Shown here: positions 1 through 44,135 of the stretch, one piece after another | Numbering within the stretch: position 1 is the first letter of the stretch | How the letters are laid out: each line of letters opens with the position of its first letter | Source of the DNA: a virus | Strand: one strand, 5' to 3' | Length of the DNA: 44,135 nucleotides | Virus record (IMG/VR): IMGVR_UViG_3300025099_000041 | Location: 1-44,135 of that record | Translations under genes and position numbers: made by a program | Notes under the pieces: model-generated | Told to the model about the DNA's origin: nothing | The model's database searches: none | The model's input: only the letters and a program-made list of their open reading frames with translations

Positions 1-270
1 GTAGAATTAATTCTGCATGGAAATCAAAAGTCCAAAGAAACTCCGTTAACAAAAAAGTTTGAGGAACTTGAAGACACAGCATTGGATGTTGTGCGAGTTG
101 CATTACAAACTGGAACAGCAGATAACGCAGCATTGAAAGCAGCGTTCTATGTGTTGGATCAACGACAAGGATTAAAGACACCACAAGGCACAACCAACGT
201 TAATATATCAGATTTCAACTTGCGATTAGAGAAAGCTCGTGAGGTAATGAATAAAGCAATAGAAGTATGA
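1..270 (+). CDS. terS: Terminase small subunit (5'-truncated)
   Basis: The frame is open from base 1, so the first codons lie outside the window; 89 residues are visible. The small terminase recognises phage DNA and hands it to the large subunit. The assignment rests mainly on position directly before the large terminase and on the alanine-rich helical region followed by a C-terminal helix (KAREVMNKAIEV). The visible part resembles the C-terminal half of small terminases with a DQRQGLKTP-type segment. An internal ATG at 82 exists, but the frame continues upstream of it, so 82 is unlikely to be the true start. Its stop overlaps the next gene's ATG. Function is inferred more from context than from a motif. 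Confidence 0.6.
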   Translation, partial: VELILHGNQKSKETPLTKKFEELEDTALDVVRVALQTGTADNAALKAAFYVLDQRQGLKTPQGTTNVNISDFNLRLEKAREVMNKAIEV

Positions 271-482
271 CAGTCAAAAATGGTAGGATGTTTGCTGTAC
301 AAAACAAGAACCGTAAATTCGGAGCAGTAAACAAATATGTATTCGTATACTTGGAAGATGGTGAAGGTAATGACAAACCTTATCTATTTACACCAAAACA
401 ACTAAGAACAGCGCGTAAACGTGCAGAGGAAACTCCAGAAGATTTAGCTGAGAAAGGACTTCTAGTTGATTGGCTAGATTGA
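267..482 (+). CDS. Small hypothetical protein between terminase genes
   Basis: A 71-residue, mixed-charge soluble protein whose ATG overlaps the stop of the small terminase (ATGA) and whose own stop TGA overlaps the ATG of the large terminase (TGATG). This double coupling and the position argue that it is a real gene. It begins MTVKNGRMFAV and has an aromatic beta-strand-like stretch (NKYVFVYLED) followed by a basic helix (KQLRTARKRAEE). I recognise no family. A role in packaging is only suggested by location. Confidence 0.65.
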   Translation: MTVKNGRMFAVQNKNRKFGAVNKYVFVYLEDGEGNDKPYLFTPKQLRTARKRAEETPEDLAEKGLLVDWLD

Positions 483-1975
483 TGGAAGGCAACATACAAT
501 TTAAAGATCCTTACGAGATGTTGACTGTTATTGATGACAACATTTTGGATGGGACTATAGCATTACATGATTGGCAACGACAGATTTTACAAGACTATGG
601 TAAGCCATCAAATGCAGCAAAGCCTTTTAAAGCAGCAGTTAGGGCAGCTAATGGTTCAGGTAAAGATCAGTTTGTAATTGCACCGTGTGCATTGTGGACT
701 TGTATGTCTAGTTCAGATGCGGTTGCAATTGTTACTACAGCTTCAGGTAATCAGTTGGATAGACAAACTGACAAGTACATTAAACAGTTAATGACTACCA
801 TTAACAAAATGTTTGGTACACAGGTTTGGAAAATGAATTACCGACATTACACAAACTTGCTTAACAACTCTACAATAGAATTGTTTGTAACGGATGAGCC
901 GGGAAGAGCAGAAGGTTGGCATCCTGTTGTGCCTAACGGTGATCTTGCAATATTTGTATCGGAAGCTAAGTCAGTACCAGACGAAATCTTTACAGCGTTA
1001 GCACGTTGCACAGGCTTTACTAAACGTGTTGATGTATCGAGTCCCGGTCCACCGTCAGGTCATTTCTATAATGTATGCACTGGAGGCAACTGGAGTCAGT
1101 ATCATGTAACAGCATTTGATTGTCCTCATCTATCATCAGAATATATAGGTGAGATTAAAGAATCTTACGGAGAAACATCAGCACTTTATAAGTCTATGAT
1201 AATGGCAGAGTTTGGTGGTATTGATGAGCAAGTAGTTATCAACCATCAAAAACTTGTAGACTTAGACAAACATGAGTTGGAACATTTGGAAGATCCGTAT
1301 AATGTAGCTGGGCTTGATTTGTCTGCTGGTGGTGATGAACAGGTTTTGGTTGTACGCAACGGTAATAAAACTTTAGCAGTTGAAGCATTTAACTTTAGAG
1401 ATACAGTAGCATTGATCGCTCACTTGGAACATTTGTTTAAAAAGTACAAGTTAGATCACGAACAGTCAGTTATTTATGGTGATGCTGGTGGATTGGGTAA
1501 ACCAATCTTAGATCAGTTAAAAGCACAGTGGAATATAGTTTATGTTCTTAACCAAGCCAGACCATACAATGCATTGGCATATTTAAATAGAGGTGCAGAA
1601 CTTTGGTTTAGTGTAGGTAAGTTAATTGAGTATGGAGAGATAATGGTTCCGCAGGAAACCAAGTTGAGGAAGCAACTTGCGTCACGATACTTTGTAGTAA
1701 CACCGCAAAACAAACTACAACTTGAGAGTAAAAAACAAGCGCGATCAAAAGGTCATGTGTCACCTGACAGAGCAGATGCATTTGTACTTGCGTTTGCAGA
1801 TTATCGTGGTATCAAACCCAAGAAATTAAAGAAAAAAGTTCAGGAAAAATTTGAACCAAAACAAATAAATTTAAGAAAGAATAGAGCAACATTTGCAAAC
1901 TTTACAGTTAAGTCCAACCCTTGGTTAAGAGATGAAATACAACAACTACAAGAACTACACAGAAGCGTCAACTAA
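482..1975 (+). CDS. terL: Terminase large subunit
   Basis: ATPase-nuclease motor that packages DNA into the prohead and cuts it. The N-terminal ATPase has a Walker A region AANGSGKDQ near residue 60, a hydrophobic Walker B-like strand (LAIFVSEAK), and a coupling SSPGPPSG segment. The C-terminal RNase H-like nuclease shows the first acidic strand VAGLDLSAGGDE, a second (VIYGDAGG) and the terminal SPDRADAF motif typical of large terminases. Length, about 497 aa, is normal. The frame extends upstream to a TTG at 470, but the ATG at 482 overlaps the previous stop and is the likelier start. The 3' end overlaps the portal start. Confidence 0.93.
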   Translation: MEGNIQFKDPYEMLTVIDDNILDGTIALHDWQRQILQDYGKPSNAAKPFKAAVRAANGSGKDQFVIAPCALWTCMSSSDAVAIVTTASGNQLDRQTDKYIKQLMTTINKMFGTQVWKMNYRHYTNLLNNSTIELFVTDEPGRAEGWHPVVPNGDLAIFVSEAKSVPDEIFTALARCTGFTKRVDVSSPGPPSGHFYNVCTGGNWSQYHVTAFDCPHLSSEYIGEIKESYGETSALYKSMIMAEFGGIDEQVVINHQKLVDLDKHELEHLEDPYNVAGLDLSAGGDEQVLVVRNGNKTLAVEAFNFRDTVALIAHLEHLFKKYKLDHEQSVIYGDAGGLGKPILDQLKAQWNIVYVLNQARPYNALAYLNRGAELWFSVGKLIEYGEIMVPQETKLRKQLASRYFVVTPQNKLQLESKKQARSKGHVSPDRADAFVLAFADYRGIKPKKLKKKVQEKFEPKQINLRKNRATFANFTVKSNPWLRDEIQQLQELHRSVN

Positions 1976-3680
1976 CATACATAAGTTAGTAGGTATATGC
2001 GATCAACAGCATATTACAGCACAGGATCAACGGCAACAAAGACGTTTAAACATTGATTTAGATTTGGAGCGTCGTGATGGTTATTTATCACCAGATGAAA
2101 TTTATATACCGACACACATCATTGACACTAACATTCGTCGTGAACAAGCCAAGTATGTATCATACATTGTAAACTCAAGACGCACAGCAGTCTTTTCAAG
2201 TTCAACAGATCCAGCATTTAACACAGGACCACTTGAGCGAGATTTTACAGAACGATCACGATATGACGGATGGCAGGTTCCACTATTCCGTACAATAGAC
2301 TGTATGCAACTGCATGGTTATTGTGTAGCAGAAGTACAATTCGACGACACAAAACCTGGTCATTTTGCAATAGAGTCAGTTAACTACGAAGACATAGCAT
2401 TTCCAGATGACACTCGTGATATACAAGCGTGTGGTATGTTGGTACATAGACATTATTTTACCCGTGAACAATTGTTGGACATGGTAAAGACTCGTGAATT
2501 TAGTAAAGAACAAGTCGAATCACTTGTAGGTGAACCTGTTGACGAACAGACCGAGTCTCTATTTAAAGTAGAGAAGGTTATGTTTAGAGACAACGGTATA
2601 GTTCAGGTAGGGTGGTCTTGCGTAGCTAAAAGCAACGATTGGTTACGCAAGCCACGCCCTCTCTTTTTAGGCAAGCGAGATGCAGAAGGTGAGATCTACG
2701 AAACAGAATATCCTTATGTTGTATTTCATTACATGATTGCAGAAGACATGACGATCAAGAATTGTGTTGGTCGTGCGTTCTTAGACAAACACGTACAAGA
2801 AGCAGTTAGTTCAATGATGTCATCATTTGTTACTGCTCATCGTCGTGCATCAAACTTTTATTTTGCGAAAGATGCAGATGATCCAAATCAAAGTAATGAA
2901 CAGACAAATGTACAATTTGTTCCCGGTGCATTGATTGATTCAAACATTAAACAGTTTCAGTTAAGTCCACCAAATTCCTCAATGTTAAGTGCGATTCAAG
3001 CTATGGTTAGTCAGAACTCGCAGGAGCAATCACAAATGAATTACGCTGCAATGAATCGTCAGGATTCACGCAAGACAGCGACAGAGATTAATACTGCAAC
3101 AGCAGAAGCGCAGATGTTGTCAGCAACACAAGTTGCATTGTTTAGCATTGCAATTAAACGTATCTACGAAAAGTGTTTTGAAATATATAGCTCAAGAGTG
3201 TTGGATGGTTTAATAGAACCAACAATAGATCTAAGTTATTTTACAGATCACAAGTACAACATGAAACCTGCTGGTGACTCAGATGTTGTTGAGCGTCAGG
3301 AGAAAGCTGGAAAGATGTTACAAGTTTGGCCAGTGATACAACAAAATAGCGCACTTGCTGTAGACTACATGAAAGATATGTTAAGTATGCTGTTCCCAGA
3401 TGAATCTCCTAAGTATTTACAAAAGATGGAAGAAGATACATCACGAGCGCAATTGATGCAGCAGATGATGACAATCATACAGAGTTTAATCATTGATCCG
3501 CAAACAGGACAAATGACTGAAGAAGCACAACCGTATGCACAACAATTACAAGCGTTACAACAACAAGTCCAAGCCCTTTCAGGAGGCAACCCGCAAGGTG
3601 CTGGAGGAGCAAGCCCACAGGGGATGGCTGGATCACCCAACAACCAAGGTGTTCCTCAACCTCCTCAAGGTGGAGCGTGA
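1932..3680 (+). CDS. Portal protein (head-tail connector)
   Basis: A 582-aa protein directly after the large terminase and before the scaffold, the usual place of the portal, the dodecameric channel through which DNA enters and leaves the head. The middle part is a mixed alpha/beta portal-like fold, and the long helical stretch with QQ and SQNSQEQSQMNY segments fits the stem/crown region. The C-terminus is a low-complexity tail rich in Gly, Gln and Pro (ends PQPPQGGA). The start lies 44 bases inside the terminase gene; no better in-frame ATG is present. Identification is by size, order and general character, not by a single diagnostic motif. Confidence 0.8.
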   Translation: MKYNNYKNYTEASTNIHKLVGICDQQHITAQDQRQQRRLNIDLDLERRDGYLSPDEIYIPTHIIDTNIRREQAKYVSYIVNSRRTAVFSSSTDPAFNTGPLERDFTERSRYDGWQVPLFRTIDCMQLHGYCVAEVQFDDTKPGHFAIESVNYEDIAFPDDTRDIQACGMLVHRHYFTREQLLDMVKTREFSKEQVESLVGEPVDEQTESLFKVEKVMFRDNGIVQVGWSCVAKSNDWLRKPRPLFLGKRDAEGEIYETEYPYVVFHYMIAEDMTIKNCVGRAFLDKHVQEAVSSMMSSFVTAHRRASNFYFAKDADDPNQSNEQTNVQFVPGALIDSNIKQFQLSPPNSSMLSAIQAMVSQNSQEQSQMNYAAMNRQDSRKTATEINTATAEAQMLSATQVALFSIAIKRIYEKCFEIYSSRVLDGLIEPTIDLSYFTDHKYNMKPAGDSDVVERQEKAGKMLQVWPVIQQNSALAVDYMKDMLSMLFPDESPKYLQKMEEDTSRAQLMQQMMTIIQSLIIDPQTGQMTEEAQPYAQQLQALQQQVQALSGGNPQGAGGASPQGMAGSPNNQGVPQPPQGGA

Positions 3681-3828
3681 GAAGTTAGTTAAAGACGTAG
3701 AATATGTTGCGGTCAAGCGTGGAGTACCTGACTCGGAAGTTAGGATTATTGCTGCACAATTGAAAACAACAGATGACATAATAGAAATCATAAATGACAC
3801 AACCAGATACACAGGAAACCGAATTTAA
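3598..3828 (+). CDS. Small helical head-assembly-region protein
   Basis: About 76 residues. The frame is open further upstream (ATG at 3535), but that would lie deep inside the portal gene. A GTG at 3598 follows a perfect AGGAGG at 3581-3586, so I take it as the start. The protein contains RGWLDHPTTKVF, then a long helix and a C-terminal TTDDIIEIIND segment. Small proteins of this kind, with a W-L-x-H-P-T-T-K motif, sit between portal and scaffold in marine podoviruses (recollection, not checked). Its 3' end overlaps the scaffold gene. Exact function unknown. Confidence 0.7.
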   Translation: MLEEQAHRGWLDHPTTKVFLNLLKVEREKLVKDVEYVAVKRGVPDSEVRIIAAQLKTTDDIIEIINDTTRYTGNRI

Positions 3829-4927
3829 TTTCGGTGATATACAAGTTGGTAATGCACTAGATGTAGCTGATTTAGAAGCAATTCCAGAAACAACTCCAGA
3901 AGAAGTTGAAGAAACTTCTGAAGAAACTGAAAAAGAAACTCCAGAAGAATCTACGGAAGAAACTCAAGAAGACTCGACTGAAGAGGTTGCTGAAACAACT
4001 GAGGAAGTTACAGAAGAAAAATCAGAAGAGAAAGCAGAAGAAAATTCAGAAGAATTATCTACTGAAGAAATCCTTGGTGATCCTTTGGCAGAACCCGAAG
4101 AAGATAAAGAATCCGATGGCAGATCTTATGAAGGCTTCGATGATGAAGATAAGCAATTTGCTAAACAGATGTCTAATACTGCGTATGAACATTTTTCTAA
4201 AAAGCTACAAAGTTTAAAAGAAAAGAAAGATTCTGCGGAACAGACTCAGGATTTGATGTCACACCCAGAGGCTTACACACTAAATCCAGAATATCAAGAC
4301 TTGGTAACTAACTATGATAAAGCTGCACAAGAACAGGCGCATTGGAAGAAACAATTGGTTTCTGTTAGAAACGGTAACGCTTGGAAATCAATAGAAGGTT
4401 ATGACAAAAATGGCAAGCTTGTTATTGGTAAAGAAGAGTATCAACCAACTGGTGAATCTGAGATTGATATACAATCAGCACTTACAGAAGCTCAAACATT
4501 AAGTAAAGACTACAGCAAAAAAGCTTATAATATTCAAAAGAATCATGGTAATGACTATAAAGAATCTACAGCAATGTTAGAAGAAGAGCAGCGAAAACAG
4601 TTTAAATGGTTACAAGATGAAGAGATGGGCAAGAAAGTTATTGACATCCCAAATATCGGAAAAACCTCGATAAATAAACTTCGTAAACAATTTTCTGGAG
4701 TTTTACCCAAAGTATTCACAAATCATCCTATGTCAGAACTAGCTACTAATCTATGGGTGATGAATCAGATTATGGCAAAGCAACAGAACGAATTGACGCA
4801 AAAGCTTAAGAAACAGACGCGAAATAAAAAAGATTCTTTACGAAGCGAACCCACATCTACAACAGTTTCAGCAGACGATGATGACATCATCTCTATATCT
4901 GATAGTATGGCAGACTACTTCTCATAA
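3794..4927 (+). CDS. Capsid scaffolding protein (acidic)
   Basis: 377 aa, placed between portal and major capsid. Residues about 30-100 are an extremely acidic, Glu/Thr/Ser-rich region of tandem EET/SEE-type units; the rest is mostly charged helix with coiled-coil character (KKLQSLKEKKDSAEQTQ, QNELTQKLKKQTRNKK). Acidic, helical, low-complexity proteins directly before the capsid gene are typically scaffolds that shape the prohead and then leave. A basic protein read in another frame at 3906-4217 is only the complementary reading of the Glu repeats. No protease motif is seen, so this is not a protease-scaffold fusion. Confidence 0.75.
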   Translation: MTQPDTQETEFNFGDIQVGNALDVADLEAIPETTPEEVEETSEETEKETPEESTEETQEDSTEEVAETTEEVTEEKSEEKAEENSEELSTEEILGDPLAEPEEDKESDGRSYEGFDDEDKQFAKQMSNTAYEHFSKKLQSLKEKKDSAEQTQDLMSHPEAYTLNPEYQDLVTNYDKAAQEQAHWKKQLVSVRNGNAWKSIEGYDKNGKLVIGKEEYQPTGESEIDIQSALTEAQTLSKDYSKKAYNIQKNHGNDYKESTAMLEEEQRKQFKWLQDEEMGKKVIDIPNIGKTSINKLRKQFSGVLPKVFTNHPMSELATNLWVMNQIMAKQQNELTQKLKKQTRNKKDSLRSEPTSTTVSADDDDIISISDSMADYFS

Positions 4928-4932
4928 AATAC

Positions 4933-4948
4933 TGGCACGATCTTTGCT
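4933..4948 (+). promoter_or_regulatory. Sigma-54 promoter of the major capsid gene
   Basis: TGGCACGATCTTTGCT matches the sigma-54 consensus TGGCACG-N4-TTGCW at every defined position, with GG at 4934-4935 and GC at 4946-4947 separated by exactly 10 bases. It begins 6 bases after the scaffold stop. Transcription would start near 4959, giving a leader of about 80 bases. The leader has no clear Shine-Dalgarno sequence but carries two AAGGGCAT copies. Confidence 0.85.
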
Positions 4949-5041
4949 TACATAAAGATGCTTCTAGGCCAAGGGCATGGCATGCTACTATTTGTGAAGG
5001 GCATCACACGGACTAAGTTTTAACAATTAAATTATAATAAA

Positions 5042-6448
5042 ATGGCAGTATCAGCTAAAGATCCGGCGAGTCTTTTAAATAAAGCACTCAACGAAACTAA
5101 TGCGACTAGCGAGTTTAATAAACTCGAATACTATCTAGTTAAGAACGAGGTAGCCCTTTTCCCTAAATGGAATGTTTATGATTCCATGTATGGATCTATA
5201 AAGTGGCAACCTAATATGGGATCAGAACTTCAAGGGTTGACACCAACTCCGAGTCCTGTTCAGCGTAATATATTTGCTCCAGCAAAATTAAGTGATATCC
5301 CTGCAAAAGATATCTATGAAATTGGTGAACGAAATGAATCTGCAAAGCTTGCTTACCACAGGTATGAAAGCACACGTTTTCGTTTTTTAAGCAGTTTTGA
5401 AGCATTTTGGCGTGATCAACTAGCTTACGCACATTCTGACATTGTTCGTCAGATTCAGAATGCAAACAACCAGTTTGTTCGTACACTAATGTACTATCAA
5501 ACACCTGACTTGTTTATTGCTAAAGATGGTGCTGGATTTTTGTCTAGTGCAAATAATCTTGGAACCGGTATTGTAAAAACAGCACAGACTCAAGATGCTA
5601 TTCGTGCAATAGGAAGTGCATCTAATCCAGATGATGATTCTATTGGTGGCTCAAGTGAAAACTTGTCCAAGCAAGGTGGTGAAGTTTTTCGTGCCGCAAT
5701 TGATGGAGGTACTGCTGGTACTAATGCTGCTGATGTACTTAGGTTGAAAGACTTGTATAAAGCTATGCTTGTTTTGCAAGAAGATGTACAAGCACCAACG
5801 TTTGAACGCACATTTGGCGCACCTAAAACTTCTGAAATGATCAAGGGCAAGTATGTTCTTGTTTGTTCTACAGAAGCATGGGCATCTCTATTATGGGATA
5901 CAGACTTAAAAACAAGTAGTGGTGCTAATCTTGCTTCTACCAATCAAGACTACATTAAAGATGGTTTTGCTGGTGATTTGTTTGGCAAGATTACAGTTAA
6001 GTATGATCCGTTTCCACTTCGGTTTTCCGATAATGGTTCATGGGTTCAACCGCAAAGTGTTGTTAACGGTAAAGTAGTTCCTAATCCGAACTATACTAAG
6101 TTCAATGCTTATAATAGTTCTTCTGCTTCTATTGGTTCTAACGAAGTTGCCTTCTTGTGTGGTGCAGATGCGTTTAAGACAATCTCTGTTGGACCACCAC
6201 CGAAAGAATTCGCTGGTAAGAACATCTCTAAGAAGAAGTTGTATGGCATGAACTGGAATGGTCAAATTGACTTGACCGATCAGTTCTTAGTTCCAACTGC
6301 TGATCAAGGTGTAACTCACGCAACTAACTGGGATATGAACGTATACGGTGATTATCTGAAGTTTATCTCACAGACAATTCACGGTGGTATACCTGGTGAT
6401 GCAAGACATTGTTTACCAATTGTTTTCCGTCGCAGACGTACCTCTTAA
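5042..6448 (+). CDS. Major capsid protein
   Basis: 468 aa, directly after the scaffold, preceded by its own sigma-54 promoter and followed by a strong terminator, so it forms a monocistronic, presumably highly expressed unit. The protein is soluble with no signal or membrane segment. The N-terminal part is helical and rich in aromatic residues (WNVYDSMYGSIKW); the centre is a mixed domain with a TVKYDPFPLRFS strand, and the end is basic (VFRRRRTS). Gene order, size and the expression design make it the best capsid candidate. I cannot place it in a named capsid subfamily, though an HK97-type fold is the default expectation. Confidence 0.8.
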   Translation: MAVSAKDPASLLNKALNETNATSEFNKLEYYLVKNEVALFPKWNVYDSMYGSIKWQPNMGSELQGLTPTPSPVQRNIFAPAKLSDIPAKDIYEIGERNESAKLAYHRYESTRFRFLSSFEAFWRDQLAYAHSDIVRQIQNANNQFVRTLMYYQTPDLFIAKDGAGFLSSANNLGTGIVKTAQTQDAIRAIGSASNPDDDSIGGSSENLSKQGGEVFRAAIDGGTAGTNAADVLRLKDLYKAMLVLQEDVQAPTFERTFGAPKTSEMIKGKYVLVCSTEAWASLLWDTDLKTSSGANLASTNQDYIKDGFAGDLFGKITVKYDPFPLRFSDNGSWVQPQSVVNGKVVPNPNYTKFNAYNSSSASIGSNEVAFLCGADAFKTISVGPPPKEFAGKNISKKKLYGMNWNGQIDLTDQFLVPTADQGVTHATNWDMNVYGDYLKFISQTIHGGIPGDARHCLPIVFRRRRTS

Positions 6449-6457
6449 TTAACACAT

Positions 6458-6484
6458 GGGGGGAGGTTTTCTCCCCCCTTTTTT
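6458..6484 (+). terminator. Rho-independent terminator after the capsid gene
   Basis: Perfect 8-bp stem GGGGGGAG (6458-6465) and CTCCCCCC (6471-6478) with loop GTTTT, followed by a run of T. It closes the capsid transcription unit 10 bases after the stop, so downstream genes depend on read-through or weak internal promoters. Confidence 0.9.
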
Positions 6485-6492
6485 AAAATATT

Positions 6493-6867
6493 ATGCCTAT
6501 AGTAAGAACAGATATAAGAAAAGATCGTGATGTTACAATTAACGATCCAGTAGAAAATGGTTTTGGGACAGTAGCCGATGATACTCCCGGTGATTACAGC
6601 CAACATATAAAGTACGAAATTGCATTATTTCAAAATGTAGGAGCAACGAATCTTTATGTACTTTATGGAACTGGTACTGTGTCTACTTCAAATTATCATG
6701 TAAAGCTTACACCCGGGACACAAGTAGATTTAAATGATATTATTGGTGAACGAATAAGCATAGTATCAGACGCAAGTTCAGGATTAGGTGTTTTTACATT
6801 AGCAGCACCAAATCATTCTCATACAGATTTACCAGCATCACCACCAAACGATATAAACGGACAGTAA
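6493..6867 (+). CDS. Small virion-like protein before the fibre
   Basis: 124 aa, beta-rich, with a DDTPGDYSQHIKYEIALFQN segment, regularly spaced Gly/Thr turns and a short His-containing tail (NHSHTDLP). It has no membrane segment. It starts 9 bases after the capsid terminator and ends one base before the fibre ATG. A head decoration, head-tail joining or fibre-attachment role is plausible from its beta-rich character and location. I do not recognise a specific family. Confidence 0.65.
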   Translation: MPIVRTDIRKDRDVTINDPVENGFGTVADDTPGDYSQHIKYEIALFQNVGATNLYVLYGTGTVSTSNYHVKLTPGTQVDLNDIIGERISIVSDASSGLGVFTLAAPNHSHTDLPASPPNDINGQ

Positions 6868-6868
6868 T

Positions 6869-9800
6869 ATGGCAAGAATTGTACAACAGGGTTTTATAAG
6901 CACATCAGGAACTTCTTTCGAGAACGAACCCATCATCAAGTCAGACGGTGCTGGCGAGATGATGCAGTGGCAACCATCTGACGGTGGTGCTGATGGTATA
7001 TACATAATACAAGATGCAAGTAGTGGTTCCGCTGAACTAGGTATCGGTGTTTCACCGACTGCACCGTTAACAATTAGTGCGCCTGACCCGCAAATTTTAA
7101 TTTCTGATTCTGCTGGAACAAATAAGTTAGTTGAAGTTCGTAGTAACAATGGAAACTTTGAGTTAGTTTCAAGAGACAACGCTTCTAATGGCGCATTTAA
7201 ATTTATAGGTGAAGCAGGTTCCACTGAGACTACTCAGATGGAAATTTCTGCTGCGGGTGTAGTCTCAATAGGTGCTGCTAGTGGCGCGACTCATCCTAAA
7301 TTTCAATTAGTTCCCGGCACTTCGTCTGGAGACTCAATGATTCAATTTCGCAATACTGCGAATGATGGAACAGTCGCACAGATAAAAGCTAAACAAACAA
7401 GCGGCACAGTAGATGGGTTAGCTATTGGAACAGGCGAATCAGAACACTTTGTTATCGACGCTAGTGGTGCAGTTACTTTTTCGTCTGATGACCATAGCGA
7501 TCAGTTTGTTATTACTAATGCAGAAGCTAGTTCAAGTTCTGCACCTGATTTGGTTCTGTATCGCAACTCAGCTACACCAGCTAATTCTGACAATCTTGGG
7601 TTAATTCAATTTAGAGGTGAAAACAGTGCTGATGAAGCTATTAACTACGGTTCAATTTTAGGAACTGCAACTAACGTAACAAATGGCAGTGAACATTCTA
7701 AGCTAACATTTTATACTTTCGCCTCTGGAACTGAAACAGCAACGCTAACGCTTGAGAGTGGTGCAGTATCAATGCCAAGCGGATCAGTAACAATTGGTTC
7801 ACTAGACATCGGACACGGTGCTGGCGCACACGTTACTAACACACAAGTTGGAACAGACGCTTTAGATTCTAGTGGCGGTGGTGCAGAACATAATACAGCA
7901 ATTGGTAATAGTGCGGGAACAGCAGTTGGAAGCGGAAAAAGAAATACATTAACTGGTTCGCTTTCTGGTGCAGCAATAGTTTCTGGCGATGACAACACAG
8001 CTATTGGTTACAATGCTTTAAATGATTTCACAGGATCAGATGCGACTGCTGTCGGTAGTGGTGCAGCAGACGTTGCAGTTAGCCAAACTGGTTTAACTGC
8101 TGTTGGCACAGGTGCTTTAGGGGCAGCAACTTCTGGGAATTTTAATACTGCTGTCGGTAAAGATGCTTTAGCTACAACTGTAGACGGGGCAAGCAATACG
8201 GCGGTTGGTCGTGATGCTTTAGGTGGTGCGGATTGTGCAGATAATAACACAGCAGTTGGTAAAGACTCGCTTAAAGTTTTCACAGGATCAAGCGCAACTG
8301 CTGTAGGTTCTGGCGCATTAGACGCTTGCACGACTGGTGCTGAAAACGTGGCGGTGGGTAGTGGCGCATTAGGTGCTGTTATTGACGGACATTACAACAC
8401 TGCTGTCGGAACGTCTGCGTTAGCTACCGATTGTGGTAGTTCAAATGTTGCTGTTGGTCGTGAAGCACTAAACGTATTTACTGGAGATGAAGCAACAGCA
8501 ATAGGTGTATCAGCAGGAACAAAAGCAACAAATCCGAATTACCTAACAGTTGTTGGTAGGAGTTCATTTAGCCAGTTAGTAAATCAAGCTAGTAACACAG
8601 GTTTGGGTTGGAAAGCTGGTGAGAATACAATTGGAACAGCAAATACTTTTATTGGCACTGCCGCTGGGCGTAAAGCAGGTGATGTTGATGATTCAATAGC
8701 AATCGGAGTAGACGCATTAAACGGTAGCAGTTTTTCAAATGCTACTTGTGATTTAAACAGTTCAACAACTGTTACTTGTGATTCAAACACGGACATAATA
8801 GTCGGACAAGCTGTTCAAGGAACTGGCATTCCAAATGGCGCGTATGTTACAGCGGTGAATGATTCAACAGCAGTTACTTCATTTACTTTATCTGCTGCGG
8901 CTACAACTACTGTAAACAACACAACTCTTACGTTCATAAAAGGAACTGGTGATTACAATATTGCGATTGGCAACTATTCCCAAGATGGATTCACTTCAGG
9001 ACTTGGAAATGTCAGTGTGGGTTATCATTCATTAGGTGCTATTACAACAGGTCAATACAATACTGCACTAGGACATCAAGCGGGTTACTCAGCAACAGGT
9101 TCCAACAATATTTATCTTGGAAGAAACGCAAGCGTTTATGGAACTAGTCAAAGTTATTGTATTGCTATTGGTGATGCAGCTTTAAGTGGTGATGGCAGCA
9201 CAGCACCTACTGGTAATTACAACATAGCAATAGGTGGACTTTCTTTAGACGCAAGCACAACGGGATTTGCTAATATTGCTATCGGACACGAAGCCGGAAC
9301 CGCAATGGTTAATGGTAATTACTTAACTGCTGTTGGACACAACGCAGGTAAATTAATTGCTGACGCACATCAATGCACAGCGATTGGATTTAATGCATTA
9401 GCGGCAGACGCTGGTAACTACAATACAGCAGTTGGTGCAGGTTGTTTAACTAGTTGCACAGGAACTGAGAATACTGCTGTAGGTCAAGGAGCGGGATATT
9501 CATTAACTGGTAACAGCTCAACCTTAGTGGGTTTTGGTTCAGGTGATGCGATCACTACTGGTAATAATAATACAGCAGTAGGTTCTCTCTCTTTGGGTAC
9601 AAGTATTGACGGGGCTAATAATGCAGCATTTGGATATACGGCTTTGGGTAATGCTGATTGTGGCGATGACAATACCGCTATTGGTCAGGGCGCACTTAAA
9701 GTTTCTACTGGCAGTGCTAACACAGCAGTAGGTTCTGCTTCGGCTGACGCAGTAACAACTGGAACAGGTATAGTAGCTGTGGGTTACGCTGCATTATCAA

Positions 9801-12800
9801 TTTCAAATGATGGTAATCGAAATACTGCGATTGGAAGTTTATCAATGGCAGATGGACAAGTCGCAGATGACAACACTGGTGTTGGTTATGAAGCACTTAA
9901 AAATGTAACAAACTCTGATAACGTAGCAGTTGGTTCTTTAGCAATGAGAAATGGCACTAGCCAAGATCACTGTGTAGCTATCGGACGTTCAGCTATGGAA
10001 GGTGACGGGTCTACTGCACCAACTGGAAATCATAATGTTGCAATTGGATCATTTACATTAGATGCAGCAACGACAGGTTATTCAAATGTTGCTATTGGAT
10101 ACGGTGCAGCGTCTGGAGTTATTAATGGCCCCGCCAACATTGCGATTGGTCACGGTGCATTAGAAACTGAAGACGCAGGAACGGGTAACATAGCAATCGG
10201 TCACTTAACACTGCAAGACCAGAACACTGACGCAGGACGCAACACAGCTATTGGGTTTAACGCAGCAACTAATTTAACTACAGCAGAAGACGGTGTTTAC
10301 ATCGGTTACTCTGCCGGAGGAAACGGAACAATTACGGGACCATACAATGTGGTGATTGGTAAGAACGCAGGTTACGATCTTACTTCAGGATCTCACAACA
10401 CTTTAATCGGTGTAGATGCAGGAACTAATTTTACAAACAACACTGCTAACATAGCTATTGGATTTGGTTCATTAGACGCAGCAGCAGCAAGTGAGAGTTA
10501 CAATGTTGCAATCGGTGTAGGAACTTTAGGACTTGAGAACTCTGACGGATCTGGATGTGTCGCAATTGGACACGCCGCACTTACTGCTCAGAACGTAGTT
10601 TCAGCAAACAATACAGCGGTAGGTTATCAAGCAGGTGCAGCGTTAACGACCGGAACTGATAACTCTTTCTTTGGTTATAATGCTGTTGGTCTAGGAGTTG
10701 CCACAGGAGATAACAATTGTGTTTTTGGTAAAGGTGCTGGATACGATCTAACTTCTGGTCATTCCAATGTAATTCTTGGAAAGAATGCCGCTCAGAATTT
10801 TACGGCAAATAATAACAATGTAGTTATTGGTATAGACGCGCTAGAAGCAGCAGACGCTGGTGAACATTACAACGTAGCGATTGGTTCAGAGACATTAAAA
10901 ACAATCAATCAACCAAACGGTGACGGTAACGTTGCTATAGGATTCCAAGCGTTCAAAGATTTAAACGTAGCTAATCCGAAAGGTGTAGCTATTGGTTATC
11001 AAGCTGCACAAGGTGCAACTACTTCAACAGAGTCAACTTATGTTGGTTACGAATCTGGTGGTTCTGGTGTTATAACTGGTAACAGAAATACTTGTTTAGG
11101 TTACGCATCAGGTAAAGTTCTCACGAGTTCACAATACAATGTGTTTGTAGGTGCATATGCAGGTGACGCAGTTACAACAGGGGGAGAAAATACTGCTGTA
11201 GGTGACAATGCGTTTGGTGCTTGCGACGATGGCACTCAAAATACCGCAGTTGGAAAGGAAGCTTTAACAGCTAATTGCGGCGATTCAAACACTGCACTTG
11301 GTTATTCTGCACTAAGAAATTTTACTGGTGGACACACTACAGCGGTTGGATCAGGTGCAGCACAATCTTTATCAACTGCTACTGGATGTACAGCGATTGG
11401 TCGTGAAGCATTGAATGTAAACGCAACTGGTAATGACTGCACAGCGGTGGGTTATAAAGCGTTGGAACTTACAACTGGTCTTGGAAATACAGCAGTTGGT
11501 TCTTATGCGTTAGATGAACTAAGTGCGGGAACTCAAAACACAGCAGTCGGTGCTTTTGCACTGGGTGAAGCTGACGGCACTGAATTAAGAAATACTGCGA
11601 TTGGTTATGCAGCATTGCACGAACTAAACGACAATAGTGCAGACAATAATATTGCTATCGGATTTGAAGCTGGTCGGTATCACGAAACAGTAGATACAGC
11701 TACACCGGGAACGGGTGGTGAATTTAATACTGGTTCACCAGACGGAACTAACCAAGCCAGCACAAACTCAATCTTTATTGGTTGTGATACTCGTTCTGCA
11801 TCTACTGGTGACACAAACTCAATTGTTATAGGTCACACCGCAGTATCAAACGGTGATCACACAATAACGCTTGGTAACGATAACACTGGTGCAATTCATT
11901 CTGCTGGTGGATCAATTGCCGGGTTATCAGATCGTCGTATTAAGCGGGACATAGTTGATAATAATGTTGGTTTAGAATTTATCGAGAAGTTAACAACGAT
12001 TAACTACAAGATGTTGAACCCCGCAGATTGGCCGGAAGAAATTCGCAGTCATCAGTATCGCGTAGAAGAACATCAGAATCTCGTAACACCTGCTGTTAAA
12101 GCTAAACCCGAAGTTTGGGAAGAAGCAGTCGAAGAGGTTGTTGAGGTTATTGAACACGCTGCAACTGAAGCGGTCACTGAAACTATTGTTCACCCAGCGG
12201 TTGAAGAGGTAATTGAAACTACAGTCATACCGGCTGTGGAAGAAGTAACTGAAACAATTACATATCCAGCAATTGAAGAAGTTACTGAGACAATCATAAC
12301 ACCTGCGACTGAAGCGGTGTATGACGATGTAATCATCCCAGCAATAGCTGAAGAGACTGAAGAACGAGTCACTCAAGAAGCGCAAGAAGAGATCATTGGT
12401 CAGCGTCAAAAATACACTGAAGAAGATGTCACTGAAGATGTTACTCGCATAGAGATCGTTGAAGAAGACGGCAAGTGGATTCGCAAAGAGATTACTGAAT
12501 CAGTAACCCGCACAGAACGCACACCAGTTTACGAAGACTGCGACTTGTATGATGAAGATGGAACACTTTGCACAAGGTGTGTAACTCCAGCTAAAGAAGC
12601 TGTCACAGAAGAACAGCAAGTTCTTGATGAGAATGGTGACGGTGTAGTTGGCGAAGACGGTAATCCAGTAATGGAGACAGTTGTTATTGAAGAAGCTGTT
12701 GCCGAAGTTCGTGTGCCAGAGATCCACCGTGTTCCAGTGATGGAAGACTACGTTCAACAAGAAGCTAAAGAAGAAGTAGTTGAAACATTTGTTATTCGTG

Positions 12801-13321
12801 CAGCGGAACCAGAAAGAACTGAAAGCAGACTGGTTACACCAGCACAAGAAGAACGCACTGAAGTTCGCATTGTTACTCCAGCGGAAGAAGAACGAACCGA
12901 AACACGGGTTGTAACTCCTGCTGAACCAGAACGCACAGAGACAAGAATTGTTCAACAAGCTGAAGAGGAGCGCACTGAAACAGTTGTTATTAAGAAAGCA
13001 CAAGAAGCGTGGACTGAAACTAAAGTAATAACTCCTGCGAGTGAACGCAGATTAGTTAGTCCAGCGGTTGAAGCTAAAGATGCAGTTTATGAAACTGTGA
13101 CTGTTCCAGCCGATGAACGACCAGAAGATAATGACACCAACTATGTTGGACTGATCGCACAAGATGTGCAGACAGCTATGACAGATGCGGGTATTGATTT
13201 TGATTTGGTAACTGAAGGTGCGAACGGGAAGTTGGCAGTTAAGTATTCTAACCTTGTCATTCCACTACTAAAAGCAGTACAAGAACTGAGTGCAGAAGTT
13301 AAAGCACTGAAGAATGGATAA
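6869..13321 (+). CDS. Giant tail fibre with LbR/YadA-head-type repeats and interrupted C-terminal S74 chaperone
   Basis: 2150-aa receptor-binding fibre. Residues 1-320 form a beta-rich stem. Residues about 330-1640 are a long array of 14-16-residue repeats of the type NTAVGxxAL/NVAIGxxA, as in trimeric left-handed beta-roll adhesin heads. A separate small Thr/Ser-rich beta domain interrupts the array at about 615-692. The C-terminus is an S74 intramolecular chaperone: the self-cleavage motif SDRRIKRD starts at Ser1687, and the conserved YVGLIAQDV and LVIPLLKAVQELSAEVKALK segments end it. Cleavage before Ser1687 should release a 464-residue chaperone after trimer folding. Between YKM (1715) and YVGLIAQDV (2092) lies an insertion of about 375 acidic repeat residues. 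Large internal duplications are visible. Confidence 0.93.
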   Translation: MARIVQQGFISTSGTSFENEPIIKSDGAGEMMQWQPSDGGADGIYIIQDASSGSAELGIGVSPTAPLTISAPDPQILISDSAGTNKLVEVRSNNGNFELVSRDNASNGAFKFIGEAGSTETTQMEISAAGVVSIGAASGATHPKFQLVPGTSSGDSMIQFRNTANDGTVAQIKAKQTSGTVDGLAIGTGESEHFVIDASGAVTFSSDDHSDQFVITNAEASSSSAPDLVLYRNSATPANSDNLGLIQFRGENSADEAINYGSILGTATNVTNGSEHSKLTFYTFASGTETATLTLESGAVSMPSGSVTIGSLDIGHGAGAHVTNTQVGTDALDSSGGGAEHNTAIGNSAGTAVGSGKRNTLTGSLSGAAIVSGDDNTAIGYNALNDFTGSDATAVGSGAADVAVSQTGLTAVGTGALGAATSGNFNTAVGKDALATTVDGASNTAVGRDALGGADCADNNTAVGKDSLKVFTGSSATAVGSGALDACTTGAENVAVGSGALGAVIDGHYNTAVGTSALATDCGSSNVAVGREALNVFTGDEATAIGVSAGTKATNPNYLTVVGRSSFSQLVNQASNTGLGWKAGENTIGTANTFIGTAAGRKAGDVDDSIAIGVDALNGSSFSNATCDLNSSTTVTCDSNTDIIVGQAVQGTGIPNGAYVTAVNDSTAVTSFTLSAAATTTVNNTTLTFIKGTGDYNIAIGNYSQDGFTSGLGNVSVGYHSLGAITTGQYNTALGHQAGYSATGSNNIYLGRNASVYGTSQSYCIAIGDAALSGDGSTAPTGNYNIAIGGLSLDASTTGFANIAIGHEAGTAMVNGNYLTAVGHNAGKLIADAHQCTAIGFNALAADAGNYNTAVGAGCLTSCTGTENTAVGQGAGYSLTGNSSTLVGFGSGDAITTGNNNTAVGSLSLGTSIDGANNAAFGYTALGNADCGDDNTAIGQGALKVSTGSANTAVGSASADAVTTGTGIVAVGYAALSISNDGNRNTAIGSLSMADGQVADDNTGVGYEALKNVTNSDNVAVGSLAMRNGTSQDHCVAIGRSAMEGDGSTAPTGNHNVAIGSFTLDAATTGYSNVAIGYGAASGVINGPANIAIGHGALETEDAGTGNIAIGHLTLQDQNTDAGRNTAIGFNAATNLTTAEDGVYIGYSAGGNGTITGPYNVVIGKNAGYDLTSGSHNTLIGVDAGTNFTNNTANIAIGFGSLDAAAASESYNVAIGVGTLGLENSDGSGCVAIGHAALTAQNVVSANNTAVGYQAGAALTTGTDNSFFGYNAVGLGVATGDNNCVFGKGAGYDLTSGHSNVILGKNAAQNFTANNNNVVIGIDALEAADAGEHYNVAIGSETLKTINQPNGDGNVAIGFQAFKDLNVANPKGVAIGYQAAQGATTSTESTYVGYESGGSGVITGNRNTCLGYASGKVLTSSQYNVFVGAYAGDAVTTGGENTAVGDNAFGACDDGTQNTAVGKEALTANCGDSNTALGYSALRNFTGGHTTAVGSGAAQSLSTATGCTAIGREALNVNATGNDCTAVGYKALELTTGLGNTAVGSYALDELSAGTQNTAVGAFALGEADGTELRNTAIGYAALHELNDNSADNNIAIGFEAGRYHETVDTATPGTGGEFNTGSPDGTNQASTNSIFIGCDTRSASTGDTNSIVIGHTAVSNGDHTITLGNDNTGAIHSAGGSIAGLSDRRIKRDIVDNNVGLEFIEKLTTINYKMLNPADWPEEIRSHQYRVEEHQNLVTPAVKAKPEVWEEAVEEVVEVIEHAATEAVTETIVHPAVEEVIETTVIPAVEEVTETITYPAIEEVTETIITPATEAVYDDVIIPAIAEETEERVTQEAQEEIIGQRQKYTEEDVTEDVTRIEIVEEDGKWIRKEITESVTRTERTPVYEDCDLYDEDGTLCTRCVTPAKEAVTEEQQVLDENGDGVVGEDGNPVMETVVIEEAVAEVRVPEIHRVPVMEDYVQQEAKEEVVETFVIRAAEPERTESRLVTPAQEERTEVRIVTPAEEERTETRVVTPAEPERTETRIVQQAEEERTETVVIKKAQEAWTETKVITPASERRLVSPAVEAKDAVYETVTVPADERPEDNDTNYVGLIAQDVQTAMTDAGIDFDLVTEGANGKLAVKYSNLVIPLLKAVQELSAEVKALKNG
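12106..13060 (+). repeat. Acidic tandem repeat array inside the S74 chaperone
   Basis: Codes for degenerate units of about 14 residues with the pattern TETxVxxPAxEE (for example ERTETRVVTPAEPERTETR). Two blocks are visible, 12106-12400 (VTETI..PAVEEV type) and about 12780-13060 (ERTE.R.VTPAE type), separated by a more complex acidic stretch containing CDLYDEDGTLCTRC. The units lie between two conserved strands of the chaperone, so they form a long protrusion or arm of that domain. Confidence 0.8.
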
Positions 13322-13694
13322 GGTAACAGACGTATTCAACTCGTTGTATTCAGCAGTTGTACAAGCGCAAAAAGAAGTTGAAGGGAAATACATTGAGAAC
13401 ATTGACAAAACTTATTTTGAAGATGGAAAACCCAAGACCGTCACAGTTGAACTGGGGGGAAAGCAAATTGAAATTCCTCTCTTTTCACTTGTACCGCACA
13501 ACGCACTCAAGATTGAAGAGTGTGAAATAGATTTTGAAATAGATTTAAATTTTAACAAAGAAGCTACTGGATGTTTTGGAAAACTCAGAAAAAAGAAAAT
13601 GGCTAATGTTAGAATAAAATTTGCTGGTTGTGATCAAGCAGAAGGGCTTGCACGAATCGGTGATGGTTTAGTTAAAACAATACCTACAGTATAA
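13314..13694 (+). CDS. DUF2589-like protein, shorter paralogue
   Basis: 126 aa, overlapping the fibre stop by 8 bases. It lines up by eye with the next gene: both have an N-terminal helix, then a strand IPLFSLVPHNALKIEE (next gene: MPLISMVTIPNLSIQD) followed by CEIDFEIDL (next gene: VDIDFTMEV), and a late VRIKFAG strand plus C-terminal helix. It therefore looks like a diverged tandem copy of the DUF2589 family with the central Ser/Thr-rich loop removed. Function unknown; adjacency to the fibre suggests a virion or adsorption accessory. Confidence 0.65.
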   Translation: MDKVTDVFNSLYSAVVQAQKEVEGKYIENIDKTYFEDGKPKTVTVELGGKQIEIPLFSLVPHNALKIEECEIDFEIDLNFNKEATGCFGKLRKKKMANVRIKFAGCDQAEGLARIGDGLVKTIPTV

Positions 13695-14311
13695 TGGCAG
13701 CAGACTCAGAACAATTGGCAGACTTTCAAGGCTTACCTATTAAGTCATTAATCGTCGATCCACTTCTTGCAAGCGCACGTGGACAACGTGACTTAGCAAT
13801 GGTAACGATGGATTTTATAAATGAATTTGGCTTCGAGACAGATCCAGATACAAAGAAGTTAAAAGCAAGAACTGTTGACGTAGAAGTAGAAAGACTTATT
13901 GAAGGACGTACTACACCACAAAAGCAGATGCTAAAGATGCCATTGATTTCTATGGTTACAATTCCTAACTTATCTATACAAGATGTGGACATAGACTTCA
14001 CAATGGAAGTTAAGTCATCTACATCACAGACAGATGAAAAGGGCAATACACAAACTGATACAAGTAAAACAGAAGCACACGCAGATGTTAGTGGTAGCTT
14101 TTGGGGCGTGTCAGCAAGCGCAGGATTTTCACATGAGAAATCTCATACTGGTGTAGTTTCTAGCAAATCTACAAACACACGCAATACAGATTTTAGTGCC
14201 AAGTATGATATTAAAGTAGCAGCAAAACAGAATCCACCAGCAGAAGGCATGGCAAAGTTCACACAGATGATGGCATCTGCAATGGAACCTGTTAACACTC
14301 AAGCTAAATAA
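13694..14311 (+). CDS. DUF2589 family protein
   Basis: 205 aa. The pattern LPIKSLIVDPLLASARGQRDLA, then PLISMVTIPNLSIQDVDIDF, a variable Ser/Thr-rich middle, SGSFWGVSASAGFSHEK, and a final AKYDIKVAAKQNPPAEGMAK with a C-terminal helix matches what I know of the DUF2589 family, which is found mostly in bacterial genomes and has no established activity. It begins at the stop of its shorter paralogue (shared A at 13694) and is followed after 3 bases by a small helical partner. Being directly downstream of the fibre points to a structural or assembly role, but this is inference. Confidence 0.75.
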   Translation: MAADSEQLADFQGLPIKSLIVDPLLASARGQRDLAMVTMDFINEFGFETDPDTKKLKARTVDVEVERLIEGRTTPQKQMLKMPLISMVTIPNLSIQDVDIDFTMEVKSSTSQTDEKGNTQTDTSKTEAHADVSGSFWGVSASAGFSHEKSHTGVVSSKSTNTRNTDFSAKYDIKVAAKQNPPAEGMAKFTQMMASAMEPVNTQAK

Positions 14312-14314
14312 TTT

Positions 14315-14530
14315 ATGGACGAGACTCCAGACACAAAGAAGGAAACCGTTACTATTGACGGCAAAGAACACAACGTAGCAGACCTCTCACCAGAGCAGGT
14401 TGTGCTAATAAACCATGTAGCTGATTTGGACAATAAAGCACGTTCAATCAACTTCAATTTAGAACAAACCGTTGGAGCGAGAAATCACTTCATGGGTTTA
14501 CTAAATAAATCATTAGAAGAAAAAGAATAA
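14315..14530 (+). CDS. Small DUF2589-associated helical protein (DUF6447-like)
   Basis: 71 aa. It contains a short beta hairpin with GKEHNVADLSPEQ, then a long C-terminal helix with a TVGARNHFMGLLNKSL tail. Small proteins with a G-K-x-Y/H-N-x-x-D-L-S motif followed by one helix accompany DUF2589 genes in bacteria (from memory; DUF6447-like). Three bases after the DUF2589 gene and one base before the H1-like gene. No membrane segment. Probably a partner of the two DUF2589 proteins. Confidence 0.6.
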   Translation: MDETPDTKKETVTIDGKEHNVADLSPEQVVLINHVADLDNKARSINFNLEQTVGARNHFMGLLNKSLEEKE

Positions 14531-14531
14531 T

Positions 14532-15566
14532 ATGCCATACGGAAAAGGAACTTACGGTAGTAAAGTTGGTCGCCCTCGAAAAAGAGTAAAGGGCGGCCAA
14601 CGATTAATGGAATTGTCAAGGGCAGGTATGAAACGCCGCCTTGCTAAAAAAGCCAAAGTGGACAAGAGTTCACCATCAGCAACTAGGACAAAGGTTAAGG
14701 TAACTATGCCAAAACCTAAACCAGTTGCTAAGAAAGCTGCACCTAAATCTACTGTAGCTAGTCGAAGCAAGACAGCAATGCGTACACCTAAAACAGCAGG
14801 ACCAGTAGCTAAAAAGAAACCAGCTAAAAAGAAAGTAGCTACAACAATGGTTGATGCAAAAGGTCGCACAAGATCCATGAATCCGAAAACAGGCATCCCA
14901 CCAAAACGCGGTCGCTTAACAAAAGCACAATCTGCTGCGAATGAAATGCGTCGTAAGAATTTAAGATCTGAAACTGCTGGTTTACAAAAGAGACAAAAGG
15001 AACAAATGGCAGCTTTAAACGAAGCAGAACTTGCAGGTGAGATTGCATACGGTCTTGCTACTGTTCCAGTTGGAGGGCCGCTGCTAGGTGGTGCAAGTAA
15101 ACTAGGCATGGCTGGAATAAAAGCTGCACCTAGAATTGCAAAAGCAGGAGGAGCTAAAGCATTAGCTGGTGCTAAAGTAGCTGGCAAGAAAGTAGCTAGT
15201 GGTGCATCAAAAGCTAAACGCGTAGCTAAAGAAGCAACTAAAAAAGGTGTAGCAAAAGTTAAACGCGGGGCAAGAATTGCAAAAGTTGTTGGTAAAAGAG
15301 CAGATAAAAAACTATTAAAGGCTCAAGGTTTAGAGCGTAAAGGTGGTAAGATTCAATCAATTAACCCATTCAAGACTAGAACAAAACGCAAAGCTGCAAC
15401 TACAAAAAATAAAAAGCCTAAGACTTCAGTATTTAGTGCAGGACAAGGAGCTAGAGCTAAAAAAGCAGCAGCAACACGCGCAAGAAGCAAAAAACAGATG
15501 GAACAAAATATCAAAAATGCAGCAAAACAACGCAAAGCGGCAGCAAAGAAGAAGCGTAAAAAATGA
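14532..15566 (+). CDS. Lysine/alanine-rich histone H1-like DNA-binding protein
   Basis: 344 aa, extremely basic. The N-terminus MPYGKGTYGSKVGRPRKR is a recognisable phage-type basic leader. Residues 45-100 and 200-344 are AAK, KKA and KPKP-like stretches like those of histone H1 C-terminal tails, separated by a short Gly/Ala-rich less polar segment (about 165-190, YGLATVPVGGPLLGGASKLG). The likely role is to bind and condense DNA, perhaps packed with the genome or acting on host DNA after entry. Its stop overlaps the next ATG (ATGA). Reverse-strand frames here are artefacts of the lysine-rich composition. Confidence 0.7.
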   Translation: MPYGKGTYGSKVGRPRKRVKGGQRLMELSRAGMKRRLAKKAKVDKSSPSATRTKVKVTMPKPKPVAKKAAPKSTVASRSKTAMRTPKTAGPVAKKKPAKKKVATTMVDAKGRTRSMNPKTGIPPKRGRLTKAQSAANEMRRKNLRSETAGLQKRQKEQMAALNEAELAGEIAYGLATVPVGGPLLGGASKLGMAGIKAAPRIAKAGGAKALAGAKVAGKKVASGASKAKRVAKEATKKGVAKVKRGARIAKVVGKRADKKLLKAQGLERKGGKIQSINPFKTRTKRKAATTKNKKPKTSVFSAGQGARAKKAAATRARSKKQMEQNIKNAAKQRKAAAKKKRKK

Positions 15567-15718
15567 CGCAAGAAGAACAGCTAACAGAGTTTACACGAAA
15601 GATTTGTAAAGCCGTCGAGTACTCAGATATGGAATACGACTTGACAACTGAGCAAATGATTGGTGTACTAGAAGTTGCAAAACAGATGATAATAGCGAAG
15701 TTCTTAAATGAATCTTGA
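15563..15718 (+). CDS. Small acidic helical protein, paralogue of the gene at 28578
   Basis: 51 aa, starting in an ATGA overlap with the H1-like gene. The sequence contains EYDLTTEQMIGVLEVAKQMI, which matches EYDMSYESIVGVLTRRVV in the gene at 28578-28751 in spacing and character; both are short soluble proteins. The function is unknown. Tight overlap with neighbours on both sides supports that it is translated. Confidence 0.7.
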   Translation: MTQEEQLTEFTRKICKAVEYSDMEYDLTTEQMIGVLEVAKQMIIAKFLNES

Positions 15719-15860
15719 TGATATAAAAGTGTGCTTTGCATCAGTTACTGGTCTTGGAAATTGGATGTTAGACATTGATATGTTACTTAAAGTAGGCATA
15801 TCAATGGCTACTCTTTTTTATATAATACTTAAAATACGACAACTACTAAAAAATGGCTGA
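15708..15860 (+). CDS. Small single-span membrane protein (holin-like)
   Basis: 50 aa, overlapping the previous gene by 11 bases and the next by 8. It has an N-terminal soluble part (MNLDDIKVCFASVTGLGNW) and one hydrophobic segment (LLKVGISMATLFYIILKI) followed by a basic end RQLLKNG, giving a predicted N-out or N-in single-span topology. Size, topology and position among other small late genes suit a holin or pinholin-like role. Holins share no sequence motif, so this stays tentative. Confidence 0.6.
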   Translation: MNLDDIKVCFASVTGLGNWMLDIDMLLKVGISMATLFYIILKIRQLLKNG

Positions 15861-16131
15861 CGCAAGGTTAAAGAAAGTTGGAGTATCTGGTTATAATAAA
15901 CCAAAGAGAACTCCTAGTCATCCAACTAAGTCGCACGTTGTTGTGGCTAAAGTAGGTGATAAAGTAAAAACGATTCGGTTTGGACAACAGGGTGTTAGTG
16001 GTGCGGGTAAGAATCCTAAAACAGCTAAAGACAAAGCTAGAAAGAAATCTTATTACGCAAGGCACAATGCCCAAGATAGCAAACCTTCAAAATTAAGTGC
16101 AAGATTTTGGTCGCATAAAGTTAAATGGTAA
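15853..16131 (+). CDS. Small basic protein with YYARH motif
   Basis: 92 aa, strongly basic. It contains KVKTIRFGQQGVSGAGKNP and KARKKSYYARHNAQDSKPS followed by SARFWSHKVKW. Proteins with a I-R-F-G-x-x-G strand and a K-x-Y-x-x-R-H segment are common in T7-like and marine podoviruses as small uncharacterised proteins (from memory). It begins inside the holin-like gene and its stop TAA shares a base with the next ATG. A nucleic-acid-binding role is plausible from charge only. Confidence 0.7.
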   Translation: MADARLKKVGVSGYNKPKRTPSHPTKSHVVVAKVGDKVKTIRFGQQGVSGAGKNPKTAKDKARKKSYYARHNAQDSKPSKLSARFWSHKVKW

Positions 16132-16283
16132 TGAATAAATTAACAAAACGGCAAGAGAATGCTTTAGCTAGACACTCTAAACATCATACCACTAAACACA
16201 TGAGTAGTATGAAAAAGTTAATGAAGCAGGGCAAAACTTTTGGTGAGTCTCACAAGATAGCTATGAAGAAAGTAGGAAAATGA
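16131..16283 (+). CDS. Tiny basic protein (HSKHHTTKHM motif)
   Basis: 50 aa, beginning on the last base of the previous stop and ending in an ATGA overlap with the next gene. It is rich in Lys and His with the distinctive ARHSKHHTTKHMSSMKKLM segment and a C-terminal SHKIAMKKVGK. Very similar short proteins occur in marine phage genomes to my recollection, always unannotated. No membrane segment. The two-sided overlap is good evidence of translation. Confidence 0.7.
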   Translation: MNKLTKRQENALARHSKHHTTKHMSSMKKLMKQGKTFGESHKIAMKKVGK

Positions 16284-16405
16284 GTCTATATAAAAATATA
16301 AATAAAAGGAAGAAAGCTGGAACAAGTCGGCCTAAGTCGAAGTCTACGATTTCGAAAAAAGCTTATGCCAATATGAAAGCAGGATTCCCTAAAAAGAAAA
16401 AGTAA
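16280..16405 (+). CDS. Tiny basic protein (SLYKNINKRKKAGTSR family)
   Basis: 41 aa, starting in the ATGA overlap. It contains YKNINKRKKAGTSRPKSKST and ends KKAYANMKAGFPKKKK, a pattern I recognise from many marine podovirus and siphovirus genomes as a conserved orphan. Highly basic and probably disordered. Its position with other microproteins before the holin-like gene is typical of that neighbourhood. Function unknown. Confidence 0.75.
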   Translation: MSLYKNINKRKKAGTSRPKSKSTISKKAYANMKAGFPKKKK

Positions 16406-16406
16406 A

Positions 16407-16580
16407 ATGCTAAACGGCAAGAAAACATACATGACGGCAGCCGGAGGAATCCTTGCGGCTATAGGTGCATTCCTCTCAGGAGACATGGAAATAGGTGCAG
16501 CAATTAACGTTGTTGTTACTTCTTTACTAGCGGTGTTCTTGAGGAAGGGCGTAAAGAACGATACAAGTGGGGCTAATTAA
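16407..16580 (+). CDS. Holin-like small membrane protein
   Basis: 57 aa with two hydrophobic segments: residues about 9-23 (MTAAGGILAAIGAFL) and about 29-45 (GAAINVVVTSLLAVFL), separated by a short acidic turn SGDMEI and followed by a basic tail RKGVKND. This Ala/Gly-rich, two-helix layout with a charged tail fits small phage holins, which make the membrane lesion that releases lysis enzymes. Its 3' end overlaps the next gene by 14 bases. No endolysin is recognisable nearby, so the lysis role is inferred from topology. Confidence 0.65.
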   Translation: MLNGKKTYMTAAGGILAAIGAFLSGDMEIGAAINVVVTSLLAVFLRKGVKNDTSGAN

Positions 16581-16836
16581 AGCCATACTTGCATTGATTC
16601 TTAGAGCCTTTCCAATGGAGAGGCTTTTTATGCGTATTTCTGACAAGGCAACAAATGCAAAAGCAGCTAAACGTTATGAAGATAAGCTTGATGCTATTGA
16701 TAATGCTATCTTGCGGTTGTCAGATGACGAAACTAAATGGGACAGCGAGACTGATGGACCACCCACAGTTTCCTTCGGCGGTGAGAGCAGCACCGGAGTT
16801 CACACGGGAAGCACTGAAAGAGATAGCGAGACTTGA
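16567..16836 (+). CDS. Small protein with N-terminal hydrophobic anchor (possible i-spanin)
   Basis: 89 aa, starting with GTG inside the previous gene. Residues 2-15 (GLIKAILALILRAF) are hydrophobic and could anchor it in the inner membrane. Residues 28-55 form a charged helix (AAKRYEDKLDAIDNAILRL), and the C-terminal 35 residues are low-complexity. A membrane anchor plus a periplasmic helix following a holin-like gene fits an inner-membrane spanin, and another frame nested inside it has a lipoprotein-like start. Codon third positions become GC-rich after about 16750, where the other frame may take over. Confidence 0.5.
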   Translation: MGLIKAILALILRAFPMERLFMRISDKATNAKAAKRYEDKLDAIDNAILRLSDDETKWDSETDGPPTVSFGGESSTGVHTGSTERDSET

Positions 16837-16861
16837 GTATGAGCTGGAAAAAGAACAGTGA
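16655..16861 (+). CDS. Nested out-of-frame protein (possible o-spanin, or short protein from ATG 16754)
   Basis: Read in another frame inside the preceding gene. The long form (68 aa) begins with a basic segment, a hydrophobic stretch (ISLMLLIMLSCGC) with Cys residues that could be a lipobox, and a soluble tail, the layout of an outer-membrane spanin nested in its partner. The short form starts at ATG 16754 and gives 35 aa (MDHPQFPSAVRAAPEFTREA then an amphipathic helix), which looks more like a conserved protein than the upstream part. I cannot decide between the two starts. At least the 3' part seems to be the coding frame there. Confidence 0.4.
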   Translation: MQKQLNVMKISLMLLIMLSCGCQMTKLNGTARLMDHPQFPSAVRAAPEFTREALKEIARLEYELEKEQ

Positions 16862-16967
16862 TTTAAATTATGAGTTGGACAAGCATAACAAAAAGAACAA
16901 AGTTCGCGATCGTCGCAATTACAAAAAGGATAAAACCAACGGTAACAACAATCGTAAAAAGAAGTAA
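16839..16967 (+). CDS. Possible overlapping basic microprotein
   Basis: 42 aa, MSWKKNSDLNYELDKHNKKN followed by a Lys/Asn/Arg-rich end. It overlaps the next listed frame along nearly its whole length, so probably only one of the two is expressed. The composition is what out-of-frame reading of an AT-rich repeat would also give, and no stop/start coupling supports it. Kept as a weak alternative. Confidence 0.2.
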   Translation: MSWKKNSDLNYELDKHNKKNKVRDRRNYKKDKTNGNNNRKKK

Positions 16968-16998
16968 GCCAACAGTTTCGGCAATAACAAAACGATGA
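16870..16998 (+). CDS. Microprotein made of 11-residue ITK repeats
   Basis: 42 aa beginning MSWTSITKRTKF. It consists of about four copies of an 11-residue unit, each ending in IT/V-K-R followed by KPTV (AITKRIKPTV, TIVKRSKPTV, AITKR). Its TGA overlaps the ATG of the next gene (ATGA at 16995-16998), which favours this frame over the overlapping one at 16839. Similar Trp-Thr/Lys-Pro-Thr repeat microproteins occur in phage tail regions to my recollection. Function unknown; possibly a small virion component. Confidence 0.55.
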   Translation: MSWTSITKRTKFAIVAITKRIKPTVTTIVKRSKPTVSAITKR

Positions 16999-18041
16999 GT
17001 GCAGAATATATTATAGATAGGTTTGGTAAGAAAGTTGGTTTGAATCCCAGTGATGAGAACCAGCGTTTTGTTATATTAGACTTCCTTAACGAAGCCATGC
17101 AATCAGTCTACGAGTTTGTAGATATTCCCGGTGCTTTAGTGGAAGAAGAATTCTATGTAGCGGGTGATCAACGCATTGCCATGAGTCGTGACGTACAGTC
17201 TGTTCGTGCAATGCGTGAAAAAGAAAGTCAGTTACCTTGGACTGCAAGAAATCTTTTATCAGAATACAATCACAATAATTGGCCAAGTGATCATCGCTGT
17301 TGGAGAATCGTTGGCTATGAACCATTAAAGAAATCTTTACCGACAGCTACAACATCTACAAGAGGGTCAACTGCAACAGGACTAACGGTTCAAGCTTATG
17401 CGAATATTGCAGCCACAGAAAAACTTGCGATTACATTTGAAACATCTACATCAGATAGACAAACAGTTACAATAACTCCCGGCGCACACACAGGATCATC
17501 ACCAGATGCAACAGCAGTAACGTTAGCAACTCAGCATACAATATCAGGCATATCCAGTATTAGACGTTATGATACAGACAATGAACGTTACGGTAATTAT
17601 GCAGAAGATGGTGGAGGATTGTTTAAACTTGTAGATACATCTGATACTACAATTGTTTATTCTGAAATACCGCATGATGAAACTGAAGCACAATATTTAA
17701 TCGTGGATGTTTCAGAGTTTCCTTGGGATGAAACTTCTGCACAGGATGACGATCATACATTACAAATTTTATATAAGAAAAAGTTAAAATACATTAAGAG
17801 CGACAATGATCCATTTCCTTTGTATGGATTTGAGAACATTGTAATGCACAAGATGATGCAACTTTTCTTGGAAGAACAAGGCAAGCTACAAGAAGCAAAT
17901 GTTTATGATTCAAAAGTTGTTAGGGATCTAGGCAGAAAGATTGCAGACTTGGAGCGAGGACAAGAACGTAGGATGCAGTTTGGTAGACATCCTCACGACA
18001 ATATTACTTTAGCAAGACGCTATCATTACTATCGTGGCTAG
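16995..18041 (+). CDS. Head-tail adaptor / tail tubular A-like protein
   Basis: 348 aa. The N-terminus (SAEYIIDRFGKKVGLNPSDE, then FVILDFLNEAMQSVYEFVDI) is helical and typical of gp11/TubA-like adaptors that bind under the portal. After a segment at about 115-200 rich in Thr/Ser (an inserted beta domain, TPGAHTGSSPDATAVTLATQ) the protein returns to a mixed fold with a helical C-terminal end. It precedes the large tube-type protein, the order seen for adaptor and nozzle genes in podoviruses. The Thr/Ser-rich insertion makes it longer than the usual 200-aa adaptor. Confidence 0.65.
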   Translation: MSAEYIIDRFGKKVGLNPSDENQRFVILDFLNEAMQSVYEFVDIPGALVEEEFYVAGDQRIAMSRDVQSVRAMREKESQLPWTARNLLSEYNHNNWPSDHRCWRIVGYEPLKKSLPTATTSTRGSTATGLTVQAYANIAATEKLAITFETSTSDRQTVTITPGAHTGSSPDATAVTLATQHTISGISSIRRYDTDNERYGNYAEDGGGLFKLVDTSDTTIVYSEIPHDETEAQYLIVDVSEFPWDETSAQDDDHTLQILYKKKLKYIKSDNDPFPLYGFENIVMHKMMQLFLEEQGKLQEANVYDSKVVRDLGRKIADLERGQERRMQFGRHPHDNITLARRYHYYRG

Positions 18042-19773
18042 TTATGTACAAAGATCTTTTGTAGGCGGCATGAACCTATCGGTGGATGACACACGATTAG
18101 GCGAGAACGAATATAAGTTTGCAAAGAATGTACGCAACAGATTTGGAACACTTGAAGGTGTTAAGAATGCCAAAGATATTTCAAGTGACATAGGTGCGTT
18201 TACGTCTAATCCACCAATACAAGCAATTTATTCAGTCGGTGAATATGTATTTGTATTTTTCAACGGTGGTTGCAAATACAGAAAGCCAAATAATCCAGAC
18301 ACAACTTGGTCTACATTATACAGTTCTGGAACTATGGATAGGTCTGCTGAAATATTTGTACAAGCAGTGCCAGCATCTACACAAAACTTTCTTCGTAAAG
18401 AGACTCAAGTAGCAGGTGCATCATTAGAATTAGACACAGCAACTACAGTACAAAAAACTGTGTCGGCTGTCGTAGTTCAAGACGGTATTAACACGCCAAG
18501 AATTATAGAAATTGCAAACAACGTTGCCGAAGATCGTACTGCTAAAACATACGCACAGTGGTCTGATGGAACAAGAACATCGCGTGAATATATTCCTGTT
18601 GGAAAACAAATGGCGTTTTTTAACAATAAATTATTTGTTGTAAGTAAAGATGGTACAGAAATTTATCACAGCGTTAGTGGTCGTCCATTAGATTTTGTTA
18701 TACCAATAGATACTTCAGGCAATAAAATAAATGCAGACGAAACTATTGGAGGCGCACCAGCAACAGCGTACACTGTAGGTTACAATGAGATAACTGCTTT
18801 AAAGACTTTAAACAGTGACGGTCTATTGGTATCTACAAAAGGTGGATCATACGCAGTCGCTCTTGATTATGCGTTTACCGTTTTTGGTGAACCTTCGTTC
18901 ACCAAGCAGTTTCTATTTACAGCCAACACAATAAATCAAAAATCATTTATTGAACTATTAGGTGACTTTGCATTCATAGATCCAGAAGGATTACGGTCAT
19001 TCAATGCAGTGCAACAATCAAAGAACGAAGCTCGTAACTCAGTGTTCTCGTTAAAGGTAGCAAGATTATTTAAAGACGTTGTACAAACACCAAACAAATG
19101 TGCAGCCATTGCGTTTGATGACTATGCTTTGTTTGCGTGTAACACAATCTACGGTCACGGCATATTAGTCTTTGACATACTTACGCAACAATTTGTTAGC
19201 TTTGATCAATTCACCGATGACAGCAATAGTAACATTGGTGCAGTCATTGAGTTTGCAAAAGTAGAAACAAACAACAGACGAGAACTGTTTGCTATAACAC
19301 ATGGCACAACAACAAGTTCTGGCGATCCAGCATACAAATGCGTTAAGCTTTATGAAGGTACAAACTTTTCAAAAGCTTATTTAGAAACCAGAGCATTCTG
19401 TACGTTTGACACAAGGGTAGAACAGAAGCCTAGAGAACTACGGTTACTCTATAATAAAATACAATTAGCTTCAGCAGTTACAGCGATACAACGAGTGAAC
19501 GATGAAGTCACACCAGATTCGTCAGCAGGTTCACAAACAAAATCAGTTTCGGCACAAGCAACTCCAGTAAAATTTCCAGTAAAACTGCCAGTAAACTGGA
19601 GTGGTCCTAAACGAATACAAAATTTACTATACAATTTTCAAAGTGGTCAACAAGGTTGGAAAATATCATACGCATTACAGTGGACTAATGGAGTCACGCT
19701 ATCCAACATACAGATTGACACACAAGATATTACACCAATGAATCCAATGTTATCACAAGCTTATGTCAGTTAA
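18034..19773 (+). CDS. Tail tube / nozzle-like protein
   Basis: 579 aa, starting with GTG at 18034 (overlapping the adaptor stop). The beginning, SYVQRSFVGGMNLSVDDTRL followed by GENEYKFAKNVRNRFGTLEG, is the pattern of podovirus nozzle or tubular-B-like proteins, which start with a G-G-x-N/V strand and form a beta-propeller tube closing the portal channel. The body is almost entirely beta-strand with aromatic residues (VGEYVFVFFNGG, DYALFACNTIYGHG). The C-terminus ends with an IQIDTQDITPMNPM strand. The family name is inferred from this start and gene order. Confidence 0.65.
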   Translation: MASYVQRSFVGGMNLSVDDTRLGENEYKFAKNVRNRFGTLEGVKNAKDISSDIGAFTSNPPIQAIYSVGEYVFVFFNGGCKYRKPNNPDTTWSTLYSSGTMDRSAEIFVQAVPASTQNFLRKETQVAGASLELDTATTVQKTVSAVVVQDGINTPRIIEIANNVAEDRTAKTYAQWSDGTRTSREYIPVGKQMAFFNNKLFVVSKDGTEIYHSVSGRPLDFVIPIDTSGNKINADETIGGAPATAYTVGYNEITALKTLNSDGLLVSTKGGSYAVALDYAFTVFGEPSFTKQFLFTANTINQKSFIELLGDFAFIDPEGLRSFNAVQQSKNEARNSVFSLKVARLFKDVVQTPNKCAAIAFDDYALFACNTIYGHGILVFDILTQQFVSFDQFTDDSNSNIGAVIEFAKVETNNRRELFAITHGTTTSSGDPAYKCVKLYEGTNFSKAYLETRAFCTFDTRVEQKPRELRLLYNKIQLASAVTAIQRVNDEVTPDSSAGSQTKSVSAQATPVKFPVKLPVNWSGPKRIQNLLYNFQSGQQGWKISYALQWTNGVTLSNIQIDTQDITPMNPMLSQAYVS

Positions 19774-20092
19774 CGTATCACATACAGACTTTACAGATGC
19801 GACAACGCTGTTCGCTGATTTAGCGGCAGCTAATGCCATGCTGGACGGTCTAACAGTACCGGACGCAACTACCAGCACAGATGGAGTTGTAAAGAAAGCA
19901 GCAGCTTCAGCAGATATTGCTACTGTTGGAGGCACATCAGTAGGAGGTGCGACAGCATCTACTGCAATTTCGTTTAATCCTTCGGACGCAAGTCATCCGA
20001 CACGAGATGAAATCAGAGTAGCTTTAATAGAAATGGCATCACAAATGAATCACTTGAAAGCACAACTTAGATCAGCGGGGGTATTAACATAA
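19763..20092 (+). CDS. Small structural protein, hypothetical
   Basis: 109 aa overlapping the tube gene by 11 bases and sharing one base with the next start. It has a helix with Ala/Asp-rich content (LFADLAAANAMLDGL), a Thr/Ser/Ala-rich middle (KKAAASADIATVGG), and a C-terminal helix that could trimerise (RVALIEMASQMNHLKAQLRS). The DGVVKKAAASADI stretch resembles fibre collar segments. Probably a virion component; I do not recognise a family. Confidence 0.65.
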   Translation: MSVNVSHTDFTDATTLFADLAAANAMLDGLTVPDATTSTDGVVKKAAASADIATVGGTSVGGATASTAISFNPSDASHPTRDEIRVALIEMASQMNHLKAQLRSAGVLT

Positions 20093-21192
20093 TGAACTTC
20101 TTTAAAGATTTATTCGACAAGTTAATAGAGACTACTGGAGGAGCAGCAGGAGGTTTGCTTTCACCATTCCAAGGAATGCTCAGTAGTGTTGGTAGTTTGT
20201 TTAGCGAAGATGGTGTACTTAGTATGGACAATCTTGTCCAAGCTGGAACTCTATTTGCACTTGCTGAAGGTCTTAGTAGTAATGACCAGAAAAAATCAGT
20301 TCAAGCATTACGAAAAGAATACGAAAGTTTTTTACCAGCATTCACTCAAGCAAAGATTGCAGCAGGTAAAGCAGAAGCAATGGCAACAGACGATGTAAAT
20401 GCTTTATTAAATTACGGAATAGTAACAGAACGTAATGCAGATGGTCAGGTTACAAAACGTACAAAAGGTCCACTAGGAGGAAGCGAAGGATTAAGATACG
20501 AAGAACTCTACGGAGTTAAGCCACAATACGAAGTTGACGCTAACGGTAACATTGCAATTGATCAAGAGACAGGCAATCCTGTAACTGTAAGAACTGGTAG
20601 ACCGGGACAAATGCAGATTGCTAATGAAGCGCAACGTGAAGAACAACGTAAAGCTGCAATGGCATCAACTCGTACAAGAGTTGATCAGATGGCTGAGTCT
20701 GGTAAACCACTTGCACAACAGTTTAGAAGATTTGAACGAGAACTATCACCAGAAGTTCAAAGAACACAAAGACAAGCAGGTAAAAGCTTTCGTGATTTGT
20801 TAAGAGCGCAAGATCCTACAAAACTTTCTGGATCTGAAATGGCTAATGTAGAACGAGGTCTTGGTCGCATGGGCATTGGTCTTGGTCGTACATCTGAGAT
20901 GGATAAGTACAAAGCTGCAATGACATTCGGTGATGCACTTGCTAACAAGCAACAAAGACTTGGACAGGCTTTAGGTCAGACAGGAAATGTAACAGCAAGC
21001 CTGAGATCAAATGTAAATCCCGGTTCTGTATTTGGTGAAGGTACAACTACAACTCCTTCAATGCCGGGACAAGTCACAGGATTTGGCAACACAGCAGCGA
21101 CAGCACTTGCACCAGTTGCTAATATTATTCAATCAAAAACCGGCGAGATGGGCGGCAAAGAAGCGTTACAAAAAGTAATACTACCTAATTAA
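20092..21192 (+). CDS. Internal virion protein, hypothetical
   Basis: 366 aa. Residues 10-65 contain Gly/Ala-rich, moderately hydrophobic stretches (GGAAGGLLSPFQGML, AGTLFALAEGLSS); the middle is charged and helical with Gln/Arg-rich segments (AQREEQRKAAMASTRTRVDQ), and the end is Gly/Thr/Pro-rich. This layout, just before two more helical proteins and a 2043-residue giant, resembles the internal core (ejection) proteins of podoviruses. No enzymatic motif is seen. Confidence 0.65.
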   Translation: MNFFKDLFDKLIETTGGAAGGLLSPFQGMLSSVGSLFSEDGVLSMDNLVQAGTLFALAEGLSSNDQKKSVQALRKEYESFLPAFTQAKIAAGKAEAMATDDVNALLNYGIVTERNADGQVTKRTKGPLGGSEGLRYEELYGVKPQYEVDANGNIAIDQETGNPVTVRTGRPGQMQIANEAQREEQRKAAMASTRTRVDQMAESGKPLAQQFRRFERELSPEVQRTQRQAGKSFRDLLRAQDPTKLSGSEMANVERGLGRMGIGLGRTSEMDKYKAAMTFGDALANKQQRLGQALGQTGNVTASLRSNVNPGSVFGEGTTTTPSMPGQVTGFGNTAATALAPVANIIQSKTGEMGGKEALQKVILPN

Positions 21193-21193
21193 A

Positions 21194-22063
21194 ATGGCTA
21201 ATTTATTTGAACTAACTAATAGGCGTAAGCGAGCTAAAGAGTTTGCTGATAGATTCCGTGAAGGAGCTACTGAAGCAGAGCGTGAGTATTTTGATCAATA
21301 CTATCAAGAGCCGTCGGCTAGTCCAATACTTCAGCGAGATGAGTTAACACGACAACTTGATGAGGGTGAAGGTTTAAAGCGACAATTAATGGCTCGTGGT
21401 ATGAACGATTTACAAGCACAAGATGCTGTAGAGCGTGAGAATCAAGCAAGACAGGCAGGTCAAAAACGCCTTACACAAAACCTAATGACTACACAAGCTA
21501 CTCCCGGCAGTGTTAGTTATGGAGAAGGTTATGGTAAATACAGATCTAGTCTTGATGATTCAATGGGTGAACAGTTCGAGCCATTAACTGCTGATGAATG
21601 GTCTAGGCAACGAGCCATTGAAATGGGCATGGCACAAGATCGTCAAAGAGACGCAGCCGCAAGAGCAGCTTCCGGCACAGTTGATCAAACTATAGAACTA
21701 GCTCAAGCTAAACTAGAAGAGACACAGTCAAAACTTCCAGCAATACAAGCTGATTCAAAAACAGCAGAACGTGTTTCACAAATGCAGTTAAAGAATATTG
21801 ATATTATTCGCACATCGAAAGATTCAGCAGAAATTCAGAAGGCATTAACTGACATGGATAATATTAATAGAATCTTAGGTAAAGGTTCAAGATCTGCGGG
21901 TATGCCGGGATATGGACCAGCTACTTTTGTTGATGAAGAACTAGAACAAGAACTTGCTAAACAAGAATCAGGATCACAGCAATCACCAGCATTAACGGGT
22001 GACTCTGGATCACAGTTCAGATTAAGACCACAACGAGTTGAGGCAAGATCAGCAAACGAATGA
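21194..22063 (+). CDS. Internal virion protein, helical
   Basis: 289 aa, charged and helical throughout with coiled-coil-like segments (RKRAKEFADRFREGATEAER; IELAQAKLEETQSKLPAIQA) and a Ser/Gln-rich tail (SGSQQSPALTGDSGSQFRLR). It overlaps the giant gene by 4 bases. With its neighbours it likely builds the internal core or trans-envelope channel. No catalytic motif is recognised. It begins one base after the previous stop. Confidence 0.65.
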   Translation: MANLFELTNRRKRAKEFADRFREGATEAEREYFDQYYQEPSASPILQRDELTRQLDEGEGLKRQLMARGMNDLQAQDAVERENQARQAGQKRLTQNLMTTQATPGSVSYGEGYGKYRSSLDDSMGEQFEPLTADEWSRQRAIEMGMAQDRQRDAAARAASGTVDQTIELAQAKLEETQSKLPAIQADSKTAERVSQMQLKNIDIIRTSKDSAEIQKALTDMDNINRILGKGSRSAGMPGYGPATFVDEELEQELAKQESGSQQSPALTGDSGSQFRLRPQRVEARSANE

Positions 22064-25000
22064 CGTTAGAAGAAGAAAAGCGCAGACTTCGTGAGAGGTA
22101 CAACATACCTGACAATGTTGATATACTCACAGATGAAGAATATTATCTAGCAGAAGCAGAAGAAACTTCAGCAGCAGAGGCAGGAGTTAAGTCTGGTTTA
22201 AGATCTTTAGTTCCCGGTGCTACTGGTTTAGCTGCAATGGCAGCAGCAAGTAAAGGACTTGCTAGATTACCGATACCCGGACCAGTTGGTGTAGGCACAA
22301 AGATAGTTGGTACTCTTGGCAGTGCAATACTTGGTGGTATCGCTGGTGAAATGGGTCAAACAGAAGTTGAAGAAGCTATTCGCGGTGAAGAGGCTGTGCG
22401 TGATTCTCAGATGCGTAGAGCAGCGGAGCGAGAAGTGCATCCAGTTTCTACAGTAGCGGGTGAAATAATTGGTGGTGGTATTGGTGGTGGCGTGAAACCT
22501 TCCATCGGACTTCTTAAAGGCGGATCAACACTTACTGGTCTTGCTGATGCAGCAAAGTCAGGACTTGGTACAAGAGCCAAGATGTCTGAAGCAGCTAAGT
22601 ATGCAACATCACAAGCAGGATTTGGTGCAGGTATCGGAGGTGCAGTTGAAGGTGCAAGACAATACGCAGAAGGAGACTTTAGTCCAGCAGCATTAGGTAC
22701 AGCAATGGTTGGTGGTGCATTGTTTACTGAGCCATTTGCACATGGCAGAAAATTACTTGGAGGAGGTGCGCCGCCAATGACAGATCCAACACCAAGAGAT
22801 CTTGAGTATGGATTCTCTACTGGTCCCGATCAGATAACACCATTGACTGATGACCAAGCTTACCTCGCAAGGTCTACACTGAAAGGTGATAAAGTTGCAA
22901 CTGAGTTTACAAAGAAGACTCTTGTAGAAGATGCTAACGAACGAATTGAAAAGCTAAATGACTTTGAAGAGTTCAATGAATTTAAAGAATCAATAGACGC
23001 AAAAGCAGATGAGTTACGAACAACACCAAGCAAGCCAAAGAAATCTTTAGAGTCTGAGTTCAATGTTGAGAACAAAGAAATAAGTGATCCTGACATTGAA
23101 GCTGCACTTGGTAAGAAGTTTCCAGAAGGAAAGAAGCCAACACCAACAGAGCAGCAGAAGAAAGATTTAAGAGCAGCAGCTAAAAAAGAAATTGAAGCAA
23201 GAATAAATCGTTACACAAGTGATGAGCTTGCATCCAGTTATGCCAAGCTTGCAGCAGTCAAACGTTCAAAGTCAGCCTCACAATTTTTAGGTGATACAAA
23301 AGTTTCACCAGAACAAGCAAGAGATGCATTGTATAAAGAAGTCGAAAGCAAAATGCCAGTTGACTTGTTTAACACTGCAAGAAATTTGGCTGACAAACGT
23401 GGCGTGACAATGCGTATTGCAGTTAATCAAATTGTAAATAACGCAAAGAGTAGAACAGTTGGCTACGTTGGAAGAAACAATCGTGAAGCTGTCATTAGTC
23501 TTGATGATCTTGTAAAAAATACAGACACACCATTCCATGAAACTGCTCATGTGTTTGTGCGTGATATGATTCAGTCATCCAATGAAACTGACAGCAAACT
23601 AGCTCAAGGTTGGCTAACTGATCTACTGAAGAATGATCCTACATTTGATTTCAAAGCTGCAAGAAAGAAACTAGAAGACACTGGATACAAATTTAAAAAC
23701 GATAAACAATTTCTTGAAGAGTTTTTAGTTACTGAAGGTAGCAAGAAACTTGAACAGCGTTTACGCAATCTACCTAAAGGCACGTTTGATAAAATGCGTC
23801 GATGGTATTCTGATGTAAAACGTGGTAACAAAGTTAAGTATGGTAAAGCAGCAGTCAATGACATCTTGGATTACATGGCTCAACGTCTTGAGTTAGATCC
23901 AAATCGAATCTTTGACAATGACTTGTGGATACAAGGTAAAATTAATTACCTAGAATACATTGGAGCAAAACCTAAAGAAAAGTTAGTAGACTCTGATGGC
24001 TACCATAGTGCCAGTAAAGTTGTTGATGGTGTTAAATATGAATCAAGTGTAAACATATATGACATACCAAAAGAACTTGAAGACTTGCTTGCACTACCAG
24101 AACGACCAAAGAATTTTGGTAAAAATTATGTCGAAGATCTTAATGAATTCAAAATCGCACTGGATAAAAATCATAGTTACAAGTCTACTATTGAGTACCT
24201 TGACGGACACTCGATACACGAAGGTAACTTCGACCAGTTCATGGACATCATGCGTGGACGTAACAGTGGTACACTCAAGAAACTTTACAAATCACTGGAC
24301 AACAAACCTGAGATAATATTAAAGACACGCAGACCAGAAGAACCAGCAGGTTATTTTGAGCGTGATAAACTTGTTATCGGTATACCAACTATTGATGAAT
24401 CATTTGATACAACTGTAGCTCGCTATCTTACTTATAGTAAATTGATGGACGATGTTAAAGTCAATGATCAGATAGGTAGTGCTTGGGTAATGGTTGCGAA
24501 AACTGGTATGTGGACACAGAACTATGAGCCATACATGATTCACAAGTTCTTGGACTACGCGATCAACACAAGCAACAAGATTGATGAAGGAGTAAAAGCA
24601 AAGCTACGTCATTACTACGATCACTTAAAGATTGAACCACTACGCGGTGGATACAAAGGACAGTCTGGTGATAGCATTGCAATGTATGATACTCGCATGA
24701 TGCATCAAGGTGATGGTCTTCAAGGTATCTTAAAGAATCTACCAGAAGATATTAAGAAACAGTTTGCATACAGAATCGCACCTGTTGATGGACTAGGTAT
24801 GAATGCCGATGAGTATGTAACATTCTTTGACAGTATACTGGATAACTTTGGCGTAGCTGGATCTTCAACACGCAAGGGATTCAATCATGTGCAGCGTTCC
24901 CCTGAAGCATTGCTTCAGGGTTTCTTAAATAAGAAAACATTCGACACTGTAGATAATTCAAAAGTTATATATGACGTAATCAAAGACGAGGGAATGTCAT

Positions 25001-28000
25001 ACTCAGAGTTTGATAGACTACAAGCATTGTGGACTGCACAGAAAGTACCGATTGATGAAGTGCTTGCCGGTGGAATGTATAAGAAGTTTGTTGATACAGC
25101 AGAAGATTCACTTGGAGTCAAAGGTCTTGATACTATTTTAAACAATGATCCAACTCCACCATCACCAAGACAGACTGAGTTCGATGATTTTACATCAATC
25201 AACAGATCAATAGTTGAAGAGAGTGGTGATGATTCATTAGCTAAAATTGATTCAGAAACTCCAATACCATTTGATGCGAAGCCAGAAGAGTTACCGACTG
25301 TAGATAACTATGAATCAAAAAGGTACAGTGAATTACCTGTGCCAAATGCTGATGATATAAAAACATGGCAACCACTTAAAAGATTCACACGAGTATTCAG
25401 ACCAGTCATAGATAGAATCCGTGAACTTGGTACGGGCAAATCAAAAGCATTAAGTAAATACATTGCAGCAAAACTTGAGAACGTACACTCAGAAGAACGT
25501 GAGATCGTTGGCAAATATTTAGAGAAGACAATGCTTGCGTTAAGTGAAGTACACTTATCACCACAAGAACTATCTATACTAGGACGTTACCAAACAGAAC
25601 GTTGGCATAAACATTTAAAATTAATTGAGGAGATAGATCCAAAGCTTTCAGAAGCTTACAACTTAAACACTCGCATTCGGTATTACGACAGAATGATTGA
25701 AAGTGTTTATCGTGACACTCGTACAATGCAGAATGATCTTGGACTAAAGGTCGCTGTGTTTAGAGACGGACAACCAAACTACGTTCCTGGTCAACACACG
25801 CTTGAGTACACACCAGAAATTATTAATCAGGAAAAGCGTAGAATTTTGATGACAGGCAAGAAGCAAAGTCCTGAGTATCAACAACTCAAAACTGAACTAA
25901 TTGCATATTGGAAAAAGCAGGCAAGTGGAATGTCAGACGAAGAGTTTGCAGATGCAGTTAAGCAATCTCAAGACAAAGTCAAAGATGAAGGTGGTGAATT
26001 AGTAGAGATGCCATCCAATAAAATGACTGCTGATGATAAGTTTGAAGCGTTGTTTGAGAATCTTGCTTATGCTCTAAGAGCAAATGATAAGGAGATTGGC
26101 TCACATAGATTTAAAGCGTTGCGTGTAGCAACAGGTAGACTTGGATTGCCAGCAGCATGGATTGAAGATAACGCAATACAACGTATGACTCGTTATGTTG
26201 TCAGGTTTGCAAAAGACATGGCAATGTTTAAACACATTGAAAGTGATCCTAAGTCTAGGCAAATTCTTGGTCTACCAGACCAAGAAGGTAAGTACATATT
26301 TAAGCATGACCTTGAAGGCATGGAGAATGGTGGACCATTCAATGTGCGTGAAGTTAATCCCAATGATAAAACTACAATCGAAACTTTAGAACTTAAAGGT
26401 AAACCATTGTACAGTTCCAAGGAGATTGAATCTGTCATGGAAAACTACATTGGTTATTACGAAGATTGGGATCTTGGTATTAGAACAGCTAACCGATTGA
26501 TTACATCTAGTTGGTTGGGTGCTGGTGCTGGTATTCGTGACTTCATGTCTTCCTATTTATTTGCGTTGCCTTACATGAGAACGCAAGACTTGCCAATCTT
26601 AGCAACACACTTGTTGGATTTAAGAAACGCGTGGAAGAAAAGCTTTGAGTATGGGATCAACAAATCAAACTTAAACAATCTTGAGTACAAAGCTGAGAGT
26701 GTAAACAGACTTGCTGATTGGGCAAACAGTACAGCAGATGCAATGCTACGTCTTGGTGGTCGTAATACTCTTGAGCAAGGTACTCGTGCTTTGCAGTTTG
26801 CATTTGGTAAACAACTTGTTTGGTCAGCACTTCATCTAAGACCGCTTGAAAAGCTAGGCATGAAAGGTGACATGACTGCTGATAGATTGATAGACACAAT
26901 CCAAAGACAGATGGGTGAAGTCACAATTAAAGGCAAACGAGTTAACCTAAAAGATTATGTAGGCAACGGCAACAAAGCACCAGATGAGGTAATGAATAAA
27001 GCTGCCGCTGCATGGGTTGAAGTTAATCAAGGCACATACGATGCAAGAGGATTACCTAAGTTTACACAACGTGGTGTTATCAGTATGGTAACATCATTGT
27101 CACGTTGGTCTATTGAAAAAGCAGACCGCATGATGAAAGATGTTTATGTTCCATTGAGAACACAAGGTGATCCAAGACCATTGATCAAAGCAACACTTGG
27201 TGCAGTGATTGGCGGTGAAGCTTTACGTTATGCATCTGAAGTTATAGCCAACAAGATGCAAGGTGATCCACATATTATAGAAGCAATTCACATGGAGGAT
27301 GACAAAGAACTTTTCTATGCTCTTGCTAATTCAATACAGTATGCAGGGTTCTTTGGCTTTCAGTCTGCATTAGTTTTTGATTTGTTAAAAGGTGGAAGAT
27401 TTGGAATTACACAAGGCATACCCGGTGGCTTTACATTCCCAGCAATTGACCAAGGATTTAAAATAGCAAACGACTTTACAAAGTTTTTTGCTTCTGGCGA
27501 AATGATTGGAGAAAGCTTTGGAGAATCTTGGATGAAGTTTATTAGAAAAACTTTTCTTGATTTAAACCAAAGTTCCCGATACTTTGCTAATCATGTACTT
27601 TTATCTGAGGATATGTCCGAGTTCAATGCACGGACAGCAATGCGAAAATGGAATAGATTAACCACGGGTGTAGATGAGCAAGGCGTACCCTCAGATATTG
27701 GCAACCAATACAGATTCCCAGCTAAACAAAACTTTAGAAACGCATCTAACATAGCAGATGCAAGAACTCTGCTGCCTAAAGCAGTAAGAGAAGCGGCTCG
27801 TCACGCAATGGAAGAACATCCAAATGATGAAGCAAAACAGCAAGATCTCTTTAAACAAAAACTAAATGATCTATGGAGAGGCAACTGGAAATCCACACCA
27901 GCTTCACCGACAAGTAGAAAATACACTAGCCATAAAAGCCGTATTCAATACTTAGGACTACAGCCAAGCAAGGCAGACCTTGCAGCTTATCCAGATCTAG

Positions 28001-28191
28001 CTACAATTGATCGTAATGAAAAAGGCGCAGCACTCACTAGAAAGTTTGGATCTAAGATGATGAAAGGTACAATACTAGAGAAAGAGCAAGCCAAAGGATT
28101 AATTAAAACAGAACTAGAGTACGAAAAACTTAAACAACAAAAGAAAGCCTTGATTATGCGTTATGTGGGATCGCAAGGAAAACTTTTATGA
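22060..28191 (+). CDS. Giant internal virion/ejection protein with HExxH metallopeptidase motif
   Basis: 2043 aa, by position and size the equivalent of gp16-like ejection proteins. Residues 35-110 are Gly/Ala-rich and hydrophobic (LVPGATGLAAMAAAS, VGTLGSAILGGIAGE). Residues 493-497 are HETAH, an HExxH zinc-peptidase motif in FHETAHVFVRDM, with FLEEFLVTEG about 60 residues later as a possible third ligand, as in polyvalent-type zincin domains. Residues about 1100-1450 are long charged helices. Residues 1470-1530 contain a less polar stretch (ITSSWLGAGAGIRDFMSSYL). The likely job is to cross the envelope with the DNA, the peptidase acting on cell wall or host proteins. Overlaps the nuclease gene by 4 bases. 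Confidence 0.75.
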   Translation: MTLEEEKRRLRERYNIPDNVDILTDEEYYLAEAEETSAAEAGVKSGLRSLVPGATGLAAMAAASKGLARLPIPGPVGVGTKIVGTLGSAILGGIAGEMGQTEVEEAIRGEEAVRDSQMRRAAEREVHPVSTVAGEIIGGGIGGGVKPSIGLLKGGSTLTGLADAAKSGLGTRAKMSEAAKYATSQAGFGAGIGGAVEGARQYAEGDFSPAALGTAMVGGALFTEPFAHGRKLLGGGAPPMTDPTPRDLEYGFSTGPDQITPLTDDQAYLARSTLKGDKVATEFTKKTLVEDANERIEKLNDFEEFNEFKESIDAKADELRTTPSKPKKSLESEFNVENKEISDPDIEAALGKKFPEGKKPTPTEQQKKDLRAAAKKEIEARINRYTSDELASSYAKLAAVKRSKSASQFLGDTKVSPEQARDALYKEVESKMPVDLFNTARNLADKRGVTMRIAVNQIVNNAKSRTVGYVGRNNREAVISLDDLVKNTDTPFHETAHVFVRDMIQSSNETDSKLAQGWLTDLLKNDPTFDFKAARKKLEDTGYKFKNDKQFLEEFLVTEGSKKLEQRLRNLPKGTFDKMRRWYSDVKRGNKVKYGKAAVNDILDYMAQRLELDPNRIFDNDLWIQGKINYLEYIGAKPKEKLVDSDGYHSASKVVDGVKYESSVNIYDIPKELEDLLALPERPKNFGKNYVEDLNEFKIALDKNHSYKSTIEYLDGHSIHEGNFDQFMDIMRGRNSGTLKKLYKSLDNKPEIILKTRRPEEPAGYFERDKLVIGIPTIDESFDTTVARYLTYSKLMDDVKVNDQIGSAWVMVAKTGMWTQNYEPYMIHKFLDYAINTSNKIDEGVKAKLRHYYDHLKIEPLRGGYKGQSGDSIAMYDTRMMHQGDGLQGILKNLPEDIKKQFAYRIAPVDGLGMNADEYVTFFDSILDNFGVAGSSTRKGFNHVQRSPEALLQGFLNKKTFDTVDNSKVIYDVIKDEGMSYSEFDRLQALWTAQKVPIDEVLAGGMYKKFVDTAEDSLGVKGLDTILNNDPTPPSPRQTEFDDFTSINRSIVEESGDDSLAKIDSETPIPFDAKPEELPTVDNYESKRYSELPVPNADDIKTWQPLKRFTRVFRPVIDRIRELGTGKSKALSKYIAAKLENVHSEEREIVGKYLEKTMLALSEVHLSPQELSILGRYQTERWHKHLKLIEEIDPKLSEAYNLNTRIRYYDRMIESVYRDTRTMQNDLGLKVAVFRDGQPNYVPGQHTLEYTPEIINQEKRRILMTGKKQSPEYQQLKTELIAYWKKQASGMSDEEFADAVKQSQDKVKDEGGELVEMPSNKMTADDKFEALFENLAYALRANDKEIGSHRFKALRVATGRLGLPAAWIEDNAIQRMTRYVVRFAKDMAMFKHIESDPKSRQILGLPDQEGKYIFKHDLEGMENGGPFNVREVNPNDKTTIETLELKGKPLYSSKEIESVMENYIGYYEDWDLGIRTANRLITSSWLGAGAGIRDFMSSYLFALPYMRTQDLPILATHLLDLRNAWKKSFEYGINKSNLNNLEYKAESVNRLADWANSTADAMLRLGGRNTLEQGTRALQFAFGKQLVWSALHLRPLEKLGMKGDMTADRLIDTIQRQMGEVTIKGKRVNLKDYVGNGNKAPDEVMNKAAAAWVEVNQGTYDARGLPKFTQRGVISMVTSLSRWSIEKADRMMKDVYVPLRTQGDPRPLIKATLGAVIGGEALRYASEVIANKMQGDPHIIEAIHMEDDKELFYALANSIQYAGFFGFQSALVFDLLKGGRFGITQGIPGGFTFPAIDQGFKIANDFTKFFASGEMIGESFGESWMKFIRKTFLDLNQSSRYFANHVLLSEDMSEFNARTAMRKWNRLTTGVDEQGVPSDIGNQYRFPAKQNFRNASNIADARTLLPKAVREAARHAMEEHPNDEAKQQDLFKQKLNDLWRGNWKSTPASPTSRKYTSHKSRIQYLGLQPSKADLAAYPDLATIDRNEKGAALTRKFGSKMMKGTILEKEQAKGLIKTELEYEKLKQQKKALIMRYVGSQGKLL

Positions 28192-28577
28192 AAGCATTGG
28201 GAGATCGGGGAGAACTTTTAGTAGCGCAAGAACTTATAGAACGTAGTTGGATTGTCTCGTTTCCGTTTGGTGACAACGCTAGGTATGATATTATAGCAGA
28301 GAAAGGTAGACACTTTTGTAGAATACAAGTTAAGTCTACCGAGAATGTAACGATGACTCCTAGACACGGACCTCACTATGCTTTTGGTTTATGTCACGGT
28401 AAAGCAGTCAAAGATACTTATGATAAAAGTTCTATAGACTTTTTTATTTGTTGTGCAATACAGAGAAAACGTTTTTGGGTATTGCCTATTGAAGATGTGA
28501 CTTGCAAGACATTAAAGATTTTTATAACAGGCAAAAAGTATCACGAGTACGAAGCTGCATGGGATTTACTAAACTAA
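28188..28577 (+). CDS. PD-(D/E)XK-type endonuclease
   Basis: 129 aa. The order Glu9 in GDRGELLVAQELI, Asp34 in NARYDIIAEKG and Gln47-x-Lys49 in RIQVKST is the PD-(D/E)XK nuclease core as seen in PF11645-like endonucleases and archaeal Holliday junction resolvase-type folds. A soluble C-terminal half carries FICCAIQRKRFWVLPIED. It is translationally coupled (ATGA) to the giant ejection protein, on the structural strand, far from the replication genes. It may be a resolvase for packaging or a nuclease delivered early. The fold is fairly sure, the substrate unknown. Confidence 0.75.
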   Translation: MKALGDRGELLVAQELIERSWIVSFPFGDNARYDIIAEKGRHFCRIQVKSTENVTMTPRHGPHYAFGLCHGKAVKDTYDKSSIDFFICCAIQRKRFWVLPIEDVTCKTLKIFITGKKYHEYEAAWDLLN

Positions 28578-28751
28578 ATGGATGAGAAGAAACAACAAGA
28601 AAACTTCTACAATGACTTGGAGAGACTGATCTCACGTTATTATGATGAATACGATATGTCGTATGAAAGTATAGTAGGTGTACTCACTCGTCGGGTAGTT
28701 AGTACAATACTTGAAGACATCGAAAGCGAAGATTCAGAGGAGGAAGAGTAG
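28578..28751 (+). CDS. Small acidic protein, paralogue of the gene at 15563
   Basis: 57 aa starting directly after the nuclease stop. It is helical and acidic, with YYDEYDMSYESIVGVLTRRV and a final run EDSEEEE. The YDMSYESIVGVL stretch parallels YDLTTEQMIGVL in the protein at 15563-15718, suggesting duplication of a small gene placed at the end of two operon segments. Last gene of the rightward block. Function unknown. Confidence 0.65.
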   Translation: MDEKKQQENFYNDLERLISRYYDEYDMSYESIVGVLTRRVVSTILEDIESEDSEEEE

Positions 28752-28850
28752 CAGCGTGACCAATAGCAACGTTATTGTTACCCGTTGTAATTCCACCTGC
28801 AACATAACCAATAGCAACGTTATTGTTACCAGTGGTTATGATATATTGCC
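28752..28850 (-). pseudogene. Remnant of fibre-type repeats between convergent operons
   Basis: Read on the minus strand, this gap codes for IITTGNNNVAIGYVAGGI and TTGNNNVAIGHAAT, exactly the NxNVAIG/TTGNN pattern of the 2150-aa fibre but without start codon and closed by a stop just upstream. At DNA level it is two identical 24-bp copies at 28759-28782 and 28807-28830, 48 bp (16 codons) apart. The wording differs from the fibre's own repeats, so it probably came from another or an older fibre gene. Confidence 0.6.
28759..28830. repeat. Two identical 24-bp direct repeats, period 48
   Basis: ACCAATAGCAACGTTATTGT plus TACC occurs at 28759-28782 and again at 28807-28830. The period is a multiple of three, consistent with origin as coding repeats on the minus strand. 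Confidence 0.9.
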
Positions 28851-28869
28851 TGAAGATTTTTCAGATGAC

Positions 28870-29085
28870 CTAGACCTTGTCTGGTTCTGGTAGTGGCCAA
28901 GTTCCATCAAACTTAAAAGAACCTAACTCTTGAAACTTGTTGCCCCGGAGTTGTCTCAGGTAAGTTACCTTACCCGGACAACCTCTGAAGCAATCCATGT
29001 GTTTAACCAGTTCCAAAGCAAAGCGTTTATCACCAGCGAACTCCGTATCTAAACGTGCGTGTGTTGTGTATCTTGGAGGTTTCAT
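28870..29085 (-). CDS. Small hypothetical protein ending the leftward block
   Basis: 71 aa, soluble, with FRGCPGKVTYLRQLRGNKF and a C-terminal FKFDGTWPLPEPDKV. The two-strand/helix pattern with conserved-looking Gly, Cys and Trp positions suggests a compact folded domain, but I cannot name it. Its ATG sits in an ATGA overlap with the 41-aa gene upstream. It is the last gene of the replication operon, converging with the rightward block. Confidence 0.65.
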   Translation of the reverse strand: MKPPRYTTHARLDTEFAGDKRFALELVKHMDCFRGCPGKVTYLRQLRGNKFQELGSFKFDGTWPLPEPDKV

Positions 29086-29207
29086 AAAGATAAGCTGGTC
29101 AAGTTTCGTAAACCAAGAAACCGAAACTCATAAACAGATCCGTATTGCTCTCCAACGTCAATAAGAGAGAATCTGACCCAGCTAAAATTTGAGTGTATCG
29201 TAAACAT
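29082..29207 (-). CDS. 41-residue microprotein coupled to its neighbours
   Basis: Starts 26 bases inside the 3' end of the P-loop ATPase gene and ends in an ATGA overlap with the following gene. The product contains NFSWVRFSLIDVGEQYGSV and FRFLGLRNLTSLSL. Aromatic and beta-like, with no long hydrophobic span. Coupling on both sides and filling of an otherwise empty gap make it a credible gene. Function unknown. Confidence 0.55.
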   Translation of the reverse strand: MFTIHSNFSWVRFSLIDVGEQYGSVYEFRFLGLRNLTSLSL

Positions 29208-30420
29208 CAGTGACACGAGCTTTGAACCAACCACCATTGTTGTCTACTTGTTCAGTAGTAACTAGGAATTCAAGAACTTGATCCAGTTCTTGTTTGGTAA
29301 TTTCAGATACAAATTTAAGCCAAAGCTTTTTGTACCTTACGCCTGAGTCAGCGTCAATGATATACCGTAGTATATGCTTCGTGATTTCACCGATAGGATT
29401 TCTACCTACAGTATTGAAAGCTTCATGCATCTTGTGTTCTGTAATAGTCAACAACTTGAATGCACGTTGCATATCGTTTAAAGAGATCTCCATGCTTTTA
29501 TGATCAGCAAAATGTATAAGCATGGCAGTCTTCAACAAGTGTACATTCTTTCTGCCATAATAATTATCTAACCGTGGATCTTTGTTTACTCGCTTGGAGT
29601 ATAGTTCACCAGACTCATAAAGTTCTTTGTGCCATTCCTGCGCTTCCTTTGATAGAGACACTTCTCCGCAAATGTCATGTAGATTGTACAGTGTATCTAT
29701 GATGTCTTTTCTGCACTGGCGTTGTTGATCTGTAAGACCGGGAAATTGTCTAAAGAATCTTGGAGCATGACCGAACACAACGATAACACGAGATGTAAAT
29801 CCCTGAGAAATAATCTTATCGCTGAAAGCTTCACGAATAAATGAAGGCGTTGTACCTCCAAGCATGGTCACACAAATATTTGTAATGTCATCTGACCCTT
29901 GATGCTTACTCTTGTAATGATAACTTCGTGAATCATAAAACTGATTCAACATATTAACCATGTCTTCAGAGTTCTTCCTAAACAATACACCAAGTTCCTC
30001 AACCATAAAACAAATTGAATGATGAGATCTTTTCTTGGTTGCTGTGCCTCCAAGTCTCTTGTCTGGAATCTTAAACGTTCTGATACAATCATCACGCATG
30101 AACCTGAGTAAAGACTCTTGTGTAGTTGTGTCTGCACCACAAGGAAACATTGGAACCATGTTGTTCTTTTCAAGATTCGGTTCCATCAACTTCTCGTTCT
30201 TGATTACATCAGCTACTTGTGAGATCACGCGAGACTTACCCGCAGCAGGTGGACCAACCAACAGTGTAAAGATGTTGGGGTATATTGCCATTGAGTCTGG
30301 ATACAACCAGACCCTCCGTTGTAATGCGGCACTAATTAAACTATAGAAACTCCAATCTATAAACAGGTCAGGTGATTCTAAATCTTTAAGATAGTGCCTC
30401 CACTTCTCAAGATTAGTCAT
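29182..30420 (-). CDS. P-loop ATPase, probable replicative helicase (DUF3987-like)
   Basis: 412 aa. Walker A GPPAAGKS at residues 56-63, a Walker B-like strand ICFMVEELGVLF near 135-147, and a later Thr/Gly motif (VTMLGGTTPSFIREAF) followed by an arginine-containing GFTSRVIVVFG. This layout matches the DUF3987/primase-helicase-like ATPases that replace DnaB in some phages. The C-terminal third is helical with a winged-helix-like DADSGVRYKKLWLKF region. It lies in one operon with DNA polymerase. No primase domain is visible here, so priming must come from elsewhere. Confidence 0.75.
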   Translation of the reverse strand: MTNLEKWRHYLKDLESPDLFIDWSFYSLISAALQRRVWLYPDSMAIYPNIFTLLVGPPAAGKSRVISQVADVIKNEKLMEPNLEKNNMVPMFPCGADTTTQESLLRFMRDDCIRTFKIPDKRLGGTATKKRSHHSICFMVEELGVLFRKNSEDMVNMLNQFYDSRSYHYKSKHQGSDDITNICVTMLGGTTPSFIREAFSDKIISQGFTSRVIVVFGHAPRFFRQFPGLTDQQRQCRKDIIDTLYNLHDICGEVSLSKEAQEWHKELYESGELYSKRVNKDPRLDNYYGRKNVHLLKTAMLIHFADHKSMEISLNDMQRAFKLLTITEHKMHEAFNTVGRNPIGEITKHILRYIIDADSGVRYKKLWLKFVSEITKQELDQVLEFLVTTEQVDNNGGWFKARVTDVYDTLKF

Positions 30421-30598
30421 CTAACGTATCAATTAATTTTGCTATGATTGTGTATTGCTCAAAGGTTAGAGCAGGTAATACTTTACCGTTGAGTGTAATA
30501 ACTAAGATCGGTTCATTTTCATCACCGTCAAAAAAGTTATCAAGAGCGACACTTATATTTGTGTCTCCGACGTTGTAGCTTACTATTGGTTTAGACAT
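30413..30598 (-). CDS. Small acidic hypothetical protein
   Basis: 61 aa, overlapping the polymerase gene by 8 bases upstream and the ATPase gene by 8 downstream. Beta-strand-rich start (SYNVGDTNISVALDNFFDGD) then ILVITLNGKVLPALTFEQY and an acidic C-terminal helix. No family recognised. Position between polymerase and helicase suggests a replication accessory. Confidence 0.65.
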   Translation of the reverse strand: MSKPIVSYNVGDTNISVALDNFFDGDENEPILVITLNGKVLPALTFEQYTIIAKLIDTLDD

Positions 30599-32957
30599 CT
30601 ATCATTTCCTTCCAGTTATCCCCGATCATAGCTTCTGATCTCATACAGAAACGCTCGCCACGGGGAGAAATCATTTCACGGTTTAAGTGCTTCATTGCTT
30701 CTTGGGCAACGAATTCCGAATGCTCTGGAGCGCATTGGAGCAGGACACTATCATGGTTGTTCTGGAGTACGTCAACTCCTAAATCCTGAAGATCTTTTCT
30801 GTTCTGTAATTCAACGAATGCTAGATTAGTAATGCATCCTACAGTTGACTGAGGCACAAAGGCATACGCTTCCTTGTACATAGTCTCGTCAATGAATCCA
30901 GTGAAGTATCTTGGATAACCAAATAAATTTTTAAGTATCTTTGTACTCTTTAGTTTTTCAATAGTCTCATTGTGCCATTGATTTATCTCAGGAAATAGTT
31001 TGTGATAAGTCGCAAGGAATCTTTTAGCTTCCTTGTTCTCAAGTGCTATTGCACCCTGAGATTTCTGCAACATATTAGTTCTAAACGTTGGTGCTTTCAT
31101 ACCATAGTTACTTGCATGACATACCATCTTTGCCATGAAGTAATAACGCTTGTCTGCTGACCAGTTGTCACTGTCTTTAATCACAGCGTTGAGATCATCC
31201 CAACCTTTTATATTCTTTAGTTCACTTATAGGTGCTTCACAAAAATCGTCTACACTTCTGCCTAGTTGTTCTGCCCAGACATCTGGAAACAATCGCAACG
31301 CAACAAACACATGAGATTTAATTCCCTCAAGAAATAAAGTTCTAAAGTTTCCCGGTACACACAAGTAACCTACAATCATTGCTTCTGCACCAGCTTGGTC
31401 AGCCTGAACAAGAACCTTACCTTTATCTGCAATGAATAGTTTGCGAAGTTTCTTTGGTATGTTCTGTATGTTAGTACCCCAGCGTCCCAGTAATTTTCTA
31501 CTAGCCAATCGAAACGTTGATGTACCTGCCAAGTTGTAAGCAGTTGTTATCCTGTCTGCCACAGGCTTGGTATACAAACCTTCGTATGGTGTATACTTTA
31601 GTTGACCAGACTCTTTTGCAATGGATCTGTATTTAAGTATGACAGATATAGATGGTAGATTATGTTTGAGTCTGTGCTGTAGCAAAGTCTTTTCATTGGT
31701 TAGATCCTTTGAAGGTTTCTTTAACTTCATATCATTATAAAGATACTCAGAAACTTGTTTAGGACTATTCGGATTTAGATCTCTACCAACCAACAAGCTT
31801 AACATTCTGCGTAGTTGTGCCTTGTACCTTTCGTTACGCATCAAGATTGCTTTCTTCTCTTCAGTGTTTATACGTAAGCCTTGACACATGGCAGTCAAGT
31901 ATGGAACTACCATAGAGTTAGCCTGTTCAATTGAACCTCCAGCTTTCATCTTACCAGCAAGAGCTTCGATTGATGGCTTGATTAGTGCCATCGTCAAAAC
32001 ATCTTTAACGTTATAATGATACAGTTGATCGAACTGCTCTGAAGTTTGCGGATTATAACAACCTTCGTTTTTATGGTATGGTTGATCTGTATAAAGAGAT
32101 ATGCAATGTCCAAGAGACTTCTCAACTTCAGGAAACAATCTGTGGTGAGCCAGCATTGTGTCGTAAACTTTCTTAGGTGCAGGGATTCCATAGCGATACG
32201 CAATAACAAACAAATCAAAGAGTGCGTTGTGAATTACAACTGTGTTATCCCGTAGTGCAATTGCCAATGCCCGTAAAATTTGCGGAGTCTCATCATAGTG
32301 ATAGTAGTTTATGCGTAGCATTGGTACACAATAACCTTTCCCTCCAAAAGAAAATCCAAAGCAAGTCATCTCAAGATTCGGATTCGTTTCAATATCAAAG
32401 AACATATCTTGATCCTTAGTGTTAGTTAAGATGTCTATGATCTCATCTGCTTTAGGATAAATACAATGCTCACCAGCTTGTGGATTAGGTGGAGTCTTTA
32501 GATAACCAACTGCCTTGGCAACATCACGTTGCATCCAGTGTCTCCAGTTAGATCGTTTAGTTTTACCATGTCTCTCAGTCTCGTCATACTCATACTCAGT
32601 ATCATTGGCTAATGGATTGAAGTATGCCTTGCGATCAATTGCATTCTGTGGTGCGAAGGTAGCAATGTAAGCTCGACCATGAACAATCCAAGGACATCCA
32701 CGTTGTCCACCTAGTCTACTGTTCTTGAAAGTTCTTAAAGCCTTCTCGCCCAACAACAAAATTACTTTTGTGTCGGGGAGAAAGCCTTCGCCCAATGTAT
32801 TGAGCAACCGTATGTCGCAAGATTGTCTTGGAATGCTTAACGCATTCTGAAACAAGTGACCCGCATAGCCTGAGATTAACTCACACTTGTCGAATCTACT
32901 TGGACTTTCCAGTATTACTGTTAGACCGCTGTACGGAAGACTTGGTTTGTGTCTCAC
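30591..32957 (-). CDS. DNA polymerase, family A, with UDG-like N-terminal domain
   Basis: 788 aa. Residues about 1-150 look like a uracil-DNA glycosylase fold: ESPSRFDKCELISGYAGHLF, then VILLLGEKALRTF and RGCPWIVHG; the usual HPS-type motif is changed to FAPQNA, so activity is doubtful. A DnaQ-like 3'-5' exonuclease follows (FFDIETNP about 187, IHNALFDLF, YNVKDVL). The polymerase has motif A VQADQAGAEAM (about 519), motif B KMVCHASNYGMK (about 612) and motif C NNHDSVLLQC (about 734). It copies the phage genome. It starts with GTG and overlaps the preceding gene by 62 bases, so the exact start is unsure. Confidence 0.9.
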   Translation of the reverse strand: MRHKPSLPYSGLTVILESPSRFDKCELISGYAGHLFQNALSIPRQSCDIRLLNTLGEGFLPDTKVILLLGEKALRTFKNSRLGGQRGCPWIVHGRAYIATFAPQNAIDRKAYFNPLANDTEYEYDETERHGKTKRSNWRHWMQRDVAKAVGYLKTPPNPQAGEHCIYPKADEIIDILTNTKDQDMFFDIETNPNLEMTCFGFSFGGKGYCVPMLRINYYHYDETPQILRALAIALRDNTVVIHNALFDLFVIAYRYGIPAPKKVYDTMLAHHRLFPEVEKSLGHCISLYTDQPYHKNEGCYNPQTSEQFDQLYHYNVKDVLTMALIKPSIEALAGKMKAGGSIEQANSMVVPYLTAMCQGLRINTEEKKAILMRNERYKAQLRRMLSLLVGRDLNPNSPKQVSEYLYNDMKLKKPSKDLTNEKTLLQHRLKHNLPSISVILKYRSIAKESGQLKYTPYEGLYTKPVADRITTAYNLAGTSTFRLASRKLLGRWGTNIQNIPKKLRKLFIADKGKVLVQADQAGAEAMIVGYLCVPGNFRTLFLEGIKSHVFVALRLFPDVWAEQLGRSVDDFCEAPISELKNIKGWDDLNAVIKDSDNWSADKRYYFMAKMVCHASNYGMKAPTFRTNMLQKSQGAIALENKEAKRFLATYHKLFPEINQWHNETIEKLKSTKILKNLFGYPRYFTGFIDETMYKEAYAFVPQSTVGCITNLAFVELQNRKDLQDLGVDVLQNNHDSVLLQCAPEHSEFVAQEAMKHLNREMISPRGERFCMRSEAMIGDNWKEMIDV

Positions 32958-33165
32958 GAGCTTTGAGTGCTTGCTGTTTTAGTTTGTCTTTCAATCCATC
33001 CTTTATGTAATCTTGTAACATTAAAATTACATCATGTATACCAGAGAGGTATCCATCTGCTAATGCCTCGGCTTGGGCATCTATTGTTTTTACTCGTAAC
33101 CGTTCAAGTGCTTGCGCGTTCTTCTTGTTAGTTACTTCTTTTATTATTGATTCTATTTCTTTCAC
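32896..33165 (-). CDS. Small helical protein before the polymerase
   Basis: 89 aa, charged and helical (KEIESIIKEVTNKKNAQALE; AEALADGYLSGIHDVILMLQ), with a Ser/Thr/Asn/Lys-rich tail that is encoded over the start of the polymerase gene. ATG overlaps the preceding stop (ATGA). No motif recognised; perhaps a replication accessory. Confidence 0.65.
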   Translation of the reverse strand: MKEIESIIKEVTNKKNAQALERLRVKTIDAQAEALADGYLSGIHDVILMLQDYIKDGLKDKLKQQALKARETQTKSSVQRSNSNTGKSK

Positions 33166-33398
33166 GATAATTTCTCACAATACTTTCTTTTAACATAATC
33201 TGGAGTACCATAACGTTTGCGTACTTCAGCAATTCTTTGTTCCTTGTTTGGGAAATCTACTTTGTAATCCATTGTACGACTTTCCCTTCTACCGACTTCA
33301 TCAGGTTTTAACCCATGCCGTCTTGCAAATTTTTTGTACGCTTTTCTGATTCCCTCAATATTACCTGAGTGAACTATATCAAAATAATTATATTTCAT
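33162..33398 (-). CDS. Small basic protein
   Basis: 78 aa, basic. It contains GNIEGIRKAYKKFARRHGLK, vaguely like helices of a J-domain but lacking an HPD motif (the equivalent place reads GLKPDE), then KEQRIAEVRKRYGTPDYVKR. It could bind nucleic acid. It is the first gene after a strong hairpin terminator, so it and the polymerase downstream are probably expressed at a reduced level by read-through. Confidence 0.6.
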   Translation of the reverse strand: MKYNYFDIVHSGNIEGIRKAYKKFARRHGLKPDEVGRRESRTMDYKVDFPNKEQRIAEVRKRYGTPDYVKRKYCEKLS

Positions 33399-33399
33399 A

Positions 33400-33480
33400 A
33401 AAATAGAGAAGAGGAACTGTGTGTGTACGCTGTACCAAGCTTCCTTGCATAAGGTCTACACAAAACAATTCCCCTTCTCT
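33400..33480 (-). terminator. Long hairpin terminator/attenuator
   Basis: Arms 33405-33419 and 33466-33480 pair over 15 positions with only two G-T wobbles; the interior pairs further (TGTGTA with TACACA, CCTT with AAGG). On the minus strand the stem is followed by ATTTTTATG. It separates the SSB-like gene from the polymerase part of the operon and should lower expression downstream. Confidence 0.75.
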
Positions 33481-33487
33481 TGCACGA

Positions 33488-33991
33488 TTAGACTATGTCG
33501 TGTTCTGGTGCTGCACTAATCAGTTCCCCGGTGGAATATGCATTGAAGGTCACTGGATCACCCGTTGCTGGGTCTACCATTGCTTCTCCTTCTGCATTCT
33601 TCCTAACCATCTTCTCTGTCTTGATGGTTGCGTAGGCAGCTTTACCTTTATAGACATCACCATTAGGCTCGACAGTACCCCAAGGGTTTGACTCGTCTGA
33701 ACAGTTGATCTCGAAAGGTAAATCAAGAACACGGTGCAAACGCTTGATGCGTATTGCAGCCTTCTCAATGAACACTAGGTACTCACGGAATTGCAATCCA
33801 GCAATCCGCACATCTCCCAAGTCAGGATCTTCTACTGACTCAGGTGCAACGATCTCCCATGACAAAACAACCATAGGGTTGCCAGCTTGAGAGGTACGAG
33901 TTTCTACATCCGCAACGCGGATAGTGTAGGTGTTTGAAGGTAAGAATGGCCGAGCATTCTCCTTCACGTCATTTAGGTTTATAGTAGGCAT
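33488..33991 (-). CDS. DUF669-like single-stranded DNA-binding protein
   Basis: 167 aa starting at ATG 33991, which is preceded by GTGAGGA as a ribosome site; a longer frame to 34039 adds 16 residues but ignores that site. The N-terminus MPTINLNDVKENARPFLPSN, followed by a beta-rich core (TYTIRVADVETRTSQAGNPM, VVLSWEIVAP) is the DUF669-type pattern of phage ssDNA-binding proteins found next to Sak4-like recombinases. It would coat single strands in replication and annealing. Acidic-type SSB tail is not obvious (ends APEHDIV). Confidence 0.7.
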   Translation of the reverse strand: MPTINLNDVKENARPFLPSNTYTIRVADVETRTSQAGNPMVVLSWEIVAPESVEDPDLGDVRIAGLQFREYLVFIEKAAIRIKRLHRVLDLPFEINCSDESNPWGTVEPNGDVYKGKAAYATIKTEKMVRKNAEGEAMVDPATGDPVTFNAYSTGELISAAPEHDIV

Positions 33992-33995
33992 TATA

Positions 33996-34121
33996 CTAGT
34001 TATCCTCACTTCGTGTGAGAAATTGTGACAAGCGATCAATGCAGGGACAAACCTCGATTCCCGCGAGAAAACCTGTCTGCGTCTTAATAGCAGTATGTAC
34101 TTGTCTTAAATTATTAAGCAT
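33996..34121 (-). CDS. 41-residue microprotein between Sak4-like and SSB-like genes
   Basis: Starts at an ATG overlapping the stop of the Sak4-like gene and stops 4 bases before the SSB-like ATG; the SSB ribosome site lies inside its 3' end. Product begins MLNNLRQVHTAIKTQTGFL and contains two Cys (VCPCIDRL). Soluble, no known motif. It fills a gap of more than 100 bases in an otherwise gap-free operon, which supports it. Confidence 0.5.
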   Translation of the reverse strand: MLNNLRQVHTAIKTQTGFLAGIEVCPCIDRLSQFLTRSEDN

Positions 34122-34758
34122 AGTATTTATCTGATGCTTTGATTACTTCGTTGAGATCATTAGGTATGTAGAGATCTTTAAACATACCAAGAGGAGTCTT
34201 CGCTGATGTCACTCCATCGGAGTTAGTCTGAAAACAATACTCAATAGCGTCTTCTGTTCGACGTACTTCAGTAAAGAGAACCATCAATAGTTCCTTCTCG
34301 ATGCAGCCTTCGTGAACTCTGCCTTGAACCTTGATGCGTCGAGTATTGTACTCACCGCCTGTTGGTTGTGTGACACGCACGATCTCATCAATCGCTGTGA
34401 AGATTACTACAGCTTTCTCATTCTTAACTCTGTCAAGAATGTCACGAATAGACTTGTTGTAATATGTCCAGACATCATAACCTTTGTACATCTTTGCTGC
34501 TGTGCTAAATAGTATCTCACAATACTTTGTGAATGATTCAATCACTACAACTTCTGACTCCTTGATTGCTTTATCAATTGCCTTCTCAACATCTGGTAGT
34601 TTGTTTACCGATATAACATTGAAGTTCTTAGCTTCCTTGAATGGGAAACCTTTACGCTCAAGGTCAATGATAGTTGTCTTGTCTGGCGGCAAGTTGCGAA
34701 GTGATGTTGATTTGCCAGTTCCGCTTGAGCCAACAACACCTATAATGGGTTTATTCAT
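34114..34758 (-). CDS. Sak4-like RecA-type ATPase (recombinase)
   Basis: 214 aa. Walker A GVVGSSGTGKST (residues 7-18), a short VVVIES Walker B near 71-76, and a compact RecA-fold domain without further extensions, as in Sak4-type single-strand annealing or exchange proteins. It sits between a RecB-like nuclease and an SSB-like protein, the classical phage recombination trio. The gene overlaps the DUF1599-like gene by 4 bases. It would pair single strands at ends or breaks during replication. Confidence 0.75.
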   Translation of the reverse strand: MNKPIIGVVGSSGTGKSTSLRNLPPDKTTIIDLERKGFPFKEAKNFNVISVNKLPDVEKAIDKAIKESEVVVIESFTKYCEILFSTAAKMYKGYDVWTYYNKSIRDILDRVKNEKAVVIFTAIDEIVRVTQPTGGEYNTRRIKVQGRVHEGCIEKELLMVLFTEVRRTEDAIEYCFQTNSDGVTSAKTPLGMFKDLYIPNDLNEVIKASDKYYA

Positions 34759-35150
34759 ATTACTGTTATTTCTATGTGTTTCGTTGTTTTCTTTTCAACG
34801 TTTGGCCAAGTGCCTTCAATAAGCATTTGACCGATCAATCCATAGTTTGCTATGTCTTGAAAAGTATCTTTAAGTGACTCGTGATTTGGTTCATTACCAG
34901 ATTCAAGAATGTTCTTGAGCCTGAAGATCTTATCAACAAGTCGTGTCTTCAATCCCATCAAGCCTTCAGTTGAAATGTTCATGGGTCCGTAATCAAGTTG
35001 CTTTGAATCAAGTAACCTCACACAATCAACAGCGTTGTAAAATGCTGTAAGACCTGCGAGTGTGTTCAACTCAAAGTTGAGTTCTGCTTGTGCTTCTTCA
35101 CCGTCCATAACGTTTAGTGTTTTCTTTACTTCTCTCTCGAAACTATGCAT
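34755..35150 (-). CDS. DUF1599/Nmad1-like protein
   Basis: 131 aa, alpha-helical. DYGPMNISTEGLMGLKTRL, then DKIFRLKNIL and NHESLKDTFQDIANYGLIGQ match the pattern I know from DUF1599, the nucleotide-modification-associated domain 1, related in layout to all-alpha NTP pyrophosphatases (K-x-R-L-x-x-L ... E-S-x-x-D-x-x-x-D-x-x-x-Y). It might act on nucleotides or modified DNA precursors. No partner modification enzyme is visible in the window. It overlaps both neighbours by a few bases. Confidence 0.6.
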   Translation of the reverse strand: MHSFEREVKKTLNVMDGEEAQAELNFELNTLAGLTAFYNAVDCVRLLDSKQLDYGPMNISTEGLMGLKTRLVDKIFRLKNILESGNEPNHESLKDTFQDIANYGLIGQMLIEGTWPNVEKKTTKHIEITVI

Positions 35151-36048
35151 TGAAGTTTAATGGGTTATATAATTTAGTATAAAAGTCGTTCTCAATCACA
35201 GCTTCACCAAAGTCGCCAGCGTTACAGATTCTTGCAAACTTGCACATACCAAACTTGGTTTCACAACAATTGAAATTGGGTAGGAAATAATTCTTATCTT
35301 CCTTGATGTTCTTGGTTAGCAGCTCAACAAATTTGACAATGGTTTGTGTCAAGTGCTGTTCAAAGTATGCCAACTTATCATCTGAGTAGTCAAGTATCGG
35401 ACTGCGTTGGAACTTATTCTTGCCTGTTCTTGATAAGAATATGCCATTGATAACTGCTTGGTAATTTCTGTCAGGAAAAAGCTTACGCATAACTAAAGTG
35501 TAGAGCATGATCTGTGTAGACATTCTGTATGTATCCAAGTATCTGTCTACTGCTGTGACTGCGGTTGATTTGTGATCGCATATAACATTCTGACCAAAGT
35601 ATGTGCCAATGAAATCTATTGTACCGCAAATGATAACGTCAATAAACCCGTTGGTGTAGAAAGGAAAACCAAACTTCATCTCTAACAACGCCTTGCCTTC
35701 ATGCTTCTCAACTTTAAGACCATCAACATCTTGATAAGTATCGAAGTATTGTGTGAGACAATTGGCCAAGTGTCCTGCGGTTCTCCAATCAGAGTCAGGA
35801 ATTACAATCTCAGGATTAGAATAGTGAGTGAGTCCTTCATTCATTGCCTCTGCTCTATCACCAGTCTCATAGAAAGTTTCTAGTGCTTTGTGGTACGCAG
35901 TACCGTATTCCATCTTGTGATTCATGTAACTACTACGCAATCCACGGACTGTAGTGTAGTAGAATTTCAAGTCACAGGCAGACTCCTTGTATGCAGATGC
36001 ATCAATGCGGAGAATGTAACGATCGTCAGCTTTTTCTAGTTTAATCAA
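35143..36048 (-). CDS. RecB/Cas4-like PD-(D/E)XK exonuclease with Fe-S cysteines
   Basis: 301 aa. GTAYH (49-53), GTIDF (142-146, Asp145), CDHKS (157-161, Asp158/Lys160) and the following Q-x-x-x-Y (Gln179, Tyr183) are the RecB nuclease motifs. Cys25 near the N-terminus and a C-terminal CCETKFGMCKFARIC cluster (261-275) look like the four-cysteine iron-sulfur site of AddB/Cas4-type enzymes. It probably resects ends for the Sak4-like recombinase. Start is TTG at 36048, overlapping the preceding stop, with AAGGGG upstream as ribosome site. Confidence 0.8.
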   Translation of the reverse strand: MIKLEKADDRYILRIDASAYKESACDLKFYYTTVRGLRSSYMNHKMEYGTAYHKALETFYETGDRAEAMNEGLTHYSNPEIVIPDSDWRTAGHLANCLTQYFDTYQDVDGLKVEKHEGKALLEMKFGFPFYTNGFIDVIICGTIDFIGTYFGQNVICDHKSTAVTAVDRYLDTYRMSTQIMLYTLVMRKLFPDRNYQAVINGIFLSRTGKNKFQRSPILDYSDDKLAYFEQHLTQTIVKFVELLTKNIKEDKNYFLPNFNCCETKFGMCKFARICNAGDFGEAVIENDFYTKLYNPLNFNA

Positions 36049-36205
36049 TTTTAATTTTGCCCCTTCTTTTCTTCTGTATCTTTAGTTCTTCTAGCTCATC
36101 TGGCAGTGTCAACTTGAGGTATGGTGCAAGATGCTCCATCAGTTTTGAATCTGACATAGATTCTAGTTCATCAACTGACACTTCAAGTAGTTGTTCTATT
36201 GTCAT
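36041..36205 (-). CDS. 54-residue acidic/basic helical microprotein
   Basis: Begins MTIEQLLEVSVDELESMSDS, continues with a helix and ends in a basic run KKRRGKIKID. ATG overlaps the preceding stop (ATGA) and its stop overlaps the start of the nuclease gene; the AAGGGG in its 3' end is the ribosome site of the nuclease. No family recognised. Confidence 0.6.
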   Translation of the reverse strand: MTIEQLLEVSVDELESMSDSKLMEHLAPYLKLTLPDELEELKIQKKRRGKIKID

Positions 36206-36294
36206 TTAATTGATGAGAAAATTGCTGCGGCCAAACCAGAAACAAACCATAACATAAAAAGAATTGCAGCGATATTGAATAGTATCTCAATCAT
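36202..36294 (-). CDS. 30-residue single-span membrane microprotein
   Basis: MIEILFNIAAILFMLWFVSG then LAAAIFSSIK: one strong hydrophobic helix with a basic C-terminus. ATGA overlaps on both sides (36291-36294 and 36202-36205) tie it into the operon, so chance is unlikely. It could be a membrane effector or anchor of the recombination/replication complex. Confidence 0.6.
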   Translation of the reverse strand: MIEILFNIAAILFMLWFVSGLAAAIFSSIK

Positions 36295-36809
36295 TTCATT
36301 ATCCTGACGTATGAATCAGTGATGTCTACTTCTGAGTCTTCAGTGACTAGATTGTAAATGAATTCCCTGTCAGCTTCATTGACTGATACATTACGCTCAA
36401 ACAATTCTGACTCTGGTGCTGTCTTATACCATGTCTCTAAATCATTCTTCCATGTGATAGAATCATTGTATTCATAGTCTAAATCTTTAGAAACTAAAGT
36501 ATTTCTTGGTGTATCTTTAAAGTATATTATGACTCCATCGTCTGTCTTGCGTATGGCAGTCTTTGTTCTGAGTATTGTATACTTCTCTTCGTTGAAGTTA
36601 TCCACAATGAACTTGAATCCATCATTGAGCTTAACGTATAGAGTGTTTGGAGTGTAGCCTGTTTGTTGTGCATTGACGTATGCATCTTTACCAGACTCTA
36701 TCAATCTATCTAGTATTGGTTGTATCTGCTGTGCAGATGACGGACAATAACTAGATCTTCTTGACTGAGTTTTCTTTAGTTGGTTTATTGTAACGTTTTC
36801 GATTTGCAT
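36291..36809 (-). CDS. Hypothetical protein, second gene of the sigma-54-driven operon
   Basis: 172 aa. Ser/Gln-rich start (KKTQSRRSSYCPSSAQQIQP), then a central beta domain (TLYVKLNDGFKFIVDNFNE; GVIIYFKDTP) and an acidic C-terminus (NLVTEDSEVDITDSYVRIMK). No membrane segment or catalytic motif. Overlaps the preceding gene by 25 bases. Unknown function. Confidence 0.7.
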   Translation of the reverse strand: MQIENVTINQLKKTQSRRSSYCPSSAQQIQPILDRLIESGKDAYVNAQQTGYTPNTLYVKLNDGFKFIVDNFNEEKYTILRTKTAIRKTDDGVIIYFKDTPRNTLVSKDLDYEYNDSITWKNDLETWYKTAPESELFERNVSVNEADREFIYNLVTEDSEVDITDSYVRIMK

Positions 36810-37186
36810 TGATCCATGTAGTTTTCTGCTGTTTCTTTATTACCCTTCGCGAACTCTGCTTGTGCCAGTAGAAATAGTTTTCTTGCTGACAATTCCTTGA
36901 GACTTGGAGTCCATTCATTAGCTTCGTCTTGTGTTAGTAATGTACCATCAGGATGCTTGCGATATAGCTCGTCTTTATAACGTTCTAGTTCTGATGTTGG
37001 TAAGTTCTTTGGTAAAGAGTTCTTAACCTTTGCTCTGATCCTTGTCTGTACTTGCTGGTTTACTAATGCAAGTAATGTCTTGTCTCCGTATGATTCAACA
37101 ACTTCGTCAAGACTTTCAAAAACTGGGGTAAAAAAACTGAACCCCTTAAAATCTCCATCGATGAATTTTTCTTTCTTATAAGTCAT
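36785..37186 (-). CDS. Hypothetical protein, first gene of the sigma-54-driven operon
   Basis: 133 aa, helical, charged. It contains FKGFSFFTPVFESLDEVVES, then a helix-rich middle (LLALVNQQVQTRIRAKVKNS) and YRKHPDGTLLTQDEANEW. It begins about 16 bases after the predicted sigma-54 transcription start, without a clear ribosome site. Function unknown; as promoter-proximal gene it should be the best expressed of the operon. Confidence 0.7.
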   Translation of the reverse strand: MTYKKEKFIDGDFKGFSFFTPVFESLDEVVESYGDKTLLALVNQQVQTRIRAKVKNSLPKNLPTSELERYKDELYRKHPDGTLLTQDEANEWTPSLKELSARKLFLLAQAEFAKGNKETAENYMDQCKSKTLQ

Positions 37187-37213
37187 ATTAAAAAGTAACT
37201 TGGTTTATATATA

Positions 37214-37229
37214 AGCATTCTTCGTGCCA
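37214..37229 (-). promoter_or_regulatory. Sigma-54 promoter of the replication/recombination operon
   Basis: On the minus strand TGGCACGAAGAATGCT: seven-base -24 element perfect, GG-N10-GC spacing exact, -12 element ATGC instead of TTGC. It lies between the stop of the activator gene (37250) and the ATG at 37186. The predicted start is near 37203. Confidence 0.75.
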
Positions 37230-37249
37230 ACTTTTTTGGATGGGTGATG

Positions 37250-37981
37250 TTAATAGATGATTAATTCTCCTAGTGTCTTATAACGTGCGACTATACTGTG
37301 TAGTTCTCTATAGTTGCCAAGGAGTTTAGTCTTAGACAAAATTGTTTTCGTAAGTTCTTCTGGTTTAGGGATTTGCATAGCTTTCAAATAGAGTACGATG
37401 TCTTGTGGTCTGTCCCTGAGTGGTGATGTCTTGATAATGAAGGTTGAGATTCTGAAGTATAGATCCAATCTAAACCTACCTTCCTCAACTTCCTTGCGTA
37501 AATCTTTGTTGGTTGAGAATACAAAACGACAAGTTGCATTGTACTCCGAAGCGTCTCCTATCTTATTATACTTCTTGTATTGTATAAACCTAAGTAGCTT
37601 GGGTTGTAAATGATATGGTAGTTCTCCTATCTCATCTAAAAAAAGCGTTCCCTTGTGTGCTTGTTGCACAAATCCTGTGGCATCTCTTGTTGCTCCAGTA
37701 AATGAACCCTTCAAGTGTCCGAAAAGTAACGATTCAAATAGATCTTCTTGCAAGGTTGTTACGTTTACTGGTACGAAATTTGTTGCGTGTCTTGAGTCTG
37801 ATGATGGTTGTCTATTGCCATGCAATATTTGAGCCATAGTTTCCTTGCCTGTGCCAGACTCCCCCATCACTAGGACAGGGGAATCGTGGCATGACAAGAT
37901 ATTCGCATGATAAATTTGGTTTACCATGAACTTATCTTCTGTGATTAGACTATTCAATGTCTTCAATCTCTTCGATTTCAA
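37250..37981 (-). CDS. Sigma-54-dependent transcription activator, AAA+ domain only
   Basis: 243 aa, an enhancer-binding-protein AAA+ domain: Walker A GESGTGKE (40-47), the sigma-54 contact loop GSFTGA (92-97, normally GAFTGA), Walker B TLFLDEIGELP (112-122), sensor I STNKD (156-160), arginine fingers in FRLDLYFR (Arg171, Arg177) and sensor II GNYREL (222-227). All residues needed to hydrolyse ATP and remodel RpoN-polymerase are present. Receiver/PAS domains and the C-terminal Fis-type HTH are absent; the chain ends 16 residues after sensor II. It should work from solution, like FlgR-type activators without DNA-binding. It ends an early leftward unit; three sigma-54 promoters are in this genome. 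Confidence 0.92.
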   Translation of the reverse strand: MKSKRLKTLNSLITEDKFMVNQIYHANILSCHDSPVLVMGESGTGKETMAQILHGNRQPSSDSRHATNFVPVNVTTLQEDLFESLLFGHLKGSFTGATRDATGFVQQAHKGTLFLDEIGELPYHLQPKLLRFIQYKKYNKIGDASEYNATCRFVFSTNKDLRKEVEEGRFRLDLYFRISTFIIKTSPLRDRPQDIVLYLKAMQIPKPEELTKTILSKTKLLGNYRELHSIVARYKTLGELIIY

Positions 37982-38171
37982 TGTAGTCTACGCCCAACAG
38001 TTCTTTCCACTTCCAGTCTGCTGGGTGTTCTTCTCTGTTTGGGTCCCATTCAAAGTACATTGTAATTAAGCATTTCTGTTTGGGTTTGTTAGGTTGTTCT
38101 TTGGGACTTGCACCTGATCCCTGCTCACGCTGACCCCATGCGTCTAGTATTGTAAAACTCATTTGATTCAT
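37950..38171 (-). CDS. Small acidic hypothetical protein upstream of the activator
   Basis: 73 aa. Starts in an ATGA overlap with the DUF932-like gene, then MSFTILDAWGQREQGSGASP, a charged linker, CLITMYFEWDPNREEHPADW, and a strongly acidic end (IEIEEIEDIE). A second ATG three codons in is also possible. It overlaps the activator start by 32 bases, so the two are probably co-translated. No family recognised; an anti-activator or partner is possible but unsupported. Confidence 0.6.
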   Translation of the reverse strand: MNQMSFTILDAWGQREQGSGASPKEQPNKPKQKCLITMYFEWDPNREEHPADWKWKELLGVDYIEIEEIEDIE

Positions 38172-38962
38172 TTGAATTTTACTAGGTTGCCACTGTCTTC
38201 TACTACATGGTTTTGTAGATGCTTTAAGACTTTGCGACTTGTGCGTGATACTAATTCAAAACTTTTGTCCATGTCTGGTGTTAAGTTTTGCGTGATCGCA
38301 TTGTATAGATTGTACACGTTGCGGTCTTTATCCTTTTGATAAGTAGGGTTCTTCCATATATCAGCGATATCAGATCCACGTTTTACACCAAGTGTTTTAC
38401 TCTTGACAAGATCTTTTATCAAATCTGATCCCTCAGTTTGTGTAATCTTCCAACCATGCATCACTTGGTAGTTGTCAATTGACTGAGCAAACTGTGCCTG
38501 TGCTGCATTGATTGAATCTTTAATGTACTGCAAGTCTAGGTTTGTAGTGTGACTACCTGATGTACGAGACTTGTTTACAGTTGAAGTCATACCGTTTAGA
38601 CAGACAAGACGCAATGCCCCTGCTTCTAGTGGTATGCCTGATGATCCATCATAAGAATTGCGTACTGTAATTCTCATGCCGATGATGTCACCTTTAGTGA
38701 CCTCTGCTTTTTGATCTTTGAAGTCGTAGACAGCGTACATACGAGAGCCATTACCCGGACAATGTACCTGCTTCTTAAACTCTCCGAGTTTAAGACAAGA
38801 TTCAACTCTGTCTATTACTTCCTTGTTATGAACAATCTTGTATCTATCTGATACGATAGCAAGACTTTCACCTGTGTCCTCACGATAGTTCTCGCGATGA
38901 CCTTCGATTTCTTTCCCATATATGTTGAGTATGGGCCGACTCTTTACATTGAACTCATGCAT
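38168..38962 (-). CDS. DUF932 family protein
   Basis: 264 aa. SLAIVSDRYKIVHNKEVIDR near the N-terminus, MRITVRNSYDGSSGIPLEAG and ALRLVCLNGMTS in the centre followed by a long helical domain are the hallmarks of DUF932, a family widespread in phages and plasmids (TIGR03299-like) without established activity. It is soluble. It overlaps the upstream gene by 19 bases. Typically found among early genes, which fits its place here. Confidence 0.8.
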   Translation of the reverse strand: MHEFNVKSRPILNIYGKEIEGHRENYREDTGESLAIVSDRYKIVHNKEVIDRVESCLKLGEFKKQVHCPGNGSRMYAVYDFKDQKAEVTKGDIIGMRITVRNSYDGSSGIPLEAGALRLVCLNGMTSTVNKSRTSGSHTTNLDLQYIKDSINAAQAQFAQSIDNYQVMHGWKITQTEGSDLIKDLVKSKTLGVKRGSDIADIWKNPTYQKDKDRNVYNLYNAITQNLTPDMDKSFELVSRTSRKVLKHLQNHVVEDSGNLVKFK

Positions 38963-39162
38963 TCATCTATACTTTCTATTTGGTTTTCGTTTAACGCTTT
39001 ATCTAGGAGATAAAACACAATTCTTGTTTGCGATACACAACATTGTGCTGTGCCACTCTTTAAATACTGATCGTCGTCTACAATATGTTTAATAAATAAC
39101 TCAAAAGCTAGACGATCTTCTTTATTATAATCTGTTACTATCCAAAAGTATGTGTGACTCAT
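38944..39162 (-). CDS. Small hypothetical early protein
   Basis: 72 aa, compact mixed fold: MSHTYFWIVTDYNKEDRLAF, a middle with CCVSQTRIVFYLLDKALNE, and an acidic end. ATG overlaps the previous stop (ATGA). No known family. Confidence 0.6.
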   Translation of the reverse strand: MSHTYFWIVTDYNKEDRLAFELFIKHIVDDDQYLKSGTAQCCVSQTRIVFYLLDKALNENQIESIDECMSSM

Positions 39163-39320
39163 TTTCTACGTTTAGGTTTCTGTCTGTTAGTAGCTTTGCC
39201 TTTATTTGAATAAGGCTCGTTTAACCTTGTGTTCCTTGTTGATCTTTTTCCTTTATAATGACCAGCGTGATAAGTTGATTCATATAAAGTAGTAGTGCCG
39301 ATGTCGTTTGGTCTATTCAT
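39159..39320 (-). CDS. Small basic protein
   Basis: 53 aa starting at ATG 39320, which overlaps the upstream stop as ATGA; a longer frame to 39374 lies within the upstream gene and is less likely. Sequence starts MNRPNDIGTTTLYESTYHAG and ends in a Lys/Arg-rich tail (KATNRQKPKRRK). Probably disordered and nucleic-acid-binding. Confidence 0.55.
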   Translation of the reverse strand: MNRPNDIGTTTLYESTYHAGHYKGKRSTRNTRLNEPYSNKGKATNRQKPKRRK

Positions 39321-39508
39321 GGTGATAGTATATCTTTGTGAGGGAATAAAATAGTGAGAGTTGGTAAAGAACAATGCACCATGTGTTCATGATGCATTGC
39401 CTTGTATACTGGTAACTGTCTTTGCATTCTGGATATTCTTTCCTGTCTAGGTGTAAGCTTATCAGAATACGGTAGTCTCTCAAACTGCCAGTTCTTGTGC
39501 GACTTCAT
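39317..39508 (-). CDS. Small basic hypothetical protein
   Basis: 63 aa from ATG 39508 (MKSHKNWQFERLPYSDKLTP, then RQERISRMQRQLPVYKAMHH). A longer frame to 39577 exists, but it would overlap the upstream gene by about 98 bases. The core with several Arg and His suggests nucleic acid binding. No family recognised; start uncertain. Confidence 0.5.
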   Translation of the reverse strand: MKSHKNWQFERLPYSDKLTPRQERISRMQRQLPVYKAMHHEHMVHCSLPTLTILFPHKDILSP

Positions 39509-39845
39509 TGACCGAAAGCCAATCGCTTGGCATATCCGTTTTCTTGTTTGTCTCGTAATTCCACAAGTATTGCTCATGCTTATGCTGATACAGTCTGATA
39601 GGTTGATTCATGGTTTGTAATAAACCATTGAGCCTTTCTCGTGTGGTAGGAGTAGGCCAACCAGCTAATGTGATTAGTAGTTCGCCATTGTCTATGCTTT
39701 GTTTGGCAATACAGTTGCCGTGCAAGTACAGATACTTCCATCTTTTACCTAGTTCGTCATTGTATCCTTTAACTAATGTATTATCACGAGAGAAGGACTT
39801 GCCTTGTTTGAATGCTTTGCTTGCTAGTCTAGTAATCTTTCTCAT
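39480..39845 (-). CDS. Hypothetical early phage protein
   Basis: 121 aa. Basic start MRKITRLASKAFKQGKSFSR, then GKRWKYLYLHGNCIAKQSID and a GWPTPTTRERLNGLL segment, and QPIRLYQHKHEQYLWNY near the end. Patterns with H-G-N-x-I-A and R-L-x-Q-x-K are known from small uncharacterised phage proteins (from memory). Soluble. ATG overlaps the preceding stop. Confidence 0.65.
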   Translation of the reverse strand: MRKITRLASKAFKQGKSFSRDNTLVKGYNDELGKRWKYLYLHGNCIAKQSIDNGELLITLAGWPTPTTRERLNGLLQTMNQPIRLYQHKHEQYLWNYETNKKTDMPSDWLSVNEVAQELAV

Positions 39846-40054
39846 GGTGTTACCTTTCCGCTAAGTAGTTGATCCTGTCGCTCAATTTCCTTCGTTAGTT
39901 CTTTGATCTTGTCTTCTTTAGCTTTGATTTCTGCATCAACTGACTCGATGTCGTATTCATTAACCGATAGTTTTTCGATTAACTCTTCAAGCATGAGCTT
40001 AAAGCCTTTGGCTCTGTCTGCTCTTGATTTAATATTTTGTAAGTAATAGTTCAT
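39842..40054 (-). CDS. Small coiled-coil protein
   Basis: 70 aa, nearly all helical heptads (LMLEELIEKLSVNEYDIESV; KAKEDKIKELTKEIERQDQL). Its ATG lies just 5 bases after the T-run of the terminator at 40060-40084 and has no ribosome site, so translation must use read-through RNA. A regulatory or oligomerisation role is possible. Confidence 0.6.
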   Translation of the reverse strand: MNYYLQNIKSRADRAKGFKLMLEELIEKLSVNEYDIESVDAEIKAKEDKIKELTKEIERQDQLLSGKVTP

Positions 40055-40059
40055 GATAT

Positions 40060-40084
40060 AAAAAAAGAGGGGCTTTCGCCCCTC
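40060..40084 (-). terminator. Rho-independent terminator/attenuator
   Basis: Minus strand GAGGGGC-GAAA-GCCCCTC followed by TTTTTTT. It sits 4 bases after the stop of the gene at 40089-40676 and directly before the next ATG, so the rest of the early block depends on read-through. Confidence 0.9.
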
Positions 40085-40088
40085 ATGT

Positions 40089-40676
40089 TTATGCGTATAG
40101 TTCGTTTGCTTCCTTGTCTAGTGTTTCAATCTGTGATTGTAGCTTAGTTGCCGCATCACCCTTGGCTTTTGATTTCTTAGATTCAAGCTCGCGTCGCTCA
40201 TTGAATATTTCCAACATTCTTGCGCCCCTTGCTTCTGATGCTGCAAGCTTACGCTTTGCCGCTGCCACTCCGTCTCCGGTTGCCCGTTGTTTGAATGCTT
40301 CACCTTCGAGGGATTTAGCAACATAGTTTAGTTTCTCATCTTCTGAGAACTTATCTTCTCTTTTGCCCATGACAGACATCTTTTGCACTGTCTTATACTT
40401 GCCATTGTTTAGACGGTATAAGCAAGCCTCACGAATCCACTCATCAGGTTGCAAGTCTATGAGGTTGGCTCCGTGTAATGCGTTTAACCAGTCTTGAATG
40501 TCAGAGAGATCAATGTTGGATGCTCCGTTGTATTCATGTGCCCAGTATTTGAACTCCGTTTTTCCCTTGGTTGACTCTAGTAGTGAAAGGTTTAACTCTG
40601 CTACTACTTCATTCTTTTCGTTTTCAAGGCCTATTCTAGCCTTGCCGTTTTCATTTGATATGATTTTGGTTTTCAT
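40089..40676 (-). CDS. Hypothetical early protein
   Basis: 195 aa from ATG 40676; a TTG start at 40727 would add 17 residues. N-terminal beta domain (KTKIISNENGKARIGLENEK; VAELNLSLLES), a central WLNALHGANLIDLQPDEWIR segment, and a long charged C-terminal coiled coil (AAKRKLAASEARGARMLEIF onward). Transcribed alone from a sigma-70-type promoter and closed by its own terminator. No family recognised. Confidence 0.65.
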   Translation of the reverse strand: MKTKIISNENGKARIGLENEKNEVVAELNLSLLESTKGKTEFKYWAHEYNGASNIDLSDIQDWLNALHGANLIDLQPDEWIREACLYRLNNGKYKTVQKMSVMGKREDKFSEDEKLNYVAKSLEGEAFKQRATGDGVAAAKRKLAASEARGARMLEIFNERRELESKKSKAKGDAATKLQSQIETLDKEANELYA

Positions 40677-40766
40677 AATTGGTTTAATAACCGAAGAAAG
40701 TTTGCCCTTATCTTTTAAAAAGGTCAAGGTTTATTTTTTGGAAATGTTGAGTTGCTTGTGGTTGGT

Positions 40767-40912
40767 TGATTTATTGATTTATGGTTAATTTGTTAACATG
40801 GGGTACCCCTTGTACCTTAGTATATATATAAAGATATATATATTTTTTTCTATTTCTGTCAATGCATCAACGGGGGGCCAAGTTGATATGTTAACCATAA
40901 ATCAATAAATCA
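40767..40912. repeat. 22-bp perfect inverted repeat around an AT-rich core (candidate origin or operator)
   Basis: Arms 40767-40788 and 40891-40912 are exact reverse complements over 22 bp (TGATTTATTGATTTATGG plus TTAA, itself with two TTGATTTAT-like units). The 102-base centre holds a 10-bp palindrome GGGGTACCCC (40800-40809), a TATATA-rich tract (about 40820-40848), a promoter and a G-run GGGGGGCCA. No gene covers 40728-40980. Confidence 0.8.
40835..40862 (-). promoter_or_regulatory. Sigma-70-type promoter for the early gene at 40676
   Basis: Minus strand: perfect -35 TTGACA (40857-40862), 16-base spacer, -10 TATATA (40835-40840). Transcription would begin near 40828, inside the inverted repeat loop, and run into the gene starting at 40676. 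Arms of the repeat flank it, a natural operator layout. Confidence 0.6.
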
Positions 40913-40955
40913 TCTATTATATGAGAAGCCCTCGCCCCGTTTATTTATATATACT

Positions 40956-40976
40956 AAAAAACCCCTTGCGGGGTTT
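40956..40976 (-). terminator. Rho-independent terminator
   Basis: Minus strand AAACCCC-GCAA-GGGGTTT with T-run; follows the stop of the gene at 40981-41274 by 4 bases. Confidence 0.9.
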
Positions 40977-40980
40977 GCTC

Positions 40981-41274
40981 TTAATGTCCGTAGTTGAATC
41001 CTATTATATAGATGCTTTCCATATCAAACACGAGGAAATCATGCGAGCCACAACATCCCGAAATTCTGATGCGTTTATATTTATCAGATGATTCTTTATC
41101 TCCACTAATCTCATGGACTCTAAGTGTATCAACGTAGTCATAGTTTTTAGATTCTTGAATGAATCTATGACAAACTTTTTCCGACTTAGTTTTACTCCAT
41201 AGTATGTAGACATTAGCATAAGATACTTCATTATCTGCGGCATACTTTTTTATACGTTCTAATTCTTGGTTCAT
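40981..41274 (-). CDS. Hypothetical early protein
   Basis: 97 aa starting at MNQELERIKKYAADNEVSYA (ATG 41274). An in-frame ATG at 41304 would put the upstream terminator stem inside the coding sequence (it would read PPQGGFSFT) and is rejected. Mixed fold with IYIIGFNYGH at the end and two Cys in RISGCCGSHDF. Terminators on both sides make it monocistronic, yet no clear promoter fits the short gap; read-through or a promoter further upstream is needed. Confidence 0.6.
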   Translation of the reverse strand: MNQELERIKKYAADNEVSYANVYILWSKTKSEKVCHRFIQESKNYDYVDTLRVHEISGDKESSDKYKRIRISGCCGSHDFLVFDMESIYIIGFNYGH

Positions 41275-41278
41275 GGTA

Positions 41279-41302
41279 AAAGAAAAGCCCCCTTGCGGGG
41301 GC
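41279..41302 (-). terminator. Rho-independent terminator
   Basis: Minus strand GCCCCC-GCAA-GGGGGC (41287-41302) followed by TTTTCTTTT; closes the gene at 41310-41540. Confidence 0.9.
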
Positions 41303-41309
41303 ATTGTGA

Positions 41310-41540
41310 TTAACTGATATATGCTTCAATGTTAATATCGGCATTGGATACCGCATCAGTTGCCGCCTCTTGGGCAATGGTTTCCATATCATCCTTGACT
41401 TCGTTGATTACTTTATCAACAAGTTTTTCTTGATCGACAATGTCAACCATTCCAGTTGCTAAAATGGTTTGCATTAAATCAGTTGTTGATTTGATCCAAG
41501 CTTCTTGAGCTTCCTTTATTTTATCATCATGGTTTGCCAT
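41310..41540 (-). CDS. Small acidic helical early protein
   Basis: 76 aa, helical, acidic: KIKEAQEAWIKSTTDLMQTI, then DKVINEVKDDMETIAQEAAT and a short tail. First gene of the leftward block; closed by its own terminator. Expressed early if the promoter in 41541-41600 is sigma-70 dependent; I see only AT-rich -10-like sequences there. No family. Confidence 0.6.
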   Translation of the reverse strand: MANHDDKIKEAQEAWIKSTTDLMQTILATGMVDIVDQEKLVDKVINEVKDDMETIAQEAATDAVSNADINIEAYIS

Positions 41541-41581
41541 AACTCAATTAGTGTCTCATGCTGGTGATATTCTACAAGATA

Positions 41582-41598
41582 AAAATAAACTTTATTTT
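41582..41598. repeat. 17-bp palindrome AAAATAAA-C-TTTATTTT
   Basis: Perfect 8-bp arms in the gap between the divergent early units. It could be an operator. The AAACTTTATTTT part recurs at about 42253-42264 upstream of the sigma-54 promoter at 42273. Confidence 0.7.
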
Positions 41599-41601
41599 GT
41601 G

Positions 41602-41617
41602 TGGTTTATGGCTTGCG
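41602..41617 (+). promoter_or_regulatory. Possible weak sigma-54 promoter for the candidate RNA
   Basis: TGGTTTATGGCTTGCG has GG and GC exactly 10 bases apart with a perfect TTGC, but CACG of the -24 box is lost. The predicted start (about 41628) coincides with the 5' base of the hairpin at 41627. The overall match is too weak to be sure. Confidence 0.35.
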
Positions 41618-41624
41618 TTTCTCT

Positions 41625-41745
41625 GGACAGCCCGATAGGGAATGAGGAGGAACGACGATCCCTCGGGCTGTATCTAACTAATACTCGAAGAGACTCGTAA
41701 GAGCGTGACTGAAAGGAACAATTAGTTAGTTACATGATTTTTTTT
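41625..41745 (+). ncRNA. Candidate structured noncoding RNA
   Basis: First element: ACAGCCCG (41627-41634) pairs with CGGGCTGT (41664-41671), and AGGGA (41637-41641) with TCCCT (41659-41663), enclosing a 17-base purine loop with AGGAGG. Second element: CTAACTAAT (41674-41682) pairs with ATTAGTTAG (41721-41729), enclosing two tandem mini-hairpins CTC-GAA-GAG and CTC-GTAA-GAG, the latter a GNRA loop. A run of eight T follows at 41738-41745. No gene of any length fits 41541-41819. Five GGA motifs, several in loops, hint at binding of a CsrA-type protein, which is speculative. No known RNA family recognised. Confidence 0.5.
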
Positions 41746-41778
41746 GTCAGCAACTCAGAAGAAACCAATCATATTGTA

Positions 41779-41787
41779 TGAGATAAT
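41779..41787 (+). promoter_or_regulatory. Extended -10 promoter for the gene at 41820
   Basis: TGAGATAAT matches the extended -10 form TGnTATAAT in all but one position; the -35 region is poor. Start would be near 41794, 26 bases before the ATG. Confidence 0.35.
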
Positions 41788-41819
41788 GTGTTGACATTGA
41801 TGTTGATTCTGGCATCCTA

Positions 41820-42065
41820 ATGCCTGTTATGCAAACCATTGATAATAATTCTAAGCGTCAGATTGAAGATCTGCAATTGCAAGTAGCTCATCTTTTGAGT
41901 GAGCAAGAGCGTGATAATGTATCATTGCTGGCTCTGTTAGACCGTGTAAGCAATCTAAAGACTGAGGTTAATAGTTTGATTGATATTGTTAAAGAAGCTG
42001 AAGAATTGATCGATTACCTTAAGGGTAGAAATACATTTCTGGAAAGGAAGCTTAAAGATGAATAG
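41820..42065 (+). CDS. Small coiled-coil protein
   Basis: 81 aa, one continuous helix with heptads (KRQIEDLQLQVAHLLSEQER; KTEVNSLIDIVKEAEELIDY) and a basic end. An alternative ATG at 41829 removes three residues. It is followed by an overlapping membrane microprotein and a terminator, so the two make a short rightward operon. A soluble coiled coil paired with a membrane peptide could be a lysis timing or regulatory pair; not recognised. Confidence 0.65.
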   Translation: MPVMQTIDNNSKRQIEDLQLQVAHLLSEQERDNVSLLALLDRVSNLKTEVNSLIDIVKEAEELIDYLKGRNTFLERKLKDE

Positions 42066-42135
42066 CATGGATGCCTTCACCATCTTCTGTTTAGTGGGGT
42101 GGTTTATAATACTTGTTTTAATGGCTTTCTTTTGA
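42058..42135 (+). CDS. 25-residue single-span membrane microprotein
   Basis: MNSMDAFTIFCLVGWFIILV then LMAFF: almost entirely one membrane helix. The ATG overlaps the end of the coiled-coil gene by 8 bases and has AAGGAAG as a ribosome site at the proper distance. Its stop lies inside the terminator stem. Looks like a real micro-gene. Confidence 0.55.
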   Translation: MNSMDAFTIFCLVGWFIILVLMAFF

Positions 42136-42148
42136 AAGCCATTTTTTT
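42121..42148 (+). terminator. Rho-independent terminator
   Basis: ATGGCTTTC (42121-42129) and GAAAGCCAT (42134-42142), loop TTTT, then T-run. Closes the small operon from 41820 and insulates the sigma-54 unit downstream. Confidence 0.9.
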
Positions 42149-42150
42149 GT

Positions 42151-42182
42151 ACCCCTAGGGGTTTGAAGGGGGAGGGGGGCCA
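42151..42182. repeat. Palindrome ACCCCTAGGGGT and G-rich tract
   Basis: Perfect 12-bp palindrome at 42151-42162 followed by GAAGGGGGAGGGGGGCCA. The nonamer GGGGGGCCA (42174-42182) recurs at 40872-40880 in the inverted-repeat region. G-runs stand out in this AT-rich DNA. The rest of 42183-42272 shows nothing else I can name. Confidence 0.6.
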
Positions 42183-42272
42183 GAAGCAGCGGTCCTACTG
42201 GACTATAACCACGTGTGAAAAAATGACCTCAAAAACTCTATGAGAAACAGAAAACTTTATTTTATAAAATCT

Positions 42273-42288
42273 TGGCACGATCATTGCT
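42273..42288 (+). promoter_or_regulatory. Sigma-54 promoter of the large right-end gene
   Basis: TGGCACGATCATTGCT fits TGGCACG-N4-TTGCW at all defined positions, with exact GG-N10-GC spacing. The ten bases TGGCACGATC are identical to the capsid promoter. Start is expected near 42299, leaving a leader of about 80 bases, as for the capsid gene. Confidence 0.85.
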
Positions 42289-42378
42289 GTATGTTATATA
42301 TGTGTTCGAGAACATTAGAAATTTGCAGAGAGACTCCGTTAATCAAATACGCACAACACTTCAATCCTAACCTATTCG

Positions 42379-44135
42379 ATGTCTGGACAAGATAACTCAG
42401 TAGAAAATTTCGCACAAGAACCTCTAGCGGAGGGTCCATTAATAAAATACACACCGGGAGGCACTGCTGCTGGTCGTGCGTTAGACAGTGGATTACCACC
42501 TGCTAGAGCGCAACTTGGTGGTGGTGAATTTTGGGGGCAACTCGTTCAACCGGGAAACTTCAACCTAGACAACACAGGTGGAGGCAACACAGGTGGAGGA
42601 GGATCTGTAGATGATGGAGGATTAACAGACGAACAAACAGGTGCAATTATAGACGACGAAAATAAATATTTAGATACTCTCGGACCAGTTGACTACAAAC
42701 CAGTTGATTGGCAGTTTAATCCAGATTTACTACAACAGGTTGAAAATTATCAAGGTACAAAATTTTTTCCTGAAGAAGCTTCTGGAGGAGCTTATGGTTG
42801 GGGTACGTCTGGTCCAATAGTTGAAGGTCCAGATCAAGAACCATCTACTGGGAATAAAAATTTTAGAACCTATCTAAATTCTGGAGGCACAACAGATGAG
42901 CAAGGCCGTTATGTAGCAGCAGGAGCTAGACTACCAGAATGGGCGTATCAATATCCTAATTGGTCTAAAACTGTGAGTTTTGGTGGAGATCTTCCATCAA
43001 CAGGAGAAATACTATTTCCTAAAATAAGTGAATGGATGGCAGGTAATCAAGGTAAAACAACAGAAGATTATCACAAAGCAAGAGACTTTCATTTTTACAA
43101 ACAAAAATACTACAACGAAAATAACAAATCAGCGATCAATGCGTTGACAGGAATGCTTTCTGAGAGTGAGAAATTTATTGATGCAGCATTAGGGCAAAGA
43201 ACCGCAGATCAAAGACCGTTACCAGAAGGTTATGCAAAAAATCCTATATACAGATATGCAAATAAGTTTAAAGAAATTCTAGACGGTGTATCAGATGAAC
43301 AGATTAAATGGTGGGAAACAAGAGGAATTGCAGCAGATCCGTCAGGTAAAGAACCATTTGGTCCAAGATTTACACCAGATAATGTACAAACATTAATGAA
43401 AAATGCAGGGACTTCATTGTCTAATGCAATAAAAATACTTCAGGGTAAAGATGAAGAAGTACAAGCACTCAAAAAAGCAGATCCACAAAAATACGGACAA
43501 TTACAAGTATTAGCATTAATAAACACAGCAGCACTGGTAAATGCATACGGTCCTTATGGGTTATTGCCGGGAGGTATAATGACAGGGGCAAGTGACATAA
43601 TGTCAGCAATGAATGGTGCATTAGCAGAACGCCCAGAGTTAAAAGGAAATCCAATACAAGATGTTGTACATTCTACAATGTGGATTGGAGGTAAAGCAGC
43701 ACAACTTGCATACAACAAAACACTAGGAGCAATATTACCTAAAACTCAGATAAAAGATAAAGCATCAATAGTAGGTTCAGCAAAGAAAAATTTAAAATTA
43801 GAAGACTGGGGAAAACAACTTGATTCACCAGAACTTACTGGATTAACGATTACGTTTGATCCAAATATGAAAAAACCAGTAAGAGAAGGGCCACAACGAG
43901 AATTTAAAACTCTATCACCGCTAGATCCAACTAAAGTTGATGTACCACCTACAACATTTATACAGCCCGGTAAACCAGTAAACACGGGTGCTGATGATAA
44001 AAGAGAAGATATAAGAGATGATGAAAGACGCATAGAAACAGGAGGCGGTGGACCTATAACAAGAGTACCATCAGACAACGTGCCAATTCCAAGTGATCCA
44101 CGAGACACTCCACCTAGAACAACTGGACCTTTAGG
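42379..44135 (+). CDS. Large protein of unknown function, 3'-truncated (probable virion protein)
   Basis: Open from ATG 42379 (frame closed upstream by a stop at 42340) to the window end, 585 codons without a stop. The N-terminus is disordered and Gly-rich (NLDNTGGGNTGGGG). The middle is helical and aromatic (YHKARDFHFYKQKYYN; QIKWWETRGI), with a mildly hydrophobic Ala/Gly stretch (LVNAYGPYGLLPGGIMTGAS). The last 100 residues are Pro/Asp/Arg-rich and disordered. It is driven by a capsid-like sigma-54 promoter, which suggests a late, abundant virion protein, perhaps an internal or tail component. No family is recognised; no enzyme motif is seen. Confidence 0.8.
   Translation, partial: MSGQDNSVENFAQEPLAEGPLIKYTPGGTAAGRALDSGLPPARAQLGGGEFWGQLVQPGNFNLDNTGGGNTGGGGSVDDGGLTDEQTGAIIDDENKYLDTLGPVDYKPVDWQFNPDLLQQVENYQGTKFFPEEASGGAYGWGTSGPIVEGPDQEPSTGNKNFRTYLNSGGTTDEQGRYVAAGARLPEWAYQYPNWSKTVSFGGDLPSTGEILFPKISEWMAGNQGKTTEDYHKARDFHFYKQKYYNENNKSAINALTGMLSESEKFIDAALGQRTADQRPLPEGYAKNPIYRYANKFKEILDGVSDEQIKWWETRGIAADPSGKEPFGPRFTPDNVQTLMKNAGTSLSNAIKILQGKDEEVQALKKADPQKYGQLQVLALINTAALVNAYGPYGLLPGGIMTGASDIMSAMNGALAERPELKGNPIQDVVHSTMWIGGKAAQLAYNKTLGAILPKTQIKDKASIVGSAKKNLKLEDWGKQLDSPELTGLTITFDPNMKKPVREGPQREFKTLSPLDPTKVDVPPTTFIQPGKPVNTGADDKREDIRDDERRIETGGGGPITRVPSDNVPIPSDPRDTPPRTTGPL

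Follow-up and report, generated by a model that had tools for sequence, protein, structure and literature searches.

A conserved sigma-54 promoter behind the gene of a minimal AAA+ activator: a candidate switch from early to later transcription in a phage family

Most phage transcription switches examined to date rely on an imported polymerase or sigma factor, on re-aiming the sigma-70 polymerase or on preventing termination. The sigma-54 polymerase is unusual in that it forms stable closed complexes, which await an ATP-driven activator, and a phage supplying only this activator would gain a sharp, nearly all-or-none switch from one small gene. In phage T7, the early gene 1 encodes an RNA polymerase and the class II promoters lie downstream. 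The locus described here resembles this arrangement, as an early gene encodes the putative transcription switch and the next promoter class follows; however, T7 brings its own polymerase, whereas this locus would rely on the polymerase and the sigma-54 of the host. The T4 proteins AsiA and MotA re-aim the sigma-70 polymerase, and P7 of phage Xp10 acts as an inhibitor, of the sigma-54 polymerase included (PMC7403470). These proteins redirect the host RNA polymerase, as we propose for our locus, but none of them is an AAA+ sigma-54 activator.

On the side of the activator, the closest described protein is DctD250, the AAA+ domain of DctD alone, which activates many diverse sigma-54 promoters without an enhancer (PMC3844500). 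Like the phage protein, DctD250 consists of the AAA+ domain only and has neither a sensor nor a DNA-binding domain, but it is a laboratory truncation, whereas the phage family carries the reduced form naturally and coupled to phage promoters. The AAA+ domains (PF00158) of PspF and NtrC1/FleQ share fold and motifs with the phage activator; unlike it, these host regulators have DNA-binding domains, many of them also sensors, and answer host signals. A search of the open-access literature, with few subscription journals covered, yielded no description of a sigma-54 activator that a phage encodes and that acts on phage promoters, which is weak evidence of absence. Each component is known, and what would be new, as far as the open-access literature goes, is their combination into an early-to-later phage switch built on host sigma-54 and a minimal activator.

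The sigma-54 site and the activator gene

We analysed a viral contig of 44,135 nucleotides (IMG/VR record IMGVR_UViG_3300025099_000041), referred to as the window. Its early and replication side consists of the minus-strand genes between around 41540 and 29182, and its structural side of the plus-strand genes. The gap 37187-37249 spans exactly the interval from the stop of the activator ORF to the start of the following ORF (37250-37981 and 36785-37186, both on the minus strand), and its minus strand contains TTGGCACGAAGAATGCTT. We propose, with a probability of about 0.83, that a site in this gap serves as first output promoter in a sigma-54 switch encoded by the phage, whose activator opens three phage promoters. 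The site and the genes behind it are:

37229-37214, minus strand: predicted sigma-54 promoter core TGGCACGAAGAATGCT, identified by weight matrix and in 37 of 37 distinct homologous gaps; serves the leftward replication operon
36785-37186, minus strand: first gene of the sigma-54-driven operon, 133 amino acids, no assigned function, conserved in all relatives
36291-36809, minus strand: second gene of this operon, 172 amino acids, no assigned function, conserved
35143-36048, minus strand: PD-(D/E)XK exonuclease (PF12705 1.8e-16, phrog_1218)
34755-35150, minus strand: DUF1599 nucleotide-modification-associated protein (PF07659 6e-7)
34114-34758, minus strand: Sak4-like ssDNA annealing protein (phrog_2872 1.7e-30)
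33488-34039, minus strand: probable single-strand DNA-binding protein (weak match, phrog_7778 3.7e-4)
30591-32957, minus strand: family A DNA polymerase (PF00476 4.5e-32, phrog_17 8.9e-67)
29182-30420, minus strand: primase/helicase, last gene of the leftward operon (phrog_14296 1.2e-39)

The core has the GG-N10-GC layout, with GG at 37228-37227 and GC at 37216-37215, and agrees with the TGGCAC/TTGC-type consensus. Its predicted transcription start at around 37203, some 12 nt past the GC as expected for such promoters, is the one named in a first-pass annotation of the window. In a weight-matrix scan of both strands, the site scores 18.1 and ranks third in the window. Two perfect sites, at 4933 and 42273, score higher (20.3 each), and the fourth-ranked match, at 14.7, is clearly weaker. 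Among 400 Markov-generated genomes of the same composition, scores of at least 18.13 occurred 0.05 times per genome, and no genome (0/400) carried three such sites. The chance expectation for such a site on the minus strand of the gap is 2.9e-5. The first-pass claim that a sigma-54 promoter stands right after the activator gene and heads the replication operon is therefore borne out by the scan, by the chance expectation and by the homologous gaps described below.

The activator gene, which is indeed the last gene before the replication promoter, is annotated as follows:

37250-37957, minus strand: phage-encoded sigma-54 activator, AAA+ domain only (PF00158), about 235 amino acids from TTG 37957

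The position 37981 in the first-pass annotation marks only the reach of the longest ORF. The protein itself probably starts at TTG 37957, with ATG 37927 as an alternative, because the nearest distinct relative (L004, 91%) has stops within the window's N-terminal stretch up to 37981. The conserved LITEDKFM stretch and the overlap with the upstream stop also point to TTG 37957.

The activator matches PF00158 with an E-value of 6e-54 (182.7 bits, cut-off 20.2), and the solved structures that come nearest in sequence and in fold are those of the AAA+ domains of FleQ, NtrC1 and PspF; the structure model has a mean pLDDT of 83. In the window, the motifs read GESGTGKE (Walker A), GTLFLDEI (Walker B), FRLDLYFR (arginine finger region, FRxDLYxR) and GNYREL (sensor II), and all four are kept across the family (A4/A5). 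The sigma-54-contacting GAFTGA-type loop is GSFTGA in the window and follows the family pattern G-[SA]-[FY]-T-G-A, in which the first G, the T and the second G are invariant. A C-terminal helix-turn-helix is absent, as the family proteins stop at the AAA+ lid, 0-15 residues past the match. An N-terminal sensor or receiver domain is absent as well, with at most a few dozen residues preceding the AAA+ domain. By its sequence, the activator is thus reduced to the AAA+ domain and differs from the classical three-domain NtrC-type enhancer-binding protein. With neither sensor nor DNA-binding domain, it is probably active once made and works from solution, as judged from this architecture and from DctD250. 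No RpoN is encoded in the seven phage records searched, which means that the host would have to provide the sigma factor. An integrase was likewise absent from these seven records.

Conservation and position of the promoter

IMG/VR was queried for relatives of the activator, of the 5042 gene and of the DNA polymerase, which yielded a large family, mostly marine according to our reading of the sample identifiers. No cultured relatives were found, and matches to the activator among 'phages' entries were mostly bacterial-looking contigs filed as phage. The activator and its next gene are present at 68 loci with 37 distinct gaps, and every one of these gaps carries a sigma-54 site. The score is at least 15.5 in 36 gaps, a value that no shuffled gap reached, and 12.5 in the remaining one, which still reads TGGCATAGTTCCTGCT. 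TGGCA and TGCT are invariant in all 37 gaps, whereas the spacer varies; invariant elements around a drifting spacer are the footprint expected of a -24/-12 promoter. A second set comprised 43 loci that include the polymerase and reach at least 6.6 kb further upstream; some are overlapping pieces of the same contig. All 43 have exactly one site in the upstream stretch, down to around 42% activator identity, and in 42 of them it directly follows the activator, with L126 as the sole exception. Another distant relative, L034, also has the site close behind the activator, at a distance of about 30 bases.

In L126/L147, the activator and the promoter lie three genes apart, with the promoter still immediately ahead of the next gene in the replication operon; matching sites are also found before the 5042 homologue and before the first rightward genes. 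This layout indicates that the promoter belongs to the operon and that it usually lies close to the activator without having to do so. A mechanism based on being next in line is not supported: this promoter stays with its operon across three genes, and the two other promoters of the window probably answer to the same activator from several kb away. The L126/L147 contig was binned with a Deltaproteobacteria MAG encoding RpoN (5e-66); as evidence for a host, this loose bin link is weak, and the contig is a distant relative of the window.

The first-pass annotation had also read the -12 element of the replication promoter as ATGC and the other two sites as perfect, which is accurate, and had suggested that the weaker element might grade the order of response. 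The variable base is T in 21, C in 13, A in two and G in one of the 37 gaps, and ATGC is specific to a clade, the 91% relative L004 having TTGC. The window's pattern is inverted in an 80% clade, where CTGC occurs in the rightward promoter and the replication promoter has a perfect site. Moreover, the three promoters rank differently in different genomes. With a free base and shifting ranks, a conserved response order coded in the -12 element is not supported; a strain-specific effect of this base is possible.

Whole-contig scans placed three sites at homologous positions in the well-covered relatives, namely after the activator, after ORF 3794 and before ORF 5042, and before the first rightward gene. 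At the thresholds used, G007 has only two of them. The weakest conserved sites, in G010 and G013, score around 14, and single genomes have a few further matches of 14.7-17.7 at positions that are not conserved; the case for the weaker sites thus rests on their conserved position and not on their score. On the structural side of the window, the relevant features are:

4933-4948, plus strand: second predicted sigma-54 promoter TGGCACGATCTTTGCT, just past the stop of ORF 3794-4927 and ahead of 5042-6448
5042-6448, plus strand: gene behind the second sigma-54 promoter, conserved, lies past the terminase
42273-42288, plus strand: third predicted sigma-54 promoter TGGCACGATCATTGCT, start of the rightward (late) unit
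42379-44133, plus strand: first long gene of the rightward unit, extends past the contig end; upstream of the terminase in relatives

The site at 4933 has counterparts at the homologous position in G004, G006, G007, G008, G009, G010, G013 and L147, and the one at 42273 in G004, G006, G008, G009, G010 and G013. We suspect, from position only, that 5042-6448 encodes the major capsid protein; the product has no PHROG, Pfam or PDB match and its structure model is poor (mean pLDDT 33). Upstream of the three promoters of the window, a search for a shared enhancer gave no common word longer than in shuffles.

Several further observations stand apart from the three promoters. A G-rich stretch and TGAAAAAATGACC at 42150-42245, upstream of the rightward sigma-54 promoter, are conserved even in G013 and might represent a packaging site or a regulatory element. 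For the terminase large subunit (470-1975, plus strand), the nearest annotated phages are Akkermansia phages at around 30-33% identity, and ORF 1932-3680 has no match among the 'phages' entries. The human gut phage MT121960 (L006) encodes an unannotated sigma-54 activator of a similar AAA+-only type at 19770-20684, among DNA metabolism genes; no consensus sigma-54 sites were found in this record.

Supply of the activator, proposed mechanism and alternatives

Two predicted features lie in the early block upstream of the activator:

40835-40862, minus strand: predicted sigma-70-type early promoter TTGACA-N16-TATATA, its -35 box aligned in five genomes
40067-40084, minus strand: intrinsic terminator, a strong hairpin directly after early gene 40089-40727

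A predicted TTGACA/TATATA-type promoter is common to five genomes, with early gene 40089-40727 as the first gene downstream of it, and hairpins equivalent to the terminator are present in G004, G006, G007 and G013. The unit ending in the activator begins about 15 bases beyond the terminator. Based on the conserved promoter, we propose that the housekeeping (sigma-70) polymerase of the host transcribes the leftward early block, including the activator. The activator would accumulate and, active once made, act from solution on host sigma-54 polymerase parked in closed complexes. ATP hydrolysis would then open the replication promoter (37229-37214) and also the two that serve the structural genes (4933 and 42273). 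The most likely logic of this arrangement is a relay in which early genes lead to the activator and the activator to the promoter, as in the first-pass annotation, but simple read-through is an incomplete account of it, as a conserved terminator precedes the activator unit. The activator must be supplied by read-through, by antitermination or from a promoter within gene 40089-40727, and its supply past this terminator may be the true timer. What the sequences show are the sites, the activator domain, their conservation and the gene content of the operon; dependence on sigma-54, activation by this protein, the timing and a host with RpoN are inferred from them.

The strongest competing explanation is that the replication genes are transcribed mainly by read-through of the early transcript and that the sigma-54 promoter is only a booster. 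The genes are tightly packed, and in the window no terminator was found between the activator and the promoter or onwards to the next gene, so that the operon may receive some read-through in addition. However, the -24/-12 elements are invariant in all 37 gaps while the spacer drifts, the conserved terminator after gene 40089-40727 should limit the flow from upstream, and in L126 the promoter stays with the operon and not with the activator. We therefore regard a mere booster role as unlikely, although it deserves serious consideration.

Alternatively, a separate DNA-binding partner might direct the activator to phage promoters and spare those of the host. In one clade (L048, L079, L084, L087, L093, L110, L133, L134 and others), a TAGAAGAT-like element lies exactly 16 nt upstream of the TGG in promoters of all three classes, and such words occur 18 times in G008 against 5.3 expected, a hint of an additional DNA-binding component; moreover, several conserved early proteins have no assigned function. 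Such a partner nevertheless seems improbable, as the element is absent from the window's clade, where shared upstream words are no longer than in shuffles, and no DNA-binding domain was found in the early proteins.

The promoters could also answer host sigma-54 activators, for example those of nitrogen control, so that the phage would read the nutrition of its host and its own protein would be secondary. The sites are standard, such that other sigma-54 activators could presumably open them, and an untethered activator is promiscuous (PMC3844500). On the other hand, every relative with enough sequence has its own, sensorless activator, and the three promoters of the window share no upstream words beyond shuffle level, which makes control by the host very improbable. 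A chance sigma-54-like sequence beside an unrelated AAA+ protein, although a single site of such score arises about once per 20 genomes, is refuted by the comparative data, that is, by the 37 of 37 gaps and the three homologous sites across a divergent family.

Returning to the phage-encoded switch, we conclude from these sequence comparisons that the phages probably use the host sigma-54 pathway, which is rarely exploited, to pass from early to later expression. A wider version, to which we give even odds, is that throughout the family all post-early transcription runs via host sigma-54 as a three-promoter regulon, that the minimal, untethered activator also switches on host sigma-54 genes, and that multiplication is confined to hosts with RpoN. 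A phage that supplies only the activator would make host rpoN a predicted determinant of host range. The family also offers a natural, minimal sigma-54 activator for biochemistry.

Lastly, a noncoding element with two stems lies at 41610-41745 (plus strand; fold -40.9 kcal/mol). It has no Rfam match, is conserved in L011, L012, L016, L018, L041 and L118, and is possibly a phage small RNA. The first stem is altered on both of its sides in L118 and in L011; in L118 it goes from ACAGCCCG/CGGGCTGT to ACCGACCG/CGGTCGGT.

Follow-up and report, generated by a model that had tools for sequence, protein, structure and literature searches.

The window analysed here, a 44,135-base IMG/VR virus record, encodes a minimal sigma-54 activator consisting of an AAA+ domain only, and it is likely (probability about 0.8) that this early phage protein opens host sigma-54 polymerase from solution at three phage promoters and acts as the middle/late switch, a reading inferred from sequence alone without biochemical data. 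It rests on the domain and motif content of the protein, the missing HTH, the conservation of this layout, three conserved promoters and the lack of an RpoN in the window's family. In the proposed mechanism, a constitutive HTH-less activator would be produced early from a leftward early operon (38-41.5 kb) and would form an AAA+ ring in solution. This ring would touch host RpoN-RNA polymerase held as closed complexes on three phage -24/-12 promoters and would spend ATP to open them, promoter (c) serving replication/recombination genes and promoters (a) and (b) serving the capsid and other virion genes. A sigma-54 promoter gives no transcription until an activator acts on it, so that a single early product would set the timing of almost the entire middle and late expression. 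The inferred parts of this mechanism are the early expression of the protein, its assembly into a ring, its action from solution, the formation of open complexes and the presence of sigma-54 in the host.

The activator gene lies on the minus strand in an open frame of 243 codons (37250-37981), the existence of which was confirmed. Translation most likely starts from TTG 37957 rather than from position 37981, since the proteins of relatives start at the counterpart of ...MxxLITED and a stop just upstream closes the frame in one of them (L002); the gene then occupies 37250..37957 and the protein has 235 aa. It matches PF00158 (Sigma54_activat) over residues 12-182 with an E-value of 5.9e-54, and beyond overlapping AAA models the Pfam search gave no second domain above the cut-off. 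All of the expected motifs are intact, namely Walker A (GESGTGKE), the GSFTGA loop, Walker B (TLFLDEIGE), sensor I (FSTN), the arginine fingers (FRLDLYFR) and sensor II (GNYREL), after which the C-terminal tail is 16 residues long. A C-terminal Fis-type HTH is absent from the activator and from all aligned relatives according to Pfam and the alignments, and no N-terminal receiver, GAF, PAS or PRD domain is present according to Pfam, about 25 residues without any other domain preceding the P-loop strand. The missing N-terminal regulatory domain is not decisive, as PspF-like members also lack one. Among proteins of solved structure the closest matches are to the AAA+ domains of FleQ, NtrC, NtrC1, LuxO and PspF, and an AlphaFold2 model predicted from 23 phage sequences (mean pLDDT 85.7) was matched by Foldseek to NtrC1, FlrC, FleQ and PspF with a query TM of about 0.8; the L1 loop is present, and the catalytic residues are invariant across 23 aligned activator sequences. 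By its motifs, its GAFTGA-type loop and its fold, the window protein belongs to the sigma-54 activator AAA+ family, its ring formation, ATPase and open-complex activity being inferred; with neither an HTH nor a regulatory domain, it does not qualify as an enhancer-binding protein under the strict definition. An ORF for a 73-aa protein (37950..38171, minus strand) overlaps the activator start by 8 nt, and translational coupling of the two within the early operon is probable. The 73-aa protein was also considered as an obligate small partner and rejected as a general one, as it is kept in close relatives but replaced by a different gene in distant ones.

Relatives were gathered by scans of IMG/VR in which the activator, the exonuclease nearby and the 133-aa gene served as queries, and which gave dozens of contigs; many of these are close relatives, so that the observations are not independent. 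The aligned set comprises 29 non-redundant sequences (<96% mutual identity) that are 39-90% identical to the window apart from one identical copy. All 29 proteins stop a short distance past sensor II without any HTH extension, and a local truncation or frameshift is rejected on these conserved protein ends. Between the window and L002 activators dN is 0.052 and dS 0.48, and the dN/dS of about 0.11 therefore places the activator under purifying selection. In the L1 loop of the phage family GSFTGA and GAFTGA alternate (GSYTGA occurs once), and GSFTGA is present in two Desulfovibrio response regulators, among variants expected to stay active (PMC4641369); GSFTGA as a special loop is therefore rejected. 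Regarding the protein, the first-pass annotation held in describing an AAA+ domain with all motifs intact, no regulatory or DNA-binding domain and an end 16 residues after sensor II. The ORF that it gave (37250-37981) exists with the start corrected to TTG 37957, and the structure prediction that it had proposed as a check yields a fold matching NtrC1 and PspF. It had named homologues that all carry an HTH as one result that would refute it, and the same truncated layout was found instead in all 29 non-redundant relatives. Its emphasis on the A-to-S change in GAFTGA as worth testing is not supported.

Three predicted sigma-54 promoters accompany this gene. Promoter (a), TGGCACGATCTTTGCT (4933..4948, plus strand), is located 93 nt upstream of the ORF at 5042, and promoter (b), TGGCACGATCATTGCT (42273..42288, plus strand), 90 nt upstream of the ORF at 42379; these are the only exact matches to TGGCAC-N5-TTGCW in the window and both are intergenic. 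Promoter (c), TGGCACGAAGAATGCT (37229-37214, minus strand), has one mismatch and sits about 20 nt past the activator stop codon and 27 nt upstream of the ORF for a 133-aa protein. These three are the only intergenic matches in the window with one mismatch or fewer. Markov (dinucleotide) shuffles of the 4,630 intergenic bases contained on average 0.004 exact and 0.12 near matches, and the observed two exact or three near matches were attained in none of 500 shuffles. Their GG and GC dinucleotides are spaced by 10 bp as a -24/-12 promoter requires, and a transcript start 11-12 nt downstream, dependent on RpoN and an activator, would be expected.

The promoters are conserved along with the genes that they precede. 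In most relatives promoter (a) lies 86-95 nt ahead of the presumed capsid gene, in close relatives promoter (b) is kept ahead of the homologous large ORF that opens the virion operon, and promoter (c) is found between the activator and the 133-aa gene in relatives. The activator is present in 44/44 (c) loci with enough upstream sequence, and the order of activator stop, 16 to 48 nt, sigma-54 site and 133-aa gene is kept in 44/44 loci with enough sequence. A (c) site with two mismatches or fewer occurs in 49 of the 50 loci, the sole exception having just 64 bases upstream, and the L002 site is the exact consensus, TGGCACGAAGGTTGCT, without the single mismatch of the window. In 27 distinct (c) sites the TGGCA and TGC columns are invariant, with a mean core information of 2.0 bits versus 0.43 in the flanks; taking all three promoters, core columns are near 2 bits and flanks at 0.4-0.9, with near-invariant TGGCA/TGC cores and variable spacers. 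No enhancer-like repeat or element common to (a), (b) and (c) was noticed, in keeping with the activator's lack of a DNA-binding domain, a UAS embedded in coding sequence and a host or phage tether not being excluded. The motif TGAAAAAATGACC upstream of promoter (b) was considered as an enhancer and rejected, as it occurs in a single copy in the window and is absent at (a) and (c).

The first gene after promoter (c) (36785..37186, minus strand) heads the leftward replication operon and encodes the 133-aa protein, which has no assigned function and no Pfam match; its relatives occur in 52 loci and adjoin the activator wherever the sequence suffices. Downstream of (c), PHROGs matches identify replication/recombination genes on the minus strand (29182..36809), including an exonuclease (35143-36048), a Sak4-like protein (34114-34758), an SSB-like protein (33488-34039), a DNA polymerase (30591-32957) and a primase/helicase (29182-30420). 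The first gene after promoter (a) (5042..6448, plus strand) encodes a probable major capsid protein of 468 aa, an assignment made by position only because the ORF follows the terminase (470-1975), the presumed portal (1932-3680) and a 377-aa ORF. The 5042 ORF has no family match, neither portal nor capsid was matched in annotated phages, and a capsid fold could not be read from the AlphaFold2 model of this ORF, which was unusable (pLDDT 34). The first gene after promoter (b) (42379..44135, plus strand) is a large ORF that heads the rightward virion operon, runs off the window end and has as its homologue in the relative L007 the 1109-aa ORF that follows promoter (b) there. In L007 promoter (b) and the capsid gene share a strand, with the promoter upstream, and the window record is therefore inferred to be a permuted or cut map; the terminase and presumed portal, now at the other record end from (b), would follow the (b) ORF on the real map, as inferred from the L007 arrangement. 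The virion gene region also contains a DUF2589 protein (13694-14311, plus strand; PF11655, E 6.9e-31), and a 2043-aa ORF (22060-28191, plus strand) has no match in Pfam or PHROGs.

The leader between promoter (a) and the 5042 ORF contains two RNA hairpins (4966..5009, plus strand) with identical AGGGCA hexaloops and stems of GCCA/TGGC and TGTGA/TCACA. They are kept in 10 relatives and show compensatory changes, with 99% of cells paired and 9 cells changed on both sides against 0-1 in slid controls. Rfam gave no matches, these hairpins included, and it is suggested only tentatively that a regulator of capsid gene translation binds the RNA here.

The genes at 38-41.5 kb, including the activator, stand behind no sigma-54 site and are presumably early, which is an inference; a pattern scan of this region for a sigma-70 early promoter for the activator performed no better than shuffles. 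Three strong terminator-like U-tailed hairpins on the minus strand (40067-40084, 41287-41302 and 40959-40976) divide the presumed early operon into short units. The same region harbors a gene (39480-39845, minus strand) matching Kyanoviridae Gp96, a cyanophage gene family (PF23790, E 1.8e-13), which contrasts with the absence of sigma-54 from cyanobacteria (PMC3162934).

The search for RpoN (Sigma54_DBD) was negative for the window and for 20 of the 21 related records covered, and the host RpoN must therefore supply the sigma factor. Scans of a genome collection with portal and RpoN alignments gave no prophage relative from which a host could be named, and naming the host through the terminase was rejected, the closest sequences, from Akkermansia phages, being too weak at 30-33% identity. 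As for the transcriptional claims of the first-pass annotation, its promoters at 4933 and 42273 held as exact matches, the third at 37229-37214 having been missed, and its proposal that the phage captures host RpoN-polymerase is supported by the universal layout, the conserved promoters and the absence of RpoN from the window, the capture itself remaining an inference.

The exception among the 21 related records is IMGVR_UViG_3300043414_000745 (L050), whose capsid gene is about 27-29% identical to that of the window and which encodes an RpoN of its own (11503-12813, minus strand) with PF00309, PF04963 and PF04552 all above cut-off. RpoN was found in 13 viral contigs including this one (L050, L124-L136), two of the copies being cut at the 5' end, and a minimal activator accompanies it a few kb away in 13/13 contigs of this sister clade. 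The RpoN box ARRTIAKYR is invariant in seven aligned members, and a PDB profile search matches sigma-54 over nearly the whole length of the protein; the annotated phage collection contains distant RpoN matches only (27-38%), several of them in records resembling bacterial contamination. The pattern TGGCAY-N5-[AT][AG]GCT is found upstream of rpoN and of several other genes (L124-L136, L018, L050). In four sister-clade loci this altered pattern occurs 8 times versus 0.21 expected and TGGCAY-N5-[TC]TGCW not at all, and in the window family the canonical pattern occurs 8 times versus 0.61 expected and the altered one not at all. The altered pattern was derived from the same loci in which it was counted, so that the count is descriptive, and a few canonical-looking sites exist in the sister clade too (L126 4509, L129 19, L132 406). 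A changed -12 specificity of the phage sigma-54 is possible, again as an inference from sequence. A bolder reading, in which the whole middle/late programme of a widespread lineage would run via sigma-54 and an enhancer-free activator, and the captured rpoN of a sister lineage with its private -12 element ([AT][AG]GC replacing TTGC) would form an orthogonal viral sigma-54/promoter/activator system, is one towards which the balance tips slightly. Separately, the gut phage DP SC_2_H4_2017 (MT121960.1, L137) carries a sigma-54 activator domain (5761-6681, plus strand) that has GETGTDKE as Walker A and ends about 35 residues after sensor II without an obvious HTH.

The main rival is that the phage protein is active only in mixed oligomers, to which a host enhancer-binding protein contributes the HTH and the signal, in the style of FleT/FleQ, which implies that the phage promoters need host enhancer sites and a host signal. 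In its favor, FleT lacks both domains (PMC3162934) and functions as a complex with FleQ (PMC7277832), and the invariant AAA+ residues of the phage activator would permit mixed rings with a host protein. However, no common upstream element was noticed at the three promoters, flank conservation at (c) is low, and the layout is kept down to about 40% identity and in the RpoN-encoding sister clade, which would demand one host partner throughout; this rival is unlikely. Much less plausible still is that the activator targets host genes, inducing the sigma-54-dependent genes of the host (for envelope stress and nitrogen uptake) or poisoning host activators, with the phage promoters being secondary. 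A diffusible HTH-less activator would be expected to reach host sigma-54 promoters too, but the conserved tie to three fixed phage promoters, one of them 16-48 nt behind the activator gene in every informative locus, argues against it. A chance-acquired host gene (moron) or assembly contamination with coincidental -24/-12 matches, suggested by the many tblastn matches in the public phage set that resemble bacterial contamination, is all but excluded, since dozens of viral contigs share the gene neighbours, which already refutes it, and 0/500 shuffles reproduced the sites.

If the preferred reading of an early activator acting from solution is true, the middle and late genes of the window family run through a bacterial stress/nutrient polymerase, and a switch made of a sigma-54 activator, with promoters silent until the ATPase acts, would give tight timing by a single early protein. 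RpoN dependence would in that case predict host range and give a resistance route through rpoN loss. Whether sigma-54 activation requires any enhancer could be tested cleanly with these phages, as they supply naturally minimal activators (about 235 aa, AAA+ only) together with their defined cognate promoters, and the RpoN of the sister clade is a candidate for a sigma-54 whose -12 specificity has changed.

Known phage takeover of transcription uses sigma-70 family factors, appropriators, antiterminators and the phage's own single-subunit or multisubunit RNA polymerases. Among bacterial regulators, FlgR and CtcC show that an enhancer-binding protein can lack the DNA-binding domain (PMC3162934, PMC7482065). 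FlgR of Helicobacter/Campylobacter and CtcC of Chlamydia share with the phage protein a central AAA+ sigma-54 domain and the absence of a DNA-binding domain (PMC3162934, PMC7175178, PMC7482065), but both retain a receiver domain at the N-terminus and are controlled by a sensor kinase, whereas the phage protein is virus-encoded and without any regulatory domain. FleT from Rhodobacter sphaeroides likewise lacks both the regulatory and the DNA-binding domain (PMC3162934), although it is a bacterial flagellar regulator that works in a hetero-complex with FleQ (PMC7277832). PspF from E. coli also lacks a regulatory domain and matches the AAA+ fold (TM about 0.8), but it has a C-terminal HTH and is restrained by PspA. 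Among phage families, phrog_7998 matches activator residues 24-232 (E 2.4e-39); its profile of 339 positions is longer than the phage protein and has no function assigned in PHROGs. In the open-access literature searched, which leaves subscription papers uncovered, no phage is described as expressing its genes by means of a sigma-54 or sigma-54 activator that it encodes itself. The nearest precedent for a phage protein acting on the sigma-54 polymerase is P7 of Xp10 (PMC5053324), which inhibits the polymerase rather than activating it. The AAA+ family itself is known; what appears to be new is that a phage uses it as a switch, with conserved sigma-54 promoters of the phage's own, and that a viral RpoN exists in a sister clade.

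Follow-up and report, generated by a model that had tools for sequence, protein, structure and literature searches.

A predicted conserved structured RNA between the two gene halves of an uncultured marine phage genome

Organization of the locus

The window analyzed here, that is, the whole 44,135-nt stretch of viral DNA (IMG/VR record IMGVR_UViG_3300025099_000041), carries a predicted structured RNA between the two gene halves of an uncultured marine phage genome. The site is a gap of 279 nt without genes (41541–41819), flanked by a leftward ORF (41310–41540) and a rightward ORF (41820–42065). A sequence-only reading had described a gene-free stretch of 120 bases at this place: the stretch is indeed present but is longer than was stated. 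The stem-loops, tandem mini-hairpins and T8 run of that description were all located, and its AGGAGG lies in the loop of P1. The features of the region are as follows (all on the + strand):

41605–41626 (+): upstream element conserved in subtype A, with 90–97% identity to four relatives over 41605–41634; either the 5′ part of the transcript or a promoter element
41617–41766 (+): outer helix P0, GTTTCT-CTG with CAG-A-AGAAAC, from alifold with flanks; tentative and speculative
41627–41732 (+): RNA core, P1 followed by P2 enclosing P3, P4 and P5; cmsearch score 94.4 bits, with 10 further contigs containing homologues
41627–41671 (+): P1 hairpin, ACAGCCCGA/TCGGGCTGT (arms 41627–41635/41663–41671), distal part variable; 98.6% of cells paired
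41674–41729 (+): P2 helix, CTAACTAAT/ATTAGTTAG (arms 41674–41682/41721–41729), A-U-rich and strongly sequence-conserved; 98.0% of cells paired
41684–41692 (+): mini-hairpin P3, CUC-GAA-GAG; middle pair U-A, C-G, A-U or G-C across 10 sequences
41694–41703 (+): mini-hairpin P4, CUC-GUAA-GAG, in subtype A only (alignment A6, alifold)
41705–41719 (+): possible hairpin P5, in subtype A only (alifold of six subtype-A sequences)
41738–41745 (+): T8 run, missing from the terminator scan list
41820–42065 (+): small ORF, predicted coiled-coil, preceded by a TTGACA promoter-like motif; no PHROG match
42120–42143 (+): first canonical intrinsic terminator after the RNA (terminator scan)

Folding of the 106-nt core gives −33.2 kcal/mol, compared to −22.2±3.4 for shuffled sequences (z −3.2; none of 200 as good). 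For the longer piece 41602–41752 (the stretch of the sequence-only reading plus 7 nt) the fold is less distinct (z −2.4; 4 of 200 shuffles as good), and its single-sequence optimum is another fold in which P2 is broken; likewise, adding flanks to the window sequence alone favors other folds that break P2. Single-sequence folding by itself is therefore no proof of structure, and P2 in particular rests on comparative evidence. One alternative fold, in which the upstream TTGCGTTTCTCT pairs with the P3–P4 region, was not selected by the alignment. P5 would consist of GU-GA-CU, a GAA or GGAA loop and AG-GA-AC, including tandem G.A pairs; it is without covariation. The T8 run has no GC-rich stem directly 5′ and is thus not a canonical terminator; the corresponding position is U-rich in most, not all, relatives.

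Distribution of the element

The element was found in 11 contigs (10 distinct sequences) of a single viral clade, the window included. The clade was gathered by terminase searches of IMG/VR (81–100% identity). Of 16 loci from one of these searches, all eight whose contigs reach the region carry the element (L002, L003, L004, L006, L007, L008, L014 and L015; that of L007 lies at the opposite end of the same contig, as locus L031), and the other eight (L005, L009–L013, L016 and L017) start within the 1.7 kb that precede the terminase. Two further members, L018 and L027, were added through DNA patterns. The sequences comprise subtype A (window, L002, L003, L014, L015 and L018), subtype B1 (L006, L027 and L031) and subtype B2 (L004 and L008, the latter cut at its 5′ end); a pattern scan for B2-like variants returned just the two known members.

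A covariance model (R1) recovers every member at 47–114 bits, and each of the 11 clade records contains a single strong match; a twelfth record (L033), the whole contig of which was searched with R1, gave no match. Weak minus-strand matches on L006, L031 and L002 (14–18 bits) overlap the element's own palindromes and stems. Because the sequences from which R1 was built match it by construction, recovery by the model is a consistency check only: the independent finding is recovery by blastn and by patterns. Six pattern matches were dropped before counting, one (L023) judged by eye to be a chance match and five (L025, L026, L028, L029 and L030) having no P1 by eye; of these five, R1 lists L025 alone (14.7 bits, E 2.7).

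No RNA was detected in the searched loci of more distant relatives (L033–L047, terminase 24–50% identical), the best match being 13.5 bits (E 1.4); among these the whole-contig search covered L033. In three of them a conserved stretch, rich in palindromes and bearing T-runs, lies close to where the arms diverge (L036 8535–8660, L038 8388–8513 and L042 8537–8662). These stretches are perhaps stacked terminators and are not the same element as the RNA. A search with the neighboring protein 40089 led to one further contig, L062; no RNA was matched at its locus, and by our reading the contig stops before the region. A host or prophage origin was considered and set aside: a scan of genome contigs with CTAATACNCN{12,42}ATTAGTTAGTTA returned one match (L053), unrecognized by the covariance model. 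With window 41000–42400, L015, L006 and L004 as blastn queries against annotated phages, no RNA homologue was present among the matches listed; those for L006 and L004 are the neighboring terminator, plus a weak match to a Dickeya phage. The annotated phage collection includes no close isolate, with all DNA polymerase and terminase matches below 60% identity.

Conservation and covariation

The element is the best-conserved stretch between two fast-diverging genes. A blastn search with window 41000–42600 finds it at 80–83% identity in four relatives. Computed in 30-nt steps against L002, L003, L015 and L014, identity is 77–97% in the structured parts and 47–70% in the variable P1 loop, falling to 45–68% before 41605 and 28–63% after 41725. 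At E 1e-4, tblastn matched the neighboring proteins (41310 and 41820) to none of the other contigs; the element, in other words, outlasts its neighbors.

Compensatory changes are present in the related phages, both in P1 and in the middle pair of P3. In P1 (alignment A6) four of the eight modelled pairs show two-sided changes and none shows one-sided changes; the single unpaired cell belongs to L014, where the aligner had placed a gap within the stem. The middle pair of P3, in an alignment made by hand, takes all four Watson-Crick forms and is paired in 10 of 10 sequences, a result equalled by 0.025% of shuffles. P2 behaves differently. Of its 10 pairs six are invariant, two change from A-U to G-U in L008 and two are broken in L004 only, where by eye a bulge restores pairing; there are no two-sided changes, and the predicted pairing of P2 rests on the one G-U member.

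Cells with two-sided changes number 9, against 2.4±1.2 in shuffles (0 of 500), a count inflated by relatedness, the 10 distinct sequences falling into about four clusters. Of five measures compared with shuffles, three (cells paired, two-sided cells and covariation score) lie above all 500; two-sided pairs were reached by 15 of 500 and further pair types by 142 of 500, which is not exceptional. Sliding the partners reduces pairing from 98% to 9–45% and destroys the covariation. The alifold value of −39.3 compares with −13.7±2.7 for column shuffles, none of 100 being as good.

Together, covariation, conservation and the strand-specific loop motifs described below back the original suggestion of a candidate structured RNA, and we hold with high confidence that the element is a conserved structured RNA. 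Comparison among the relatives shows the predicted P1–P2–P3 fold to be under selection.

The same data bear on the possibility that the element acts as DNA (an operator, an enhancer or a replication origin), its palindromes merely mimicking RNA stems. It does lie at the point of arm divergence, near a local minimum of cumulative GC skew (a skew that gene direction alone could explain), and P2 is conserved in sequence as an operator would be. However, P1 is free to change while it continues to pair, which protein–DNA recognition does not predict; L008 has G-U pairs; and the P2 strand has 12 matches elsewhere in the genome (up to two mismatches) compared to 15.2 expected. A DNA element is, in our view, decidedly unlikely.

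The transcribed strand

Read on the + strand the tetraloops are GCAA, GGGA, GAGA, GUAA, GGAA and GGCA, five of six being of the GNRA type; on the − strand none of the six is GNRA or UNCG. Under random loops the binomial probability of this excess is 1.7e-7, a rough figure, since we ourselves chose the hairpins and set random loops as the null. Furthermore, the G-U pairs of P2 in L008 become A-C mismatches on the other strand. Because of these two observations the + strand is taken as the one transcribed, which we regard as very probable. Energy leaves the strand undecided: RNAalifold z scores are −9.4 (all sequences), −7.4 (A) and −4.5 (B) for the + strand and −9.7, −5.2 and −6.9, respectively, for the − strand, which is therefore the better-folding one when all sequences or those of subtype B are aligned.

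These energies, together with the position of the element just upstream of the leftward replication operon, would suit a minus-strand leader, in which the element formed part of the 5′ untranslated region of that operon. The GNRA loops and G-U pairs, present on the + strand only, argue otherwise, as do promoter-like minus-strand sites between the RNA and the leftward gene (L002 4962–4934 and L006 3051–3023), such sites being no commoner than in shuffles. We judge a minus-strand leader very unlikely.

Promoters, terminators and the neighboring gene slot

A −10-like sequence (TAAAAT or TATTTT) ends 25–31 nt before P1 in 7 of 10 sequences and a good −35 box before the RNA is missing; the case for a promoter of the RNA's own is weak. 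In the window, L006 and L002 the interval from the RNA through the first small + gene contains no canonical + strand terminator, an observation that counts against a discrete small RNA. Since the first such terminator lies only past the small gene, transcription from the putative RNA promoter may yield a long RNA that is then processed.

The + gene is preceded by a TTGACA-like promoter motif of its own in every sequence read (window, L002, L003, L014, L015, L018, L006, L031 and L027). In relatives, inspection by eye reveals a minus-strand cargo slot between the RNA and this gene: a promoter-like TTGAC-N-TACTCT and a hairpin, then a gene or none, then a minus-strand terminator (in L002 also listed by the terminator scan). 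The slot holds a gene of 34–39 aa in L002, L003, L014 and L018, a zinc-ribbon-like gene in L008 and a different ORF in L004; it is empty in L015, L006 and L031. Comparison thus shows that the predicted RNA is kept while the neighboring slot changes cargo. For the relatives, the idea that the RNA is the leader or a riboswitch of the downstream + gene was rejected because a minus-strand gene or empty slot intervenes; given this, and the gene's own promoter-like motif, the RNA is not simply that gene's leader.

Two side observations concern the same stretch. The minus-strand intrinsic terminator of L006 (3241–3271) is identical over 31 bases to one in Vibrio podophages (e.g., VP93), where the counterpart sits between the capsid and tail tubular genes; L027, L031, L004 and L008 have a minus-strand terminator beside the RNA in the same place. 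The identity suggests gene exchange or a Vibrio-like host. In addition, small genes at window 41792–41835 and at like places in L002, L006, L004 and L008 start, by eye, with a hairpin followed by TGTTATG, which stands instead of a clear Shine-Dalgarno sequence.

The transcriptional layout also provides the setting for our main rival explanation, antitermination in cis by an RNA like the put sites of phage HK022. Here the nascent RNA would bind its own polymerase and cause it to read through the terminator at 42120–42143 into the late operon, before the sigma-54 promoter of that operon is on. The RNA sits at the start of the rightward arm, the + strand is free of canonical terminators over the interval given above, and independence from the cargo fits a cis element equally well. 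Yet read-through is not obviously needed, the small gene having a promoter-like motif and the late operon a sigma-54 promoter, and the resemblance to put is putative. On balance we think cis antitermination improbable, more probable all the same than any other alternative weighed here.

The free position of the element between divergent arms would likewise suit a trans-acting small RNA that regulates phage or host messages by base pairing, and an A-rich strand after P3 (GAA…AAC), conserved in subtype B, could serve such a role. However, no long, unpaired, conserved seed is common to both subtypes, and in subtype A the A-rich strand can fold into P5. Base pairing as the function seems to us quite unlikely.

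Sigma-54 and the phage circuit

The sequence-only reading had proposed that the RNA is under sigma-54 control. The relevant features are:

41602–41617 (+): weak sigma-54-like match, judged non-functional
37250–37981 (−): sigma-54 activator, AAA+ domain with GSFTGA, 243 aa; Pfam Sigma54_activat E 6e-54
37229 (−): sigma-54 promoter of an early gene, preceding ORF 36785–37186
4933 (+): sigma-54 promoter preceding ORF 5042
42273–42288 (+): sigma-54 −24/−12 promoter belonging to the late operon and not to the RNA; 0 mismatches, preceding ORF 42379

In favor of such control, the phage genome carries a sigma-54 activator gene as well as good sigma-54 promoters, and the reported GG-N10-TTGC match does exist at 41602. 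The match is weak, however, with 5 of 12 positions mismatched; 1812 equally good sites occur in the window on both strands; the −24 GG is found in the window only, being absent from all five subtype-A relatives; and the readable subtype-B members (L006, L031, L027 and L004) have no such −24/−12 site. Because the site before the RNA is both poor and unconserved, the link between RNA and sigma-54 is unsupported, and a sigma-54-dependent small RNA is the least probable of the explanations, very close to being dismissed.

The sigma-54 circuit of the phage itself seems real. Three sites have no more than one mismatch to the −24/−12 consensus (4933, 42273 and 37229), with counterparts at like positions in relatives, and the phages of the clade seem to transcribe their late genes via host sigma-54, using an activator that they encode themselves. 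Inspection of the activator sequence by eye revealed no DNA-binding domain. Nine of nine more distant phage contigs tested also contain a Sigma54_activat match (open frames of 281–296 aa, 159–182 bits), in a search that matches in all 14 control genomes as well. For a Pectobacterium phage, a published report describes a putative sigma-54-factor-like protein (PMC7693777). A conserved small frame, EICxxTPLIKYA...NP (42300–42395, +), directly follows the promoter of the late operon and overlaps the beginning of ORF 42379.

Discussion

Our favored explanation is that the element represents a new family of structured RNA in phages, that the + strand is the one transcribed, and that the RNA probably serves as a protein-binding regulator. 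The RNA would be transcribed rightward from the place where the leftward (replication) and rightward (structural) arms diverge, presumably early in infection and from a host sigma-70-type promoter. Conserved P2 and the GNRA-capped mini-hairpins may form a compact binding surface by which the RNA, free or processed from a longer transcript, would bind a phage or host protein; such binding could regulate phage gene expression at the switch from early to late. Taken as a whole we give this reading an even chance. Its two more specific components are finely balanced: that the RNA is mainly free or processed, rather than a leader in cis, is as credible as the opposite, and the odds are similarly level on action through protein binding as against base pairing.

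A bolder possibility is that the RNA belongs to an undescribed class, marked by an A-U helix of conserved sequence bearing mini-hairpins with GNRA caps, that times the passage from early (sigma-70) to late (sigma-54, phage activator) expression, either through an effect in cis on RNA polymerase or by sequestering a regulatory protein. This we consider unlikely. Distant phages that keep the activator have no such RNA in the loci searched, so the RNA would be an added layer and not the core of the switch.

To our knowledge, few phage structured RNAs have comparative support. The present example is compact, is held at one place despite turnover of the adjacent genes, and is concrete enough to be tested, with named pairs, a strand and boundaries.

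Comparison with known RNAs and systems

The element matches no catalogued family. A search of the whole window against Rfam 15 gave no family above the gathering threshold; in 41500–41850, at E values up to 10, there were two matches, both far below threshold; and in five loci of relatives, at E up to 2, there were two sub-threshold matches, neither on the RNA core. The open-licence literature, in the parts accessible, yielded no description of the RNA or of a phage sigma-54 activator.

Qrr and GlmY/GlmZ are sigma-54-controlled small RNAs. The phage RNA is similar in being short and structured, in a genome that also uses sigma-54, but is without an Rfam match and without a conserved −24/−12 promoter. 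As to the earlier remark that a phage version would be new, no Rfam match makes the element a version of Qrr or of GlmY.

CsrB, RsmY and RsmZ are RNAs that titrate CsrA, a function also suggested for the element on account of its GGA-rich loops. GGA motifs do occur in several members, with core counts of 4, 3, 3, 5, 4 and 3 in subtype A, 3, 3 and 4 in B1, 2 in L004 and 0 in the truncated L008. In contrast to the known titrating RNAs, the mini-hairpin loops are GNRA or GAA, not GGA, and GGA is unconserved; CsrA titration does not hold up as a common function, and the idea is a weak one.

The put sites of HK022 are antitermination RNAs in two early operons. Here too a hairpin RNA encoded by a phage would stand at the start of one of its transcripts; the difference is that a single element is present, and the likeness to put is putative. 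A + terminator lies downstream of the RNA (42120–42143), and a promoter upstream is weakly supported. The prohead RNA of phi29 is likewise phage-encoded and structured, but there is no match to the Rfam pRNA, and the terminase and replication genes match other PHROGs.
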